In this document: piece after piece, positions 1 to 64,000 of the stretch
Position numbering within the stretch: the stretch's first letter is position 1
How the letters are laid out: every line of letters starts with the position of its first letter
Assembly (NCBI GenBank): GCA_021295655.1
Contig: JAGWBX010000028.1
Coordinates: 1-64,000, forward strand
Source of the DNA: Candidatus Latescibacterota bacterium
Lineage (GTDB): Bacteria > Latescibacterota > UBA2968 > GCA-2709665
DNA: 64,000 nucleotides
Direction: 5' to 3'
Translations under genes and position numbers: made by a program
Notes under the pieces: model-generated
The model's database searches: none
Told to the model about the DNA's origin: nothing
The model's input: the letters and a program-made list of their open reading frames with translations, nothing else

Positions 1-1
1 G

Positions 2-970
2 AGCTTCTCCCTCAAAGACAGCGACCTCTTCCTCGGATACCAGAACCTTAAAAACCAGACCAACTATTACCTCAGCGCACTGCATACACGAAATTTCTTC
101 ATTTCAAACGGTCAGGTCGTAGCCGATCGCATCTTTGGCGGCGGGGCTGTCTTCCAGCGGCCGTTCAATCGATTTACACGGCTCGAGACAAGCATGCAGG
201 CGATAAACATCTCGCGCGAAAACCTCGGCTCATATCAGAGTCAATATCTCCGAGGCGGCTACACCGGCAGGGTCATCCGGGGGAGCGGAACGCCTGTTTC
301 CAGCAACAAAGCCGTTATCAACAGTCTGGAACTCGTCGACGACAATGCGTTATATTCCCTCTATGGACCGACGAAGGGAAGACGGGCGAGGTTGTCCGTA
401 AGGGGCAGTTGGGCGGGAATGCGGTACGGCACGGTGCAGGGCGACTACAGGAAGTATATTCCGATGCTGGACGAGTACACTTTCGCCGTGCGTATGTCCG
501 GCGGAAGCAGTTTCGGCCGGAACTGCGAGGTGTTTTTCCTGGGCGGGGTGAACAATTGAATCAATCCGAATTTCGCCAGGTTTGCGGGAGTGTCCAGTTT
601 TGTGTGGCCCCTGCGCGGCGCCGACGTGTTCGAGATGGCCGGCGACTCGTATGTGCTGGCGAATGTCGCTTTTCGCTTCCCGCTTCTCAGACAGTTGGCG
701 ATGGGCTGGCCGCTTCCCCTGTTCTTCCAGAATGTACAGGGCGAGTTGTTCCTTGACGTGGGAAGTGCGTTCAATCGCGACAGCTTTGAACCGTGGGAAG
801 CACGAGACGGTGGGTTCGAACTCAGGGACCTGAAAGCGGGCTATGGCCTGGGTGTCCGGGTGAATATGGGGCTGGCGCTGTTTCGCTACGACCTGGCGTG
901 GCCCACCGATTTTGCGGAAACGGGCCATCCCAGGCAATATTTCTCGATTGATTTCACCGGGCTGTTCTAG
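2..970 (+). pseudogene. C-terminal part of a TolB/BamA-like outer-membrane beta-barrel protein, 5' truncated by the window edge and interrupted by an in-frame TGA at 557-559
   Basis: Frame 2 is open from base 2 (SFSLKDSDLFLGYQNLKNQTNYYLSALHTRNFF...) to GGVNN*INPNF and continues in the same frame to 970 (...RYDLAWPTDFAETGHPRQYFSIDFTGLF). Both halves read as one beta-barrel with an aromatic C-terminus. Confidence 0.65.
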
Positions 971-1019
971 CGCGCCTTGCGGTCGGCAGGGGTGTGCGTT
1001 ACGGAAAAAGAGACGCAAG

Positions 1020-2189
1020 ATGGCGGGTCGCCGAATCACGGGGGTATTGCTCGCGGTAACTGTGATTGCGGGATGTGGAAGGGGCGTAAACGATTCCCGG
1101 CCGGAGCCTCCCGCGACCGATAACGGCAACGGGCAGGTCGCCGGCAACAGGGTGGATGGGTTCACGGTTCGGACGCTGGCTACGGGCCTGGATACGCCCT
1201 GGGATCTGGCCTGGGGGCCGGACGGCCACATCTGGGTGAGCGAGCGTGAGGGCGCGATATCCCGGGTGAATGCCGGGACGGGGGCGGTTACGGAAGTGGG
1301 CCGGATCGATGCCTTCGAGCTGAGCGAAAGCGGGTTGATGGGTATCGCGTTCCACCCGGATTTCGAAAGCCGGCCCTTTGTCTATGCGGTCTATTCATAT
1401 AGCACGGGCAGCGGCGTCCGAAATCGGCTTGTACGGATGCGGTACGACGGCGCGGCGCTGGGCGCGCCCGAACTCCTCCTGAACGCCATTCCCGGTGCGC
1501 CCAATCACGACGGGTCGAGGCTTGCCGTTGGTCCCGATGACCTGCTGTATCTCACAACGGGCGACGCGCAGTCTCCCGCACTTTCACAGAATCTGAATTC
1601 ACTTGCGGGTAAAGTCCTTCGACTTGACCTGGAAGGAGCGCCCGCACAGGACAATCCGTTCGGGACAGCGGTGTATTCATTCGGACACCGGAATCCTCAG
1701 GGGCTCGTCTTTCACCCCTCGAGCGGGAGGCTCTACAGTACGGAACACGGCCCGCTCGACAACGACGAAGTCAACCTGATTGTGCGGGGGGGAAACTACG
1801 GATGGCCAGGCGTTCGAGGGTACTGCGACAATGACGTGCTAACCGGGGAATCCGAGTTTTGCGCGGCAAACAACGTCGTGGAACCGCTGGCGGCGTGGAC
1901 GCCGACAATCGCACCGGCAGGCGCGGACCTATATACTGAGGACCTGATTCCGGCCTGGAGAGGAAGCCTGCTGTTTACGACGTTGAAAGGGCAGGCGCTC
2001 TGGCGCATAGGGCTGTCGTCCGACGGCATGCGTGCAACCAGCCGGGAAAACCTTTTCAACGGCCGTTTCGGTCGTCTTCGGGATGTTCTGGTGGGACCCG
2101 AGGGCGAGGTATACCTTGCCACCAGCAACCGGGACGGACGCGGTCAGCCGAGGACGGACGACGATCGTATCCTGGTGATCACGCCGTAA
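1020..2189 (+). CDS. PQQ-dependent sugar dehydrogenase-like (glucose/sorbosone dehydrogenase family) lipoprotein
   Basis: Lipobox-like VTVIAGCG after the ATG at 1020; motifs LDTPWDLAWGPDGHIWVSER, GLMGIAFHPDF, GHRNPQGL, STEHGPLDNDEVN, GGNYGWP. Confidence 0.9.
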   Translation: MAGRRITGVLLAVTVIAGCGRGVNDSRPEPPATDNGNGQVAGNRVDGFTVRTLATGLDTPWDLAWGPDGHIWVSEREGAISRVNAGTGAVTEVGRIDAFELSESGLMGIAFHPDFESRPFVYAVYSYSTGSGVRNRLVRMRYDGAALGAPELLLNAIPGAPNHDGSRLAVGPDDLLYLTTGDAQSPALSQNLNSLAGKVLRLDLEGAPAQDNPFGTAVYSFGHRNPQGLVFHPSSGRLYSTEHGPLDNDEVNLIVRGGNYGWPGVRGYCDNDVLTGESEFCAANNVVEPLAAWTPTIAPAGADLYTEDLIPAWRGSLLFTTLKGQALWRIGLSSDGMRATSRENLFNGRFGRLRDVLVGPEGEVYLATSNRDGRGQPRTDDDRILVITP

Positions 2190-2257
2190 ATGCAATCAGT
2201 TCGGGAAGCTGAATTCCCGTCACCGTTTCTCCGTTGCTATCGTTCAGGAGGCACGTT

Positions 2258-3145
2258 ATGAAGGCGTTCAAGACAATTTTAGCCTGTCAGGTATTACTGG
2301 TAGCCGCGTGGTCGGCGTCGGCGGCAGAGCGGGACCCGGTCGAGTGGGAATCTGGTGAGGGGACGTGTGTTATTCACGATGGCATGGGCCTTCCGCGAAC
2401 AGATGAAACGCCCTGGACTGGATTGGATATCCCTGGACCTTCGTTGACAGAAGGATTTGGAAAGACGGGCGTTCCCTCGGATGGGGTCCGACACGTCAGG
2501 TGGACCGAATATGCGGAGGAGGGGGACATTCACATGCCGAAACACGGCATGAGAGACAACAACGGATTGAGCCTTTATTTCTCCAGCGCCACAGGCGGTT
2601 TCGGTTTCCGTATGGGCTACGACCGGCGGCTATCACCCGTTCTTCGGCTGATTGCGGGAAACGAATATATGACGTACGGACCGTTGCAGGCTCTGGAAAA
2701 GCTTGGCGAGCATCTGCGCCCCGGGGTGCAGCGAGTGACGCTCATATCAATGCCGGTAGGATTGCAGCGACAGTTCCTCGTGAAGAGACGAATCGTGCCC
2801 CACGTCGGATTCGGAGTTGGACCCTATATTCGATTCGACCACAGGGGTGGCTATGGCGGTTACCCTTCGGGTGAACTGGGCTTCGGCTCGGGGCCGGGAG
2901 TCGGTTATCGCGGCGCGGACGTGAGGTTGACGCCCTGGTCGAGTCCCGTTGACGGATTCTCGAATTTTTCATTCACGTTGGGCGGTTACGTTCTGTCCGG
3001 TCTTGACGTTCGGTTCGGAGAAAACAATGATCTGGCCGTCACAACCGACGGGCGTTACACCCTCGCGCGTTTTTCGGATGCGCTGGGCAGCCCCGGAAAC
3101 CTGAGCGGATTCACTCTTTCAATAGGCATCGGGAAGTACTTCTGA
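2258..3145 (+). CDS. secreted/outer-membrane hypothetical protein, beta-barrel-like
   Basis: Signal peptide MKAFKTILACQVLLVAAWSASA, AGGAGG RBS, Gly/Phe/Tyr-rich alternating C-terminal part ending IGIGKYF. Confidence 0.6.
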   Translation: MKAFKTILACQVLLVAAWSASAAERDPVEWESGEGTCVIHDGMGLPRTDETPWTGLDIPGPSLTEGFGKTGVPSDGVRHVRWTEYAEEGDIHMPKHGMRDNNGLSLYFSSATGGFGFRMGYDRRLSPVLRLIAGNEYMTYGPLQALEKLGEHLRPGVQRVTLISMPVGLQRQFLVKRRIVPHVGFGVGPYIRFDHRGGYGGYPSGELGFGSGPGVGYRGADVRLTPWSSPVDGFSNFSFTLGGYVLSGLDVRFGENNDLAVTTDGRYTLARFSDALGSPGNLSGFTLSIGIGKYF

Positions 3146-3338
3146 ATTGTCACGTGCGATTGAGATTTCCGTAAACGACAAAGGTCGCAGCCGATCACGG
3201 TGGTCGGAACAGGGCAAACCTTCCCGATCCGGGGCGCCAGAGTCACAGGTAGAGCGAGAAACCGGCAGTGCGGAGCTATCACTGCCGCAGATTCTCTCAA
3301 TATTGAAACTTTGACGCTGCACATACGTAAAAGGACAT

Positions 3339-3419
3339 AGAAACGCCCTTTCTCCCGCGGTTGTCCTTTTGGACCTTCCCTCCCGCCAAAAGGTTACTCT
3401 GCGAAGAGAGGGCGTTTCT
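3339..3419. repeat. nested imperfect inverted repeat in the gap between convergent genes
   Basis: Outer arms AGAAACGCCCTTTCT / AGAGAGGGCGTTTCT with one G-T pair; inner arms CCTTTTGG / CCAAAAGG (3365-3372 / 3386-3393). Confidence 0.6.
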
Positions 3420-3444
3420 GCGTACGCGGCCGGACGGACAGCGG

Positions 3445-4272
3445 CTACATCAGGCTTTCCAGAAGCTTCCTTCCCTGGACGAGATCCCGCACCTTCCGGT
3501 CCCAATCCGGAATCTCGCGTTCCATAGTGATCGGGCCACGGTATCCGATCTGTTTGAGTTTGGCAATGAAGCGGTCCATTCCCACGTCGCCGCTGCCCAG
3601 GGGGTATTCCGTGCCCAGTTGCCCTTCCCCCGGGGGTCCCTTTCCGTCCTTTGCATGAACGCTGACGACGTAATTGGCAACAATACCGAGGGCCTCGATG
3701 GGCTCTCCGCTTCCGTAAAGGATCATATTGGCCGGGTCGAAGTTGACGCCTACGTTTTCACGATTCAGTGTTTTGAGAAAGTGGTCCAGCGCGGCGGCCG
3801 TCTCCTGGCCTGTTTCCAGACAGAAGTCCTGCCCGTTTCGTCCGCAATAGTCGGCCAATCTCCGGACACATTGGACCATGGCGTGGTGGTCCGGGTGATC
3901 CGGGTCATCCGGGACGAAGCCGATGTGTGCGGCCACCTTGCCAACGTCGAGCGCTCCGGCGAAGTCGGAAATACGCTCGGTTATTCTCATTCGTTCTTCC
4001 CTCATGGAGGGATTGAGATATCCCACCGTATCTCTGACCGTGGGAATGTCGGCGTAACTCTCTCCTGAGAACCCGGCGAATACAGTGGTAATCTGAATTC
4101 TGACAGAACGAATGTCCTGTATCAGCGCGGAACGTCTGCTGTCATCCTCCAGGACGTCCTCGTACGGGGCGTGAATCTGTACATTGTCGAAACCCAGGTC
4201 CCGCACCTGCCTGAGCTGGTCGAGGGTCCATCCTGCGCTCATCATGACGCCGATCGGCATCTCGCTCATCAT
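3445..4272 (-). CDS. sugar phosphate isomerase/epimerase, xylose isomerase-like TIM barrel
   Basis: MPIGVMMSAGWTLDQLRQVRDLGFDNVQIHAP... VGVNFDPANMILYGSGEP... VSVHAKDGKG... YRGPITMERE. Confidence 0.85.
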   Translation of the reverse strand: MMSEMPIGVMMSAGWTLDQLRQVRDLGFDNVQIHAPYEDVLEDDSRRSALIQDIRSVRIQITTVFAGFSGESYADIPTVRDTVGYLNPSMREERMRITERISDFAGALDVGKVAAHIGFVPDDPDHPDHHAMVQCVRRLADYCGRNGQDFCLETGQETAAALDHFLKTLNRENVGVNFDPANMILYGSGEPIEALGIVANYVVSVHAKDGKGPPGEGQLGTEYPLGSGDVGMDRFIAKLKQIGYRGPITMEREIPDWDRKVRDLVQGRKLLESLM

Positions 4273-4298
4273 CTTTCTCCTCCTTTGGTGCGTTTACC

Positions 4299-5822
4299 TC
4301 ACTCGTAAACCTCAAACGTACCGTTTCTAACGACCAGAACGACCGGGTTGTAAACCGCGTCTCCGTTGCGGTCGAACGTGAATTGACCCAGAACGGTGTC
4401 CAGGTCCCTGATGCCGGCCATCGCGTCACGAATGGCGCCGGGATCCGTGGAGCCGGCCATTGCAATCGCCTTTGAAAGCACAAAAAGCGCGGCGTACGAC
4501 TGCGCGGCCCACCGATTCGGTTCCGAACCGAATTTCAAACTGTAGTCCTCAACGAAGGATTGATTCCCCGGTGTGGTTGCCGCAGCCGTCCAGCCGGTAA
4601 TGGCGATCGCACCCTCGGCGGCATCGCCGGCATTCCGAACTTCGTCCTGGGTCAAGCCCGGTACGATAAAGGGAATGTTGCCGGGAATGCCCTGACGCCG
4701 GCCCTGGACCAGACTCTGAACGCGTTGACGAGACAGGGCGGAAACGAAGACCGCGTGCGGATTCAGACCGCGTATCCTTGCCAGCTGATCGACAAAGGAT
4801 GTATCGTCCGTGCCGAACGTCTCTCTCGTCAAGACCTCGACACCCTCCTCGGCGAGGGCGCGTTGCAGCGCGTCGTCGCTGCTTCGGGAAAAGACGTCCG
4901 TGGAGTCGACCATCAGGGCGACCCGCCCGTATCGCAGCTTCTCGTGAGTGAGTGAGACACCTCCGGGGATGAGTACGTCTACACTCAGACTCGCGCGGAA
5001 GATGAATTCGCCGATGGCGCTCAGGCCCGACGCGGCAGAGGTTGTGCTGAAGGCAACAACCTGGTTCTGCTGTGCGACAGGGAATGCCTCTTTGGCTTCG
5101 GTGGAGAGAGCCGGGCCCAGGATGACGGGGACGTAATCGTGAAAAATCAGTTTGTTGAACGCGTCGACGGCGCCCTGCGCCATCCCGTGTGAGTCCTCTG
5201 TCTTGAACACGATACTCGCGCCCTCCAACGTCGATGTGCCGTTGATCTTTTCGAGAGCGAGTTCCAGGCCGCTTTCAATGGCCACACCGTATTGGGTCTG
5301 ACCGACCGTCAGGGGCGCAACGACGCCGACCGGGATTTCCGCGGGAAGACCGCCCGGTGTCAGTACGGTTGAGCCCGTGACGCGTGCTTTTTCTCCCACC
5401 GGCAATTCAACGGTGACCTGAACGCCGTGGTTTATCGGGATGCTCGACCACGACCCGATCAGGATCCCGTCCTTTCGCGCCTGCGCGCGATAGTATCCGC
5501 CCGTCTGCGTCCCTGCCAGCGCCACGTGCGCCTGCCCGCGCCCATCGGTCGTGCCGGCCCAATCGTAGCTGGCGCCCCTTCCCGAGACGGACCGTGAGAA
5601 CGTAACGGCGCCGCCGTTTACCGGGGATTCGTCCTGCCGGAGGCGGACAATCGCGACGGACGATGTCACATTTCCATTGACAGCCAGTTTGCCCAGAGAC
5701 TTCTCCGCATTTTCCTCCGGCAGCGGATCGGACGATGGGGTCAGGCGTTCGCCGCTGCAGCCCCACGCCAGGACCGCCGCGACCGGGAGAATGAACCAGC
5801 TGCGAATAAAGCTGAACATCAC
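4299..5822 (-). CDS. LivK-like (Peripla_BP_6) ABC substrate-binding lipoprotein with an additional Ig-like N-terminal region
   Basis: Signal VAAVLAWGCSG; N-terminal ~100 aa SPVNGGAVTFSR...WAGTTDGRGQAHVAL; then VGVVAPLTV...GLELALEKIN...VPVILGPALSTEAKEAFPVAQQ...PNRWAAQSYAALFVL. Confidence 0.8.
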   Translation of the reverse strand: MMFSFIRSWFILPVAAVLAWGCSGERLTPSSDPLPEENAEKSLGKLAVNGNVTSSVAIVRLRQDESPVNGGAVTFSRSVSGRGASYDWAGTTDGRGQAHVALAGTQTGGYYRAQARKDGILIGSWSSIPINHGVQVTVELPVGEKARVTGSTVLTPGGLPAEIPVGVVAPLTVGQTQYGVAIESGLELALEKINGTSTLEGASIVFKTEDSHGMAQGAVDAFNKLIFHDYVPVILGPALSTEAKEAFPVAQQNQVVAFSTTSAASGLSAIGEFIFRASLSVDVLIPGGVSLTHEKLRYGRVALMVDSTDVFSRSSDDALQRALAEEGVEVLTRETFGTDDTSFVDQLARIRGLNPHAVFVSALSRQRVQSLVQGRRQGIPGNIPFIVPGLTQDEVRNAGDAAEGAIAITGWTAAATTPGNQSFVEDYSLKFGSEPNRWAAQSYAALFVLSKAIAMAGSTDPGAIRDAMAGIRDLDTVLGQFTFDRNGDAVYNPVVLVVRNGTFEVYE

Positions 5823-6131
5823 GCGCCTCCTTACAGGAAATGCATCTCTTGTGCTAAAGAAGGATTTCAGTATCGGCGTCTGCCTGGCCGCTATACCCGA
5901 AAGTTGGGAAGGATGTACCGATAATCGAGCGGTTATCCCATATCAAATCCAACGTCATTGGAAGGGTCTCGGCCGACATTCAATATATGGAAGCGCGTTG
6001 GCCCGTGTAAAGTCAATTCACGGGAGCAGTCAAATCCCCGCCATCCGCGTCGTGGCATCGAGTAGACGTGCATTCCCCGAAGGATGGCTTGCTGCGCCTT
6101 GACAACTGTACATTTATTCAGTTTCGGAACG

Positions 6132-6169
6132 CCAGGGGGCGGATTTTCGATGGAAAATCCGCCCCCTGG
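6132..6169. terminator. perfect 17-bp hairpin (CCAGGGGGCGGATTTTC-GATG-GAAAATCCGCCCCCTGG) just downstream of the purA-like gene
   Basis: Exact complementarity read from the sequence; no clear T-run on either side. Confidence 0.55.
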
Positions 6170-6191
6170 TCTCGGTACAATCTGCAGGTAA

Positions 6192-7247
6192 TCAGGACAG
6201 GTCTACAATGTCTTCGAAATACTTGCCCGTTTCAGCAATGGTGACCGGTACGCCCGAATGCGCTTCAACGTCATGAATCAACTTCAGCACGGGATCCGTC
6301 AGGGCGTCACGGGTGCGGGCACCCCGCACGTCCGGATCGAGGTGGTCGCAGAACGTGAGGGCGATCTGCGTAGGGCCGTTGAGCATTACCGCCTCTTCAA
6401 GGCGCCGCCAGGATATCCGGCGGGCTTTTCTGCGGCGCCGCCCGGTCGTGACGCCGTATTCGACGATACCTCGCCGGTCCTGTTCCGCTTCAGAAATCTC
6501 AAACGGCAGCGGACCCGCCCCAACGCGACTGGGTATTGCCTTGACCACCAGGATGACGTCCTTGATGTGCTGCCAGTTCAGGCCCGCGTCGTCCGCCGCG
6601 GCCACGGCGGTGCAATTGTCGGAAGTGCAGCAGGGATAGTCCCTGGTTAACGCGAGGGACAGGTGGGTGCCCTGGCTGGATTCGATGACAACTGCGCGCC
6701 CCTCCGTGCATGCCGTGTTGATCTCTCGCGGGACGTCGGTGAGGTAGTCCTTCAGTTCGGGGATGTCTCGGGCCTGCCGGGCCCGGCGCATGACAAAGTC
6801 GGCCCTGGCGGCGCCGCTGCCGCTGCATACACTGCCCACTTTGCCGGCAAGATGGGTGTCCCGGGCCTCACGCGCCCGATGATGGGGCGCAATCACCGGA
6901 CATCGCAGATCCACGCGTGCGCGGTTGGCGAGTTTATAGCTGTTGATTTCGCGGAGGAAGATTTCAGGGTCCAGCGCGACGCCACTGCCTATCCGAAGTT
7001 GCGTGCGAGGATATAACCAGCCGCAGCACAGCTGATGAGTACGAATTTCAGAGCCGTCTTCAAAGTATATGCTGTGGCCGGCGTTGGTTCCGATTCCGGC
7101 GCGTACACAGAAGGCGGCTTCCTGCTTGAGGGCGGCAAAGGCGGCGATTTTTCCTTTGCCGGAATCGCCCCAGAACGCGTCTACAACGAGGGTTGCGCAC
7201 ACAATACACCTCCATATGGGGTATGTCCGTGAAATCTGCGGATTCAT
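6192..7247 (-). CDS. adenylosuccinate synthetase-family protein, short archaeal-type, divergent
   Basis: VVDAFWGDSGKGKIAAF, GTNAGHS, SGSGAARADFVMRRARQARDIPELKDYLTDVPREIN, ESSQGTHLSL, KAIPSRVGAGPLPFE, VEYGVTTGRRRR; ~350 aa, unlike the ~430 aa bacterial PurA. Confidence 0.85.
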   Translation of the reverse strand: MNPQISRTYPIWRCIVCATLVVDAFWGDSGKGKIAAFAALKQEAAFCVRAGIGTNAGHSIYFEDGSEIRTHQLCCGWLYPRTQLRIGSGVALDPEIFLREINSYKLANRARVDLRCPVIAPHHRAREARDTHLAGKVGSVCSGSGAARADFVMRRARQARDIPELKDYLTDVPREINTACTEGRAVVIESSQGTHLSLALTRDYPCCTSDNCTAVAAADDAGLNWQHIKDVILVVKAIPSRVGAGPLPFEISEAEQDRRGIVEYGVTTGRRRRKARRISWRRLEEAVMLNGPTQIALTFCDHLDPDVRGARTRDALTDPVLKLIHDVEAHSGVPVTIAETGKYFEDIVDLS

Positions 7248-7427
7248 ATGTTCCGCCGGGTCATGCAGGACGGAGAAATGATAATGAATCAGGTAAAATA
7301 AGGAAAATTTATTAATATTATTTTTGATATATTATATATTTATGGGAACTTGCAGGATTTCACGGTGGCGCCGCAAAGCCGCCGGCTTTCAACGATTCGT
7401 CTCAGCAGCCCAGTGGAGTACTGACAA

Positions 7428-8357
7428 ATGGACCTGGACCGGCTCAGGGGGTTTGTGGAAACGGCGCGTGAGAAGAGCTTCACGCGTGCGGCAGAAAAAC
7501 TGTTCTTGACGCAGCCGGCGGTGAGTCTTCAGGTGAAGGCACTTGAAGACGAACTCGGGGAAGACCTGTTCGAGCGGCGTGGCAAGCAGATTCTATTGAC
7601 CGAGGCGGGCCGGCTTCTGTTCGCGCGAGCCGAGGCCATTCTGGAGATGGCCGAACAGATCCGGCAGGACATGGCGGCCCTCGTACAGCTGCGCACGGGG
7701 CGCCTGAGCATTGGAACCAGCGATACGAATTGTGCCTATGTCCTGCCTCCCGCGGTTAAAGCCTTCAGACAGGCATACCCCGGAATCGAAATCCGACTTA
7801 CCGACCGTATGTCCCCGGAGGTTGTGCGGCTGGTTCTGGAGGGGGCGGTGGATTTCGGACTGGCCACGCTTCCGGTAACGGAACCCAGGGTGCTGACACG
7901 GCCGTTATTCATCAGAGAAGACGTGGCGATTTCCAGTCCGACCCATCGCCTGGCATCCGTAAAAACGGTCGATCTGCACGCGCTCGCCGACTGCGCGATG
8001 TTGATGCTTGAGAGAGGCAGTACCAGCAGAGGCCTGATGGACCGGATGTTCGCGGCGGCGGGACTGCAGCCGCACGTTATCATGGAACTGGGCAGCATAG
8101 AAGTGATCAAGCGCTTCGTTGAAATCGGCCTCGGCATTGCGGTCGTGCCCGAAGTATCGGTTCGGGACGAGGTGAGATCGGGCAGGTTGACCGCGATTCG
8201 AGTGACGGGGCTTCCGGCGCGCCAGGTGGGTGTGGTGCGCCGCGAAGGGGGGCGCCTCTCGCGGGCAGCCGCGGCGTATATGAGGTTCCTGGAAATGCAT
8301 CTGGAAACGATTGGGCTTCGCATCCAGGAAGGTGAAGGCCGCGGCGTACCGGAGTAG
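7428..8357 (+). CDS. LysR-family transcriptional regulator
   Basis: N-terminal HTH MDLDRLRGFVETAREKSFTRAAEKLFLTQPAVSLQVKALEDELGEDLFER, LysR substrate-binding C-terminal domain. Confidence 0.95.
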   Translation: MDLDRLRGFVETAREKSFTRAAEKLFLTQPAVSLQVKALEDELGEDLFERRGKQILLTEAGRLLFARAEAILEMAEQIRQDMAALVQLRTGRLSIGTSDTNCAYVLPPAVKAFRQAYPGIEIRLTDRMSPEVVRLVLEGAVDFGLATLPVTEPRVLTRPLFIREDVAISSPTHRLASVKTVDLHALADCAMLMLERGSTSRGLMDRMFAAAGLQPHVIMELGSIEVIKRFVEIGLGIAVVPEVSVRDEVRSGRLTAIRVTGLPARQVGVVRREGGRLSRAAAAYMRFLEMHLETIGLRIQEGEGRGVPE

Positions 8358-8651
8358 CCCCGCGCCGGCGGTTCTGAGGGGGCTCACGCGATGGATGCGA
8401 ATCGCGCTCATCGACAGGTCCAATCAACGCGCAATGCAGTGGATAAGGCATTAATGGCCCCTGTTCGAACGCATTGAACAGGGTGACCCAATGTGATCTT
8501 TCGTTGGGCCGTGCTTGTGTTTTAAAGGGGTTTTTTGTATCATTAGCCCGCGGTGGCGGCATTGTGTCGCGCGGGCCATAACGCACGAAACACATACCAT
8601 ACGACAACCCCTTTTTTCGGACGGCAAGCCCGGCGTCCGGTTTCCGCGCGT

Positions 8652-11027
8652 ATGAGCGCAAAACTTCCTGGATGGGAATTTATGCAGATCTCCGGCGACC
8701 GTGTCAGCCCGCCCTGGAGGCGGATGATCAGGCGACAGGGATGGTCGCTTGCGGTATGCGCGATGTTTGCGTGGGCCGGCCTGACGCAGGTGCAGGCCGG
8801 AGATAACGAAGCACTGGCCCGCGCAGAGGCGTTTTACAACCAGGCGGTTGCACGGGAGGCGGAGGGGGCATCCGCGCAGGCGGCCGAATTGTTTCAGTCT
8901 GCCATCGACGCTTACAACAAACACGCGCCTTCCTACGTGGGTCTTGGACACATCCATCTCGCACGGAGCGACCTGGATGCCGCCGAAGCGATGTTCCGGC
9001 AGGCGCTTCGCAAGAAGAAACGGTTTGCGCCGGCCTTCAACGGCCTGGGCCTCGTCTACGGGCGCCGGCCAAAAGCCCTTCGTCAGGCGATCGATGCGTT
9101 TCGGAACGCGCTCCGGGCGGATAAATCCTATGTTGAAGCGCAGTACAATCTGGCTGAGACGTACCGGCGATTCGGCAGCAGCGAAACGCTCGGCGCCTAC
9201 CGCAAGGTGGCTAAAATGGATTCCGGCCACCCGGACGCGCTGTTCCGGATCGGCGTGATTGAAGAATCGAAGGGCAAGTACGGGAAAGCCGAAAAAGCCT
9301 ACCTGAATCAGATTTCGGTGAACCCACACCACTACGAGGCCCGGTTACACCTTGGAATCGTCCTGAAACTGCAGGACCGGACCGATCAGGCAATCACTGA
9401 ACTGAAGCCGGTTGTCCGGAACACGAACCGGCACCAGCGGCGGGCGGTGCTGGAACTGGCGGATATCCACCAGAGGCGTCGGGATTTCGATCGTTCACAG
9501 GCGTTGTTCGAAGCCTATATCAACCGTCTGGAACCGGAGGAACAGCGGCTATACTACGATTTGAGCCTGGTTTCCAAACCTTCGGACGATTCCAGCAGCA
9601 GATCGCTGGACGAACTGAAGGTCGCGGCAGAGGAATTCTGGATCTGGCAGGACCCGGCGCCGGTATCGGCGGCAAATGAGAGGTTGGTAGAACATTATCG
9701 CCGCGTGGCCCTGGCAAGGGAGAAACACGGGGAGCACAAATTCCCATGGGACGATCGCGGGGAAGTTTACGTGCGTTTCGGGGAACCGGATCACGTCAGC
9801 CATTCCGGAGACGTCCGGTTCGAGACGGACCCCCGGGTGCTGGTGGTCAAGGAACGCCTGGTTGCGTCGGCGGGGGCGGCTGCGGCGAGGCTGATAATAG
9901 ACGAAGTCCAGTCCCAGGGAGAGGTTGCCCAGTCGTCCATACCGGGTCGGCCGGTCTCGTCCATACTGGGTCGGCCGGTCTATCCCGTGGGTGGCATATG
10001 GGAATACTGGATTTATACCGGCGTCGGGCAGGGCATCGAAATGACCTTCGTGCAACCGAATTTTCCCGGACCGTACGAGTTCGCGAGAATGCCTCTGGGC
10101 ACCGGTCGGATCACGAGAATCTGGCAGAGAATGAACCCCAAGACGGTGATGCTCAATCAGGTGGCCCGGCAGCCGGCCGCCTATCGGCCCACGTTTGCCA
10201 CGGGACCGCTGGACTTTTATTTCTACACGGCCTCGTTTCGGGGTGAGGATAACAAGACGGCGATGGAGGTCTATTACGGGATTCCAACCCGGGAACTGGC
10301 GTATCGCGACGGCCACCTCGGGCGGCTCGCGACCCTTGTCCGGGGCGTTGCTGTCTACGACGGCGACAACAGGCTCGTGCATCGTTCCGACGACGAGATG
10401 AACCTTCTGGCTTCCGGCGCGGTGGATACCTCTGCGGGGACATTCATTCCGGAGATAGATCGCTTGCTGTTGCCGCCGGGGGCCTACCGTGTGGACGTGC
10501 AGGTGATGGACCGTAATTCAGGCAGGACGCAGATATACAGGGAAGATCGCATCCTGAAGGCGTATCCGGCGGCGCCGCTTTCACTGAGCGAGGTGGAAAT
10601 GGGCGCTCGTATCCACGTGGCCGATCGGGGACGCTTCGTAAAGGGCGATATCGAAGTGATCCCTATGGCGTCCAGGGCGTACCGGCCTGGCGAACCGGTG
10701 TTCATATATTACGAGATTTACAACCTCGCACGAGACGAATTCGGGGCAACGCGATATCGCATTTCCTACCGGATTCGGTCTTTGCGCAGGACAAACGTGG
10801 GCGCGCGGATAATGGGCGGCCTGGGGCGGTTGATCGGGAAGCGCGAGGACGGCAACGTCATCAGCATCGAATACGATCATGTCGGAACCCGTCCGGACGA
10901 AAGGGCGTACCTCGAGCTGGACATGGGAACGACCGTACCGGGACGGCAACTGTTGACCATTATGGTCACCGACGAAAACAGCGGCCAGACGGGCCGGTCG
11001 GCCATCAGTTTCGACATACGACAATAA
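8652..11027 (+). CDS. TPR-containing secreted protein with a GWxTD domain
   Basis: Signal-like N-terminus (WSLAVCAMFAWAGLTQVQAG), multiple TPRs, then FPWDDRGEVYVRFGEPDHV...GGIWEYWIYTGVGQGIEMTF. Confidence 0.8.
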   Translation: MSAKLPGWEFMQISGDRVSPPWRRMIRRQGWSLAVCAMFAWAGLTQVQAGDNEALARAEAFYNQAVAREAEGASAQAAELFQSAIDAYNKHAPSYVGLGHIHLARSDLDAAEAMFRQALRKKKRFAPAFNGLGLVYGRRPKALRQAIDAFRNALRADKSYVEAQYNLAETYRRFGSSETLGAYRKVAKMDSGHPDALFRIGVIEESKGKYGKAEKAYLNQISVNPHHYEARLHLGIVLKLQDRTDQAITELKPVVRNTNRHQRRAVLELADIHQRRRDFDRSQALFEAYINRLEPEEQRLYYDLSLVSKPSDDSSSRSLDELKVAAEEFWIWQDPAPVSAANERLVEHYRRVALAREKHGEHKFPWDDRGEVYVRFGEPDHVSHSGDVRFETDPRVLVVKERLVASAGAAAARLIIDEVQSQGEVAQSSIPGRPVSSILGRPVYPVGGIWEYWIYTGVGQGIEMTFVQPNFPGPYEFARMPLGTGRITRIWQRMNPKTVMLNQVARQPAAYRPTFATGPLDFYFYTASFRGEDNKTAMEVYYGIPTRELAYRDGHLGRLATLVRGVAVYDGDNRLVHRSDDEMNLLASGAVDTSAGTFIPEIDRLLLPPGAYRVDVQVMDRNSGRTQIYREDRILKAYPAAPLSLSEVEMGARIHVADRGRFVKGDIEVIPMASRAYRPGEPVFIYYEIYNLARDEFGATRYRISYRIRSLRRTNVGARIMGGLGRLIGKREDGNVISIEYDHVGTRPDERAYLELDMGTTVPGRQLLTIMVTDENSGQTGRSAISFDIRQ
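9933..9980 (+). repeat. 24-bp in-frame tandem duplication inside the GWxTD gene
   Basis: TCGTCCATACCGGGTCGGCCGGTC followed by TCGTCCATACTGGGTCGGCCGGTC; encodes SSIPGRPV SSILGRPV. Confidence 0.9.
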
Positions 11028-11089
11028 CTATCGTCCCCGGTTTGTAAGCCGCAACCACGTAACAAACCGGTTTGCGGATTCCAGGAGCA

Positions 11090-12439
11090 ATGGACATGCG
11101 GGAGTTCACGGTTGCCAGGATGCGCGGTGACGCGGCGTCAATCTTTGACAGGGCCGTGGCGGCCGTGGACGCGCAGGAATGCGTGAAGCGTTTCGTGAAA
11201 CTGCAGGGACGGACGCTTCGGATCGGAGGGGTGGACTACGATCTCGAATCCTTCGAACGGGTGCTGGTGGTGGGAACCGGAAAGGCGTCGCCCCGGATGG
11301 GTGTGGCGCTGGAGGAAGCGTTGGGCGACCGGATTTCGGACGGGGTCATCAATACCAAGTACGAGCATTCGGAGCCGCTTCGCAGAATACGAACCGTGGA
11401 GTGCGGCCATCCGGTACCCGATGAAGCGGGTGTGGGCGGGACCCGGGAAATCCTGAAAGTTCTGGAGGCGGCGGACGACGGGACGCTGGTGATCTGCCTG
11501 ATTTCCGGCGGCGGGTCGGCGCTGATGCCGGCGCCGTCCGAGGGCATTACGCTGCAGGAAAAACAGGACACGACCCGGCTGCTTCTCGAGTGCGGCGCCA
11601 ATATCGTGGAGTTGAATGCGGTCCGCAAACATCTGTCCCGTGTAAAGGGAGGGGGTCTCGCCCGGTCGGCGTTTCCGGCCACGGTCGTGTCTCTCATGTT
11701 GTCGGACGTCATCGGCGATCCGATGGACGTGATCGCGTCGGGTCCAACGGTGCCCGATACGTCCACGTTCAAGACATGCGTGGAGGTCATTCAAAAGTAC
11801 GAGGTTTCGAATCGCCTCCCTGAAGCGGTTCGGGCGCGATTCGAAGCAGGTGCGGCAGGCGAGATCCCGGAGACGCCAAAACCTGGAGACGCCGTCCTGC
11901 AGAGATGTCACAACGTCATCGTCGGCAGCAACGGTCTGGCGGTGGCTGCTGCCGCCGACCGCGCCCGGGATCTGGGTTATAATACGCTCGTGTTGTCCAC
12001 GCGCCTGGAGGGTGAGGCTCGAGAGATCGCTCACGTCTATTCGGCAATCGGCAAGGAAATTCTTACGTCGGGGGCGCCTGTGGCGGCTCCTGCATGCGTG
12101 ATTGCGGGCGGCGAGACAACCGTTACCGTTCGGGGCAACGGCAAAGGAGGGCGCAACCAGGAACTGGTGCTTGCGGGCGCCATGCATCTGTCCGGATGGG
12201 AAGGTACGGTACTGTTCAGCGGCGGGACGGATGGAACCGACGGCCCCACGGACGCGGCCGGGGCGATCGCGGATGCCGAAACGATCGGGCGCGCACAATC
12301 TGCGGGGCTTTCCGCTATGGAATCGTTAAAGGACAACGACGCGTACCACTTCTTCAAGCCGCTGGGCGACCTGGTGATGACCGGCCCAACGGGAACCAAC
12401 GTCGCGGACGTGGCATTCGTCATGGTTGGGGCGACGTAG
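11090..12439 (+). CDS. glycerate 2-kinase, MOFRL family
   Basis: VLVVGTGKASPRMGVALEEALG, CGHPVPDEAGVGGTREIL, ISGGGSALMPAPSEGITL, NAVRKHLSRVKGGGLA, GGETTVTVRGNGKGGRNQELVL, SGGTDGTDGPTDAAGA. Confidence 0.92.
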   Translation: MDMREFTVARMRGDAASIFDRAVAAVDAQECVKRFVKLQGRTLRIGGVDYDLESFERVLVVGTGKASPRMGVALEEALGDRISDGVINTKYEHSEPLRRIRTVECGHPVPDEAGVGGTREILKVLEAADDGTLVICLISGGGSALMPAPSEGITLQEKQDTTRLLLECGANIVELNAVRKHLSRVKGGGLARSAFPATVVSLMLSDVIGDPMDVIASGPTVPDTSTFKTCVEVIQKYEVSNRLPEAVRARFEAGAAGEIPETPKPGDAVLQRCHNVIVGSNGLAVAAAADRARDLGYNTLVLSTRLEGEAREIAHVYSAIGKEILTSGAPVAAPACVIAGGETTVTVRGNGKGGRNQELVLAGAMHLSGWEGTVLFSGGTDGTDGPTDAAGAIADAETIGRAQSAGLSAMESLKDNDAYHFFKPLGDLVMTGPTGTNVADVAFVMVGAT

Positions 12440-12515
12440 GCGGATGAAACGCCATCAGGCGCGTCCGGATTGGGAAACGTGTTGGCTCAGGCTTTTCCCG
12501 GGACCCGGCCTGGCT

Positions 12516-13403
12516 TCAGGTCTCCGTATTGACAATGGCGACGCCGATCCCCACCATGAGCACGCTGATCAGAAGCGTCGCCGAGATCGCCTCTCCCAGC
12601 AGCACGGCGCTGAACACGACGCCCACGACGGGTGTAACGAAACCGAACACCCCGAGGCGACTGGCTCTATAGCGTCGCAGGAGCGTTACCGAAACCAGAA
12701 AACAGAAACCGGCAACCACGAGACCCTGGTAGATGATCGCACTGGCGATGCCCGGGCTGATCACAGCGGTATTCAGGTCCTCCAGCAGGGCACTCAGCAG
12801 AATGAACACCGGCAGGCTGAGCGCGGCCTGCCATAGAAGAAGACGGGCGGGATGGATGTATTGGGTCAGTTTCTTGGTATAGACCTGCCTGGCGCCAAGC
12901 AGCAGACCGCTCGTCAGAACCATCACGTCTCCCGGCAGATAGCCGAGGCGTCCACCGGTCATGCTTTCAACGAACACGAGCACCACACCCGCAAAGGAGA
13001 GGGTCATTCCTGCAATCTTGAGGCTGCTTAGCCGGTCTCCAGGCATGAACAGGTGGGCGAACACCGCTGTAAAAAACGGGTACGTGGATATAAAGACGGT
13101 CGACCGGCCGGCCGTCGTTATATTCGTGCCGGCATTGAGCAGATAGATTTGCGCGACAAAAAGCAGAACCAGCTGAAACAGACCTCGTCTTTCGCCCGGT
13201 CCGGGCCGGAGTGGGACGCCGGAGAAGAACGCCCACGGGATTAAAGCCAACCCGCCCAGAAGAAAGCGGGCGGCCGCCAGCGCCAGCGGCGGAAGGCCGT
13301 CCAGAGCGATTTTGATGGCAATGGAGTTGCCTCCCCACAGGACGGCGGTGAGCAGGGCGAGGCTGCCGGCCTGAAGGGTCAGGCGTTCGTTGAGCACGTT
13401 CAC
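12516..13403 (-). CDS. EamA/DMT-family transporter
   Basis: Likely GTG start at 13403 (VNVLNERLTLQAGSLALLTAVLWGGNSIAIKIAL...), about 10 hydrophobic segments; the longer ORF to 14045 has a non-protein-like N-terminus. Confidence 0.85.
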   Translation of the reverse strand: MNVLNERLTLQAGSLALLTAVLWGGNSIAIKIALDGLPPLALAAARFLLGGLALIPWAFFSGVPLRPGPGERRGLFQLVLLFVAQIYLLNAGTNITTAGRSTVFISTYPFFTAVFAHLFMPGDRLSSLKIAGMTLSFAGVVLVFVESMTGGRLGYLPGDVMVLTSGLLLGARQVYTKKLTQYIHPARLLLWQAALSLPVFILLSALLEDLNTAVISPGIASAIIYQGLVVAGFCFLVSVTLLRRYRASRLGVFGFVTPVVGVVFSAVLLGEAISATLLISVLMVGIGVAIVNTET

Positions 13404-14023
13404 GGCGCCGGTGTCCGATTGGCGGGGAAGCGACGGCGAACGAGAACATAGCCGATACCCAGCGGCACGAGAAACCACGCCAACTGCAGCGTGCCCGCCG
13501 CTGTACCTGCCTGCCCGAACGCCCCGCAGAGGATCAGGACGTTGCAGACGTAAGCAGGCGCGGGTGGTGCGCAGGAAACGCCGATCCGCTGGAGGAGACG
13601 ATCGAACCGCGCGGGGCGAATGCTCTTGAGGTGGTTTCCAACGAGGATGGCGGCCAGTGAAAGCAGGCCTGCAAAGAGGTTCGTCCCACGGTCGATCCAC
13701 CCCAGCCCGATGCCCAGCAACAGGAGGTGGCTGTATCCGAACAGAAGGACCGCGCCGTTCCGGAACGGATCGTAGAGGCCGACGTCCTTCAATTGACGCA
13801 CGCGGTTTCTGTCGACATAAGGGATCAAGCGAAAGAAGAGATAGACGAGGGTCATTGCGCCGGGATGCAGAAAAACGCCTGCGCGTTTGTTCAACTCGGC
13901 GTCGATCCGTCCGAACGCGTCCCAGTGTACCGGTATCCGTTCCGGAAGATGGTCGTAGGCCAGGTAGCTCGCCAGAAGCGCGAGCAGGATACCGGCAATT
14001 GGATCCCGTTGAAGGATGTTCAT
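13400..14023 (-). CDS. DUF1648/SdpI-like membrane protein
   Basis: MNILQRDPIAGILLALLASYLAYDHLPERIPVHWDAFGRID, several TM segments; 4-bp overlap with the DMT start. Confidence 0.7.
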   Translation of the reverse strand: MNILQRDPIAGILLALLASYLAYDHLPERIPVHWDAFGRIDAELNKRAGVFLHPGAMTLVYLFFRLIPYVDRNRVRQLKDVGLYDPFRNGAVLLFGYSHLLLLGIGLGWIDRGTNLFAGLLSLAAILVGNHLKSIRPARFDRLLQRIGVSCAPPAPAYVCNVLILCGAFGQAGTAAGTLQLAWFLVPLGIGYVLVRRRFPANRTPAP

Positions 14024-14317
14024 GCTGGGAGGACCGGGGGGCCACGGGCGTGGACGTCGCGGGTCGGAGGATTCCGGTCGGAAGTCGCCGTTGGAGGCCG
14101 GGTTACTATTGTCGCCGTGAGATTGATGCGCCGGCGGGCAGCGCGGCTGGTACACCTGAGAATAGCAACCCGCCGCACCGCGTCAGGCGAATCGATAACC
14201 TCGGCATAATAAAGGGATTCCAGGAACATGTCAAGGTATTCAAGCGTGAACGGAACCGGAGCGAATTGTGGTCATCGGGGACGATTTCGGAATAACCTAT
14301 CAAATGGAGGCGGTCGG

Positions 14318-15949
14318 TTGAAACGGACGATTGCTGCAGTCTGTTGCCTGGTTCTCTGGTGTGAGGGCGCAACTGCCAGGGACTTTCTGGCGGAAATCGG
14401 CGCCCATGGTGCTCACGGACGAGCCGATTCCGCGCTGGTCACGGCCCGGCTGTTCGCGAAGACATTTCCGGACAGCGCGAACGCTCACGGCGTCCTCGGC
14501 ATGGTATACGCGCAGTTGGGGCAGCCGGAAGGCGCAGTCGAGGCCTTTGAGACGGCGATTGATCTTGGGCCGAATCTTGAAGCACCGTACGACGCGCTGT
14601 TCAGGATCCATGCACAACTAAACCGGGGTCGCGAAGCGCTGGACGTATTGAACCGGGGATTAACGCAGATTCCGAATTCCGTACTCCTGCTGATGGACAG
14701 GGCGATACTCTATCAGGAGGCCGGCAATCCAGGTCTGGCGGTACAGGACCTCAGAGCCGCGATTTCGCTGGATCCCGGAAATATCGAAGCCTACCAGTCT
14801 CTGGCGGGGCTGCATGTCGCGCTGAAGGACCCCAATAAGGCGCTTTCCGTTTTCGATGAGGGATTGAAGAACAACCCTGAAAGCGTCGTCCTGATGATCA
14901 ATCAGGGGCAGATCTACGGGGCGTTGGGTAAACCTCAGGAAGCGAATCAACTGTACGAACGCGCGATAATGGTGCTGGAGAAGGAACTCGAGAAGAATCC
15001 GAACGATGTTTCGCTGCTGGTTAACAAGGGCGCCATTTACCATTCGATGCGGCGGACCGCGTCAGCCTTCGCCGCATACCGGCAGGCTGCTTCTATAGCG
15101 CCGGACGACCCTGAGGTGCATCGTTCCATGGGTCAGATGGCGGCCGAGGTGGACTCGCTGGACGTTGCGCGGAAAGCCTGGGAGAAGGTGTCTCAGTTGG
15201 AGCCACGTGATCTGGATACACGATCAGCGCTCGCGCGGCTGTATACGGTTCAGCAGGAATGGGACCTCGCGCTGAACGAGTATCGGTTACTCCTGGAGAT
15301 AGCGCCTGAGTCGCAACGTGCGCGTCTCGAGTACGGTGTCGCGCAGGTTTATCTGCAGAAGGGCGACATGGCGCAGGCAAAGACGGCACTGGAAGCAGCG
15401 ATCAGTTCGAACCCGAACGTCCTGGAGCCTTACGGTGATCTTGCCCTGATCTACGCGGGACAGCAGGACCTGGACTCGGCCATTGTGGTCTACAACAGGG
15501 CATTGGCGGTGGATTCCACGAATGCTGGCGTTCTCTTCAACATCGGTCTTGCCCGAACGTCGAGGCGGGAGTTCGATCAGGCCAAGCGTGCCTTCGAAAA
15601 AGCCCTTGTATACAGCCCGAACGAAGAAATCGCGGGCGCGGCACAGATGAAAATTGACGAAATCGAGGGGATACAGTCGGGAAAGCTCTGGGCGTACCAT
15701 ATTCTCGTGGAAACCGAAGTGGAGGCCCGGGAAATCCTGAATAAGCTCAAGTCGGGCGAGGATTTCAGAGTACTTGCGCGCCAGCACTCCAGCGATTCCT
15801 CTGCGGAAACCGGGGGCGACCTGGGGTTCTTTTCGCCAGGCGATTTGAATCCGGCGTTTGAGGAAGCGGTGCTGAAATTGCGGGTGGGTGAGACCAGCGG
15901 GGTCGTTCATACACCCCTGGGTTATCACATTATCAGGCGGCTGAACTGA
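14318..15949 (+). CDS. secreted TPR protein with C-terminal parvulin-type (PpiC) peptidyl-prolyl isomerase domain
   Basis: Probable TTG start with GGAGG upstream; signal peptide LKRTIAAVCCLVLWCEGATA; about 10 TPRs; C-terminus AYHILVETEVEAREILNKLKSGEDFRVLARQHSSDSSAETGGDLGFFSPGDLNPAFEEAVLKLRVGETSGVVHTPLGYHIIRRL. Confidence 0.85.
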   Translation: MKRTIAAVCCLVLWCEGATARDFLAEIGAHGAHGRADSALVTARLFAKTFPDSANAHGVLGMVYAQLGQPEGAVEAFETAIDLGPNLEAPYDALFRIHAQLNRGREALDVLNRGLTQIPNSVLLLMDRAILYQEAGNPGLAVQDLRAAISLDPGNIEAYQSLAGLHVALKDPNKALSVFDEGLKNNPESVVLMINQGQIYGALGKPQEANQLYERAIMVLEKELEKNPNDVSLLVNKGAIYHSMRRTASAFAAYRQAASIAPDDPEVHRSMGQMAAEVDSLDVARKAWEKVSQLEPRDLDTRSALARLYTVQQEWDLALNEYRLLLEIAPESQRARLEYGVAQVYLQKGDMAQAKTALEAAISSNPNVLEPYGDLALIYAGQQDLDSAIVVYNRALAVDSTNAGVLFNIGLARTSRREFDQAKRAFEKALVYSPNEEIAGAAQMKIDEIEGIQSGKLWAYHILVETEVEAREILNKLKSGEDFRVLARQHSSDSSAETGGDLGFFSPGDLNPAFEEAVLKLRVGETSGVVHTPLGYHIIRRLN

Positions 15950-17224
15950 TGACCGGACGTTTTGCCGGAATGGGCGACGAGGCCTCTGGATCGTCGCCCG
16001 TTTTGTACGCGGGTAAGGGCGCGAGAAGGACCAAAGTGCTTTTTCTAACCGGTTGTACGGGGCGGGGAGGAGCCGGTAACAGTCTCTTCTACCTGTTGAA
16101 ACATCTCGATCCCGCCGCGCTCGAGCCCCTGGTCGTCATGCCCAACGAAGGCGTGTTGAAAAGCAGGCTTGAGGAGATCCGGGTGCCATACCGTATCGAA
16201 CCCCGGTTGAAGGAGCGCCTGGCGGAGATGCGGTTCCGGGGCCGGAACCGCATCTGCACAACGGCGTCGGTGATTCTGAACGCGATCGACGGCATACGGT
16301 TTACGTTCGATCTGGTTCGCATGGGCGCCCGGGAGAATGTAGGGGGTGAAGTTAATGGGCACAGTGGCCGGTGCGGTGTGCGGCACTCCGGTCATCTGGC
16401 ACTGCCGCACACTTTACGGAAAGACCTTCAGAGGATGGTTTTTCAACAGGCTTGCGCGCTCTGCGAGCGTGGCAAGAATTGTCGCGGTATCCGAGGCGTG
16501 CGCGGAAAATTTCCCGTCAGTAAAAGAAAAGGTCCAGGTTGTGTACAATGGCGTGGACCTGGTCAGTTTCAATCCTGAAACCGTTCAGGGGTGTGTGCGC
16601 AGGATGTACCGTATTGGCCCGGACGAAGTGGTTCTGGGATTCGTCGGGCGAATTGTCGAGTGGAAGGGCATCGATACCCTGCTGTCGGCGATGAAGCGTG
16701 TTCTGGCGCAACGCAAGGACGTCGTCCTGGTGGTTGTCGGCGGGAGCCCGCAGCGGTCGTTGGACCTCCTGGATCACTATCGACGCGAGGTGGCCAACGG
16801 GCGGTACTCGGGACGGGTCCTGTTTACGGGATTCCGTACCGACGTCCGTCCGTATCTGAAGGATATGGATGTCACGCTCGTACCATCCGTGGCGCCGGAC
16901 CCCTGTCCCCGAAGCGTTATCGAATCTCTGGCGCTTGGAACTCCGGTGGTCGGGTCTGCAACAGGCGGTGTCCCGGAGTTGATCAGGGATGGTTACAACG
17001 GATTCCTGGTGAAGCCGAACGACGCCTCGGGTCTCGCGGATGCCATCCTCAGGGTGATCGAGAACAGGGAATTGCGACGGCGAATGGGTTCGGCTGCCCG
17101 CGTTTCGGCGGTTCAGGGGCACGACGCTGTAGAAGTAGCCCGGCGAATACAGGAAATCATCCTTGAAACGCTTCGCGCGTCGCGTCCTCACGCGGGAGCA
17201 TTCCGCCTTGCTTTGAGCGGCTGA
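15949..17224 (+). pseudogene. GT4-family glycosyltransferase split by a frameshift near 16330-16350
   Basis: Frame 1 ORF carries the N-terminal half (KVLFLTGCTGRGGAGNSLFYLLKHLDP...IRFTFDLVRMGAREN); frame 2 ORF from 16346 carries VKLMGTVAGAVCGTPVIWHCR...VYNGVDLVSFNPE...GRIVEWKGIDTLLSAM...DPCPRSVIESLALGTPVVGSATGGVPELI. Confidence 0.75.
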
Positions 17225-17353
17225 TCCCGTCTCCGTCCGGCGCCGCGCTGCTTTTTCTTTCGAACGTTCAATATGCACAGCGGGTTGGTTTGTTTCGTGG
17301 CACGCCTTTCGCTGGTCTTCTACTTATTGCCTCATGAAGAAATATGATTCGAA

Positions 17354-18823
17354 ATGAAGATAGCATTGAAATTTTCGAATATTTTACTGTTTTTTCCGCA
17401 TAAATCCACACGCCGTATGTCCGGGAGGATGACGGGGGAGGCGTTGCAATTTTCCCACACATGTCGTAAAATTTCACACCTGACAAGGTTTCCTGTTTCA
17501 ATTGTCCTGGTCTGCGTTGTCGGGATCGGCATCCGCCCGTGTTATTCCGGATCCGGACAGCGCCCATACGATCTTGCCGGGTGCATACGGATGGCATTCG
17601 CGTCGAGCCCATCCATTCAGGCCGCCGAGACGGACCTGCAGATCGCGGAGAACAGGCTCCGGCAGGTATACGCTGCGCGATTTCTTCCCAGTCTGGATTT
17701 CACCTGGATGTTCGGGCCCTCGCCGGAGGCGAGAGGCGACGCGCTTACAGGGGTGAGCAACTGGCGGCAGATGAGTGTGTTTACGAGAACCGAACTTTCG
17801 ATGGTTCAGCCACTCTTCACCTTCGGAAAGCTCGATGCAGCGGTAGAAGCGGCATCCGGCGGGATTGGCGCGCAGCGCGCCGGACTTGAGAGGTCCCGAT
17901 TCGACCTGGAGCAGCAGGTCGCCAGGGCCTACTATCTGCTGCTACTGGCAAATCAGCTTCGGGCCCTGGCGCATGAGTCCCGGGCGGAGATCGACCGGGC
18001 ACGTCGAACGATCGCGGAAAAGCTGGAAGCCGATACGGGGGTTTATACGTATACGGATCTGCATCGTCTTGACAGGTTTGTGTACGACGTGGAGGAAAAT
18101 GCAAACAAGGTTTTCAAGAGTCAGGCACTCGCACGTTCGGCGCTCAGAATTCTCATCGGACTTCCTCAGTCCGATTCTCTTGTTCTCGCCGACGGAAGTC
18201 TGAAGCCGGTTGACGTTCAGATCCGTACACTGGCGCATTATCGGTCGCTTGTCGACGGGCGACCGGACCTGGCTCAGCTTCGTGAAGGGCTGCGGGTGCG
18301 GTCGGCACAGGCGCGTGCCGTCCGGACCGACCTGTTTCCGCAGGTTTTTCTGGCCGGGCGGTTCAAATACGGGTTTGCGCCGAACAGGGACCGCCAGCGG
18401 AACCCGTTTCTGAAAGACGAGTTCAACGTGACAGAATTGGGCGCCGTGCTTGGCTTCCGGCAGTCACTGTCATTCGCAAGTACGAGAGCGAAGGTTAAGG
18501 AAGCCCGTCTGGCCTACGAAAAACTCAGCTATCAGGCTCAGTTGGCTGTACAGGGCGCCCGGCTGGAGATTGAAGGCGCCTATCGGTCGCTTATTGAGGC
18601 GAAAGCCAATATCGGGGCGGCACGAGACGCCCGAAGGTCGACACGGCGGTGGTTCATTTCGGCAAGAGATGGATTCAATGCCGGGCTGGAGGAGGCGGGG
18701 GAGATGGTCGATGCGGTCAAGGAATACGGCATTATTCGCGCAAAGTACTATCAGGCCGTGTTGGAGTTCAATCTTGCCTGGGTGGCATTGCGGCGTGCGA
18801 CGGGTCATTCGATTCTGGAGTAA
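17354..18823 (+). CDS. TolC-family outer-membrane efflux protein
   Basis: YDLAGCIRMAFASSPSIQAAETDLQIAENRLRQVYAARFLPSLDF...; long helical repeats; start uncertain. Confidence 0.85.
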   Translation: MKIALKFSNILLFFPHKSTRRMSGRMTGEALQFSHTCRKISHLTRFPVSIVLVCVVGIGIRPCYSGSGQRPYDLAGCIRMAFASSPSIQAAETDLQIAENRLRQVYAARFLPSLDFTWMFGPSPEARGDALTGVSNWRQMSVFTRTELSMVQPLFTFGKLDAAVEAASGGIGAQRAGLERSRFDLEQQVARAYYLLLLANQLRALAHESRAEIDRARRTIAEKLEADTGVYTYTDLHRLDRFVYDVEENANKVFKSQALARSALRILIGLPQSDSLVLADGSLKPVDVQIRTLAHYRSLVDGRPDLAQLREGLRVRSAQARAVRTDLFPQVFLAGRFKYGFAPNRDRQRNPFLKDEFNVTELGAVLGFRQSLSFASTRAKVKEARLAYEKLSYQAQLAVQGARLEIEGAYRSLIEAKANIGAARDARRSTRRWFISARDGFNAGLEEAGEMVDAVKEYGIIRAKYYQAVLEFNLAWVALRRATGHSILE

Positions 18824-18837
18824 ATGGGGAGGGTGTA

Positions 18838-20277
18838 ATGGTAGACAAGGCGGTGATTATTGCTGCCGGAATGGGCAGCCGACTGAACGGTCACGGACGC
18901 GGCAGACCGAAGCCGCTGGTTAAAGTGGCCGGCGTCGGGTTGCTTAAGAGGGCCATATTGACCGCCAAACGGGCCGGTATCACGGAGTTTGCCGTTGTCA
19001 TCGGCTATCGGGGCGACGAAATACGTGAGGCCATTGAGGACGATCAACAGATCGACGTACACATAGACTGGGTTGAAAACCCGGAATGGACGCGTGGCAA
19101 CGGGCTTTCCGTTCTGAAAGCCCGGGATTACGTGGAGGGGCCGTTCCTTCTGCTGATGGCAGATCATCTGTTGGAACCGAAGGTAATCACCCGCATGCGG
19201 CGTCTGTTGCTGGGCGCCGGCGAATCGGCGTTGTGCATAGACACCCGGCTTGAAGGGATTCAGGATCTGGATGACGCAACCAAAGTCGTCCTGGACGGCG
19301 ACCGGATCCTGAAGATCGGCAAGGGGTTGAGCAGATACGACGCGGTGGATACGGGTATTTTCCTCTGTAGTCCGGCGCTGTTCGACGGTCTTGAGCTTGC
19401 CGTTTCCGGCGGCGACGATACGCTCTCGGGAGGTGTCCGTATCATGGCGTCGCAGGGAAACATGAGGGCGGTTGACATCGATGGCCTGTTCTGGCAGGAC
19501 GTGGATACACCGGACGCATTGCGTCATGGAGAAACGGCATTGTTTGGCCGGTTGGGCAAGCCGACTGACGGAATTGTGTCGCGGCATTTCAACAGGAAGG
19601 TTTCTTCCTGGATTTCCAGATTCCTGGTAAAGACGCCGGTGACTCCCAACCAGATTTCGATCGCCGCAATGATGGTGACATTTCTGGCAGGCTGGGCGAT
19701 GGCGGAAGGGAGCCATTTGTACGTAGCTCTGGGCGGGCTACTTTTCCAGTTTGCGTCAATTGTCGACGGCTGCGACGGCGAGATTGCCACGCTCAAGTTT
19801 GCGGGATCCCGCTTCGGGGAGTGGTTGGATACAGTCGCGGACAACGTCTCCTATCTTGGATTCTTCTCGGGTGTCATATACGGGATGTACAAATTAACGG
19901 CGGAACCGGTTGTCATCGCGCTGGGTTTCATTGCCCTCGCGTTGAATCTGCTTGCAGTCCTGCTCATCTGTGTGTACCTGAAGCATAGCGGTTCGGGTAG
20001 CATCGTAAGCTTCAATATGGGTTTTTCAAGCGAGGTACCGGAGGAGCGCCGCGGATATCTGCACCGCGTCTACTGCGGATTGAAGTTCGCGTGTCGCCGG
20101 GACTTCTTCGCCGCTTTGTTCTGCGTGCTGGCTGTTCTGAACTGCCTTGAGGCGATATTCTGGATCTTTGTGCTCGGTTCCGGCATGGTCGTGAGCGCCG
20201 TTTTCGGATACATCGGACACATCATGCGGACCCGTACGACGGAAGCGGAGAAGCTGGTTTCAGGAAAGGCGGATTGA
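18838..20277 (+). CDS. bifunctional nucleotidyltransferase / CDP-alcohol phosphotransferase, resembling CTP:inositol-1-phosphate cytidylyltransferase-DIPP synthase (IPCT-DIPPS)
   Basis: N-terminal NTP-transferase MVDKAVIIAAGMGSRLNGHGRGRPKPLVKVAG...LLLMADHLLEPKV; C-terminal PNQISIAAMM... IVDGCDGEIATLKFAGSRFGEWLDTVADN (CDP-OH-P transferase motif) with TM segments. Confidence 0.85.
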   Translation: MVDKAVIIAAGMGSRLNGHGRGRPKPLVKVAGVGLLKRAILTAKRAGITEFAVVIGYRGDEIREAIEDDQQIDVHIDWVENPEWTRGNGLSVLKARDYVEGPFLLLMADHLLEPKVITRMRRLLLGAGESALCIDTRLEGIQDLDDATKVVLDGDRILKIGKGLSRYDAVDTGIFLCSPALFDGLELAVSGGDDTLSGGVRIMASQGNMRAVDIDGLFWQDVDTPDALRHGETALFGRLGKPTDGIVSRHFNRKVSSWISRFLVKTPVTPNQISIAAMMVTFLAGWAMAEGSHLYVALGGLLFQFASIVDGCDGEIATLKFAGSRFGEWLDTVADNVSYLGFFSGVIYGMYKLTAEPVVIALGFIALALNLLAVLLICVYLKHSGSGSIVSFNMGFSSEVPEERRGYLHRVYCGLKFACRRDFFAALFCVLAVLNCLEAIFWIFVLGSGMVVSAVFGYIGHIMRTRTTEAEKLVSGKAD

Positions 20278-20392
20278 AGAGAGAAATGGCTGCAGGGAGA
20301 TTATCTGAGGTATCGAACGGGTATCGAGCCGGCCGGAAGGGTATTCCTGTGCCGGTTCGTTTTGTTTCTGGCCGAAAAAGGAACTGGCTAAA

Positions 20393-21016
20393 ATGAGAAT
20401 TTTGTCGTATATTATTGTGTTTTATGCTTTTGTTGGATTTTTGGGTGAATGCTCTCCCCTGGGTGCGGACCAGGCTGAACGGTTGCTCCGGTCGATGAAG
20501 GAACGGGACAGGTCAATAAAGGCAATTGTGAATTCGGAAACGGCGGGAGAGACAGCCGACGAGCGGGAGCAGCTGAGCGCAATCGTCGAAGCCATGTTCG
20601 ATTTCCGGCGGTTCGGCAAAGTCGCGTTGGGCCGTCACTGGCAGCGGCGCACAGAGGCTGAGCAGGCTGAATTTGCGGACCTGTGCAGGCGTCTGATCGT
20701 CAAGAATTACGCGGATCCGAAGCTGTATACGAAGTCCGAGAAAATCGAGTACGTGGATTCGGAGGTCGACAGCACGGAAGGTGTGGTTCGGACAATCGTC
20801 CATTATAAGGATGAGCAGAGCCACATCGACTACAAGCTCCATCCCGTCAACGAAAAATGGCTGGTATATGATATGGTGATTGACGATCTGAGCGTTGCCA
20901 GAAATAATCGATCTCAGTTCTACAAGGAAATCCGCAAGTCGTCATACGAGGGCCTTGTAAAGAAACTCAGAGACAAGCTGAACGAGGACGCGGCAGACGG
21001 GAAAGGGAAGGAATGA
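20393..21016 (+). CDS. MlaC/Ttg2D-family (toluene-tolerance) phospholipid-binding protein
   Basis: Signal peptide; FDFRRFGKVALGRHWQRRTEAEQAEFADLCRRLIVKNYADPKL...HYKDEQSHIDYKLHPVNEKWLVYDMVIDDLSVARNNRSQFYKEIRKSSYEGLVKKLRDKL. Confidence 0.9.
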   Translation: MRILSYIIVFYAFVGFLGECSPLGADQAERLLRSMKERDRSIKAIVNSETAGETADEREQLSAIVEAMFDFRRFGKVALGRHWQRRTEAEQAEFADLCRRLIVKNYADPKLYTKSEKIEYVDSEVDSTEGVVRTIVHYKDEQSHIDYKLHPVNEKWLVYDMVIDDLSVARNNRSQFYKEIRKSSYEGLVKKLRDKLNEDAADGKGKE

Positions 21017-21019
21017 TTC

Positions 21020-23467
21020 ATGCAGGATAGGTTGAAGTTTCTGGCGGACTTTGTCTATAGACGGCACGCCATCATTGTTGTTGTTTCAACTCTCCTTTCG
21101 ATTTTTTGCAGTTTTTTTGTCTATCGTCTGATCCAGCGCCTCGAGACGGATATCGCGGCGCTGATTCCGGAACACTATCCCAGTGTGAAGACACTCGAAG
21201 ATATCAAGGCGCGCCTGGGTGGCGTGGGAAGCCTGGTTGTTCTGGCGGAGTGTGAGGATTTCTCGGCGTCCAGGCGATTCGTGGAAGACCTGAATGTTGA
21301 ACTGAAGGCCGAGAAATATTGGAAATACGTAAATTATGTCGATTTTAAGCGTGAAGTGGACTTTTTCAAGGAAAACGCGCTGTTGTATATGGATCTCGAG
21401 GATCTGGAGGACATACAACTTCGAATCGACGATCGCATACGGCAGGAGAAACTGAAGCTGTCCCCGTTGTTTCTCAGTCTCGACGGCGCCGAAGACGACG
21501 AACCGCTGGATTTTTCGGATATCGAGTCGAAGTACAAAGAGAACGGAGACCGCGGGCACGAAGTCTATTACACCAATCCGGACAGTACCATCGTTGCCGT
21601 GGAGGTGATGGCATCGGGAACGGTGAGCAATATCGGATTCGCCAAAGAGATGTACGGCGTAATCCGGAGTGCCGTGCAGACCCTGGATCCGGTATCCTAC
21701 CATCCGGGGATGATCGTCTCAATCGGAGGATCGTATAAGAACAAGATCGATGAATACAACGTCATTCTGGGCGATATCAAGTCGACAGTCATCTTCGGAT
21801 TTGTAGGCGTCGTCTTGCTCCTCACGTTTTACTTCAGGCAGCCGCTGGCTGTCTTTTTTGTTGCCATCCCGCTCGTTATGGGGCTGACGTGGGCTTTTGC
21901 CATTACCTATTGGGCGATTGGCAACCTGAACACAATGACCGGATTCCTGTTTGTGATTCTGTTCGGCCTGGGAATCGATTTCGGCATTCACATGTTTTCC
22001 CGGTATCTGGAAGATCGAATGGCGAACATGGATGTCAGGCAGTCGGTCGAGACGATGTTGATCCAGACGGGTCAGGCCATTCTGACGGCCGCGCTGACCA
22101 CCTCGATGGCGTTCTATTCGCTCACGATAACGGATTTCAAGGGATTCTCGGAATTCGGCTTTATCGTCGGCACGGGAATCATCATGTCGCTGATATCAAT
22201 GACAGTTGTATTGCCGGCCTTTCTCGTTCTTGCCGACGAGCGATTGAAGCTCGTGCGGATGCGGCATGTACTTGGACACCACCGGGGCTCCAACAAGGGC
22301 CGGTTTCCGATGGCGCCGGCCGTGTTCGCGGTTGCGATCGCCGTTACGGCCTACCTGGCATACAATCTCGACCGGATCCAGTTTGAATATGACTTCACCA
22401 ACTTACGTTCCAATCTTGCGACGTCGAAGCAGGTGAAAGACAAGATCAATTCGCTCTCGAAATTCAGGGGCGAGTCGCATTCGCCAAGCGTCGTACTGGC
22501 CGACAGCAAAGAGGAGCTGAACGAAATCGTCGATGCGGTAAACGGCAAGATCGCATCCGACGATCCAACGCCGACAATTGACAAGATCAGAACGCTTTTG
22601 TCCTTTCTTCCCCAACAGGAGGACGAGAAACTGGCGTTGATCGCCGAACTTCGCGAACTGGTGGACGGCGAAGGTGCGAAATTGCTGAAAGGCGAGCAAA
22701 AGGAGCGAGTGGGCGAGTTGCGCGAATTGATGGACGTGAAAAAACTGAGGGTGGACGACCTGCCGAAGAACATCCTGCGCAAGTTTGCAACGGTAGACGG
22801 CAGCCGTGCCCATTTTGCCTTCATCTATCCCAGCGTGCAACTTCGAGACGGACGACAGGCCATTGAGTTCGCGAACGACATCCACCTGATTACGACCGAA
22901 TCCGGAAGGGCCTTTTATTCATCCAGTTCCAGTATCATATTCGCGGATATGCTCAAACTGATGATCCGGGACAGCAGGTGGGCGATTGGCATCACACTTC
23001 TGGTCGTCTTCCTGATCGTGTTCATCGATTTCAGAAGCATCCGAAACGGGCTGCTGGTCATGTTGCCGTTGATCTGCGGCGCCATCTGGATGTGCGGAAG
23101 TATGTTTCTGACCGGGATGAAGTTGAATTTCTACAATATGGTTGCCCTGCCCACCATCATCGGGATGGGCATCGATAACGGCGTGCACCTTTTTCACAGG
23201 TATCAGGAGGAAGGCGCGGATTCGATGCCAGTGATCCTTCGGAATACGGGAGGCGCGATGATGGTATCGATGATGACGACGATGATTGGCTTTTTCGGCT
23301 TGATTACGGCAAGGCACCCCGGTTTGAATTCCATTGGGAAACTGGCCGTGATCGGCCTTCTGACCTGTTTCGTGGCGGCCGTGATTGTCCTGCCTGCGGT
23401 ACTCGAAATTCTCGATCGAATCAAGCGGAAGCGAGGTCCGGTCAGAGTCGGGAGTGCGCGGCCATAG
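21020..23467 (+). CDS. MMPL/RND-superfamily transporter, HpnN-like
   Basis: About 815 aa, two related TM halves; TMTGFLFVILFGLGIDFGIHMFSRYLED and YNMVALPTIIGMGIDNGVHLFHRYQEEG motifs. Confidence 0.88.
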   Translation: MQDRLKFLADFVYRRHAIIVVVSTLLSIFCSFFVYRLIQRLETDIAALIPEHYPSVKTLEDIKARLGGVGSLVVLAECEDFSASRRFVEDLNVELKAEKYWKYVNYVDFKREVDFFKENALLYMDLEDLEDIQLRIDDRIRQEKLKLSPLFLSLDGAEDDEPLDFSDIESKYKENGDRGHEVYYTNPDSTIVAVEVMASGTVSNIGFAKEMYGVIRSAVQTLDPVSYHPGMIVSIGGSYKNKIDEYNVILGDIKSTVIFGFVGVVLLLTFYFRQPLAVFFVAIPLVMGLTWAFAITYWAIGNLNTMTGFLFVILFGLGIDFGIHMFSRYLEDRMANMDVRQSVETMLIQTGQAILTAALTTSMAFYSLTITDFKGFSEFGFIVGTGIIMSLISMTVVLPAFLVLADERLKLVRMRHVLGHHRGSNKGRFPMAPAVFAVAIAVTAYLAYNLDRIQFEYDFTNLRSNLATSKQVKDKINSLSKFRGESHSPSVVLADSKEELNEIVDAVNGKIASDDPTPTIDKIRTLLSFLPQQEDEKLALIAELRELVDGEGAKLLKGEQKERVGELRELMDVKKLRVDDLPKNILRKFATVDGSRAHFAFIYPSVQLRDGRQAIEFANDIHLITTESGRAFYSSSSSIIFADMLKLMIRDSRWAIGITLLVVFLIVFIDFRSIRNGLLVMLPLICGAIWMCGSMFLTGMKLNFYNMVALPTIIGMGIDNGVHLFHRYQEEGADSMPVILRNTGGAMMVSMMTTMIGFFGLITARHPGLNSIGKLAVIGLLTCFVAAVIVLPAVLEILDRIKRKRGPVRVGSARP

Positions 23468-23581
23468 CAGTCCGTTGCAAAAGTCGCTCTGCGGTCGAGG
23501 CCGAGACATTGTGGCCGGAAGCCTGTCTGCGTGCGTACGCACAGGCAGGCAGCCCGGATGGGCTTTTTCAACGGGCCGATA
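23465..23581 (+). repeat. dispersed TIR repeat, copy 1 (module A present, B absent, C present)
   Basis: TAGCAGTCCGTTGCAAAAGTCGCTCTGCGGTCGAGGCCGAGACATTGTGGCCGGAAGCCTGTCTGCG...CAGGCAGGCAGCCCGGATGGGCTTTTTCAACGGGCCGATA. Confidence 0.9.
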
Positions 23582-23715
23582 GCCCGTTGCGAGGCAGGAG
23601 TCCGTCTGGCTCGAATGCGTCGGCAGTACCGACGGGACCTGAAATCCTCTCGAAGACAGAAGACGCGGTCCGACGCGTGTTCTGTCCTTATTGACGGCTG
23701 TCGGGGCGCCCGCCT

Positions 23716-24516
23716 ATGAGTTTCTGGTTGCCGTTTCTCGTCAGTTTGACTTCAGGTTTGTACACGTCGTTATGGGGCGCATTCAAGGACTCCCCCTTTG
23801 AGGGCATGAAACGCCGCACGTTTCCCCGCAGCGTTTATTTTCATGCCGTTATCTTCTGCGCGCTTTATTGGCTGCCCGCTTTTGCCGAAGATTTCCGCCA
23901 ATTGAGCCTGTTTCAGGTTTTCTTTGCCACCATGGGCCTGGAACGGTTCCTCGCGGAGCTGTACAAGGGATTCTTCAGGTCGGAAGATCAGTCGAAATAC
24001 GCCGTGCCTTCCAGAATCACGTTCTTCGGCCGGCCGGTTACGAGCGAACCGTTGCGGCTCTTCTCAGGCGTTGTTCTGGTTTCGGCTGTCTTTTCCCTGC
24101 TGTTTCTCTCAGTGCGAATCGTGGACTTCGCGGTGTTCGCAGCGGTCGCCTTTTCCACGGGAATGCTGGTTTCTCTCGGAGGAGCATATAAGGACGCTCC
24201 CTTTGAGGGATTCGCGCCGCTGAAATTCTTCCGCTCCGCAACGGTCCTCGCCGTCTGTTCGCCCCTGTTTTACTATTCAAACGATCCGTTATCGCCGGCG
24301 CCGCTCGGATATCTGATCTTCATGAACGGCGGATTGGAGCGGTTTCTGGTTGAGTATTACAAGACGTACGTGCAGCGCACGATGTCAGGCAAGTTCAGAC
24401 CGGACCTGCCGCGGATCATACGGAGCATTGAGACACGCGAAAGATACCACTATATGGCGTGGATCATTATCGCCGGATTGATGGTTCTGTACGTTTATGA
24501 GCTCACGACCCTATGA
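23716..24516 (+). CDS. uncharacterised integral membrane protein with internal duplication
   Basis: Two related halves: GAFKDSPFEGMKRRTFPRS...GLERFLAELYK and GAYKDAPFEGFAPLKFFRS...GLERFLVEYYK; multiple TM segments. Confidence 0.8.
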   Translation: MSFWLPFLVSLTSGLYTSLWGAFKDSPFEGMKRRTFPRSVYFHAVIFCALYWLPAFAEDFRQLSLFQVFFATMGLERFLAELYKGFFRSEDQSKYAVPSRITFFGRPVTSEPLRLFSGVVLVSAVFSLLFLSVRIVDFAVFAAVAFSTGMLVSLGGAYKDAPFEGFAPLKFFRSATVLAVCSPLFYYSNDPLSPAPLGYLIFMNGGLERFLVEYYKTYVQRTMSGKFRPDLPRIIRSIETRERYHYMAWIIIAGLMVLYVYELTTL

Positions 24517-25993
24517 AGCCATCGTGATCGGTTCGGGTCTTGGGGGCGGCGCCGCGGCGTTCGCGCTCAGCCGGTCGGGTTTCCGCACGCTGCTTCTCGA
24601 GCGCGGCGGGTGGGTGAAACGGGACGTGCTGGACTGGAGCCCGCGCGGGATCCTGATCGATCAGAGGTACAGAAGCCGGTCGCCGGTGGATATAGAAGGT
24701 GAACGGGGCCTTCACACCGTGTATCCGAACGAAGCGGTCGGCGGCATGTCGGTATTCTACGGCGGGGCGTCGCTGCGGTTGCGTGAGACGGATTTCTCGA
24801 ACTGGCCGATCGATTACGGTGCAATGGAGCCGTATTATACGAAGGCGGAGCATCTCCTGGAGGTACACGGTCAGGCGGGGGCGGATGTGCACGAGCCGCC
24901 GAGGTCCGGAGCCTATCGTTTCGGAGGGATTGAACTCGCGCCTCCGGCGAAGCGGATATTCGAGGCCGCAAAGACGCTCGGTCACCGGCCCTTCAAGATT
25001 CCTCTGGCGCTTAATTTCACGAACAAAGACCGTCCGGTATGCATCCGATGTTCGACCTGTGACGGGTTTCCGTGCCGGATCGAAGCCAAGAACGACGTGG
25101 CCATGACACTTCTGGCAAAGGCACAGGCATTCGACCTGGCAGTCATGCCCGGTATGATCGTACGGCAACTGGAAACCCGAAACGGAAGGGTCGTACGGGT
25201 CCGGTGTCTGGACGGGACGACAAAACGGGCGGTCGATTTCAGTGCAAAGATCGTGATACTCAGCGCGGGGGCCCTGCAGAGCCCGGCCATCCTGTTGCGT
25301 TCCGGGCTGGAGCGACTCGACAACCACCGGCTGGTGGGCCGATTCCTGATGCGGCACTGCAATGCCGTGGTCACCGGTCTCTTTCCGTTTCGGACCAATC
25401 CCGACCGCACGTTTCACAAGCAATTGTGCTTTACGGATTTCTATGAAGACCTGAGAGACCGATTGGGCACGTCGGTGGGTACGATTCAGGACATCTACAC
25501 ACCCGCGCCGGAAGTGCTGAAGCACTACGCGCCCTTCGGATACGGGAGTCTGTCGGCCCTTGTAACGCGTTACCTCCAAAACCTGCTTTGCATCGCGGAG
25601 GACGAACCCCGATATGAAAACCGTGTGCAACTGACCACTCGAATGGACGACTACGGAATCGCGATTACCCGTGTGGTTCATCGATATTCGGAGGCAGACC
25701 GCCTCCGAAGGGAATACCTGACAGACAGGGCCAGGCGCATCTTGAAGCAGGCGGGCGGCCTGTATCACCGAATCTACAATCTGGATACGTTTTCCCATGC
25801 GGTTGGGTCGCTGCGTTTCGGTAACCGCGCCCGGGACAGCGTTCTGGATGAGTCATGCAGGTTTCGTGGCGTTGACAATCTGTTCGTCCTCGACGGCAGT
25901 TTCATGCCCACGTCGGGAGGCGTCAACCCAAGCCTTACAATCGCGGCCAACGCATTACGGGTCGCAGATGTCATTCGCGCCGAATACGGATAG
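24497..25993 (+). CDS. GMC-family FAD oxidoreductase
   Basis: EAIVIGSGLGGGAAAFALSRSGFRTLLLERGG; VGGMSVFYGGASLRLRETDF; SAGALQSPAILLRSG; C-terminal LFVLDGSFMPTSGGVNPSLTIAANALR. Overlaps the upstream gene by 20 bp. Confidence 0.9.
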   Translation: MSSRPYEAIVIGSGLGGGAAAFALSRSGFRTLLLERGGWVKRDVLDWSPRGILIDQRYRSRSPVDIEGERGLHTVYPNEAVGGMSVFYGGASLRLRETDFSNWPIDYGAMEPYYTKAEHLLEVHGQAGADVHEPPRSGAYRFGGIELAPPAKRIFEAAKTLGHRPFKIPLALNFTNKDRPVCIRCSTCDGFPCRIEAKNDVAMTLLAKAQAFDLAVMPGMIVRQLETRNGRVVRVRCLDGTTKRAVDFSAKIVILSAGALQSPAILLRSGLERLDNHRLVGRFLMRHCNAVVTGLFPFRTNPDRTFHKQLCFTDFYEDLRDRLGTSVGTIQDIYTPAPEVLKHYAPFGYGSLSALVTRYLQNLLCIAEDEPRYENRVQLTTRMDDYGIAITRVVHRYSEADRLRREYLTDRARRILKQAGGLYHRIYNLDTFSHAVGSLRFGNRARDSVLDESCRFRGVDNLFVLDGSFMPTSGGVNPSLTIAANALRVADVIRAEYG

Positions 25994-26058
25994 AGATCCG
26001 CTCCCCGGCCGTCCGCAGGCTGGCCGGAACATGACGTCGCTTGTCCGGAATCAGAGAA

Positions 26059-26994
26059 ATGAAGAAAATCTGTCTTGTGGGCTGCGGGACCATTGCCCGC
26101 CAGCACGCGAAAAATCTCACGGGCGCCGCCGAGCTTTTTTTCTGCAGTCGATCCGAAGAAAGCGCCCGGCGTTACAATATTGAGTTTCGCGGTAGCGGCA
26201 GCTTCCGCCGTCTGGAGGATGCGCTGGCATCGCCGGTCATCGACGCGGTGGTGATTGCGTCCCCTCCCGAATTCCATAAGGACCAGGTGATACGTGCGCT
26301 TTCGGCAGGTAAGGATGTGATGGTCGAAAAACCCATGTGCGTATCTCGGGAGGAGCTGGAAGCGGTCGGCGCGGCGGTGGCTTCGCGTCCGGAAGCGCTG
26401 TTGATGGTGGCTGAAAACTACTATTACAAACCGCTGCTCCGGAGAATCAGGGCATTGATCGCCCAGCGCCGGTTTGGAGACATCAGGACTGTACACGTGA
26501 AGAAGATGTTCACGCAGGCGACGTCCGGCTGGAAACGCCGGTACGGCGCCTTGCTCGAAGGAGGTATTCACTTTGTCGCGTTGATTTCCGAGATGTTCGA
26601 GGTTGCTCCGGAACGCGTCAATGGCCGGTTTCCGGGAAGGCGCGAGGGAGAACCGGAGCGGACGTCGGTCATTGAATTGACCTATCCCGGTAACGTGACG
26701 GCCGAGTTAAGGTATTCGTGGAATACGAAATGCCGCGCAAGGGGCGCCTTTCAGCACTCCCGGATTCAAGGCACGCAAGGACGGATCGTCTTTGAAAGCA
26801 ATGGCCTTTATGTACTCCGGAAGGGTCCTCGAGGCGTCCGTCTCTACTTTCCCGGAATATCGGATCTGATGGGGTTTGGGGAGATGACCAGGGACTTCAT
26901 GCGCTGCCTGGAAGACCGGAGCCGGAAGCCGTATTCCAGCTATCTGCGGGCCAGACGGGACCTGAGGATCGTTTTCGATGCCTATCGCTGGTAA
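26059..26994 (+). CDS. Gfo/Idh/MocA-family oxidoreductase
   Basis: MKKICLVGCGTIARQHAKNL, VIASPPEFHKDQVIRALSAGKDVMVEKPMCVSREE. Confidence 0.9.
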   Translation: MKKICLVGCGTIARQHAKNLTGAAELFFCSRSEESARRYNIEFRGSGSFRRLEDALASPVIDAVVIASPPEFHKDQVIRALSAGKDVMVEKPMCVSREELEAVGAAVASRPEALLMVAENYYYKPLLRRIRALIAQRRFGDIRTVHVKKMFTQATSGWKRRYGALLEGGIHFVALISEMFEVAPERVNGRFPGRREGEPERTSVIELTYPGNVTAELRYSWNTKCRARGAFQHSRIQGTQGRIVFESNGLYVLRKGPRGVRLYFPGISDLMGFGEMTRDFMRCLEDRSRKPYSSYLRARRDLRIVFDAYRW

Positions 26995-27218
26995 CGGTCG
27001 GCGCACTGACGCGTCTCCCGTCTGTCCGGGCGGCCGGTTCGCTGCGTCCCCGGCCGGAATATAAAAACGGTTGACCGCTTTTGTGCCAGTCGCTATATTC
27101 TCGGGCAACTTCCTCCCCGACCTCCTCCTTCCTGTGTAATACTCCTGCTCATCAAGCTATCCGGTACCAGTAACTGCAAATTTTCGTCTCCTCCTCATAA
27201 CGGCCACGATCGACGCCG

Positions 27219-28358
27219 ATGCATCGTGTTTACAATGGGCGTCTTGCCGCCCGGATAACGGTCCGAGGTAAAGCCGGAATCGACGCTGTGGAGAAGCGTG
27301 CGAGGGATCTGCCGGTGAACGATCGCCTGAAGTCTTATCTCGAATCCTTTGTACCCCTCATCGATGCAGAGCTATTCAGGTTTCTGCCTCAGGCCGAGCC
27401 ATTCGGCTATCTGTACGAACCCATGCGGGATTATCCGATTCGCGGCGGAAAACGGTTTCGGTCCGTACTCGTGCTGCTTGCGTGTGAGGGGCTTGGAGGC
27501 GCCGCAGAGAAGGCGTTGCGGACGGCGGCGGCGTTTGAAATGTTCCAGTCTTTCGCGCTGGTTCACGATGACATTGAAGACGGCTCGGAAATGCGCAGGG
27601 GCAAGCCCTGTCTGCACCATCTTCACGGTGTTCCTTTAAGCGTCAACGCGGGCGACGCGCTGCATTCGAAGGTGTTCGAAATACTCGCCAGCAACCGGGA
27701 GATTCTTGGCGATGCCGTGGCGCTCGACCTGATTCAGGAAATGCTTCACGGCGCCCAGCGCACGTTTGAAGGACAGGCGTACGACATCGGCTGGATCGAA
27801 TCTGGCGAGGTCCCCGAAGTTGGGGGTTTTCTGGAGATGCTGCGCCTGAAAACGGGCTGGTACAGCGGGAGAGGGCCGTGTACCGCGGGTGCGATCGTTG
27901 CAGGTGCATCCCCGGATTTCAAACGGGCGGTTGGCGCGTTCGGCGAGCGAATGGCGGTGGCGTTTCAAATCAGGGACGATCTGCTGAATCTGACCGTTCG
28001 GGCCGAAGATGCACACCAGGCCCCGGCGACAACCTCCGGAGGTTACGGAAAGGAACGCGGCGGAGACATCGCGGAGGGAAAACGGACCCTGATGGTGATC
28101 GATCTGTTCCACAGATGTTCTCCGGATGAACAGGCGTGGGTGCGGGAAATCCTGAACCGGGAACGGTCACGGACGAGGGCGGACGAGGTTGAACGGACGA
28201 TCTCACTGATGAAGCACTATGGTTCAATTGAACGGGCGGAAGACGCGTGCCGGGCGTGGGCGGCGGACGCGGAAGCGCATCTGAACGCCATTCCTCCCTC
28301 CGAGGCCCGGGAAACGATGCGGGAGATGTGCAGTTTTCTCGTTGACAGAGCATTTTGA
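27219..28358 (+). CDS. polyprenyl (isoprenyl) diphosphate synthase
   Basis: GGKRFRSVLVLLA, first Asp-rich motif LVHDDIEDGSEMRRG, second motif FQIRDDLLNLT; start may be GTG at 27315. Confidence 0.9.
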   Translation: MHRVYNGRLAARITVRGKAGIDAVEKRARDLPVNDRLKSYLESFVPLIDAELFRFLPQAEPFGYLYEPMRDYPIRGGKRFRSVLVLLACEGLGGAAEKALRTAAAFEMFQSFALVHDDIEDGSEMRRGKPCLHHLHGVPLSVNAGDALHSKVFEILASNREILGDAVALDLIQEMLHGAQRTFEGQAYDIGWIESGEVPEVGGFLEMLRLKTGWYSGRGPCTAGAIVAGASPDFKRAVGAFGERMAVAFQIRDDLLNLTVRAEDAHQAPATTSGGYGKERGGDIAEGKRTLMVIDLFHRCSPDEQAWVREILNRERSRTRADEVERTISLMKHYGSIERAEDACRAWAADAEAHLNAIPPSEARETMREMCSFLVDRAF

Positions 28359-28475
28359 GTCACCTGTGCCCCATTTCGATTCATCAACAGGAATGATCAG
28401 GTTGCAATTTGAAGATTCTCCGAATCCACGACAACCAGGGTCTCCCTCGATAACCAAACCGCAGGAGGGCGAGCG

Positions 28476-29144
28476 ATGAAGTTCTTCATAGACACGGCCG
28501 ATCTGGACGAGATTCGCGAGGCCAACGAGATGGGCGTGCTGGATGGCGTGACAACCAATCCGACGCATATTTCAAAGGAAGAAGGCACGTTTGAGCAGAT
28601 CATACTCGAGATTTGCGAGTTGGTGGACGGGCCGGTCAGCGCCGAGGTCGTGAGCACCGAGTGGAGACTGATGCTCGAGGAGGCGCGCCATCTGGCAAGC
28701 ATACACGACAACGTGGTCGTCAAGGTTCCCATAACGCTGGATGGGCTGAAGGCGATCAAGGCCTGTAGCGATGAAGGGATCCGCACCAACGTGACGCTGT
28801 GCTTCTCCCCCAACCAGGCGCTGCTCGCGGCGAAGGCCGGAGCGGGCTACATCAGTCCTTTTCTGGGTCGCCTGGACGATATCGGGCACGTCGGAATGGA
28901 GGTGATCAGGACCATTCGTCGGATTTACGACAATTACGGATTCGAAACTGAAATCCTGGCAGCCAGTTTGCGGCACCCTCTCCACGTCATCGACGCCGCT
29001 TGTGCGGGTGCGGATGTGTCCACGTTGCCGCCCGACGTATTGAAGAAGCTGCTCGCGCATCCACTCACGGACGACGGCCTGGAGCGCTTTCTGAGCGATT
29101 GGAACGCGTGGAAGGAGAACCAGCGGGACACGGTTGTCGTTTAA
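28476..29144 (+). CDS. transaldolase / fructose-6-phosphate aldolase-like (TalC/Fsa type)
   Basis: [80 protein letters not shown]. Confidence 0.95.
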
Positions 29145-29172
29145 CGTCGCCAGGGGAATCAGCCGGCAACAA

Positions 29173-29208
29173 GAAAGGGCTTGTGTAATCGATCACACAG
29201 GCCCTTTC
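29173..29208. terminator. hairpin between transaldolase and the convergent tRNA, plausible bidirectional terminator
   Basis: GAAAGGGCTTGTGT-AATCGATC-ACACAGGCCCTTTC, 14-bp stem with one G-T pair. Confidence 0.7.
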
Positions 29209-29215
29209 ATGCAAA

Positions 29216-29291
<76 letters not shown>

Positions 29292-29484
29292 TGACAGCCC
29301 GTTGAAAAAGCCCATCAGGGCTGCCTGCCTGTGCGGTGCACGCAGACAGGCGGCCGGCCCTTCTGGCCGAACACCTGCGTTGCACTCCCTCCCCGAATCC
29401 CCGGATTCGACTCGGTCGTGCGCCTTGTCTTCAACCACAACGGCTCGGTCTCGCCTGCAGAGCGACCTTTCCAACGGACTGCTA
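29292..29484 (-). repeat. dispersed TIR repeat, copy 2 (longest, modules A+B+C)
   Basis: Reverse strand TAGCAGTCCGTTGGAAAGGTCGCTCTGCAGGCGAGACCGAG...GTCTGCGTGCACCGCACAGGCAGGCAGCCCTGATGGGCTTTTTCAACGGGCTGTCA; ends directly at the tRNA 5' end. Confidence 0.9.
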
Positions 29485-29704
29485 AAGCAATGAAAAACAC
29501 GCGATTATCATCCAGAATTCCGAGCGCCTAAAATACAGAAACGGCGTGTGCGTGTCAAGGATAATTCCATCGAACCCACCGAATCGGATACAGGGGGATT
29601 CTCGAGTTCAGCCCCGGAAACGGGCTGCCGGAATTCGGCCCTCGGGACGGGATGAATCGGTGGGAGAATAGTGATGTATTTCCGGGACGGGACACAGGGA
29701 GGAC

Positions 29705-30937
29705 GTGATGCCGGAAAGGCTGACGATGGGCGCGGCAAAGGTCGACGTGACGCCGCCGGTCGGAATGTCCATGGCCGGGTACTCGGGTCGCAAGAGCCCG
29801 GCAATCGGTACCCATCTGCCGCTGTGGGCGAGGGCGTTTGTGTGCCGGCAGGGTTCAATTCGGGTTGCGCTTGTCGTCGTCGACGTGGTCGGATTCAGCG
29901 GGCACACCACGGATACGATTCGGACGGCGGTCCGGGAACGCACGGGAATTGCAACCGACGGTATTCTCATTGCGACGACGCACACCCACTCGGGACCGGT
30001 AACCACCCGGTTCCGCGACGATGCACCCGACCCTTCGTATATGGGAGACCTGAAGGAACGGATTGTCGATGCGGTGATCAGAGCATCCAATGATCTGAAG
30101 CCGGTTACGATTGGCTTCACGCAGACGCGGGAACCCCGGTTTCACCATAACCGGCGCAAGGACGGTCAACCGATTGATTCCACGCTCGGGCTGGTGCGTT
30201 TTTCGGGAGAGGACGGACACGCCGTGGCCGCGTGGGTGAACTACGGCTGCCATCCGACCATCCTGACCGGTAAAAATCTCTATTGGTCCCCTGACTTTCC
30301 CGGTGTGGTCTGCAATGAACTGGAAGAAGCGTGGGGAGGTACGACCGCTTTTTTCAACGGCTGCCTGGGCGACGTGGGGCCGTACCGGCCGCAGCAGAAC
30401 TTCGCAGAGGTCAATAAGATCGGCGGCGGGCTGGCGGGTTCGGTGCGGGAATTGGCAGCGGACATGAAACAGACCGGTGTTTCCGGACTCGACGCGCAGC
30501 GGCTTTGTTGCACGTGCCCGCTGGATACACTGCCGACAGATGCAGATCTTCAGGAACAGTTGGCGCGTTCCGGACCTGAATCGTACCAGGCCGGCTGGGC
30601 GCGGGATCAGCTGGCGATGCGAGCGGCCGGTGATGCGGTCCCCAACACGGTGAGGCTGGAGGTGCAGGGGTTTCGGATCGGTGACGTCTTCCTGGCGTGT
30701 TTCCCCGGGCAGTTATTCGGTTCGTGGGGGCTCGAACTCAGACGTCGATGGCCGGACGACCGTCTGCTGGTGGTGAATCAGGCGAACGCGCATGCCGGCT
30801 ATTTCCCGTCGAAGGGAGCGTGGGATGGAGGCGGTTACGAGGTCCGCTCCGCGTTCATGTTCAATTCCGATCTGCCCGCGCCGATGACGTGGGAGGCGGG
30901 ACAGGCATTGGTCGATGCGGCGCTTGCCCTGGCGTAG
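29705..30937 (+). CDS. neutral/alkaline ceramidase N-terminal-domain-like protein
   Basis: MGAAKVDVTPPVGMSMAGYSGR...VALVVVDVVGFSG...ILIATTHTHSGP...NYGCHPTIL...FFNGCLGDVGP. Confidence 0.85.
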   Translation: MMPERLTMGAAKVDVTPPVGMSMAGYSGRKSPAIGTHLPLWARAFVCRQGSIRVALVVVDVVGFSGHTTDTIRTAVRERTGIATDGILIATTHTHSGPVTTRFRDDAPDPSYMGDLKERIVDAVIRASNDLKPVTIGFTQTREPRFHHNRRKDGQPIDSTLGLVRFSGEDGHAVAAWVNYGCHPTILTGKNLYWSPDFPGVVCNELEEAWGGTTAFFNGCLGDVGPYRPQQNFAEVNKIGGGLAGSVRELAADMKQTGVSGLDAQRLCCTCPLDTLPTDADLQEQLARSGPESYQAGWARDQLAMRAAGDAVPNTVRLEVQGFRIGDVFLACFPGQLFGSWGLELRRRWPDDRLLVVNQANAHAGYFPSKGAWDGGGYEVRSAFMFNSDLPAPMTWEAGQALVDAALALA

Positions 30938-30997
30938 CGCGATAACGAATACGGATCCGGGTTGTATTCGCCCGGAAAACCCTTCGAATCAAACAGC

Positions 30998-31032
30998 AAA
31001 AAGGCTTCGGGAAGAACCCGGAGCCTTTTTTT
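30998..31032 (+). terminator. Rho-independent-type terminator, possibly bidirectional
   Basis: AAAAGGCTTCGGG-AAGAA-CCCGGAGCCTTTTTTT, A-run/T-run flanked, between convergent genes. Confidence 0.85.
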
Positions 31033-31054
31033 GGCCGGAGAGTGCCCTGTTTCG

Positions 31055-31468
31055 TCATTTCGGCTTGATTTTTCGCGATTGGGGCCGGATTGACTCGATG
31101 ACGGCTGTGACGGACGGGGTTCCGTATATACGCAGCTTGTAGTCGATGTTGGGGTTTGGTCCCACAACGGGCATGTTATAACTAAAACCGGACCCTGGGT
31201 TGGCAACAGGCATGTTATCCAGCGATGATCTCGGTACCAACAGCCTCTCAAGCGCGACCATAAACGGTTGCGTCTCAACATCCCGTTTTCGATTCAGCCT
31301 CTGTTGCAACCCCTTCAGCCTTTCAAGGCTGGACGGACCATTTGCGCCTCGTGGTAGCCGGCTCTTCAGCGAATCGGCCGGCGCCGGCGGCGCTCCAACC
31401 GCCGGTTCCGCGAAAAAAAGCACAGAGACAACAACCGAAAGCGTGAGGAAGAAAGTGCCGGGCATCAC
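31055..31468 (-). CDS. small secreted hypothetical protein
   Basis: Signal peptide MMPGTFFLTLSVVVSVLFFAEPAVGA, then ~110 aa with repeated NMPV motifs; no family recognised. Confidence 0.55.
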   Translation of the reverse strand: MMPGTFFLTLSVVVSVLFFAEPAVGAPPAPADSLKSRLPRGANGPSSLERLKGLQQRLNRKRDVETQPFMVALERLLVPRSSLDNMPVANPGSGFSYNMPVVGPNPNIDYKLRIYGTPSVTAVIESIRPQSRKIKPK

Positions 31469-31545
31469 CCGGGCCTCCTGCGCAAAAATGGAGAGTCGAT
31501 AACAGCAGATAACCTTGAAACGCTCCCACCGGTTCGAAGTTCCCT

Positions 31546-31655
31546 AAACAGCCCGTTGAAAAATCCCATCCGGACTGCCTGCCTGTGCGGTGCACGCTTG
31601 CCTGCGCGCAGCGCGCAAGCAGGCAGACAGGCGTCCGGCCCGACATTTCCCGTCA
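31546..31655 (-). repeat. dispersed TIR repeat, copy 3 (module C expanded, left half missing)
   Basis: Reverse strand GGCCGGACGCCTGTCTGCCTGCTTGCGCGCTGCGCGCAGGCAAGCGTGCACCGCACAGGCAGGCAGTCCGGATGGGATTTTTCAACGGGCTGTTTA. Confidence 0.85.
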
Positions 31656-31682
31656 GGTTGCCTCGAGGGCCTGTGCCGGCAG

Positions 31683-34442
31683 TCAGGAGGTCTCGGACCA
31701 CGCCATCCACGTCTCTCCGGCACGGATATCGTAGCCGCTGTCGCCGCTGCGAGTGACAAGTACGGGCCTGCCTTCGGATTCGGCCAAGGCGAGGACCGGG
31801 TAGGCACGGGTCATCTGTCGGCTGTCGGTGACGAAGATGTGCCTGCCTTCCAATTCACGCAACCCGGTCGCTTCGCCGGTGGTCACCAGGCCGGATTCGC
31901 CGTCGGTCACGAAAGTTTCCAGGACGGGACCGGACAGCGCCGCGAAGGCGTGCGCGAGGGAGATCTCCCCATGTCTTAGGCCTGTGCCTCCCACCAGCCA
32001 GGCGTGATTACCGGAAACGAGGCCGAATCGGCCATGGAAACTCAGTTGGAGATCGCCGTGCCGGATAACTTCGGGTGCCTGTCCGCATCCGGCGCTGATT
32101 AATGTGTCTTTCCCGGCGTTCGTGGTAACCTCTACGACCGCACCGAGGGTAGCCCGGTTCAGGTAGGAGACGCGGACGGACCTGACGGCGTCGCCAGCGG
32201 AATACACGGTAACGAAGGTACTGGCGCCGTTGTTTCTTCGGCGCACAATGTAAGGTATGGCGGCGCCCCTGTCGCGGGCTTTGCGCTGTCCGAATCCGTC
32301 GCCGATAAACACCTGTTCGGCTTCGCACGCCGGGACGTGCATACGGAAAGCAGTCCCCTTGCCGGACGTCCACGCGGCGGACCAGGGGGATACCGACCGG
32401 CCATTTCGGATTTGTTTGAGATCGAAGACAATATCGTCTGCCGGGTTGGTCTGCATGCCGGAGAGCGTGAGGGAGCGGTCAGGTCCGTGCATGACCCAGT
32501 CGTGTCGTTTGCCGCCCCTGACGCGGAAGATGTCCACGATGTATTCGTCCTGTCCGCTGCCGACGGTGGCGATTGTCCGGCGGTAGTCCGACGCGCCCGG
32601 ATAGACGTTGGAAGAGGCCTCCATCACCTTCGCGCGCGGAAATGCCGAAAAAAGGTGAAAGGTTGCCCGGCGGCCGCGCGATGCCTGTTCCTCACCGTCA
32701 ACCACCACCAGATTGTGCGCGAGGGTACGGTTGACTCCGTAACGGAGGTCTTCCATATCCCACAGATAGCCGAGATCGGTGAGCAGTTCCCGACCTTCCT
32801 TCCAGTAGTAAAGATTGAGATGGTCGTGGTGGTGGTGCCCCTTCCAGTCTGCGCCGTACAGAATGACGGCAGAGCCGTTTCCCTTTTTTCCCGTGCGCTG
32901 GGTTCCGATGTTCAGGTAGGGCCCGAGATCGTCTGTGAACCGGGGCGGCTCATCCGGCAGTGCGGCGGACTGCCGGTAGAAGGCGGCCGCGGCGTCCAGG
33001 TTGCCGCCGTACCAGAACTGTGCGATGCGGCCGGCATAGCAGCGTTTTTTCCTCGCAACGTCGCGTTGAAGCATGCGGTGGTTTTCCGACGGATAGTTGC
33101 GTGCCAGGATGTCGGCGAACATGGCGGAAAGGTGGCAGGGAAGCCGGTTGTCGGCCAGCAGAGGATAATTCAGGTCCGGCAGAAGCGGACGGGCCATGTT
33201 CTGCCAGACTGCACGGTAGCGCGGCCACCTGTAAAGGTCCACCTGATGCAGCGGCGCCGACGGAAAGTCCACGCCATCCGGATCCGAATAGCGCTTGAGC
33301 GCTTCGGCAATGCGCCAGATACCGGACAACATCATGCCTGCGTATCCAATGGACTCAGGTGTTCCGCCGTCGGGCAGCCACCAGTCCCGCACGGCCCTCA
33401 CAAAGCCGTCCAGGCCGAAACGGATCAGCAGCGGGTCGCCGCAAACGAACCCGATCAGGCCGACGGCGCAACGGTTCATCCCCGTCTTGTTGTTGATGGC
33501 GTCGTCCGAGTAGAGCATTACGGCCGAGTCCAGGAGCAGGTCGTGCTCGATATGCCGTTTTTCCGCGTCTGACAGGGTTTCAGCAACCAGATCGTAGGCG
33601 AGGATGAGTTTCTGCAGCGAGGTGCCTTCCATCCCGCCGGCGGAGCCCCAGCGCAGCACGGCCCAATATCCGGGATGGAGCTTCCGGTTCGGTTCGTTGC
33701 CCGGCGGACACCACTCGTCTTCGGGCAGATTGTCGGCCCGCGTCGCGGCGACTTTCGGATCGAAATCCGCAATGTCGCCATACGAGGAATGTACAAGATA
33801 GGCGGGATGCACGTCGGCGAAACGCTTCAGAATGGTCGCGGCGCCGGACGCGTAATCCCGTATTCCCGTCAACGCGTAGGCCAGCGCCAGGTCTTCGGCC
33901 GTGTTCGCCGCGTACCTGCACTGATGGATGCGGGCATGACCCGAGAAGCTGGAGTGGATGGCCGCGTACCCGTAGGCCTGCCACGACTTGCCGCCATATA
34001 GCGTGATTCTCTGCCGGGGGTCGAAGCGACTTTCGAAAACCACGTCTTCCGGATACTCGCTGTTTGGAAATACCGTACCGCAGCCCTTGCATCGAATGTG
34101 CGCAGGATCGCCCGGATTCCAGTCGTATGCGCCGTGCATCGGCGCGAATTCGCACATTGGACACATGGTGAAATGGGGTGAGTAGGGGGTCGTTGACGGC
34201 ACGAAGGTCCTCGCCCACGCCCGGGAAACCGTCCCGGCGGCTTCGACTCTCTTCAGAAGCGTCTCCAGGGCCCTTCGTGCCCACGGGTGGGTGGAGACGT
34301 TTTCTCTTGCACGGCCGATATCGCCCGGTGAGAAAATTGTCGCGGGATGCCGGACGTGAGACCGGAATTGTTGCCATCGGCCGGGGTCCAGCATCTCCGT
34401 GGTATCGAATTCGCCGTGCCACGTTTCAAGCCAGTCATCCAT
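31683..34442 (-). CDS. heparinase II/III-family protein
   Basis: ATG at 34442 (MDDWLETWHGEFDTTEM); alpha-helical N-terminal domain; GHHHHDHLNLYYWKEGRELLTDLGYLWD...RTLAHNLVVVDGEEQ. Confidence 0.88.
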   Translation of the reverse strand: MDDWLETWHGEFDTTEMLDPGRWQQFRSHVRHPATIFSPGDIGRARENVSTHPWARRALETLLKRVEAAGTVSRAWARTFVPSTTPYSPHFTMCPMCEFAPMHGAYDWNPGDPAHIRCKGCGTVFPNSEYPEDVVFESRFDPRQRITLYGGKSWQAYGYAAIHSSFSGHARIHQCRYAANTAEDLALAYALTGIRDYASGAATILKRFADVHPAYLVHSSYGDIADFDPKVAATRADNLPEDEWCPPGNEPNRKLHPGYWAVLRWGSAGGMEGTSLQKLILAYDLVAETLSDAEKRHIEHDLLLDSAVMLYSDDAINNKTGMNRCAVGLIGFVCGDPLLIRFGLDGFVRAVRDWWLPDGGTPESIGYAGMMLSGIWRIAEALKRYSDPDGVDFPSAPLHQVDLYRWPRYRAVWQNMARPLLPDLNYPLLADNRLPCHLSAMFADILARNYPSENHRMLQRDVARKKRCYAGRIAQFWYGGNLDAAAAFYRQSAALPDEPPRFTDDLGPYLNIGTQRTGKKGNGSAVILYGADWKGHHHHDHLNLYYWKEGRELLTDLGYLWDMEDLRYGVNRTLAHNLVVVDGEEQASRGRRATFHLFSAFPRAKVMEASSNVYPGASDYRRTIATVGSGQDEYIVDIFRVRGGKRHDWVMHGPDRSLTLSGMQTNPADDIVFDLKQIRNGRSVSPWSAAWTSGKGTAFRMHVPACEAEQVFIGDGFGQRKARDRGAAIPYIVRRRNNGASTFVTVYSAGDAVRSVRVSYLNRATLGAVVEVTTNAGKDTLISAGCGQAPEVIRHGDLQLSFHGRFGLVSGNHAWLVGGTGLRHGEISLAHAFAALSGPVLETFVTDGESGLVTTGEATGLRELEGRHIFVTDSRQMTRAYPVLALAESEGRPVLVTRSGDSGYDIRAGETWMAWSETS

Positions 34443-34554
34443 CACGCAAGGGCCTCCCCGTTCAGGCTCCGGAGAATTGAATGGCGCGATTCTGCAGGCG
34501 CCGACCATACGGCTTGTCAGGTTTGAAGGTGGGAAACCTACGCGATACCCAACG

Positions 34555-36252
34555 TTATGTGCGGCCAACGGCTGGTCTGAACCGGATCCCGGGGCGTGCC
34601 GGTCCGCCTGCTACGGCAACGGGAGACCCGTCGGCGCGCCAGCATGCGGCGCCCGTGATGGTCCCGGAGGCGGGATTGTAGACGATGCCGTTCATGCCTC
34701 CGGCGACGGTGTTCACTTCGCGAATTTCGTGGCCCCGGTGGATGAGCCGGGTTCTTACGGTCTCCGGGATCGCAGGTTCGACTTCCAGTTCCTGGCCCTG
34801 GGTCCATACCCTGGGGGCTTCAACCGCTTCCTGCAGCGACATTCCGTGGTCGATCAGGTTGACGAGGGCCTGCACGACGGCGGGAAATATGCGCACGCCG
34901 CCGGGGGTGCCCAGCGCGAAACAGGGGTCGCCGCGTCTGGTCGCGATGGTGGGTGCGTTGCTGCTGAGCATGCGGCGGTTGGGACCGACTGAGTTGGCCA
35001 TACCGGGGTGAGGGTCGAAGAGGGCCATTGTGTTGTTGAGCAGCAGACCCGTTCCCGGGGCGACGATCTTGCAACCGAATCCTTCGTTGATGGTCTGGGT
35101 CATTGCGGCCACGTTGCCGGCCGCGTCCGCCGTGGTTACGTGGGTTGTACACGCGGATTCGGCTGAGGGGGGAGTGCCCGGGTCCATACGGGCCGCTTCT
35201 GCCGTGTTGATATCCGTGCGCCGGTGCGTTCCGTAAGTCTTCGATACCAGCCACTCGACAGGCACCTCCACATGATCGGGATCGCCCGAATACTTCGTAC
35301 GGTCGGCAAAGGCGATCTTGAAGCATTCGGCGAGGACGTGGATACCGTCGTCCGTGCCGAATCCGAGATCCGCTATGCTGAATCCCTCCAGCAGATTGAG
35401 GATCTGAAGCAGGTGCACGCCGCCTGAACAGGGCGGAGACGGAACAATGAGTTCATATCCCCGGTAGTTTCCCCGGATCGCTCTGCGCCGCACCGTGCGA
35501 TAGGCGCCCATATCTTCCATGGTGAGAACGCCGCCGCATTCCTGAACGTGATCGACGATCCTTTTCCCGAGAGGTCCGTTGTAGAGTACGTCCGGCCCGC
35601 CGTCCGCGACGTCGCGCAGGGACGCCGCGAGATCGGATTGAACCATCCGGGTGCCCGCGGAAAGCGGGCGCCCGCCGGGAAGAAAAATGCGGGCTGTTTC
35701 AGGAAATCTGCGCAGGTGCCGCCCGTTCTGCGCCACGGATTCGGCCAGATACCGGCTCACGGAAAACCCGTTTTCGGCAGCCTGAATGGCGGGCTGAATG
35801 ACGGTTTTCAGGTCCAGGTCGCCCCAGCGCCTGAGCGCCTCGCACCAGCCCTTCAGCGCGCCCGGTACGCCGATCGCCAGCGGGCCGGTCCTGTTCGCGT
35901 CGTCTTCGGTCCGCATGTATTCCGGCCACGCGTCGGAGACAGGTGAATACATGTCTGACGTCGCCGCGGCGGGCGCACAGGCATAAGTGTCGAGAATGAC
36001 GGCCGTGCCGTCGGCGAGGCGGATGTTGATCCAGCCTGCGCCGAAGAGGCCCACCATCTGGGGTTCGACGACGTTGAGTGCGAAGAGCGCGGCCACCGCC
36101 GCATCGATGGCGTTCCCCCCGAGGGCGAACATCTGTGCGCCCGCGGCAGAGCCGATCGGGTGGTTGGCGGCAACAACCCCGCGTGATCCGGTGGCCGGCT
36201 GTTTCTGGACGTCGAAGGGTGTGGAGGCGTTGTCGCGCCAATTTGCGGGCAT
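34555..36252 (-). CDS. gamma-glutamyltranspeptidase family protein
   Basis: VVAANHPIGSAAGAQMFALGGNAIDAAVAALFALNVVEPQMVGLFGAGW; catalytic region SACTTHVTTADAAGNVAAMTQTINEGFG; LSSNAPTI. Start taken as MPANW because the longer ORF begins inside repeat copy 4. Confidence 0.93.
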   Translation of the reverse strand: MPANWRDNASTPFDVQKQPATGSRGVVAANHPIGSAAGAQMFALGGNAIDAAVAALFALNVVEPQMVGLFGAGWINIRLADGTAVILDTYACAPAAATSDMYSPVSDAWPEYMRTEDDANRTGPLAIGVPGALKGWCEALRRWGDLDLKTVIQPAIQAAENGFSVSRYLAESVAQNGRHLRRFPETARIFLPGGRPLSAGTRMVQSDLAASLRDVADGGPDVLYNGPLGKRIVDHVQECGGVLTMEDMGAYRTVRRRAIRGNYRGYELIVPSPPCSGGVHLLQILNLLEGFSIADLGFGTDDGIHVLAECFKIAFADRTKYSGDPDHVEVPVEWLVSKTYGTHRRTDINTAEAARMDPGTPPSAESACTTHVTTADAAGNVAAMTQTINEGFGCKIVAPGTGLLLNNTMALFDPHPGMANSVGPNRRMLSSNAPTIATRRGDPCFALGTPGGVRIFPAVVQALVNLIDHGMSLQEAVEAPRVWTQGQELEVEPAIPETVRTRLIHRGHEIREVNTVAGGMNGIVYNPASGTITGAACWRADGSPVAVAGGPARPGIRFRPAVGRT

Positions 36253-36274
36253 GTCGACCCGTGCAGTCAGGGGT

Positions 36275-36389
36275 ATAGCAGTCCGTTGATAAAGTCGCAA
36301 CGCAGAAATACGGCCACAATGACCGGACGCCTGTCTGCGTGCACCGCACAGGCAGGCAGCCCGGATGGACTTTTTCAACGGGCTGATAG
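36275..36389 (+). repeat. dispersed TIR repeat, copy 4 (modules B+C, A absent)
   Basis: TATAGCAGTCCGTTGATAAAGTCGCAACGCAGAAATACGGCCACAATGACCGGACGCCTGTCTGCGTGCACCGCACAGGCAGGCAGCCCGGATGGACTTTTTCAACGGGCTGATA. Confidence 0.92.
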
Positions 36390-36444
36390 GGCTGTCGGGA
36401 TGAATGTTATAACAAGGGCTTCGGAACCCGGGGCCGGTGGAGCG

Positions 36445-37779
36445 TCAGACCTGGAGTTGACGGGCGAGCGACAGCAAGGTCTGCCGGGCCGACGCGTCGA
36501 GTCCTTCGGCGAAGGGACCCGGACCGGTGGTTGTGTACGTGTTGGCGCGGTCAACTTCGTAACCGCCTTCGGGCAGAAGTTCGTCGGTAGGAAGATAACC
36601 GCGCCCTTCCTGGCAGTAGCCCCAGGCGATCAGGTCCGGTTCTTCCAGCCAGGCTCTCGCAAGACCAAGCCACTCGGCAAGGACCTCGCCGGCAATCCAT
36701 GCAATCCGGCGCTTCTCTGCAATGCGTATCAGACCGACGGGCCAGGGTACCGCCTTCACTGGTGGAATACCGCTTTCGAGCCGCTCGACCCAGTAGCCAC
36801 CCAGATTCCGGCTGAGCTCGTCATCCGAATCCAACAGGGTGCGCCAGTGGTCCGCAGGGGGTATCTTCCTCTGATCGCGCGGGGCGAGGAATCGACCCTG
36901 AGCCGAGGCAATGTCGAGCGCCAGCCTCGTGCCTTCGCCGCGAAGCGTCCGGACAATGTCGGCAGCGAGTTCCGTTCCTGCGGCAACGGTGTCGGAGGGC
37001 GTTGATTTTCGGAACCTGCCCTGGTCCAGATCCGCCAGGACACGGGGCCTGACGTTACCTGCGAGTCCCTGGATGAACTGGCAATGCACGTTTGCGCCGA
37101 GTTCAGATCCGAGTACATTTCGGCAAACACCCGGAAAGTCGGCCGAGATGCCGTCCCAGGCGTAACCGTAGACGATAACCGGGTGACATCCGTAGCTGAA
37201 AATCACGCACCGGTTGCCGCCTTTCATCGCGGAGATATCGAGCAGCCACAGGTCCGGGTTGTGTGCCCCATCCGGATTGGGACCCATCCCGATCTCTCCC
37301 GACGGGCCCTTTCTGCGGCGGTTGATGCCTACCGTCGACGTTCCCCGGAATTCGGTCACCGTAACCGGTTGCAGGTTTTCCACTGCCGCGAGCGCTATAC
37401 GGACGATGTTTCGGCACAGGGACTCGTCGTACGCCTGGAGTTCGTGCGGTTTGGGCAAGGGCGTGGCATAGCCTTCAAAGCCGCCCATCGGACCGCTGTG
37501 GGTGTGTGAATAATTCAGGATTACGGCTTCGACGGGAATGCCGGTGAGCGCGGAGAGGTCGTACCTGAGAGGCTCCGCGATAACCGGCGAGAGCCCGATA
37601 AGGTCCACGGAGATCCAGAGTGTACGCCTGCCATCGGAATCTTCCAGCACCGTGGCCTGCGCGAAGAGTGGGTCGAGGACGTGTCCGCCGGGTGAAAAGC
37701 GGGGGCCGCGCCCTCCCATGGGCAACCCGAGCGGGGGCGTTGTTTCAACTTCGGCCCAACCGGCTCTGGCGGTGGTCAT
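36445..37779 (-). CDS. second neutral/alkaline ceramidase N-terminal-domain-like protein
   Basis: MTTARAGWAEVETTPPLGLPMGGRGPRFSPG...LWISVDLIGL...NYSHTHSGPMGG...SYGCHPVIVYGY...FIQGLAGNVRP. Confidence 0.85.
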   Translation of the reverse strand: MTTARAGWAEVETTPPLGLPMGGRGPRFSPGGHVLDPLFAQATVLEDSDGRRTLWISVDLIGLSPVIAEPLRYDLSALTGIPVEAVILNYSHTHSGPMGGFEGYATPLPKPHELQAYDESLCRNIVRIALAAVENLQPVTVTEFRGTSTVGINRRRKGPSGEIGMGPNPDGAHNPDLWLLDISAMKGGNRCVIFSYGCHPVIVYGYAWDGISADFPGVCRNVLGSELGANVHCQFIQGLAGNVRPRVLADLDQGRFRKSTPSDTVAAGTELAADIVRTLRGEGTRLALDIASAQGRFLAPRDQRKIPPADHWRTLLDSDDELSRNLGGYWVERLESGIPPVKAVPWPVGLIRIAEKRRIAWIAGEVLAEWLGLARAWLEEPDLIAWGYCQEGRGYLPTDELLPEGGYEVDRANTYTTTGPGPFAEGLDASARQTLLSLARQLQV

Positions 37780-37828
37780 GTCGTGTTCTCCCGGTAAACG
37801 GATGGCGCGCAACGTCTGGCGGCCGGGT

Positions 37829-38998
37829 TTACCCGATTCGATATTTGTCGACCTTGTCCCGGTCCAGGCTCACGCCAAGCCCCGGTCCGGGGGGCGGCAG
37901 AAGATGGCCGTCCTCGATCTTCAGGGTTTCGACGATCACGTCATCCGCATGATAGACAAAGCCGTTGACGTCGCTGGCATAACCCAGGTTTCGCATGGCG
38001 AACGCGAGGTGGGCCTGTGCGGACGTCCCGATGCCGAGTTCAGGCATGCTGCCGATGATGCAGGGCAGACGGGCTGCTTCGGCAATGGCGAAGATCTGGG
38101 CAGCGGGGTAGATGCCCCCGGCTTCGGCAACATAGACGTTGAAGACGTCCACAGCACCGGCCCTGATACAGGCCATGGCGTCTGCCGGCGTCCAGACGCT
38201 CTCGTCGGCCATAATGGGCGTATCTACGTGATTCCTGATGTGCCGCAGTCCCTCCAGATCGCTGAAGTGAAGGGGCTGTTCCACCAGCTCGAGCCGGCAG
38301 GGTTCCAGGGACTTGATGTTGCGCACGGCCTCTTTGGCATTGCGCCAGCCCATGTTGGCGTCCACCCGCAGGACGACGTCGTCCCCCACGCGTTTGCGGA
38401 TGGCCTCGACGGTGGCAAGATCCGCGTCTGAATCCATGCCGATTTTTGCCTTGAGCGTCCTGTATCCCTGCACCGCCAGAGACGCGGCCTGCTCGGCCAC
38501 CTGATCCGGTTCGCCCATGGAGAGCGAACGGCTCAGCAGAACGCGGTCCCGGACCCGTCCGCCCAGCAGGTTGTAGACCGGGGTGTTCAGTGCCTTCCCG
38601 ACGATGTCGTAGAGGGCCATGTCCACGCCGGCTTTCGCGGGCTCGGAGCGGTGGAGGAGGCTGTTCATCAGAGCGTGGATTTCCGCGATTCTGAAAGGAT
38701 CCCGGCCCAAAAGCGCCTCCGCGAGCAGATCGTTGATGTCCTCGGCCTGACCGCGGCCCTTGCGGTCCCAGATGCTGCAGATTTCACCAATCCCGGTAAT
38801 GCCTTCATCGGTCCGGATTTCAACAATCGCGTTCTCGGTATCCTGGCTGCGCCCGAGACTGCTGGTAAAGGGTTGCGGACGGGGTACGCGGATCGGGGTG
38901 GCGCTGATTCGGGTAATCTTCAATCCGTACTCCTTTCCCTGGCGAGCGTCTGTCTCTGCCATACGGGAAGCCGCGGACGCGATGCCGGCGTTTCCCAA
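37829..38998 (-). CDS. mandelate racemase/muconate lactonizing enzyme family (enolase superfamily)
   Basis: LKAKIGMDSD, VLRVDANMGW, LVEQPLHFSDLEGL, PIMADESVW; start may be TTG at 38923. Confidence 0.92.
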   Translation of the reverse strand: MGNAGIASAASRMAETDARQGKEYGLKITRISATPIRVPRPQPFTSSLGRSQDTENAIVEIRTDEGITGIGEICSIWDRKGRGQAEDINDLLAEALLGRDPFRIAEIHALMNSLLHRSEPAKAGVDMALYDIVGKALNTPVYNLLGGRVRDRVLLSRSLSMGEPDQVAEQAASLAVQGYRTLKAKIGMDSDADLATVEAIRKRVGDDVVLRVDANMGWRNAKEAVRNIKSLEPCRLELVEQPLHFSDLEGLRHIRNHVDTPIMADESVWTPADAMACIRAGAVDVFNVYVAEAGGIYPAAQIFAIAEAARLPCIIGSMPELGIGTSAQAHLAFAMRNLGYASDVNGFVYHADDVIVETLKIEDGHLLPPPGPGLGVSLDRDKVDKYRIG

Positions 38999-39014
38999 TG
39001 CTGGTTCCGAAGGT

Positions 39015-40616
39015 TTACTCGAACGGATCGAAAAACGTCAGATCCGCGCCGAAGTTGTCCATTGCCGCCACTTCGTCTCCACGCAGTCTCACGCGTATCT
39101 TCCGGGTACGGTGACGCAGGACGATTTCACGTTCGACAAGCGGGAACTCGAATGTGATCGGACGGTTGAGCGGGGGCCTGGCGATGTAGAGATATCCGTT
39201 CGTGGGGCGCGGCGCTTCACTCGCGCCCCGGATGTTGATCTTTGACGCTTCTATCCAGGAAGGGACACGCACCCACAGCGGTCCGGTACGCTTAACGCGC
39301 ACCCGCAGCACCGGATGCGTGTAGGGGGACTCGATTCTCAGGGACGGCGTTTCGTGGTCGAAGAGGAGATTGACACGGTGGCCCGCTTCGCCGGTATGCG
39401 CCACTTCCCGGTATGCCTCGCAGAGTGAGCCCACACCTCCCCCCACGATGTCCATGTTGAAGCTTACGTATTCCGTGCCGATTGGATGGTGGCCATAGGG
39501 GGCCGGAAAGCCGAAGGCGCCCAGGTGCCGGTCGGCGACCGCCCGTTTGCCGTCATCGCCGCCGGGGTTGGGTGGATCTTCGACAAACGAAACGTCGCGC
39601 AGTTGGGAAGGCAGAATGTGGCACCGCAGAATGCGTTCGGCGTCGTCGTAATACTCTGAATATCCCCACCGGCCCAGGATCAGCGCGGTTTCGAGAATGT
39701 CGCCGGAGTTGTTGATTTCTCCCCGGTCGGCAGGGGCTTCGTCACCGCTGTTTTCGATCACCCAGCCAAGCGGATCGCTGAATTCTCCGAGGCCGTTGTC
39801 GTAGAAGGCTTTCACGCGGCCCATCAGGCGGGCGTCCCGCGTCAGTTCGGCCAACTGGGCCAGCGAAGACATCACGCACGTGGTGGAGTGCGTATGCCCC
39901 CCGAAGGTCTCGCGGTTGTAGTCGCCGCCTTCGTTGAAATACTCCAGCGCCTTGTCTTTGAGGACGATGGCCAGTTCGAGTGCGGCGCCGTACCCCGTTG
40001 CCTTATAATACTTCACGAGCGGCCCGATGGATCGTCCCAGGCCGACGACAAAGGTGGAGCGATGGACCCGGAGTCCGAGTTCGCCTTCCAGGTAATCGTA
40101 GTCCCAGCCGTTTACCGGACTCCAGTATTTCGGAATCGTGCGGATACTGGCTTCCGCGATCTCGCGGGCGCGTACCGAATGTCGGAAACGTACCAGCGGG
40201 TACAACGCATGAAATCCTTCCCGGCAGTTGTGTGGTGTGAAGTTGACCTGCCGTCCGCCAACCTCGTCCCGGTTGATCGGCAGGGCAACCGGGCCGCTGT
40301 AAGCAAGAAAGGCGGCGTTGGCGTGGTTGTCAATACTGCGTTCGTCCAGCTCGATCCCGATCGCGTCCTCGGCGTTGAGCAACGCGTTCAGGTGGCGCCC
40401 GGGAACGTGGGACTCGGAATGCGCGGGACTGAAGCACAACCGGGCTTCCGGGAGCACGCGTGAACCGAAAAAGGGGACGTTATTGTCATCCGCGTTGAAC
40501 ACGCTGCACATGGTGCGGCAGCCCAGGCGGATTGCGTCCTCAATATCGGTGGTGTTCACGTATCTGAGTCTGGGCACGGGGCCTCCGGATCGTGACACTG
40601 GCAGAATTCGTTGCAT
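39015..40616 (-). CDS. (alpha/alpha)6-type protein resembling DUF1680/GH127-like proteins
   Basis: GHTHSTTCVMSSLAQLAELTRDARLMGRVKAFYDNGL...ILETALILGRWGYSEYYDDAERILRCHILPSQL; beta-rich C-terminus HPVLRVRVKRTGPLWVRVPSWI. Confidence 0.65.
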   Translation of the reverse strand: MQRILPVSRSGGPVPRLRYVNTTDIEDAIRLGCRTMCSVFNADDNNVPFFGSRVLPEARLCFSPAHSESHVPGRHLNALLNAEDAIGIELDERSIDNHANAAFLAYSGPVALPINRDEVGGRQVNFTPHNCREGFHALYPLVRFRHSVRAREIAEASIRTIPKYWSPVNGWDYDYLEGELGLRVHRSTFVVGLGRSIGPLVKYYKATGYGAALELAIVLKDKALEYFNEGGDYNRETFGGHTHSTTCVMSSLAQLAELTRDARLMGRVKAFYDNGLGEFSDPLGWVIENSGDEAPADRGEINNSGDILETALILGRWGYSEYYDDAERILRCHILPSQLRDVSFVEDPPNPGGDDGKRAVADRHLGAFGFPAPYGHHPIGTEYVSFNMDIVGGGVGSLCEAYREVAHTGEAGHRVNLLFDHETPSLRIESPYTHPVLRVRVKRTGPLWVRVPSWIEASKINIRGASEAPRPTNGYLYIARPPLNRPITFEFPLVEREIVLRHRTRKIRVRLRGDEVAAMDNFGADLTFFDPFE

Positions 40617-40919
40617 ATGCGCCGTCGGTCTCTTGTCGATTCCCCCGGGGTCGGCTGCGGATGCGCGTTTACCGATTCCAACGGCAGCATAATATATCTA
40701 TCGCCGCACCACCCGGCAACACCCTCGCGCATGGCTGCGTCAATGGCGGAATTTGACTTGACTTTTGTGGTGTGTTGGTTGCTAATTGTCTGCCGTAGCA
40801 ATGCCCTCCGCGACAACCGGATCCGGTTTTGTGGATGACAGGGTGCCCGACGGATCGGATTCGGCGCGGCCGGCCAATGCATCCCTGCTCGAATGCCGGA
40901 AGGCAGAAGGGGAAAACGC

Positions 40920-41798
40920 ATGAATGAGACGCTCGAGTTCTTCGCGGAAAACGGCTACGTTGTCGTGCCCGACGCGCTGACGGATAAAGAGGTCGCGGAA
41001 GTTAACGACGGAATCGCCGCGGACCGGGCCGCGCATCCGGAATACTGGGAGCCGTCGCCGGCGGCGTCGGGTCATCTTTCGGTTGGCTGCGATGCGCCCG
41101 AACTCCTCCACCGGACCGGGGCCCTGGACAGGCTGACCTGTCATCCTTCAATCGCACCGCTCGCCCGCCGCATTCTCGGTCCGGGCGCCGCAATGTCAGG
41201 CCTGACGTTTCTCAGGCGAGAGCCCTGCGACGTGCAGCCTCCGGATGATCCGGACGGCGGCGATCCGCTGTGTCTCACGCGGGTGTGGCATCGTGAAGAC
41301 AGTGGCAACGTGGAAGGCGCAGAGCGAAACGAATTCTTCGTGCCGGCGCTGCAGGTGATCTTCTATATGGAGGACGTCGACGCCGGGTCCCACTGCTTCA
41401 GTATTATCCCCGAAAGCGTCGAGTCCAAACGAAATCTGCCGAAGACGCACACCGGAAACAGCGGCTGGGGCGCACGAGACAGGCTCAGAATCGACGACGC
41501 CGACGGCGGGTACGTGGACGCGGAGCGTCCCGTCTGGGTGGACGCCTTCGGACGGGAACTGACCCGGCGCACGGGCCGGGTAGACATCTACGGCAGTGGG
41601 GGTACGGCGATCGTATTCAACAATTGCAGCTATCACTGCGGATCCGTCCGACACACCCGGCGCCCGAGGCATACCGTGCATGTGCGTTATCGTCAGCCCG
41701 AGCCCGTCGCCTCCCGGCACGCGCTCAAGCCGCCATGGGAAAGCGTCGCTCAGTTTTCGGCGGCGCTGCCCTCCAGAGCCACGATCGGTAAACTGTAG
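40920..41798 (+). CDS. phytanoyl-CoA dioxygenase (PhyH) family protein
   Basis: MNETLEFFAENGYVVVPDALTDKEVAEVNDGIAAD...RVWHREDSGNVEGA...LQVIFYMEDVDAGSHCFSIIPES. Confidence 0.88.
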   Translation: MNETLEFFAENGYVVVPDALTDKEVAEVNDGIAADRAAHPEYWEPSPAASGHLSVGCDAPELLHRTGALDRLTCHPSIAPLARRILGPGAAMSGLTFLRREPCDVQPPDDPDGGDPLCLTRVWHREDSGNVEGAERNEFFVPALQVIFYMEDVDAGSHCFSIIPESVESKRNLPKTHTGNSGWGARDRLRIDDADGGYVDAERPVWVDAFGRELTRRTGRVDIYGSGGTAIVFNNCSYHCGSVRHTRRPRHTVHVRYRQPEPVASRHALKPPWESVAQFSAALPSRATIGKL

Positions 41799-41850
41799 AC
41801 CCGGCGGGCGCCAACTCCCGATCGGTAATATCCATTGAGAGGACGAAGGC

Positions 41851-42831
41851 ATGTACATAGGGACGCAGGTGGGATGTCGGCATGAAACCGATATAGAGGT
41901 CCTTTCTCAGTTGGGCGTGTATCACGTGGACCAGACGCCGGCGGAGCCGTGGACCGAATGGTCGGCGGAGATGCTGATCCGGATGCGGGAACGGTTCGAC
42001 AGGTACGGTATCAATCTCGAGATGATTCACATCCCGCTCGGTTCGGGCAGCGCGTACAGAAATCCGGCGGGCGCCGTGTTTCTCGCACCGAGCGATGAGC
42101 GGGACCGGCAGATCGACCGGTTGTGCGAAATCGTCAGGATGGCCTCCAAAGCGGGGCTTCGCGGTCTCAACTACAATATTACCATCCTGGGACACCTCCG
42201 GACCGAATCCCGTTACGGTCGCGGCGGGTCGCGGCTGTCGTCGTTCGAATACGCAAAGCTGGACCCATCGCTTGGAGCGTTCGAAGGCGGGGCGGCCGAC
42301 GCCGATACGATGTGGGAACGTATCCAACACTGGCTCGAACGCATCATGCCGGTAGCGGAAGAGTACAGGATTCAGATGGCCTGTCATCCGTCCGATCCGG
42401 GGATCGGCGATGCGACGTACCGTGGGGTCGCCCGTGTGATGGGGATGGTGGATGGGCTGAAGAAGTTCGTCGAACTGTACGACAGCCCTTATAACGGGCT
42501 GAATTTCTGTCTCGGAACGATATCCGAGAGCCTTGAAAACCCGGGCGAGGAGATTTACGACATTATCCGCTGGTTCGGTCGGCGCAGGAAAATCTTCAAC
42601 CTGCATTTCCGGAACATCAGGGGTGGCTTCCGGGACTTTGTGGAGGTGTTTCCCGACGAAGGAGACGTGGACATGCTGAGGGCACTGCGCACGTTCGATG
42701 AGGTCGGTTACAAGTACATGATTATGCCCGATCACGTTCCCGGTATTTCCGGAGAGGAACCCGCGCAGGTCGCCTTCGCCTATACGTACGGTTACATCCA
42801 CGCCCTTTTGCAGGCCGTGAATGAATCCTGA
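41851..42831 (+). CDS. mannonate dehydratase-like (UxuA-type) TIM-barrel protein
   Basis: MYIGTQVGC...GINLEMIHIPLGSG...GLRGLNYNITILGHLRTESRYGRGGSRLSSF...HPSDPGIG...NGLNFCLGTISE...KIFNLHFRNIRGGFRDFVEVFPDEGDVDM. Confidence 0.82.
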   Translation: MYIGTQVGCRHETDIEVLSQLGVYHVDQTPAEPWTEWSAEMLIRMRERFDRYGINLEMIHIPLGSGSAYRNPAGAVFLAPSDERDRQIDRLCEIVRMASKAGLRGLNYNITILGHLRTESRYGRGGSRLSSFEYAKLDPSLGAFEGGAADADTMWERIQHWLERIMPVAEEYRIQMACHPSDPGIGDATYRGVARVMGMVDGLKKFVELYDSPYNGLNFCLGTISESLENPGEEIYDIIRWFGRRRKIFNLHFRNIRGGFRDFVEVFPDEGDVDMLRALRTFDEVGYKYMIMPDHVPGISGEEPAQVAFAYTYGYIHALLQAVNES

Positions 42832-42839
42832 CAGGCCGC

Positions 42840-45200
42840 TCAGACTTCTTTAACCTGGACGAGTTTCCACTCCAGGCTGGAAAGAGGAAATTCCAGTACA
42901 CCGTCCCTTATCGGGACGGTTTTGTTTTTGAGGGTATCCGTTGCGTTCAGGGCGCCCCGGAGTCCCAATTCCTTTATGTTCAGCCTGACCGTGACGTTTC
43001 TGCGTTTGCTGTCCATATTGGAGATCGCCGCGAGGGCGCCGTGTTCCGGATGGCGATAGATGCTGGCGTGAGCGTTTCCGGGAGAAACGCCGATCTGGTC
43101 CTTGTTTCGCCAATAGGGAATCCAATCGGCGTTTTTGCGATCGAATGCGTCCATGATCCTCCAGACCCGGGCGGCGAGGTCCAGGTCATCGTCGGCATTG
43201 TGCGCCCGTACTGGAACGTCGTGCAGAAGCGTGAACGCCCAGGCCTGTTCATACGTGTAGGCGGCGCCGGCGTGGAGGAATTCGGCGGGGACGCCCCACT
43301 GCCTGCCCATGAATTCGGCGCGGAAAGCGTCCAGAGGCAGAAGTTTGGCAACATCGACCCCGCCGCCGACACCCTGGAATTGCTCACCGTCCCAGTAGCC
43401 GGTCGCCCAGCCGAGGGTGGGCATGGTCATGCATGTGGAGTTGTGTACGTTGACGTGGCCGTCTTTCTTGCGGGACTTTACAATGTCGTAGATGCGCCGC
43501 ATCGCGGAGCGCGTACTGAAGATGGGAAAGGTCTGGGCGATGCTGCCGTCAGCCCTTACATGCCCGCATCCGTGCTCGGTGTTGCAGCAGCCGAACGGAT
43601 ATTCGGTCCCGTCCAGATAGACGCCGTCGACGTCGAATTCATCCATGATCTTCGCCATGCCGTCAGCGAGCAGGTCCTGCCAGGGGCTGTTGAGGCAGAC
43701 CCGCCAGGCCGATTGTTCCGGCTGCGGCTGGTAGTGGAAGACAGGATATCCGCCCTTGGGCAGGATGAGCGCGTCTTTGCCCACGGCCTGCCATTCGTCG
43801 ATGATATCCGAGATCAGGAAACCGAAGTAGAGCAGAATCTGAAGGCCTCGATCCTTGCAGGCCCTGACGATCTTCCGGATTTCGGCGGCATGGGGTGTCC
43901 GGGTGTACGCTTCGGCGTCGGCCCAGTGTTCGAAGAGGACGACGGCCCGGACACCGGATTCCACGCACCTGTCCAGGAGGGCGTCGGACACGTCTAATCG
44001 GGGACTGAAACCTGTCGTGGTCTGGCCGATGCAGAAGACGCGTTGGTCCCAGGCGTCCTCTGTCACGGGCTTGACGGGCGTGGCCTGGAATCCGAAGGTG
44101 TAGCGAAGTTCGTCCGCGACGACACCTCCGGGCGTGAGCGGCTTGAGGTCTTCGGTCCCGAAGCCTGTAAATTGCCCGCCCCGACGGCTGCCCGGAAGGA
44201 GTTTTATTGGCGTTGAGACGCAGTGGATGCGCAGCCGTACCCGGTTCTTGCGACGGACGATTTCTGTCACTTTCCCTGGATTACGGACGTGAAAACCCGC
44301 ATCCGATTCCGCAAACAACGAGATGCCGCGGTCCTCGTCACCCAGCCAGATGAACGGTCGAAACCCCATCTTGATATCGCTCTTCGGCAGCGCACCGACA
44401 TTTCTGGCTTCACCCCAGCTTCCGGGAAAGTGGTACAGGTATCTCGCGTGGTCCTTAAGAACGGGCATTTCAACCGAGAGCGCGTCGAGGCGCAGGATCG
44501 TGCCGGCGGTGACGGACCAGTCGATTCGTGCCATCCCGTCGAAGTCGACTTCGAGTCTGGCCGACACGGCCAGACTCGAGGAGGATTCGAAACGTACGCT
44601 GAACACCGCCTGGTCTTTCTCAGCCGAGATCAGATCGAGCCGGCCGCGGGTCCAACGGACCTTTTTGCCGTTTACACGGGCGACCGGCCTGAGCGGGCCG
44701 GCAAGCAACTGGCTGCCGGTTGACGTCGCCTGGGCGGCGAAGGCGGTTGTCGAAAAGGTGTACGTTCTGCCCCAGCAGGTGATTTCAAGGTCGTCTCCGG
44801 ATTCGGTGGCGTTCAGCGGCGTCCATGGTCCGGGAACCCGGCGGGTGATCCCCTCGCGGGACCCCAGCCACGGTAAGTCCCCCGGCCACTTGTCCTGTAG
44901 CGTACGGGTGGTGAAGCGGGTACCGGACCGGTCGATAAAGGTCGCCCTGAAGTCGCAGCATCCCGACGGTATGTCCCCCGTGTCGAAGGCGACTTCGTCG
45001 TGCCCGATGTTGCTGACGACCCTGGTTTCCCGCGTTTCCCCCGAGCGTGTGCTGTACAGGACCAGTTCCACCTTACCGCCCTGGGCGAGATGGGTTTCGC
45101 CGAGCATGTGGACACGGGCGTACACCTTCCGGTATTCATATCGGGTGTAGATCATTACCGTAACCGCTCGGGCAGGCGATCCGGTCTCGGTCGGGGGCAT
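42840..45200 (-). CDS. large glycosidase-like protein (DUF6067/GH123-like architecture)
   Basis: TIM-barrel-like segment RAVVLFEHWADAEAYTRTPHAAEIRKIVRACKDRGLQILLYFGFLISD...FDVDGVYLDGTEYPFGC...GHVNVHNSTCMTMPTLGWATGYWDGEQF. Confidence 0.6.
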   Translation of the reverse strand: MPPTETGSPARAVTVMIYTRYEYRKVYARVHMLGETHLAQGGKVELVLYSTRSGETRETRVVSNIGHDEVAFDTGDIPSGCCDFRATFIDRSGTRFTTRTLQDKWPGDLPWLGSREGITRRVPGPWTPLNATESGDDLEITCWGRTYTFSTTAFAAQATSTGSQLLAGPLRPVARVNGKKVRWTRGRLDLISAEKDQAVFSVRFESSSSLAVSARLEVDFDGMARIDWSVTAGTILRLDALSVEMPVLKDHARYLYHFPGSWGEARNVGALPKSDIKMGFRPFIWLGDEDRGISLFAESDAGFHVRNPGKVTEIVRRKNRVRLRIHCVSTPIKLLPGSRRGGQFTGFGTEDLKPLTPGGVVADELRYTFGFQATPVKPVTEDAWDQRVFCIGQTTTGFSPRLDVSDALLDRCVESGVRAVVLFEHWADAEAYTRTPHAAEIRKIVRACKDRGLQILLYFGFLISDIIDEWQAVGKDALILPKGGYPVFHYQPQPEQSAWRVCLNSPWQDLLADGMAKIMDEFDVDGVYLDGTEYPFGCCNTEHGCGHVRADGSIAQTFPIFSTRSAMRRIYDIVKSRKKDGHVNVHNSTCMTMPTLGWATGYWDGEQFQGVGGGVDVAKLLPLDAFRAEFMGRQWGVPAEFLHAGAAYTYEQAWAFTLLHDVPVRAHNADDDLDLAARVWRIMDAFDRKNADWIPYWRNKDQIGVSPGNAHASIYRHPEHGALAAISNMDSKRRNVTVRLNIKELGLRGALNATDTLKNKTVPIRDGVLEFPLSSLEWKLVQVKEV

Positions 45201-45254
45201 AAAGGGCTCCTTCCTGATGCGGTCCGGCGCGGGCGTTCCGCCGGACGATGCCGG

Positions 45255-46733
45255 TCACATATACCGAAGGCCGCGCTGGCCTCGCATCGCGCGCGAAGCC
45301 GCAGGCACGTATTGCCTGGCCGACAGGCCGACGAGTTCACCGTTTTTCAGCCAGTCGAGATCCTCGCCGTAGAGGTGTTCCGCCAGGCGGCTTTTGAGAC
45401 GGTTCAGGGTGTCGGCATAACCGGGGTCGCCGGCGAGGTCGCGAGTCTCCCGCGGGTCGCTGGCGACGTCGAAAAGCTGTGCCTGGTTCCCAACGGGATA
45501 GTAAATGAGTTTGAATCGTCCGTCGTGCACCATGCGCATTGCCGCGGTCCCCTCACCGTGTTCGCCGTACAGTTCGTTTCGGCGCCGGTCGCCGGCGAGG
45601 CTCTGCCTGTCGACCTGATCCGGTATGGGGATGCCCGCCAGGTCCAGCAGGGTGGGCATGATGTCACCGAACTCGGCCAGGCGGTCGTCCCGGGTTCCGG
45701 CAGGAAGACGTTCGTCGTCCTTCACAGGCATGACGACCAGGGGTATTTTGGCGGACATTTCGTAAAACGGCGTCATGCACCAGAGCCCGTGTTCGCCGAC
45801 CATGTGGCCGTGGTCGCTCGTGAAGACCACGATGGTGTTGTCCAGGAGCCCGCATTCCCGCAGGTATCCGATGACGATCCTGATCTGATGATCGATATGG
45901 GTGAGCGTTGCGTAATAGGCGCGCCTGGCGAATTCCCATTCATGGTCTTTTGCGCGCGCCATGGCGAGGTTGTCCGGGTTGCTCAGCGTTTTGATATGGT
46001 AGGGCAGGTCATCGAAGTTTTCCGACCAGTTGCCCGCGGCCGGGTCGTCGAGGGGCGCATCCCGGTAGAGTTCCATATACGTCTGCAGCGGCGTGTTGGG
46101 CGGGTGCGGCGCGGAAAAGGAGAGGTACCAGAAGCCGGGCTTTCGAGGGTCCCGTCGACGGATGTACCTGCACATCTCTCTCGCCGCCCAGTTGATAGGA
46201 TGGCAGTATTCGGGCAGGTGCCAGGCGCGGGCAATGTATTCGTTCTGCGTCATGCCGCTCGCGTATTCCTGCCCGCCGTACCCCTGGTCGGCCAGAAAGA
46301 GCTCATAGTCGTCGGCCATCCCGTCGGGAATGTCATGATGAATGTGGCGGCCCTGCTCCTCCACCAGGACGTCATCGAAGCCCACGCGGTGGCGTTGAGG
46401 GTAGACGTGCAGTTTCCCCACGGCATACGCCTGGTAACCCGCGTCACGAAAGCACTGGGCAAGGGTGGGCGCATCCGGAAAGTCAACGCCTTCGGCATAC
46501 GAGCGCATTCCGTTCGCCTTCGGACTCATGCCGGTGAACAGGGAGCGTCGGGCGGGAATGCAGGAAGGGCAGGCGGAATAGGCATTGGTGTAGCTGACGC
46601 CGCACCGGGCGAGGTGGTCGATCGTCGGCGTGGTGACGACGGGATGGCCCGCATCGCCGGTGAGCAATCCACTCCAGTGATCCGTGCAGATCAGCAGCAC
46701 ATTGGGCTTGTCGGACCGGATGAATTCGGGCAT
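45255..46733 (-). CDS. sulfatase (formylglycine-dependent, Cys type)
   Basis: KPNVLLICTDHWSG; signature SCIPARRSLFTGM (C-x-P-x-R); VVFTSDHGHMVGEHGLW. Confidence 0.95.
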   Translation of the reverse strand: MPEFIRSDKPNVLLICTDHWSGLLTGDAGHPVVTTPTIDHLARCGVSYTNAYSACPSCIPARRSLFTGMSPKANGMRSYAEGVDFPDAPTLAQCFRDAGYQAYAVGKLHVYPQRHRVGFDDVLVEEQGRHIHHDIPDGMADDYELFLADQGYGGQEYASGMTQNEYIARAWHLPEYCHPINWAAREMCRYIRRRDPRKPGFWYLSFSAPHPPNTPLQTYMELYRDAPLDDPAAGNWSENFDDLPYHIKTLSNPDNLAMARAKDHEWEFARRAYYATLTHIDHQIRIVIGYLRECGLLDNTIVVFTSDHGHMVGEHGLWCMTPFYEMSAKIPLVVMPVKDDERLPAGTRDDRLAEFGDIMPTLLDLAGIPIPDQVDRQSLAGDRRRNELYGEHGEGTAAMRMVHDGRFKLIYYPVGNQAQLFDVASDPRETRDLAGDPGYADTLNRLKSRLAEHLYGEDLDWLKNGELVGLSARQYVPAASRAMRGQRGLRYM

Positions 46734-46841
46734 AAGCGACCTTTCTTCGGTTGTTCAGTGCGTATGGACGTTTTCGGCGTCCGCGTTCGGGCCGCGCCGT
46801 GCGGGTGCGCGCATCCGTCGCCGAAATCTCCTCAGGACGCT

Positions 46842-46988
46842 CAACAGTCCGTTGATAAAGTCGCTCTGCAGGCGAGGCCGAGTCATTGTGACCGTAGACA
46901 AGGCGCGCGACCGCGTCGAATGCGCAACGCAGTATTTCGGCCACAAGGACCGGACGCAGCCCGGATGGACTTTTTCAACGGGCTGTTA
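46842..46988 (+). repeat. dispersed TIR repeat, copy 5 (modules A+B, C absent)
   Basis: CAACAGTCCGTTGATAAAGTCGCTCTGCAGGCGAGGCCGAGTCATTGTGACCGTAGACAAGGCGCGCGACCGCGTCGAATGCGCAACGCAGTATTTCGGCCACAAGGACCGGACGCAGCCCGGATGGACTTTTTCAACGGGCTGTTA. Confidence 0.93.
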
Positions 46989-48254
46989 AGGCCTTTCGAA
47001 TCTGTCGACGCGCAGGGGTTCGAGGTCAACGGATGGCGTCCGGCCTGTGATCACCTGTGAGACGAGCTTGCCGGTGACCGGACCGAGCGAGATCCCGATC
47101 ATGGCGTGTCCGGCGGCAACGGTAAGGTTTTCGAAAGCAGGGCTGCGGCCCAGGAAAGGCAGGCCGTCCGGGGTACAGGGCCGGAGGCCCCGCCAGGTCT
47201 CGACGTGTTTCAGTCGTTTCGGGTTCAGGTCGGGCAAATAGCGTGGGACGGCGTTGAGAATGGCCGCCACCCTTCGTTTGTTGATGGAAAGGTCCAGGCC
47301 CGCCAGTTCCAGGGTGCCGCCGAAGCGGAGCATGTCGCCCATGGGTGTAACGGCCACCTTGGCCTCCGAGAGCGAGGCCGGAATCGAGGGGCACCGGTCC
47401 GGCCGTTCGAAGGTGACGCTGTAACCCTTGGCCGGCTGTATGGGCAGGTTCAAACCGAGTTCCGAGGCGATGGCCGGCGACCAGGCGCCGCCGGCGAGAA
47501 CGATTTCGTTCGCGTTGAATTCTCCCCGCGTCGTGACGACCGTTCGGATCCGGCTGTTCCGTCGCCGGAAGCCGATCACTTCCGTTGAAGGATGTATCCT
47601 GGCGCGTTTATCGTTTGAAGCAACGTGACGGGCGAGTTCGCTTACGAATTTCGCGGGAACAAGGTGGGCGTCCTGTGGATAGTAAACGGCTCCCGCGGCG
47701 TGGTAGTTGGCCGTGGGATCCAGCCTTTGGAGGCCGCCCGGATCGAGTATTTCTGTCCGTATTCCCTTTTCAGACAGGATGCCTGCCTCCGCGATACCGC
47801 CCTCAAGCCCCTTTTCGGTCCCGTAAACCATAAGGCCGCCTCTTTTCTCAAACCCGAAATCCAGGCCGTCGATGGCGGCGATTTCCGCGAAAAGCGCAAC
47901 GCTCGCCAGATTGAGATCCCTCAGGGCCAGAAGGGACGGTTGCATGCGCGCCCGGGTGCAAGCCGCCTGAAATTCCAGCAGCCACCTCGCGAGGTCCAGG
48001 TCCATGCGGGGCTTGATGTAGAACGGACTTTCGGAATCGAACATCCACCTTAAAGCTTTGCCGATTACGCCAGGCGCGGCAAGGGGAATGCTGTGGCTGG
48101 GAACGATCAGGCCCTGATTGCCGTAGGAACTGCCCGCGCAGACGTCGGTTTTGTCAACGAGGACAACTTCCCTACCCGCTTCCGACAGATAGTGGGCACA
48201 GCAGACACCGATGGAGCCGCCGCCAATAACCAGGATATCGGTGTTGGTCTTCAT
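46986..48254 (-). CDS. FAD-dependent D-amino-acid dehydrogenase-like (DadA family) oxidoreductase
   Basis: ILVIGGGSIGVCCAHYLSEAGREVVLVDKTDVCAGSSYGNQGLIVPSHSIPLAAPGVI...WRGLRPCTPDGLPFLGRSPAFENLTVAAGHAMIGISLGPVTGKLVSQVI. Confidence 0.9.
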   Translation of the reverse strand: MKTNTDILVIGGGSIGVCCAHYLSEAGREVVLVDKTDVCAGSSYGNQGLIVPSHSIPLAAPGVIGKALRWMFDSESPFYIKPRMDLDLARWLLEFQAACTRARMQPSLLALRDLNLASVALFAEIAAIDGLDFGFEKRGGLMVYGTEKGLEGGIAEAGILSEKGIRTEILDPGGLQRLDPTANYHAAGAVYYPQDAHLVPAKFVSELARHVASNDKRARIHPSTEVIGFRRRNSRIRTVVTTRGEFNANEIVLAGGAWSPAIASELGLNLPIQPAKGYSVTFERPDRCPSIPASLSEAKVAVTPMGDMLRFGGTLELAGLDLSINKRRVAAILNAVPRYLPDLNPKRLKHVETWRGLRPCTPDGLPFLGRSPAFENLTVAAGHAMIGISLGPVTGKLVSQVITGRTPSVDLEPLRVDRFERP

Positions 48255-48334
48255 TGAACACATGGCCCTTGGCGGTCAGCCGAAGGTGTCGCCGAACGGT
48301 TCCGCGGTCCGCAGCCGCCGGCCGGGATTCGGAT

Positions 48335-49246
48335 TCAGGGGTCTTTCCGCACTTCAACACCCAGAACTTCCTCCCAGACCCGGGTCATTCCGCCTTTGTT
48401 CAGGTTTCCCAGACCCCTGTCCAGCGCCGCGCGAAACGTATTCGCTGCGGCGGCGACCACGGGCAGGCTGACTCCCTCTTTCTCAAGTATCCCGGTAATG
48501 GCGTCGATATCCTTGCGTGCGTTTGCCATAGGATAACCGGGTCCGAAATTCCGCTCGAGGACCAGCGGCGCAAAGGTGTCGAAGCCGTAACTCTGTCCGC
48601 TTCCGGTCATCACGGCTTCGCACGTCTTTTCCGCGTTCAGGCCGAGTCTGACTGCAAGCGGGAGCATTTCGGCCAGCGCGGCGCAGGAGACGTTGAACAG
48701 GGTATTGTTGACGATCTTGGCAAGCTGCCCGTTACCGGATCCGCCCATATAGTAAATGGACGAACCCACGGCGTTCAGGAGCGGCTCGACGGCGCAAAAG
48801 GCGCCTTTGTTGCCGCCCACCATCAGGGAAAGGGTTCCATCGGCCGCGCGGCTGCTCATTCCGGAACAAGGCGCATCCAGAAAGTGAACGCCGAGATTGC
48901 CGAGAATCTGTGACGCCTCGCGTGTAAAATCGGGATGTGTCGTGCCGCAATCGATGATGATGTGCCCGGCCTTCAGCTGTGGCTCGAGGCCTTCGTCACC
49001 AAAAAGCACGGTCTCCACCACACGGGTATCGGGAAGCATCAGAATGATCCGTTCGCACGTCCCGGCCACGTGGGCTGCATTCTCCGCACACCGTGCGCCG
49101 GACGCGGCGATCCGGTCCAAAGCCTTCCCGCACGTATCGTAGGCGAGCAACGGAAATTGCGCTTTCATCACATTGCGCGCCATTCCTCCGCCCATTTCGC
49201 CCAGGCCGATAAATCCCACCTGCGAAGGCGCGTGAGATCCGTTCAT
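48335..49246 (-). CDS. NAD(P)-dependent 3-hydroxyisobutyrate dehydrogenase-family oxidoreductase
   Basis: VGFIGLGEMGGGMARNVMKAQFPLLAYD; FLDAPCSGMSSRAADGTLSLMVGGNK; GSGNGQLAKIVNN. Confidence 0.92.
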   Translation of the reverse strand: MNGSHAPSQVGFIGLGEMGGGMARNVMKAQFPLLAYDTCGKALDRIAASGARCAENAAHVAGTCERIILMLPDTRVVETVLFGDEGLEPQLKAGHIIIDCGTTHPDFTREASQILGNLGVHFLDAPCSGMSSRAADGTLSLMVGGNKGAFCAVEPLLNAVGSSIYYMGGSGNGQLAKIVNNTLFNVSCAALAEMLPLAVRLGLNAEKTCEAVMTGSGQSYGFDTFAPLVLERNFGPGYPMANARKDIDAITGILEKEGVSLPVVAAAANTFRAALDRGLGNLNKGGMTRVWEEVLGVEVRKDP

Positions 49247-49291
49247 TTTTAGTCCTGAGTTGGCGTCGCGGGTGTTCCCCGGGATGTGGTT

Positions 49292-50695
49292 TCACGCGCC
49301 AATGCGTTCGACTTCCAGGTCGTCGAACCAGCTCGCGCCGCTGCCGTCCTGACGCAGGATCAGGTAGACGGCTCCGCTGTCCGACGGCGATGGTCCGTGG
49401 ATCTCCACGCTGACCCGGGTCCAGTCATTGGTACCGGTGAGTTTTTGCGAACAGATGTACGGGTATTTTTCGGGTTCGTTGAACACCCCCCAGCGGACGG
49501 CCAGAAAGGCGCCGCGCCCACGGACGTTTTCGGTCTTGATGTATGCGGTAACGCGAAAGCCGGTTGACCGGGTCCAGCGTTCGGTCCAGGCGCCGTCGCT
49601 TTCGCGATCCATGATCCATTCGGTGGGCCCGTCCGTCTGTTTGTCGATCTTGAGCGAGTACGGGTCGGAGCGTCCGTGATTCCTGCACCATTCCGCGCCG
49701 TCTCCCTCGGGCAGCCAGGGCCAGGGATCGGTGTTGCACGGGGTGGGTCTGTTGAGCTTCAGACCCCTGGAGAAACTGGTTCTGCGTTCGTAGACGGGGA
49801 GTTCGTCAAATCCGTTGTACGAAATCCGGGGAACGGCCTCCGCACGAGCCATCATTCGCGCCGCCTTCCGGTCCGGGCACAGCCGGATGCGATAGTGCGG
49901 GCACAGAGGCGCGTAGAGTTCGTCGCGCGTGTAGTGACCCGCGAAATGGACGTCGTATCCCCAGTTACACACGCCCACCGTCGTGCGATCGGCGGTGTCG
50001 CCCACAAATTCAAAGGCGGGATTGTTACCTTCATCGTATGCCAGGACAAACAGTCCGTCCTGCTTAAGCGATCTGGGATGGGGAATGCCGGTCGCCATGT
50101 GATTGAGCGGCATCTGCCAGACGGCGCCGTCTCCGGTTTCGGCCAGGAGATGCGAATACCTTTTCTCCCACATCCCCGGGAATTCGACGGTTGGCCCCGG
50201 GACGTCGTTGTACCAGGGGTCGCAATACTCAAAGTGGACCGTTTCTTCCCGGTCCAGAGCCTCCGGACTGTGGACGTCCAGGTGGGCCTTGAAGTCGTAG
50301 ATGTAAGACCTTATCGTGGCGTCGTACGTCAGCGTGAGCACACGGCGCGAGGTGGCCACGCCTCCCGGATCCGCCGTGATCACCGTGAGCACAAGGCGGT
50401 CGGTTTCCTGGCCCGTCACCTGGACGTCGATGAGATCGGTCGTGGCGAGGACACGATGCTGAAACACCCAGTACATCTGCACGCCGCATACAAGCGGACG
50501 TCCGCCCGGGGCCAGTTTCAGGTCCCGCAGGTTGACCGGTCTGGCGTTGCCGTTGAAATAACGGAGGTTCTGTTCGGGCTGTTCGATCAGCTTGTCTTCG
50601 AGACGCGCGATGGGCTCGTCACGATCGTAAATCCAGGTCTCGCCGGCACAGACGCCGCCGTGGGTCTGGAACGTGAAGACGCTTTCGTGGGACAT
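49292..50695 (-). CDS. hypothetical protein with C-terminal carbohydrate-binding-like beta domain
   Basis: Long ORF with protein-like composition; C-terminus WTRVSVEIHGPSPSDSGAVYLILRQDGSGASWFDDLEVERIGA resembles CBM/jelly-roll modules. Confidence 0.6.
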   Translation of the reverse strand: MSHESVFTFQTHGGVCAGETWIYDRDEPIARLEDKLIEQPEQNLRYFNGNARPVNLRDLKLAPGGRPLVCGVQMYWVFQHRVLATTDLIDVQVTGQETDRLVLTVITADPGGVATSRRVLTLTYDATIRSYIYDFKAHLDVHSPEALDREETVHFEYCDPWYNDVPGPTVEFPGMWEKRYSHLLAETGDGAVWQMPLNHMATGIPHPRSLKQDGLFVLAYDEGNNPAFEFVGDTADRTTVGVCNWGYDVHFAGHYTRDELYAPLCPHYRIRLCPDRKAARMMARAEAVPRISYNGFDELPVYERRTSFSRGLKLNRPTPCNTDPWPWLPEGDGAEWCRNHGRSDPYSLKIDKQTDGPTEWIMDRESDGAWTERWTRSTGFRVTAYIKTENVRGRGAFLAVRWGVFNEPEKYPYICSQKLTGTNDWTRVSVEIHGPSPSDSGAVYLILRQDGSGASWFDDLEVERIGA

Positions 50696-50891
50696 GGTAT
50701 GCACCTCCGCGGCGTGAGCGACCGACGGGCGATATGATAGGTGGGACGGAATCCCAAGTCAACCCATATCGGCAGGGCCGGGGGCTGTCAGAGTGCGCGC
50801 GGTAACAAAACCGTTGATCATCGTGCGGGGCGCGCGTATCTTGTCGCATTCGCCACAAAAGATCGGTTTCGGTACGTGTAAGGAGGTTCGC

Positions 50892-53861
50892 TTGAAACGA
50901 TGCGGGCGATTGCTTACGCCTGAGCAGGTGAGAAACGCCAGGCTGAACGCGACGCGGTTCGAATGGGCGGCCGCCCGACGGGATATTGCCGTCGAAAAGG
51001 CGAAGCGATGGGTGCGCCTTGACGACGATGCGCTCTGGGCGCTGGTGACGGGCCAGACGATCGGGCGCAGCACGAATGCGAGCGTTGAGAAGGGCTGTCC
51101 GCAATGCGGTCAGGCAATCTACCAATACGGCGGCCGCTTCGAAGTCGATGTGCTGGCGGATCCGTGGAAAATCAGATGCCCTTCGTGTAACGGACGCTTT
51201 CCGGCCAATGACTTCCAGGCATATTACCGCAGCGGGATTGCCGAAGACGGTCTGTTCGACCCGGAACGCGCGGATCGATCGTTGCTGTACAATACGAACC
51301 ATCCGGATCCGGCCGATCCGGAGCACAGGTTTGCGGTAGACGACGGGACGGGTTGGACCGATGAAGAGGGAGAGTCGTTCAAGCTTGTCGGGGTTTACGC
51401 TCACTATGGAATCTGGTCGGAGATCAGTTCAGCGTGCAGCGCGTTCCGTGAAGCGTTTCTGCTGACGGGAGACCGGATATACGCCCACAAGGCCGGGCTG
51501 CTGCTCGCCCGTATCGCCGATGTCTATCCCGATATGGACTGGTCTTTCTGGGCACGACAGGGGTTTTTCAATTCCGACGGACTCAGCGGCAGGGGTCGGA
51601 TCTACGGTCGGATCTGGGAGCCCGGTCTGCTGAAGGCGTTTACCGAGTGCTTCGATCTGGTTCGCACGGCCTGGAACGACGATGACGGGCTGTTTCGGTT
51701 TCTCCGGGCAAAACAGCTGCGGCATGGCCTTGTCGAGCAGGGCGATGCGGACGCATTGAGCAGGCATATTGAGCGCCACATATTGAAGGAAGGGATCGAT
51801 GCCATCCTCTCGGGCGATATCCACCACAACGAGCCGGGAGACCAGGCCACCATGGCCATGCTTGCGGTCGCGCTCGACGATGATCGGACGGATGACCGGC
51901 TGGATTGGATTTTCAGGGAGGGATTCCTCATCGGCCGCCGGCCCACTGGAGGACACATTCCGCTGCTGTTTGCTCGCGAGATCGATCGGGACGGCGTGGG
52001 ATCGGAGGGTGCTCCGGGATATAGCCTGGGTTGGCTGAGGTGGCCGCTTGGAATGCGGTCGCTCGAAATGATTCTCAGGTCGCGACCGTCATATACGCGC
52101 CACAGGATCCGCGACTTTGCCAGATACCGCCAGATGTACCTGGCGTTCATGCGTGTGACGGCGCTGAATCGTTTTGTTCCTTCCATCGGCGACAGCGGAA
52201 GCACAGGAAGCCCCGGACTCGGCGGACAGGACCTGGAGCAATACCTGTACGGTTTTGAGATGTTTGGAGACGATGAGCTGGCACAGGCGGTAGATCACCT
52301 GTCGGACGGCGATCTGTCGAAGGTGCACGGAGCGATCACGGATCCGGACCCGGAGGCTGTACGGGTCAGGGTGGAGGCAGCGGTCCGCAGGCGCGGTCCG
52401 CTGCGGCTGGCATCGGACGTGATGACGGGATATGGCCTGGCCATGCTGCGCGACGGAAAGGGTGAGTTCGAAAGGACGCTGTGGTTGTATTACGGGCGTA
52501 ATGGGGGCCACGGACACGCGGACCGCCTCAATCTGGGACTCTACGGCTTCGGACTGGATCTGTTGCCCGATCTGGGATATCCCGAGCACGCCCGGGTCTG
52601 GCCCAAACGGTCGGGCTGGACGAACCATACGGTTTCGCACAATACGGTCCTGGTGGATCGAAGTCCCCAGAAAGTCACCTATTCGGGAAAGGTCGGTTTC
52701 GCGGGATTCACAGAGAACGTGAAGGCGGTTTCCGTGTCGTCCCCCGACGTCTATCCGCAGTGCCGCGCCTACGGTCGGTGCAGCGTTCTCGTGCGGGTAT
52801 CGGACGGGGATTTCTATGTTGCCGATCTGTTCCGTGTGTCCGGCGGGCGTTCACACCATTTCATGTTCCACGCGGCCGAGGGTGACGTGAAGACGTCGGG
52901 CATGCGTCTGCGGCCGCAGGCTCGGGGAACCTACGCCGGCGACGACGTCGGTTTCGGCGAGTTTTACGATGGATCCGTTGTGGATTTAAACGGTTACAGG
53001 GGAAGCGGCTTCCAATATCTTTACGACGTCAGGCGCTGTCCTTCGCCGGAACGCGCCGTATCGGTGGACTGGAGGGTGAAAGACACGTGGAAGATCGGAG
53101 GAGATTCCCGCATTGCCGGGAAGCCGCTGATGACCGACGTACACCTGCGGTGGAGTCTGTTCAGTCCGCCGGGTGAAGTGGCGCTGTGCCACGGGGACCC
53201 GCCACAGAACAAGCCGGGAAACCCCAGGCGGTTGACCTATGGTGTGGCCTCGCACGAGGGGAACGGCCGGCTTGATTCCTCGTTCCTGAGTCTGATCGAA
53301 GCCTACGACGGCATTCGCGTCGTCCACTCCGTCGAGGAGATCGAGGTTTCCGGCGCCGCCAGGGCGCTGAAGGTCCACTTGCCGGGTGGCCGGGTCGATA
53401 CGTTGATTTTCGGCGACGGCGAATCTCTCGTCGAGGTGGACGGACGGATCATGTTCGACGGGAGCCTGGGCGTGTATTCGGAGGTGAACGGATCGGCGCA
53501 TTGGGCAGTACTGACGGGAGGCACGGTACTGGGCACCCGTGAACGGTCCATCCGGAAACCGTCGGGCGTATGGCGGGGCACGGTCGAAGCGCGCGAGCCG
53601 GGCCGGATCCGGACGTCCGCAGAACCGCCCGCGGACCCGCTCGAAGGCGGGTTCATTTCAATCGAAAACGACAACGAGCGCGATGCGACCTACCGGATTC
53701 GCGAGGTCCGCCGTGAGGGTGACCGAACGCTGATCGACGTGGGCGCCGTGGATTTCGTACGGGGAATGGTGGACGAACTGGATTATTCCAGGGGATTCCT
53801 GTACGATTTTGAAGTGGGCCAACCCTTTCGCGTGGTACGGACGTGCGAAGCCCGGTGGTAA
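50892..53861 (+). CDS. heparinase II/III-family protein (second, divergent from the 31.7-34.4 kb copy)
   Basis: GCPQCGQAIYQYGGRFEVDVLADPWKIRCPSCNGRFPANDF; NGGHGHADRLNLGLYGFGLDLLPDLGYPEH; TVSHNTVLVDRSPQ. TTG start at 50892 is tentative. Confidence 0.87.
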   Translation: MKRCGRLLTPEQVRNARLNATRFEWAAARRDIAVEKAKRWVRLDDDALWALVTGQTIGRSTNASVEKGCPQCGQAIYQYGGRFEVDVLADPWKIRCPSCNGRFPANDFQAYYRSGIAEDGLFDPERADRSLLYNTNHPDPADPEHRFAVDDGTGWTDEEGESFKLVGVYAHYGIWSEISSACSAFREAFLLTGDRIYAHKAGLLLARIADVYPDMDWSFWARQGFFNSDGLSGRGRIYGRIWEPGLLKAFTECFDLVRTAWNDDDGLFRFLRAKQLRHGLVEQGDADALSRHIERHILKEGIDAILSGDIHHNEPGDQATMAMLAVALDDDRTDDRLDWIFREGFLIGRRPTGGHIPLLFAREIDRDGVGSEGAPGYSLGWLRWPLGMRSLEMILRSRPSYTRHRIRDFARYRQMYLAFMRVTALNRFVPSIGDSGSTGSPGLGGQDLEQYLYGFEMFGDDELAQAVDHLSDGDLSKVHGAITDPDPEAVRVRVEAAVRRRGPLRLASDVMTGYGLAMLRDGKGEFERTLWLYYGRNGGHGHADRLNLGLYGFGLDLLPDLGYPEHARVWPKRSGWTNHTVSHNTVLVDRSPQKVTYSGKVGFAGFTENVKAVSVSSPDVYPQCRAYGRCSVLVRVSDGDFYVADLFRVSGGRSHHFMFHAAEGDVKTSGMRLRPQARGTYAGDDVGFGEFYDGSVVDLNGYRGSGFQYLYDVRRCPSPERAVSVDWRVKDTWKIGGDSRIAGKPLMTDVHLRWSLFSPPGEVALCHGDPPQNKPGNPRRLTYGVASHEGNGRLDSSFLSLIEAYDGIRVVHSVEEIEVSGAARALKVHLPGGRVDTLIFGDGESLVEVDGRIMFDGSLGVYSEVNGSAHWAVLTGGTVLGTRERSIRKPSGVWRGTVEAREPGRIRTSAEPPADPLEGGFISIENDNERDATYRIREVRREGDRTLIDVGAVDFVRGMVDELDYSRGFLYDFEVGQPFRVVRTCEARW

Positions 53862-53895
53862 GCATCTCACTTTAATTTTCCCGGGGAACAACGCG

Positions 53896-54582
53896 ATGGC
53901 CGAATGGCGCGACGATGCCGGACTTTTCGAGTTGATGCGGCGTGAGCTGTTTAGCGCCGTGGTCGGCGACGTGATGGACGAGGTGGGTCTGGTCAGGCAG
54001 TTCCTGCCGCCGGAGATTCAGCCGCTGCGTGACGACATGGTCGTGGCTGGGCGGGCAATGCCGGTTCTGGAGGCCGATTGGACCGAACGGGACGGCGGTC
54101 TCAAGGGCGACGAAGGGCCGTTCGGCCTGATGTTCGAGGCGGTAGATGATCTGGGTCGGAACGAAGTTTACGTTTGCACCGGTGCATCGCCAACCTACGC
54201 GCTCTGGGGTGAACTGATGAGTACGCGTGCGATGAAGCTGGGCGCGTCGGGCGCCGTTCTGGATGGATTCAGCCGTGACGCACGGGGTATTCTGGAATTG
54301 AACTTCCCTACGTTCTGCGCCGGTCGATACGCTCAGGACCAGCGGGTGCGGGGTCGCGTGGTCGACTATCGTTGTACGCTGACGTTGTCAAACGGCGCCG
54401 GTGTGTCGCCTGGCGATATCGTATTTGGAGACCTGGACGGCGTGGTGATCGTCCCCGCAGCCGCCGTGACCGACGTCATCAACCGGGCGCTGGACAAGGT
54501 AAGGGGCGAGAACCGGGTCCGGGAGGCGATCGAAAACGGGATGTCCGCCAGAGAAGCGTTTGAACGGTACGGGATTATGTAG
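53896..54582 (+). CDS. RraA-like / HMG-CHA aldolase-like family protein
   Basis: LFSAVVGDVMDEVG; GELMSTRAMKLGASGAVLDGFSRDARGI; VSPGDIVFGDLDGVVIVP. Confidence 0.9.
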   Translation: MAEWRDDAGLFELMRRELFSAVVGDVMDEVGLVRQFLPPEIQPLRDDMVVAGRAMPVLEADWTERDGGLKGDEGPFGLMFEAVDDLGRNEVYVCTGASPTYALWGELMSTRAMKLGASGAVLDGFSRDARGILELNFPTFCAGRYAQDQRVRGRVVDYRCTLTLSNGAGVSPGDIVFGDLDGVVIVPAAAVTDVINRALDKVRGENRVREAIENGMSAREAFERYGIM

Positions 54583-54623
54583 ATCACCGACCCCTTTTAA
54601 ACCGGTCAAAGGAGGGACGTGGC

Positions 54624-55598
54624 GTGAACGTCGTTCCCGTTGAATTCGTGCGGGTGATGCCGGATGACATGCGGAAATTCGTGTTCGACATGTACCGGCG
54701 CGTGAATATGTCCGAGGGCCGGTCGCGGCTGATGGCAAGACTCCTTGTGAATACCGATATTCGCGGCGTGTTCAGTCACGGGACGAGACAGTCGGCGCGC
54801 TACCTGCGTCTCCTGCGCGAGGGAGAACTGAATCCGAACCCGAAAGTTTCCACTGTGCAGCAGACCTCGGCGACGGGAACGATCGACGGGGACGGGGGTT
54901 TGGGTCATTTTTCGTCGTGGCGAGCGGCCCGCCTGGCAGTGGACAAGGCCGGGGCCGCGGGACTGGCAGCGGTGGTGACGCGAAATCATCATCATTTCGG
55001 CGCGGCGGGGAAATATTCCAGGGTAATATCCAACGCCGGCATGGCGGGATTTGTCGTGTCCTCGCACATCCGAAATTTGGCTCCGACGCACGGGATCATG
55101 TCCGCCAACGGCGCTTCACCGATGAGTTTCGCGATTCCTGCCGGCAGAGAGCATCCGGTGGTTCTGGACATGTCGACGGCGGTGGGACCTTCCCGGAACG
55201 CGGATTTCGAGATGATTTACCATCGCATGCCTGCAACGTTTTTCAAGAGTCTCGGTCTGGGTGCGGTCTGTCACGCCCTGGGCGGTCTGCTGGCGGGGAT
55301 TCAGACGCATGACGAGCAGGGATCGGCCTGGCCGGCGGTGAACCAGGGTTCGTTCATTCTGGCCGTGGACGTCTCGGCTTTTGCGCCACGGGAAGCGTTT
55401 CAGCGGCAGATGGATGACTTTATTGCCGCCGTGCGAAGGCTTCAACCGTTTCCGGGCGAGGACCGCGCGCTGCTTCCGGGGGCCCTGGAATGGGAACGGG
55501 AGCAAAGCTGGGCTTCAGAGGGCATACCCATCGGTCCGGATCACCAGAGGGATCTGGCGGCGGTTGCGGCGGAACTGGGTGTGGAGACGCCGTTTTAG
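54624..55598 (+). CDS. Ldh-family (malate/L-lactate/ureidoglycolate dehydrogenase type) oxidoreductase
   Basis: RGVFSHGTRQSARYLRLLREGELNPNPKVS; GLGHFSSWRAARLAVDKAGAAGLAAVVTRNHHHFGAAGKYSRV; NGASPMSFAIPAG; GIPIGPDHQRDL. Confidence 0.92.
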   Translation: MNVVPVEFVRVMPDDMRKFVFDMYRRVNMSEGRSRLMARLLVNTDIRGVFSHGTRQSARYLRLLREGELNPNPKVSTVQQTSATGTIDGDGGLGHFSSWRAARLAVDKAGAAGLAAVVTRNHHHFGAAGKYSRVISNAGMAGFVVSSHIRNLAPTHGIMSANGASPMSFAIPAGREHPVVLDMSTAVGPSRNADFEMIYHRMPATFFKSLGLGAVCHALGGLLAGIQTHDEQGSAWPAVNQGSFILAVDVSAFAPREAFQRQMDDFIAAVRRLQPFPGEDRALLPGALEWEREQSWASEGIPIGPDHQRDLAAVAAELGVETPF

Positions 55599-55769
55599 GA
55601 CGCCGGCGGCCGGGCGTGCTCTCGAACTGAAGGAGAAAATCGTATCGTCGGCGCAGCTGGAGCAGAGTGGTGATGCTCCCGGAGCACACGAAGCGCGCCT
55701 TGCAGGAGTATCGCAAAGCGGCCGGCATTTCAGACGCTGGTCCGAATCTTTTGACGTGGAGAGGCTGCT

Positions 55770-56750
55770 ATGAAGATCAGGTTTGCGCAATACGGTATCC
55801 TTCACGCTCACGCCGCGGGCAAAGCTGCGGTCCTGAAGGCGAACCCGGACGTTCACTTCTGTGGTGTCTATGAACCGGATCCGGCCGTTCGGGAAGCCCG
55901 GGCCGGGCTGGAGGCGTACCGGGGCGTCAACTGGTACGGCACCCGTGAGGAGATGCTCGACGACGACTCGATTGCGGCGATTGCAGTGGAAGGCGCGATC
56001 GCACAGAATCTGGGATTCGCCCGGGAAGTCCTGGAGCGCGGAAAACACGTCTGGCTGGACAAGCCCGCGGGGGATAACTGGGAGGATTTTCAGGCGCTGG
56101 TCGCCCTGGCGAAGGAAAAGGGACTGCTTCTGCAACTCGGGTACATGTTTCGATACAACGCCGGTTTTCGGTTTATTCTCGACTGCGTGAAATCCGGCAG
56201 GCTCGGCGACGTTTTCTCTGTCCGCGGGCGGATGTCCACGCTCGTTGCCGACGACAGGCGTGAGGGACTGGCCGTGCATAAGGGCGGCATACTGTTCGAG
56301 TTGTTGTGCCATCTCATGGACGTTGTCGTGGCCGTGCTGGGAAGGCCCGATCGGGTCACGTCGTTCCTCAGAAACGAGCGTGGAACCGTGCCGGCTTTCC
56401 GCGACAATACCGCGGCCGTTTTCGAGTATGAAAACGCGTTGGCAATTGTCGAGTCATCCTCTCTGGAAGTGTCGGCCTTTCCGTCGCGGCGGTTCGAAGT
56501 TTATGGAACCCGGGGGAGCGTGGTTATGGAGCCGCTCGAGCCGGACCCGGAGGTACGCCTCTGCCTGAACGAGGCCCGCGACGGCTTCAGCGAGGGATGG
56601 CAGGTCGTGCCCGTCGAGAACGAACCCAGGTACGTCGGGAGCCTGCGCTCAATGGTCGCCGAGATCAGGGGCCGGAGACCGCCCGTCCGGTCGCTCGATC
56701 ATGAATTGATCGTTCAGGAGACGGTTCTCCGGGCGGCGGGTGTCTTGTAG
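55770..56750 (+). CDS. Gfo/Idh/MocA-family oxidoreductase
   Basis: AQYGILHAHAAGKAAVLKANPDVHFCGVYEPD; AREVLERGKHVWLDKPAGDNWEDFQALVALAKEKGLLLQLGYMFRYN. Confidence 0.9.
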   Translation: MKIRFAQYGILHAHAAGKAAVLKANPDVHFCGVYEPDPAVREARAGLEAYRGVNWYGTREEMLDDDSIAAIAVEGAIAQNLGFAREVLERGKHVWLDKPAGDNWEDFQALVALAKEKGLLLQLGYMFRYNAGFRFILDCVKSGRLGDVFSVRGRMSTLVADDRREGLAVHKGGILFELLCHLMDVVVAVLGRPDRVTSFLRNERGTVPAFRDNTAAVFEYENALAIVESSSLEVSAFPSRRFEVYGTRGSVVMEPLEPDPEVRLCLNEARDGFSEGWQVVPVENEPRYVGSLRSMVAEIRGRRPPVRSLDHELIVQETVLRAAGVL

Positions 56751-56810
56751 GTCGCGGTTCACGATCGTTCAGCTGCTGAATCTGAGGACATCCAGTCCAG
56801 GGAGGAAGCT

Positions 56811-57227
56811 ATGGGTCTGTTGAGGCACCTGGCGCTCCGCTGCGCCGACATGGAGCTGTCCAGGCGGTTTTACGAAGAGGTGATCGGCTGGCATTTCGTT
56901 TCCCGGCGCGCACACGGCGACGCGCTGGATATGAGTGACGGAACGAACAACGTTACATTGATCCAGCAGCCGACGGATGCGGATCGACCCCGACTCTCCG
57001 AGGGGAATGAATATATCCATTTCGGCGTCGTCGTGGAAGATCTGGACGCGACGTGGGCCCGCATCATGGAATGGGGAGCGGAGGTCGTGCGGGAAAACGT
57101 GAAAGAACGCAACCCGGTCCATCCCGACGTGCGTCCGCCGGTTTCGTTCAAGGTGCTTGATCCGGACGGCAACGTCGTGGATATCACGTGCAACAGGAGC
57201 GAATGGGTCGGGGCCCTTGTGGATTAG
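56811..57227 (+). CDS. VOC/glyoxalase-family protein
   Basis: LLRHLALRCADMELSRRFYEEVIGWHFV...EYIHFGVVVEDLDATWARI...SFKVLDPDGNVVDITC. Confidence 0.9.
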   Translation: MGLLRHLALRCADMELSRRFYEEVIGWHFVSRRAHGDALDMSDGTNNVTLIQQPTDADRPRLSEGNEYIHFGVVVEDLDATWARIMEWGAEVVRENVKERNPVHPDVRPPVSFKVLDPDGNVVDITCNRSEWVGALVD

Positions 57228-57550
57228 CCCAACAAGAAAAACAGCAACTCGGCGACGCGAGGAAGACCACTGAAGCGGGGCGTAACGGTCGTCCGGAAGG
57301 ACGTTTTTTCAGTTCACGTCCAGTGACCTGGTGTATCCTGATAATCAGAAGTCTAATCGCCTCTATCTACTTGCATATATTCGGTTTTACTTCCCCGAAG
57401 CATTACGAGTCAAGGTTAGCTTTTTCCGCTGACCGACCGCGCACGGAGAGTACAGGCGGCGGATTTCGTCCCGCATATCGGGACGAATGTATGAACTGAA
57501 TTGAGATTGGTGACGAGCGGACGGGAATTCGACGGAAGGAAATCGCACGC

Positions 57551-58578
57551 ATGATCCTGATTACGGGTGCGCCCGGCTGGCTGGGCACCCGACTGGTCGA
57601 TACGATCGTCAATGGCAGTACCGGTATGTCGTGGCTTACGGGGCCCTATACGGATCGCCGCATACGTTGTTTTGTGTTGAACGGCGTGAACTCGGAGGAA
57701 TTGTGCGGCATATCCCGAAAGGTAAGCGTGGTGGAGGGAGACGTGCGCGACGTAACGTCCCTGAAGCCTTTTTTTGGAAAATGTGAGGGGGCTACGCTCT
57801 TTCATCTCATCGGAGTGATTCATCCGAGGCGCGTCCGTGATTTTTACGACGTGAATACGGGCGGCGCGCGAAATGTCGTGAATCTGGCCATGGAACAAGG
57901 CATAAAGCGGCTGGTCATGATTTCGTCCAACAGTCCGGCCGGCCATCACACGGACAACGGGCGCCTGTTCGACGAGCATTCGCCGAATCGGCCGTATATG
58001 AGTTACGGCAAATCGAAAATGCTGGCGGAAGATATCGTCAATGCGGCGCACGCGTCCGGAAAACTCGAAACCACGATTCTTCGTCCATGCTGGTTTTACG
58101 GCCCGGGTCAACCGCCGCGGCAGACACGGTTTTTCAAGATGATTCAGAACGGGCGCGTGCCGGTCGTGGGCGGGGGCGGGAACCTACGTTCCATGACGTA
58201 TTTTGACAATCTCTGTCTGGCCATCCTGCATGCCGGTCATTTGGAGAAAGCGCGTGGTCACACGTACTGGATCGCAGATCGAACGAAACGGTGGACACCA
58301 TCGAAAGTCTCCTGGAGCATGAATTCGACCTGCCGGTCGCGCACAGGAGGTTGAGACTGCCGGGAATCGCCAGTGAATTCGCTGTGGCCTGCGACTGGAT
58401 CATCCAGCGCGCGGGTCTGTACTGGCAGGAGGTGCATGTCCTGTCGGAGATGAATAAGACCATCGCGTGTTCTATTGAAAAGGCCGAACGGGAACTGGGT
58501 TATTGCCCTCGAATCGGCCTGGAGGAGGGTATGCGGCGGTCCATCAGGTGGTGTGTCGACCGGGGTTTCCTGCCGTGA
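57551..58578 (+). pseudogene. NAD-dependent epimerase/3-beta-HSD-like extended SDR, frameshifted near 58280-58292
   Basis: ORF 57551-58354 (MILITGAPGWLGTRLVDTI...GHTYWIADRTKRWT) loses homology-like sequence exactly where frame 1 ORF 58291 begins (VDTIESLLEHEFDL...ERELGYCPRIGLEEGMRRSIRWCVDRGFLP). Confidence 0.72.
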
Positions 58579-59162
58579 CGAAAAGGCCGATGGTTGTGGT
58601 ACCGGAAGGGCTGGCCAAAGACTCCCGTGGAAGGACCCTTCCCGAGCCCAGCTTTGTTTTTCGCCAGGTATTGGACTATGTTTCGAAATTTGCAACTTCG
58701 GATACCGACGTCTATCTGGCGCCGGCGAACCGGTTTGGCGGCGAAATCTATGAACAGGAGGCAGCGTACGCTTACCTGAGCCACAGGGCGGTTTGCAGGC
58801 GGATTCACTGTCCCGTCTTCCCGGGCCCGGGCTACGTCGATACGTTTGGCAATGCGCTTCTGTTGCGAAGATACCTTCTCGACAGGAAGCGATGGCCGCC
58901 GGGTCCCGTCGACCTGGTCTGCGCCGACGTTCATTCCTACCGGGCGCAATACTGTTTCGCCAGGTCGGGCTACAGTTTGGCGCGGGTCCACCGCGTCCCG
59001 TTCAGGGTCTGTTCCGGAGAGCGCGTTGTCGACCGCCTCTGGTACTATCGGGTCAGACCCGCGCACCTGGTTTATGAGATTTCTGCGATGGCGCGCGACG
59101 CCATTCGCGGCGCAGTGTTCCGGCGCGGAAACAGGTTACCTGAATCGGCGGGAAAATGGTGA
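58575..59162 (+). CDS. YdcF/SanA (DUF218)-like protein
   Basis: GTG start overlapping the upstream TGA (GTGA); MVVVPEGLAKDSRGRTLPEPSFVFRQVLDYV...VFPGPGYVDTFGNALLLRRYLL. Confidence 0.6.
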   Translation: MTKRPMVVVPEGLAKDSRGRTLPEPSFVFRQVLDYVSKFATSDTDVYLAPANRFGGEIYEQEAAYAYLSHRAVCRRIHCPVFPGPGYVDTFGNALLLRRYLLDRKRWPPGPVDLVCADVHSYRAQYCFARSGYSLARVHRVPFRVCSGERVVDRLWYYRVRPAHLVYEISAMARDAIRGAVFRRGNRLPESAGKW

Positions 59163-59205
59163 GGAATGTCCGGGACAGGACACGACGAGCAGGCAGGTCT
59201 TTCCC

Positions 59206-60237
59206 ATGGCAATGCACCTGGTAACGGGCGGCTCGGGTTTCCTGGGAAGCCATATCGTCCGGCGGTTGAACGCCGCGGGCGAGGGCGTGAGGGTTCTGGA
59301 CGTCATCGATTCCCCGGAGCGTCCTGCCGGCGCCGATTTTGTAAGATGTGACATCCGGGATCGCCGCGGCGTACGGGAGGCGATGACGGGTGTGCGATAC
59401 GTGCATCACACAGTCGCCCTCGTGCCATTGGCGAAGGCGGGCAGGGAATTCTGGAGCGTCAACGTGGGTGGCACCCGGATTGCCGCGGGCGCCGCGCTTG
59501 ATGCCGGCGTCAGGCTGTTTATACATACGTCGTCCTCGGCCGTGTTCGGCGTCCCCGAGGCGTGTCCGATTACCAGCGCCACGCCTGCGGCGCCCGTAGA
59601 GCACTACGGTCGCGCGAAGCTCGCGGCCGAGCAGGAGGTCCGATCAGCGGCGAAAAAGGGGTTGCCCAGTCTGATTCTTCGCCCGCGGACCATCCTCGGG
59701 CCTGGCAGGCTGGGCATTTTTCAGATCCTGTTCGAATGGATTCGCGACGGCCGGAACATCTACGTCATCGGCAACGGCGACAACCGGTTTCAGTTCGTTC
59801 ACGTCGACGACCTGGTGACGGCCGCGCTGCTGGGCGCCGAGAAAGAGACGCAGGGCGTGTTCAATATCGGCGCCAGCCGATATGAGACGCTGCGCAAAGA
59901 CCTGGCCGCAACGATCAGACATGCCGGCAGCAGGACCAGAATCGTGGGATTGCCGGCGGGGTTGACCGTACCTGCCCTGAAGCTTCTGGATGTTCTGAAG
60001 GTCTGTCCGCTTGCGCCGTGGCACTACCTGACCTACCACAAGCCATTCTATTTCGACCTCTCGGAGCCGATGAAACACCTTGGCTGGAAACCCCGGTACG
60101 GCAACGCGGAGATGATGATCCAGGCCTACGACTGGTACCTGAAGCATGGTTCTCCTGCAGACGGGGCGGGCTCGAGGTCCATTCACCGGGACCCCGTAAA
60201 ACAGGGCGTACTCCGGCTTCTCAAGTGGTTGTCCTGA
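59206..60237 (+). CDS. NAD-dependent epimerase/dehydratase (extended SDR)
   Basis: MHLVTGGSGFLGSHIVRRLNAAGEGVRVLDV; VNVGGTRIAAGAALDAGVRLFIHTSSSAVFG; HYGRAKLAAEQEV. Confidence 0.92.
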   Translation: MAMHLVTGGSGFLGSHIVRRLNAAGEGVRVLDVIDSPERPAGADFVRCDIRDRRGVREAMTGVRYVHHTVALVPLAKAGREFWSVNVGGTRIAAGAALDAGVRLFIHTSSSAVFGVPEACPITSATPAAPVEHYGRAKLAAEQEVRSAAKKGLPSLILRPRTILGPGRLGIFQILFEWIRDGRNIYVIGNGDNRFQFVHVDDLVTAALLGAEKETQGVFNIGASRYETLRKDLAATIRHAGSRTRIVGLPAGLTVPALKLLDVLKVCPLAPWHYLTYHKPFYFDLSEPMKHLGWKPRYGNAEMMIQAYDWYLKHGSPADGAGSRSIHRDPVKQGVLRLLKWLS

Positions 60238-60352
60238 AAAAACCGATGCCGGCCCCATAGGATTCCGGCAAAGCAGCGCGGGCGCGAATACCGGGAACTC
60301 CGGGCAGGATTCGGTCGTTATTCCCTTGAACAACATGCGCGCGGGTTCGCAA

Positions 60353-60390
60353 CGCCCTGAAGCCCGGCGAAAACGCCGGGCTTCAGGGCG
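60353..60390. terminator. perfect 17-bp hairpin with AAAA loop
   Basis: CGCCCTGAAGCCCGGCG-AAAA-CGCCGGGCTTCAGGGCG, downstream of the SDR gene. Confidence 0.7.
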
Positions 60391-60584
60391 TCAACGCGTG
60401 ATCGTGAAATATATTAAAGTAACTTTGAATATTATTATATTTTTATTCTAATAAATGGATAATTGGATTAACAATATTGATAAATCGATTCCATAAATTT
60501 AATGGTTCCGGAGACATGCCGGCCGCGATATTCAGGCAGGGCCCAAAGGAGTTTAAGACGGCTGGAGGTGTTTTGGCGTACGTC

Positions 60585-62813
60585 ATGCGAATGCTGATTC
60601 CGGTTTTCCTTCTGCCCGGCGTTGTCGGGGCCGCCACGCTGAGTGGATTCGTAACGGACCGCACCAGCGGGGAGTCGCTTCCCTACTCGAATGTGGTTCT
60701 GCGAGGCGGCCCATCGCCGCTGGGCGCGCTGAGCAACGTGGACGGGTATTACGCGGTTCAGCACATTCCACCCGGCGAATATACGCTCGCCGTCTCCTAT
60801 ATCGGGTACCGCAGTTTCGTGGATACCCTCCGGTTCTCCGGCGCCGAGGTGCGGGAACTGAATGTACAACTGGTCCCCGAGCCGATTCTGTCCCGCGAGA
60901 TCGTGGTCGAAGGCGACCCGTACGAGGCCGAACGGAACGTACAGACGGGGTTTGTCACGCTGGAGACGGCGCAGTTGCAGGAATTGCCCGCAGTCGGCGA
61001 AACCGACCTGCTGCGCAGCCTTCAGTTGCTGCCCGGCATACAGGCGGCTTCCGATTTCACCAGCGGGTTGTATATCCGCGGCGGCGGGCCGGACCAGACG
61101 CTGATCCTGCTGGATCAGATCCCGCTGTACAACCCGACCCACGCATTCGGTTTCTTCTCCACGTTCAATCCCGACGCCATCAAGGATATGAGCCTGCACA
61201 AGGGCGCTTATCCAGCCCAATACGGCGGACGGCTCGGTTCCGTTCTGGACGTACGCAACCGCGACGGCAACCGGAAGGGATTCGAGGGAACGGGTGGGAT
61301 CAGCCTGATTTCCGCGCGAATGACCCTGGAAGGACCGGCGGGAAACGGGTCCTGGATGGTCTCCGGCAGACGCACGTACCTGGAACCGGTTCTTTCCCTG
61401 ATCAGGGACGAGGACACCGAAGTACCGTACTATTATTTCTACGACACCAATGCGAAGTTCAATCGTGATATCGGCGATGGCGACAAGCTGATGTTCAGCG
61501 GTTATTTCGGCCGCGACGACCTGGAACTCGATCTGGATGACGGGAGTTTTTTCAATGTACGGTGGGGCAATACGGCCTTCACCGGCAGATGGACCCACGT
61601 GTTTTCCCCCGCGGTTTTCGGCAATCTCGTGGTCTCGGGAAGCAAATACGAAAGCAACACGGAATTGCGGGTGATCGAGACCCCAGTTGAGTTTTCCAAC
61701 GGGATCACGGATATCACGGCCAAGGGGGACGTGGACTTTTTCGCAAGCAGCCGGCATTCCCTGAATTTCGGGTTTATCGGCACCTGGTTCGATTTCGCGT
61801 ACAAACAGAGTTTCAACCAGGACGATCAACTGGATATCCGCGAAAAGCCTTTCCTGTTTTCGGCGTATGCGCAGGACTTGTGGCAGCCGCGGCCAAAGAC
61901 GAGCGTGAGGCTGGGCGCACGCGCGAACTACTTCAGCGAAGGAAACCGATTTCACGCCGAACCCCGATTCGCCATGAGCCACGGTCTCACGCCCGCGCTG
62001 AAGCTTAAATTGGGCGGCGGGTCGTACAGGCAGTACCTTCAGTTGGTGACCACCGAAGCCTTCAGCGGCGGCGACGTCTGGGTCCCTCTCGATCGGACCG
62101 TGGAGCCCGGTCGTTCCTGGCAGGGGGTGGCGGGATTTGAATGGGAACCGTCGAAGCGGTATCAGCTGACGTTGGAAGGATACGTTACGGATTTTGCCAA
62201 CCTGGTGCTTTTCGACAACAATGTTGCCGTCGGCTCGGAAGCGGGCACTTCCGAAGATACGTTTGTAAGCGGCGGAACCGGAGTCGCAGCCGGCCTTGAG
62301 GTCTTCCTGCAGAAGCGCACCGGGCCGGTCACCGGCTGGATCGGATATACGCTGGGATGGACGCGACGGCGATTCCCGGAGTTGAACGGCGGTAAACGGT
62401 TCCCGCCCAAGTACGACCGGCGGCACGATCTTTCCTTTGTCGGCAACTGGCGCGCGGGCAGGTGGACCTTTGGCGCCAGTCTGCTGTACGCGACGGGGCA
62501 GGCGTTCACCCCGGCGTCGGCGGTATACAGGTTGAGGCGCCCCGCCGAGCCCGAGGCCGGAATCGAGAACTATGCGCTTCCGGCGGACCGGAACAGCGGG
62601 CGGCTGCTGCCGTACCACAGGCTGGATTTGAGCATCAAGCGCGGGATCCGCCTTTTCGGAGTTGACGCGGAGGGGTACATTCAGGTGTTCAACGTTTACA
62701 GCCGCCGAAACGAATGGTTCGTCCAGTTCGATCCGGACGCGATTCTAACCGATCCTGAGGTCGTGAAGATGTTGCCGGTCGTCCCCACGCTGGGCGTCAA
62801 TTATGCCTTCTGA
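60585..62813 (+). CDS. TonB-dependent receptor with carboxypeptidase-regulatory-like N-terminal domain
   Basis: LSGFVTDRTSGESLPYSNVVLRG...GYYAVQHIPPGEYTLAVSYIGY; plug TDLLRSLQLLPGIQAASDFTSGLYIRGGGPDQTLILLDQIPLYNPTHAFG; C-terminal GVNYAF. Confidence 0.93.
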   Translation: MRMLIPVFLLPGVVGAATLSGFVTDRTSGESLPYSNVVLRGGPSPLGALSNVDGYYAVQHIPPGEYTLAVSYIGYRSFVDTLRFSGAEVRELNVQLVPEPILSREIVVEGDPYEAERNVQTGFVTLETAQLQELPAVGETDLLRSLQLLPGIQAASDFTSGLYIRGGGPDQTLILLDQIPLYNPTHAFGFFSTFNPDAIKDMSLHKGAYPAQYGGRLGSVLDVRNRDGNRKGFEGTGGISLISARMTLEGPAGNGSWMVSGRRTYLEPVLSLIRDEDTEVPYYYFYDTNAKFNRDIGDGDKLMFSGYFGRDDLELDLDDGSFFNVRWGNTAFTGRWTHVFSPAVFGNLVVSGSKYESNTELRVIETPVEFSNGITDITAKGDVDFFASSRHSLNFGFIGTWFDFAYKQSFNQDDQLDIREKPFLFSAYAQDLWQPRPKTSVRLGARANYFSEGNRFHAEPRFAMSHGLTPALKLKLGGGSYRQYLQLVTTEAFSGGDVWVPLDRTVEPGRSWQGVAGFEWEPSKRYQLTLEGYVTDFANLVLFDNNVAVGSEAGTSEDTFVSGGTGVAAGLEVFLQKRTGPVTGWIGYTLGWTRRRFPELNGGKRFPPKYDRRHDLSFVGNWRAGRWTFGASLLYATGQAFTPASAVYRLRRPAEPEAGIENYALPADRNSGRLLPYHRLDLSIKRGIRLFGVDAEGYIQVFNVYSRRNEWFVQFDPDAILTDPEVVKMLPVVPTLGVNYAF

Positions 62814-62837
62814 AATTGACACGGATCTGGTGAAACT

Positions 62838-63767
62838 ATGATATTGCGGAATGCGGTTTCGTTGATATTGACGGCCACGTCCTGCCTTGTGATCGCGGCC
62901 TGCCAGGCTGAACGGACGCCCGAATCCCTGTTCGGTCCGGACGCGGCGGGCAAACTCGTGCTTGACGGTCTGCTGATTGTGGGACGGCCGCTTCCCCCGG
63001 TATACGTGACGCAGACGGTGGCCGCAGTCGACCGCGACAGTCCGAGGCACGCCGTGGTGCCGGACGCGGTTGTGGAAATACGTCAGGGGGATCGCGTCTT
63101 TCGGTATGCACGGGATCCGGATGCAGGTCCATTTCAGTATTCCCCTCCGCCTGATCCTCCGGAGGTCGTTCCAGGAACGAAGTATGTTATGGTCGTCACC
63201 GCCAGGGGGACGACGGCGCGGACGACGACGGTCACGCCCGGGGCGTTCCGGGTGCGCGAGGGCGTTGTTCTGGATCAGAGAACCGAATCGGTTCAGCGGA
63301 GACTGAAGACATTTGCGGACCTGGCGGAGGGGGTTTTTCTCGCACCTGAAAACAGGGTGGTTTACAAGGCAGGGTTTCTCGAGGCCAGGTTCGATCCGAT
63401 CGACGTGCCGGGCTATCAGGTCGGTATTGTGAGTCTGGACCGGGATGCCGAAGAGGTCGCAAGGGAAATATCCGAAGACTCACCGGATCGGACGGGAAGT
63501 TCACCGGCGATCGAGTCAACCGAGGGGCGCGTCAGGCTGCCGTGGTTCGCGATCTATTACACCGGGCGTCACCTGATGCGGATCTATGCGGTGGACAGGA
63601 ACTGGTACGACTACGCGCGTTCGGGGGCGGAGGCGCAGGAGAGCTGGTTCGGCGGGCTGGCGGGCGAGAATTTCAGGCGGCCGCTCTTCCACGTGGAGGG
63701 AGGGATCGGACTCTTCGGATCCGCATCCGTGGATTCCATTGGCTTCGTTATCGTCGAGGATCCTTGA
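62838..63767 (+). CDS. DUF4249-like lipoprotein
   Basis: Lipobox-like LVIAACQ; LVLDGLLIVGRPLPPVYVTQT... immediately downstream of a TonB receptor. Confidence 0.6.
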   Translation: MILRNAVSLILTATSCLVIAACQAERTPESLFGPDAAGKLVLDGLLIVGRPLPPVYVTQTVAAVDRDSPRHAVVPDAVVEIRQGDRVFRYARDPDAGPFQYSPPPDPPEVVPGTKYVMVVTARGTTARTTTVTPGAFRVREGVVLDQRTESVQRRLKTFADLAEGVFLAPENRVVYKAGFLEARFDPIDVPGYQVGIVSLDRDAEEVAREISEDSPDRTGSSPAIESTEGRVRLPWFAIYYTGRHLMRIYAVDRNWYDYARSGAEAQESWFGGLAGENFRRPLFHVEGGIGLFGSASVDSIGFVIVEDP

Positions 63768-63794
63768 GCCTCAGGGATTCCAGGCCGATTCTCG

Positions 63795-63933
63795 AGCAGT
63801 CCGTTGAAAAAGTCGCTCTGCAGGCGAGGCCGAGTCATTGTGGCCGAAGGCAAGGCGCGCGACCGCGTCGAATGCAGTAATTCGGCCACAAGGGCCGGAC
63901 GTAGTCCGGATGGACTTTTTCAACGGGCTGCTA
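63795..63933 (+). repeat. dispersed TIR repeat, copy 6 (modules A+B, C absent)
   Basis: AGCAGTCCGTTGAAAAAGTCGCTCTGCAGGCGAGGCCGAGTCATTGTGGCCGAAGGCAAGGCGCGCGACCGCGTCGAATGCAGTAATTCGGCCACAAGGGCCGGACGTAGTCCGGATGGACTTTTTCAACGGGCTGCTA. Confidence 0.95.
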
Positions 63934-64000
63934 GCCCGTCGGATCTACCGCCGGGCTTCTCTGTTATGGAAGCGGGCGACCGAACGACTTCGCGAATTCG

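Follow-up and report, generated by a model that had tools for sequence, protein, structure and literature searches.

Inositol lipids are uncommon in bacteria, and a two-enzyme epimerisation of a lipid-linked sugar is known from mycobacteria, in which it is carried out by DprE1 and DprE2. PMC9246714, citing Jorge et al. 2015, names CDP-inositol as the donor from which inositol phospholipids receive their head group, and describes an alternate type of inositol-lipid cluster in Bacteroidetes that comprises an NTP-transferase, a CDP-alcohol phosphotransferase (CDP-AP) and a HAD hydrolase near MIPS. In CDP-alcohol phosphotransferases with soluble donors such as CDP-inositol, a hydrophilic pocket replaces the CDP-DAG groove (PMC4634129). 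CpgD of Caulobacter has T. maritima IPCT as its best structural match, yet its substrate is phosphoglycerate (PMC12275187).

The window, a stretch of 64,000 nucleotides from a Latescibacterota MAG that is 97% complete, carries a run of eight ORFs, all on the + strand, with coordinates that agree with the ORF list. The preliminary description had listed eight co-directional genes here, and both their places and their families were borne out by the ORF check and Pfam/NCBIfam. A gene for a TolC/OEP outer-membrane channel (17354..18823; PF02321, E 1e-35), the start codon of which is uncertain, is separated by 14 bp from that for an IPCT-DIPPS type fusion (18838..20277; NTP-transferase plus CDP-OH_P_transf; best NCBIfam model NF041135, E 3e-73). 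These are followed by an MlaC-family periplasmic lipid-binding protein (20393..21016; PF05494, E 3e-33) and, after 3 bp, by an HpnN-like MMPL/RND lipid transporter of 815 aa (21020..23467; PF03176; TIGR03480, E 3e-99). A gap of 248 bp leads to MP266, a duplicated polytopic membrane protein assigned to no family (23716..24516), the gene for which overlaps by 20 bp that for a GMC-family FAD oxidoreductase (24497..25993; N and C domains in Pfam). A Gfo/Idh/MocA NAD-dependent oxidoreductase (26041..26994; Pfam/NCBIfam) lies 47 bp further on, and a polyprenyl (short-chain isoprenyl) diphosphate synthase (27219..28358; PF00348, E 9e-55) another 224 bp downstream. Among the junctions described as tight, MlaC–RND and MP266–GMC were indeed so, whereas that between IPCT and MlaC (20277/20393) proved to be a gap of 115 bp. 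Upstream on the same strand, a GT4 glycosyltransferase (15949..17224) is split in the window into two overlapping frames (15949-16578 and 16346-17224) and is intact (418 aa) in L071; its position is taken by a PF03706 protein in the other family of the order. The neighbour before it, a TPR-repeat protein with a C-terminal parvulin-type domain (14228..15949, +; NCBIfam TPR models, PrsA/PpiC), is syntenic across the order, and its membership of the system is uncertain. A ceramidase-like hydrolase is encoded downstream of the cluster (29705-30937).

TolC, the IPCT-DIPPS fusion, MlaC, the HpnN-like RND protein, MP266 and GMC were kept in all genomes of the order with sufficient contig reach, at protein identities of roughly 50–70%. 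Since both gene content and gene order were retained, the cluster is more than a chance assembly. The proposal that MlaC, RND, MP266 and GMC are conserved around IPCT-DIPPS thus held in related genomes; two other phyla likewise have RND together with MP266/GMC. The genes had further been regarded as a single operon; they are co-directional and conserved together, but are better read as two modules. Module A consists of IPCT-DIPPS with MlaC, RND and TolC, to which relatives add a PF03706 flippase-like protein and DUF3047, and module B is the triad MP266–GMC–Gfo/Idh. The two are joined in the order of the window, in one Bdellovibrionota MAG (L102), which also has MIPS, and in one ‘Deltaproteobacteria’ MAG, and lie at separate loci in another Latescibacterota family. 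In L102 the arrangement is MIPS–TolC–CDP-AP–MP266–GMC–Gfo/Idh beside IPCT, PF03706, RND and MlaC.

Each module also occurs without the other. IPCT/DIPPS accompanied by TolC, DUF3047, MlaC and RND, with no triad, was found in Latescibacterota family f4 (e.g. L156 and L157), and RND–PF03706–IPCT in L174; in L173 (Bdellovibrionota) IPCT, DIPPS and PF03706 form one single gene, and in L064 the IPCT and CDP-AP parts are a split pair, accompanied by MlaE, a Wzx-like flippase and the ATPase of an ABC system. The placement of the TolC gene beside the IPCT gene is conserved, and a homologue is present at the separate loci of family f4. MP266 is immediately followed by GMC in 36 of 40 loci, with Gfo/Idh next in 26 of the 40, in both cases across several phyla. 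The triad is present in Acidobacteriota-labelled MAGs in which IPCT was not found, and therefore the modules are not obligatory partners; this, and the finding of no PF03706 protein beside the cluster in the family of the window itself, count against the inositol-lipid reading set out below. A phage origin was rejected, as MP266 gave no phage match, and so was a mobile origin, the IPCT matches on plasmids being partial and below 60% identity (at most 35.5% among the matches listed). The two plasmid settings of IPCT that were examined, which include a CDP-AP/MIPS/IPCT cluster from Sphingomonas, were both unlike the cluster of the window.

The prenyl synthase had been counted as a member, which the comparison did not support: in other genera where it is near, an MrfA-like helicase stands between it and Gfo/Idh, and no prenyl synthase was seen next to the cluster in other phyla. 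It is therefore treated as a neighbour only, and the isoprenoid or ether backbone suggested earlier has no specific support. A GGGPS homologue, adjoining alanyl-tRNA synthetase, and four UbiA-family proteins are encoded in the genome; these genes are not near the cluster, and an archaeal-type ether lipid is not specifically supported as the product.

The closest characterised family of the 18838-20277 product is IPCT-DIPPS, by a wide margin. The match to A. fulgidus IPCT-DIPPS (4mnd) spans both domains (E 3e-49), and the nucleotidyltransferase domain matched two further IPCT structures (2xme, E 3e-26; T. maritima 4jd0, E 4e-15), the match to LicC (1jyk) being far weaker (E 6e-4). With IPCT far above phosphocholine and glucose-1-P transferases, the assignment of this domain withstood the check. 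A single chain holds the NTP-transferase followed by the CDP-alcohol phosphotransferase, as in IPCT-DIPPS. The cytidylyltransferase signature AAGxGxR...PK and Asp109 are present, and A9, A10, G11, G13, R15, P24, K25 and D109 are invariant (alignment A2). Every Asp and Gly of the CDP-AP motif DxxDGxxAR(x8)GxxxDxxxD is retained. Its Arg is Thr in the window protein and Ser, Thr or Lys (mostly Lys) in relatives, with Arg in L056, L102 and L103; this replacement counts against the inositol-lipid reading. The curated cut-off of NF041135, a model named for Thermococcales, was not reached (247/580 bits), nor was it by any genome of the phylum. MIPS is encoded in the same genome, away from the cluster, and in 22 of 23 other genomes tested, among them MP266 genomes without IPCT.

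From the gene content, its conservation, the motifs and the MIPS gene observed in the genome, we infer the reactions, the acceptor and the direction of transport in the following reading, to which we give about even credence: the cluster may serve the synthesis, modification and movement of an inositol-phosphate membrane lipid. MIPS would make inositol-1-phosphate, which the IPCT domain would convert with CTP into CDP-inositol, and the CDP-alcohol phosphotransferase domain would then transfer inositol phosphate to an alcohol in the membrane, for which diacylglycerol would be the simplest candidate. The GMC protein (FAD, four invariant Cys) and Gfo/Idh (NAD) may oxidise and/or reduce a cyclitol hydroxyl, lipid-linked or free, in a redox step at the membrane together with MP266. 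Finally, the lipid would be shuttled across the periplasm by the HpnN-like RND protein, MlaC and TolC, presumably for export. The inositol-lipid theme of the preliminary description agrees with the presence of MIPS, with the fusion to PF03706 and with transporters of lipid type.

Because CpgD is IPCT-like but uses phosphoglycerate, the substrate cannot be read from fold and motif, which counts against this reading. The fusion may use a different phosphorylated alcohol, for example phosphoglycerate, a cyclitol other than inositol or an amino-sugar alcohol, and yield a different anionic envelope lipid, comparable with ceramide diphosphoglycerate. Cytidylyltransferases of the superfamily vary in substrate at low identity, CpgD making CDP-glycerate (PMC12275187), and the ceramidase-like hydrolase downstream would suit such a product. 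We nevertheless consider it unlikely, given the A. fulgidus match over both domains and the presence of MIPS in nearly all genomes tested, clustered in L102. The nearest IPCT-DIPPS family (NF041135) is characterised as making an osmolyte, di-myo-inositol phosphate, as in hyperthermophiles, and the fusion might instead do the same, with the envelope genes as incidental neighbours. This is improbable, as lipid transport genes recur beside IPCT-DIPPS in several phyla, IPCT-DIPPS is fused with a PF03706 membrane domain, and the cluster showed no phosphatase that could act on the phosphorylated intermediate.

A product of another kind, an inositol-phosphate surface glycan or polymer built on a lipid carrier and exported via RND, TolC and MlaC, would account for GT4 at the cluster in the family of the window, for the Wzx-like proteins adjoining IPCT in L053, L056 and L064, and for the second CDP-AP protein of L102. 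However, inspection of the cluster revealed neither a polymerase nor a priming transferase nor any additional glycosyltransferase, and the most constant partners, MlaC and the HpnN-like RND protein, are both of lipid type, making the glycan quite unlikely. Those two proteins have HpnN and HpnM as their best NCBIfam models, as expected if the genes formed a unit for trafficking hopanoids or sterols, of the HpnN/HpnM or BstA kind, that lay beside IPCT-DIPPS by chance. The RND protein matched HpnN-type structures in the PDB (5khn/6wu0, best E 1.5e-30), but remained below the cut-offs of TIGR03480 (HpnN, 333/752 bits), NF052374 (208/1100) and NF045600 (BstA, 220/1400). MlaC, a protein with solved relatives, met the gathering cut-off of PF05494 (115 bits against 26) and scored 62/160 bits with HpnM. 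With these scores far under the family cut-offs, and no hopene-cyclase match over cut-off in the 97% complete genome (one partial sub-cut-off match only), hopanoid transport was rejected, and the trafficking unit is largely refuted and highly improbable. Among the papers covered by our literature searches, none combined MlaC, an RND transporter and inositol, or HpnN, MlaC and the outer membrane.

Turning to the triad, MP266 is small, highly conserved and present in many lineages. Its internal duplication, noted earlier, was confirmed by a two-sequence comparison (halves 38% identical over 90 aa, E 7e-13), and both halves carry the motif KDxPxEG...GxERFxxExYK. No significant match was obtained in Pfam, NCBIfam, PDB sequences or PDB folds; across the family the best NCBIfam hit had E 0.004 (3 of 23 members, the window protein not among them), and the fold searches, which covered PDB and BFVD, gave best E values of 0.44 and 0.57. 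As these searches, three Foldseek runs included, all stayed at chance level, a known membrane enzyme was rejected. GMC contains PF00732 and PF05199, with a conserved His434/Asn477 pair at the catalytic His/Asn and invariant C182, C185, C188 and C193, and did not reach the mycofactocin MftG cut-offs (TIGR03970, 71/387 bits; TIGR04542, 73/400 bits). In Gfo/Idh, K97, E173 and H177 are invariant; E173 occupies the position where inositol dehydrogenases usually carry Asp, and the cut-off for inositol 2-dehydrogenase IolG was not reached (TIGR04380, 75/355 bits). GMC and Gfo/Idh are plausibly tailoring enzymes, and MP266 may act together with GMC. More speculatively, the three proteins might form an undescribed membrane-associated complex in which lipid-linked inositol is oxidised and then reduced (epimerisation), with MP266 as a new membrane fold dedicated to inositol-bearing lipids and with coupling in some lineages to a dedicated CDP-inositol/RND/MlaC lipid pathway; this we regard as possible but doubtful. 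None of the papers covered by the literature search combined inositol, epimerization and GMC oxidoreductase.

If the inositol-lipid reading is correct, the cluster predicts an inositol lipid and a dedicated envelope-transport route in Latescibacterota, a little-known, uncultured group met here only as MAGs. It would tie MP266 and DUF3047, both of unknown function, and the PF03706 flippase-like protein to inositol-lipid biology in several phyla, and MP266, if truly a new fold tied to inositol metabolism, would be a tractable biochemical target.

Taken together, the cluster shares with IPCT-DIPPS enzymes (A. fulgidus 4mnd; NF041135) and the CDP-inositol route (Jorge et al. 2015, as cited in PMC9246714) a common domain order, the cytidylyltransferase signature, the Asp and Gly residues of the CDP-AP motif, and MIPS in the genome. 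It differs from them in the presence of MlaC/RND/TolC and the redox/membrane triad, in the replaced canonical CDP-AP Arg, and in scoring far below the NF041135 cut-off. Hopanoid transport by HpnN/HpnM and sterol transport by BstA likewise rely on an MlaC-like partner and on an RND protein that belongs, broadly, to the same group, whereas the proteins of the cluster fall below all of those family cut-offs in a genome with no hopene-cyclase match over cut-off. The likeness to DprE1/DprE2, which belong to protein families other than GMC and Gfo/Idh, is a works-like analogy only, in that an FAD enzyme and an NAD enzyme share a single lipid-linked polyol as substrate; epimerisation by the cluster itself is hypothetical. 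CpgD and the ceramide diphosphoglycerate pathway (PMC12275187) resemble it in a related-fold cytidylyltransferase that feeds an anionic lipid head group, but CpgD uses phosphoglycerate and is a separate enzyme, whereas the cytidylyltransferase of the window is fused to a CDP-AP domain. The alternate-type Bacteroidetes clusters, in the portion of PMC9246714 used here, are described with no mention of RND/MlaC/TolC, MP266, GMC or Gfo/Idh; they resemble the window in the proposed logic of CDP-inositol to PI and in the linkage to MIPS, with the NTP-transferase and CDP-AP as separate proteins there and fused in the window.

The eight open reading frames of the preliminary description were recovered at their positions, all on the + strand, and family searches upheld their assignments: TolC (17354–18823), the fused CTP:inositol-1-phosphate cytidylyltransferase and CDP-alcohol phosphotransferase IPCT-DIPPS (18838–20277), MlaC (20393–21016), an HpnN-like RND protein (21020–23467), the 266-residue membrane protein MP266 (23716–24516), a GMC oxidoreductase (24497–25993), a Gfo/Idh oxidoreductase (26041–26994) and a prenyl synthase (27219–28358). 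The MP266 and GMC genes overlap by 20 bp, MlaC and RND are 3 bp apart and the remaining intergenic gaps are 14 to 248 bp; pattern scans of the gaps from TolC to the prenyl synthase gave no terminator-like hairpin on the + strand. The source MAG has 4.6 Mb, 97% completeness and 7.8% contamination, and the locus recurs in sister genomes at 84–96% identity, so binning error does not account for the cluster. In the MP266 scan the nearest relatives were three Gemmatimonadota-labelled MAGs (RHO isolates), with other near relatives mostly labelled Candidatus Latescibacterota, a phylum searched in 64 genomes.

The window's order has two families; in 21 of the 21 genomes searched there, IPCT-DIPPS and MP266 were both present, and the gene order TolC, IPCT-DIPPS, MlaC, RND, MP266, GMC was constant wherever the contig was long enough (at L042 it stops after IPCT). 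The neighbourhood expected around IPCT-DIPPS was confirmed within the order, contigs permitting. In one genus, most members lack Gfo/Idh at its usual position (L076, L079–L082, L107). Between TolC and the upstream TPR-repeat protein (14228–15949) lies a GT4 glycosyltransferase in the window's family and a PF03706 protein in the other. This GT4 (15949–17224) is split in the window into two overlapping frames (15949–16578 and 16346–17224) and intact as a single 418-aa ORF in sister genome L071, the split being either an assembly-error frameshift or a recent pseudogene. Downstream of the cluster is a neutral/alkaline ceramidase-like hydrolase (29705–30937; PF04734, E 4e-16), with genes of this type likewise downstream in L071, L075 and L089.

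The prenyl synthase, initially counted as part of the system, was left out of it: in other genera with one nearby an MrfA-like helicase separates it from Gfo/Idh, and in other phyla none was seen adjoining the cluster. The genome encodes two prenyl synthases, of which this one is partnered by a transaldolase-like gene. The second adjoins a 905-aa ORF (L115:11184–13901, − strand) with a start similar in appearance to that of a 961-aa ORF in the window (31683–34568, − strand), and the two look like one family. The same genome encodes a GGGPS/PcrB homologue directly 3′ of alanyl-tRNA synthetase (G000:C68:14572–15249; L113:14536–15288) and four UbiA-family proteins, from which archaeal-type ether lipids appear possible.

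Scanning the collection with an MP266 alignment gave 40 loci, with GMC immediately following in 36 and Gfo/Idh then following in 26; this triad reached MAGs labelled KSB1, Acidobacteria, Vicinamibacteraceae, Deltaproteobacteria and Bacteriovoracaceae. A Flavobacteriales-labelled copy and three remote relatives of about 31–35% identity (L108, L109 and L110, labelled Altiarchaeales, Marmoricola and Microgenomates) had no adjoining GMC, and the MP266 family extends beyond this cluster type. Members of the Latescibacterota order combine the triad with IPCT-DIPPS and RND. So does the Bacteriovoracaceae MAG L102, which adds MIPS (the inositol-phosphate synthase), TolC, MlaC, a PF03706 protein and another CDP-alcohol phosphotransferase, and so does L103, with DUF3047 in addition. 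Another Latescibacterota family keeps the triad and IPCT/DIPPS with TolC, DUF3047, MlaC and RND at separate loci. Throughout the analysis, MAG labels are open to error, some contigs are short, and absence from a MAG is weak evidence.

MP266 is internally duplicated as first described (38% identity between halves over 90 residues). Two AlphaFold2 runs gave confident models with long helices (pTM 0.83 and 0.87). Foldseek searches of the PDB (lowest E 0.64 and 0.44) and of viral models gave nothing significant, nor did sequence searches of Pfam, NCBIfam and PDB sequences. Residues constant in 23 members include WGAFKDSPxE, ER...E..K and GGxxKDAPxEGF, and the abundance of charged residues, in a protein of the membrane, is consistent with binding of a phosphorylated or polyhydroxylated substrate. 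Among 41 GMC sequences, C182, C185, C188 and C193 are invariant, and the His434/Asn477 pair that active GMC enzymes typically have is almost fully conserved; the nearest solved proteins are the large subunits of glucose and fructose dehydrogenases, and since the cysteine region aligns to their Cys-rich stretch, GMC possibly holds a putative iron–sulphur cluster. Gfo/Idh retains the EKP lysine K97 and His177, and carries Glu173 at a position that is usually Asp in inositol dehydrogenases.

The best solved match to IPCT-DIPPS across both domains was that of A. fulgidus (4mnd, E 3e-49), and its nucleotidyltransferase domain preferred IPCT structures (2xme, 3e-26; 4jd0, 4e-15) to sugar-phosphate and phosphocholine enzymes; a grouping with those enzymes would have spoken against the original assignment, which thus withstands this check. 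Catalytic signatures are conserved with one exception: where the CDP-alcohol phosphotransferase motif calls for Arg, the window has Thr and most relatives have Lys. A head group from another phosphate is a rival reading, and the IPCT grouping is no proof of substrate: CpgD makes CDP-glycerate despite its resemblance to T. maritima IPCT (PMC12275187). On the side of inositol, MIPS is encoded in the window's genome; of 23 further genomes picked for MP266 and/or IPCT, 22 have it, versus 6 of 14 named controls that form an unmatched background; it also occurs in G065, G070 and G079, MP266 genomes where the search found no IPCT. On a Sphingomonas parapaucimobilis plasmid (L185:10056–12723), genes for a CDP-alcohol phosphatidyltransferase, inositol-3-phosphate synthase and an IPCT-like protein are consecutive, and this cultured organism is one where CDP-inositol lipid synthesis could be tested.

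Rival products are a soluble osmolyte and a lipid-linked glycan; the main argument for a lipid is that lipid-transport proteins repeatedly accompany IPCT. Among Bdellovibrionota, only 5 of 369 genomes gave a strong IPCT-DIPPS match. One has the order RND-PF03706-IPCT (L174), and in another a single 799-aa ORF joins NTP-transferase, CDP-alcohol phosphotransferase and PF03706 domains (L173:7744–10143, − strand; DUF3047 gene near), a fusion that, judged by its domains, ties putative CDP-inositol chemistry to a flippase-like domain. Two others of the five (L171, L172), on short or truncated contigs, showed none of these partners. At L064:236–5869, MlaE, an ABC ATPase and a Wzx-like flippase lie beside split IPCT and CDP-alcohol phosphotransferase genes; here a predicted lipid transporter of another type adjoins the same chemistry. 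DUF3047, which a single paper in the literature searched mentions, repeatedly adjoins IPCT/DIPPS genes with MlaC, RND or PF03706 (L155, L157, L160, L173, L103) and is a candidate new pathway component. Hopanoid transport is nearly excluded.

We give an even chance to the reading that the cluster makes an inositol-phosphate lipid from CDP-inositol, with the triad altering its head group by redox chemistry and RND/MlaC/TolC moving it across the envelope. CDP-inositol would donate to a presumed lipid acceptor, the triad may then tailor the head group by a redox reaction, and RND, MlaC and TolC would carry the lipid through the envelope in a presumed direction. CDP-inositol lipid synthesis is already known (Jorge et al. 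2015, as cited in PMC9246714), and the literature searched yielded no account of this gene set or of MP266, which is apparently a new protein family.
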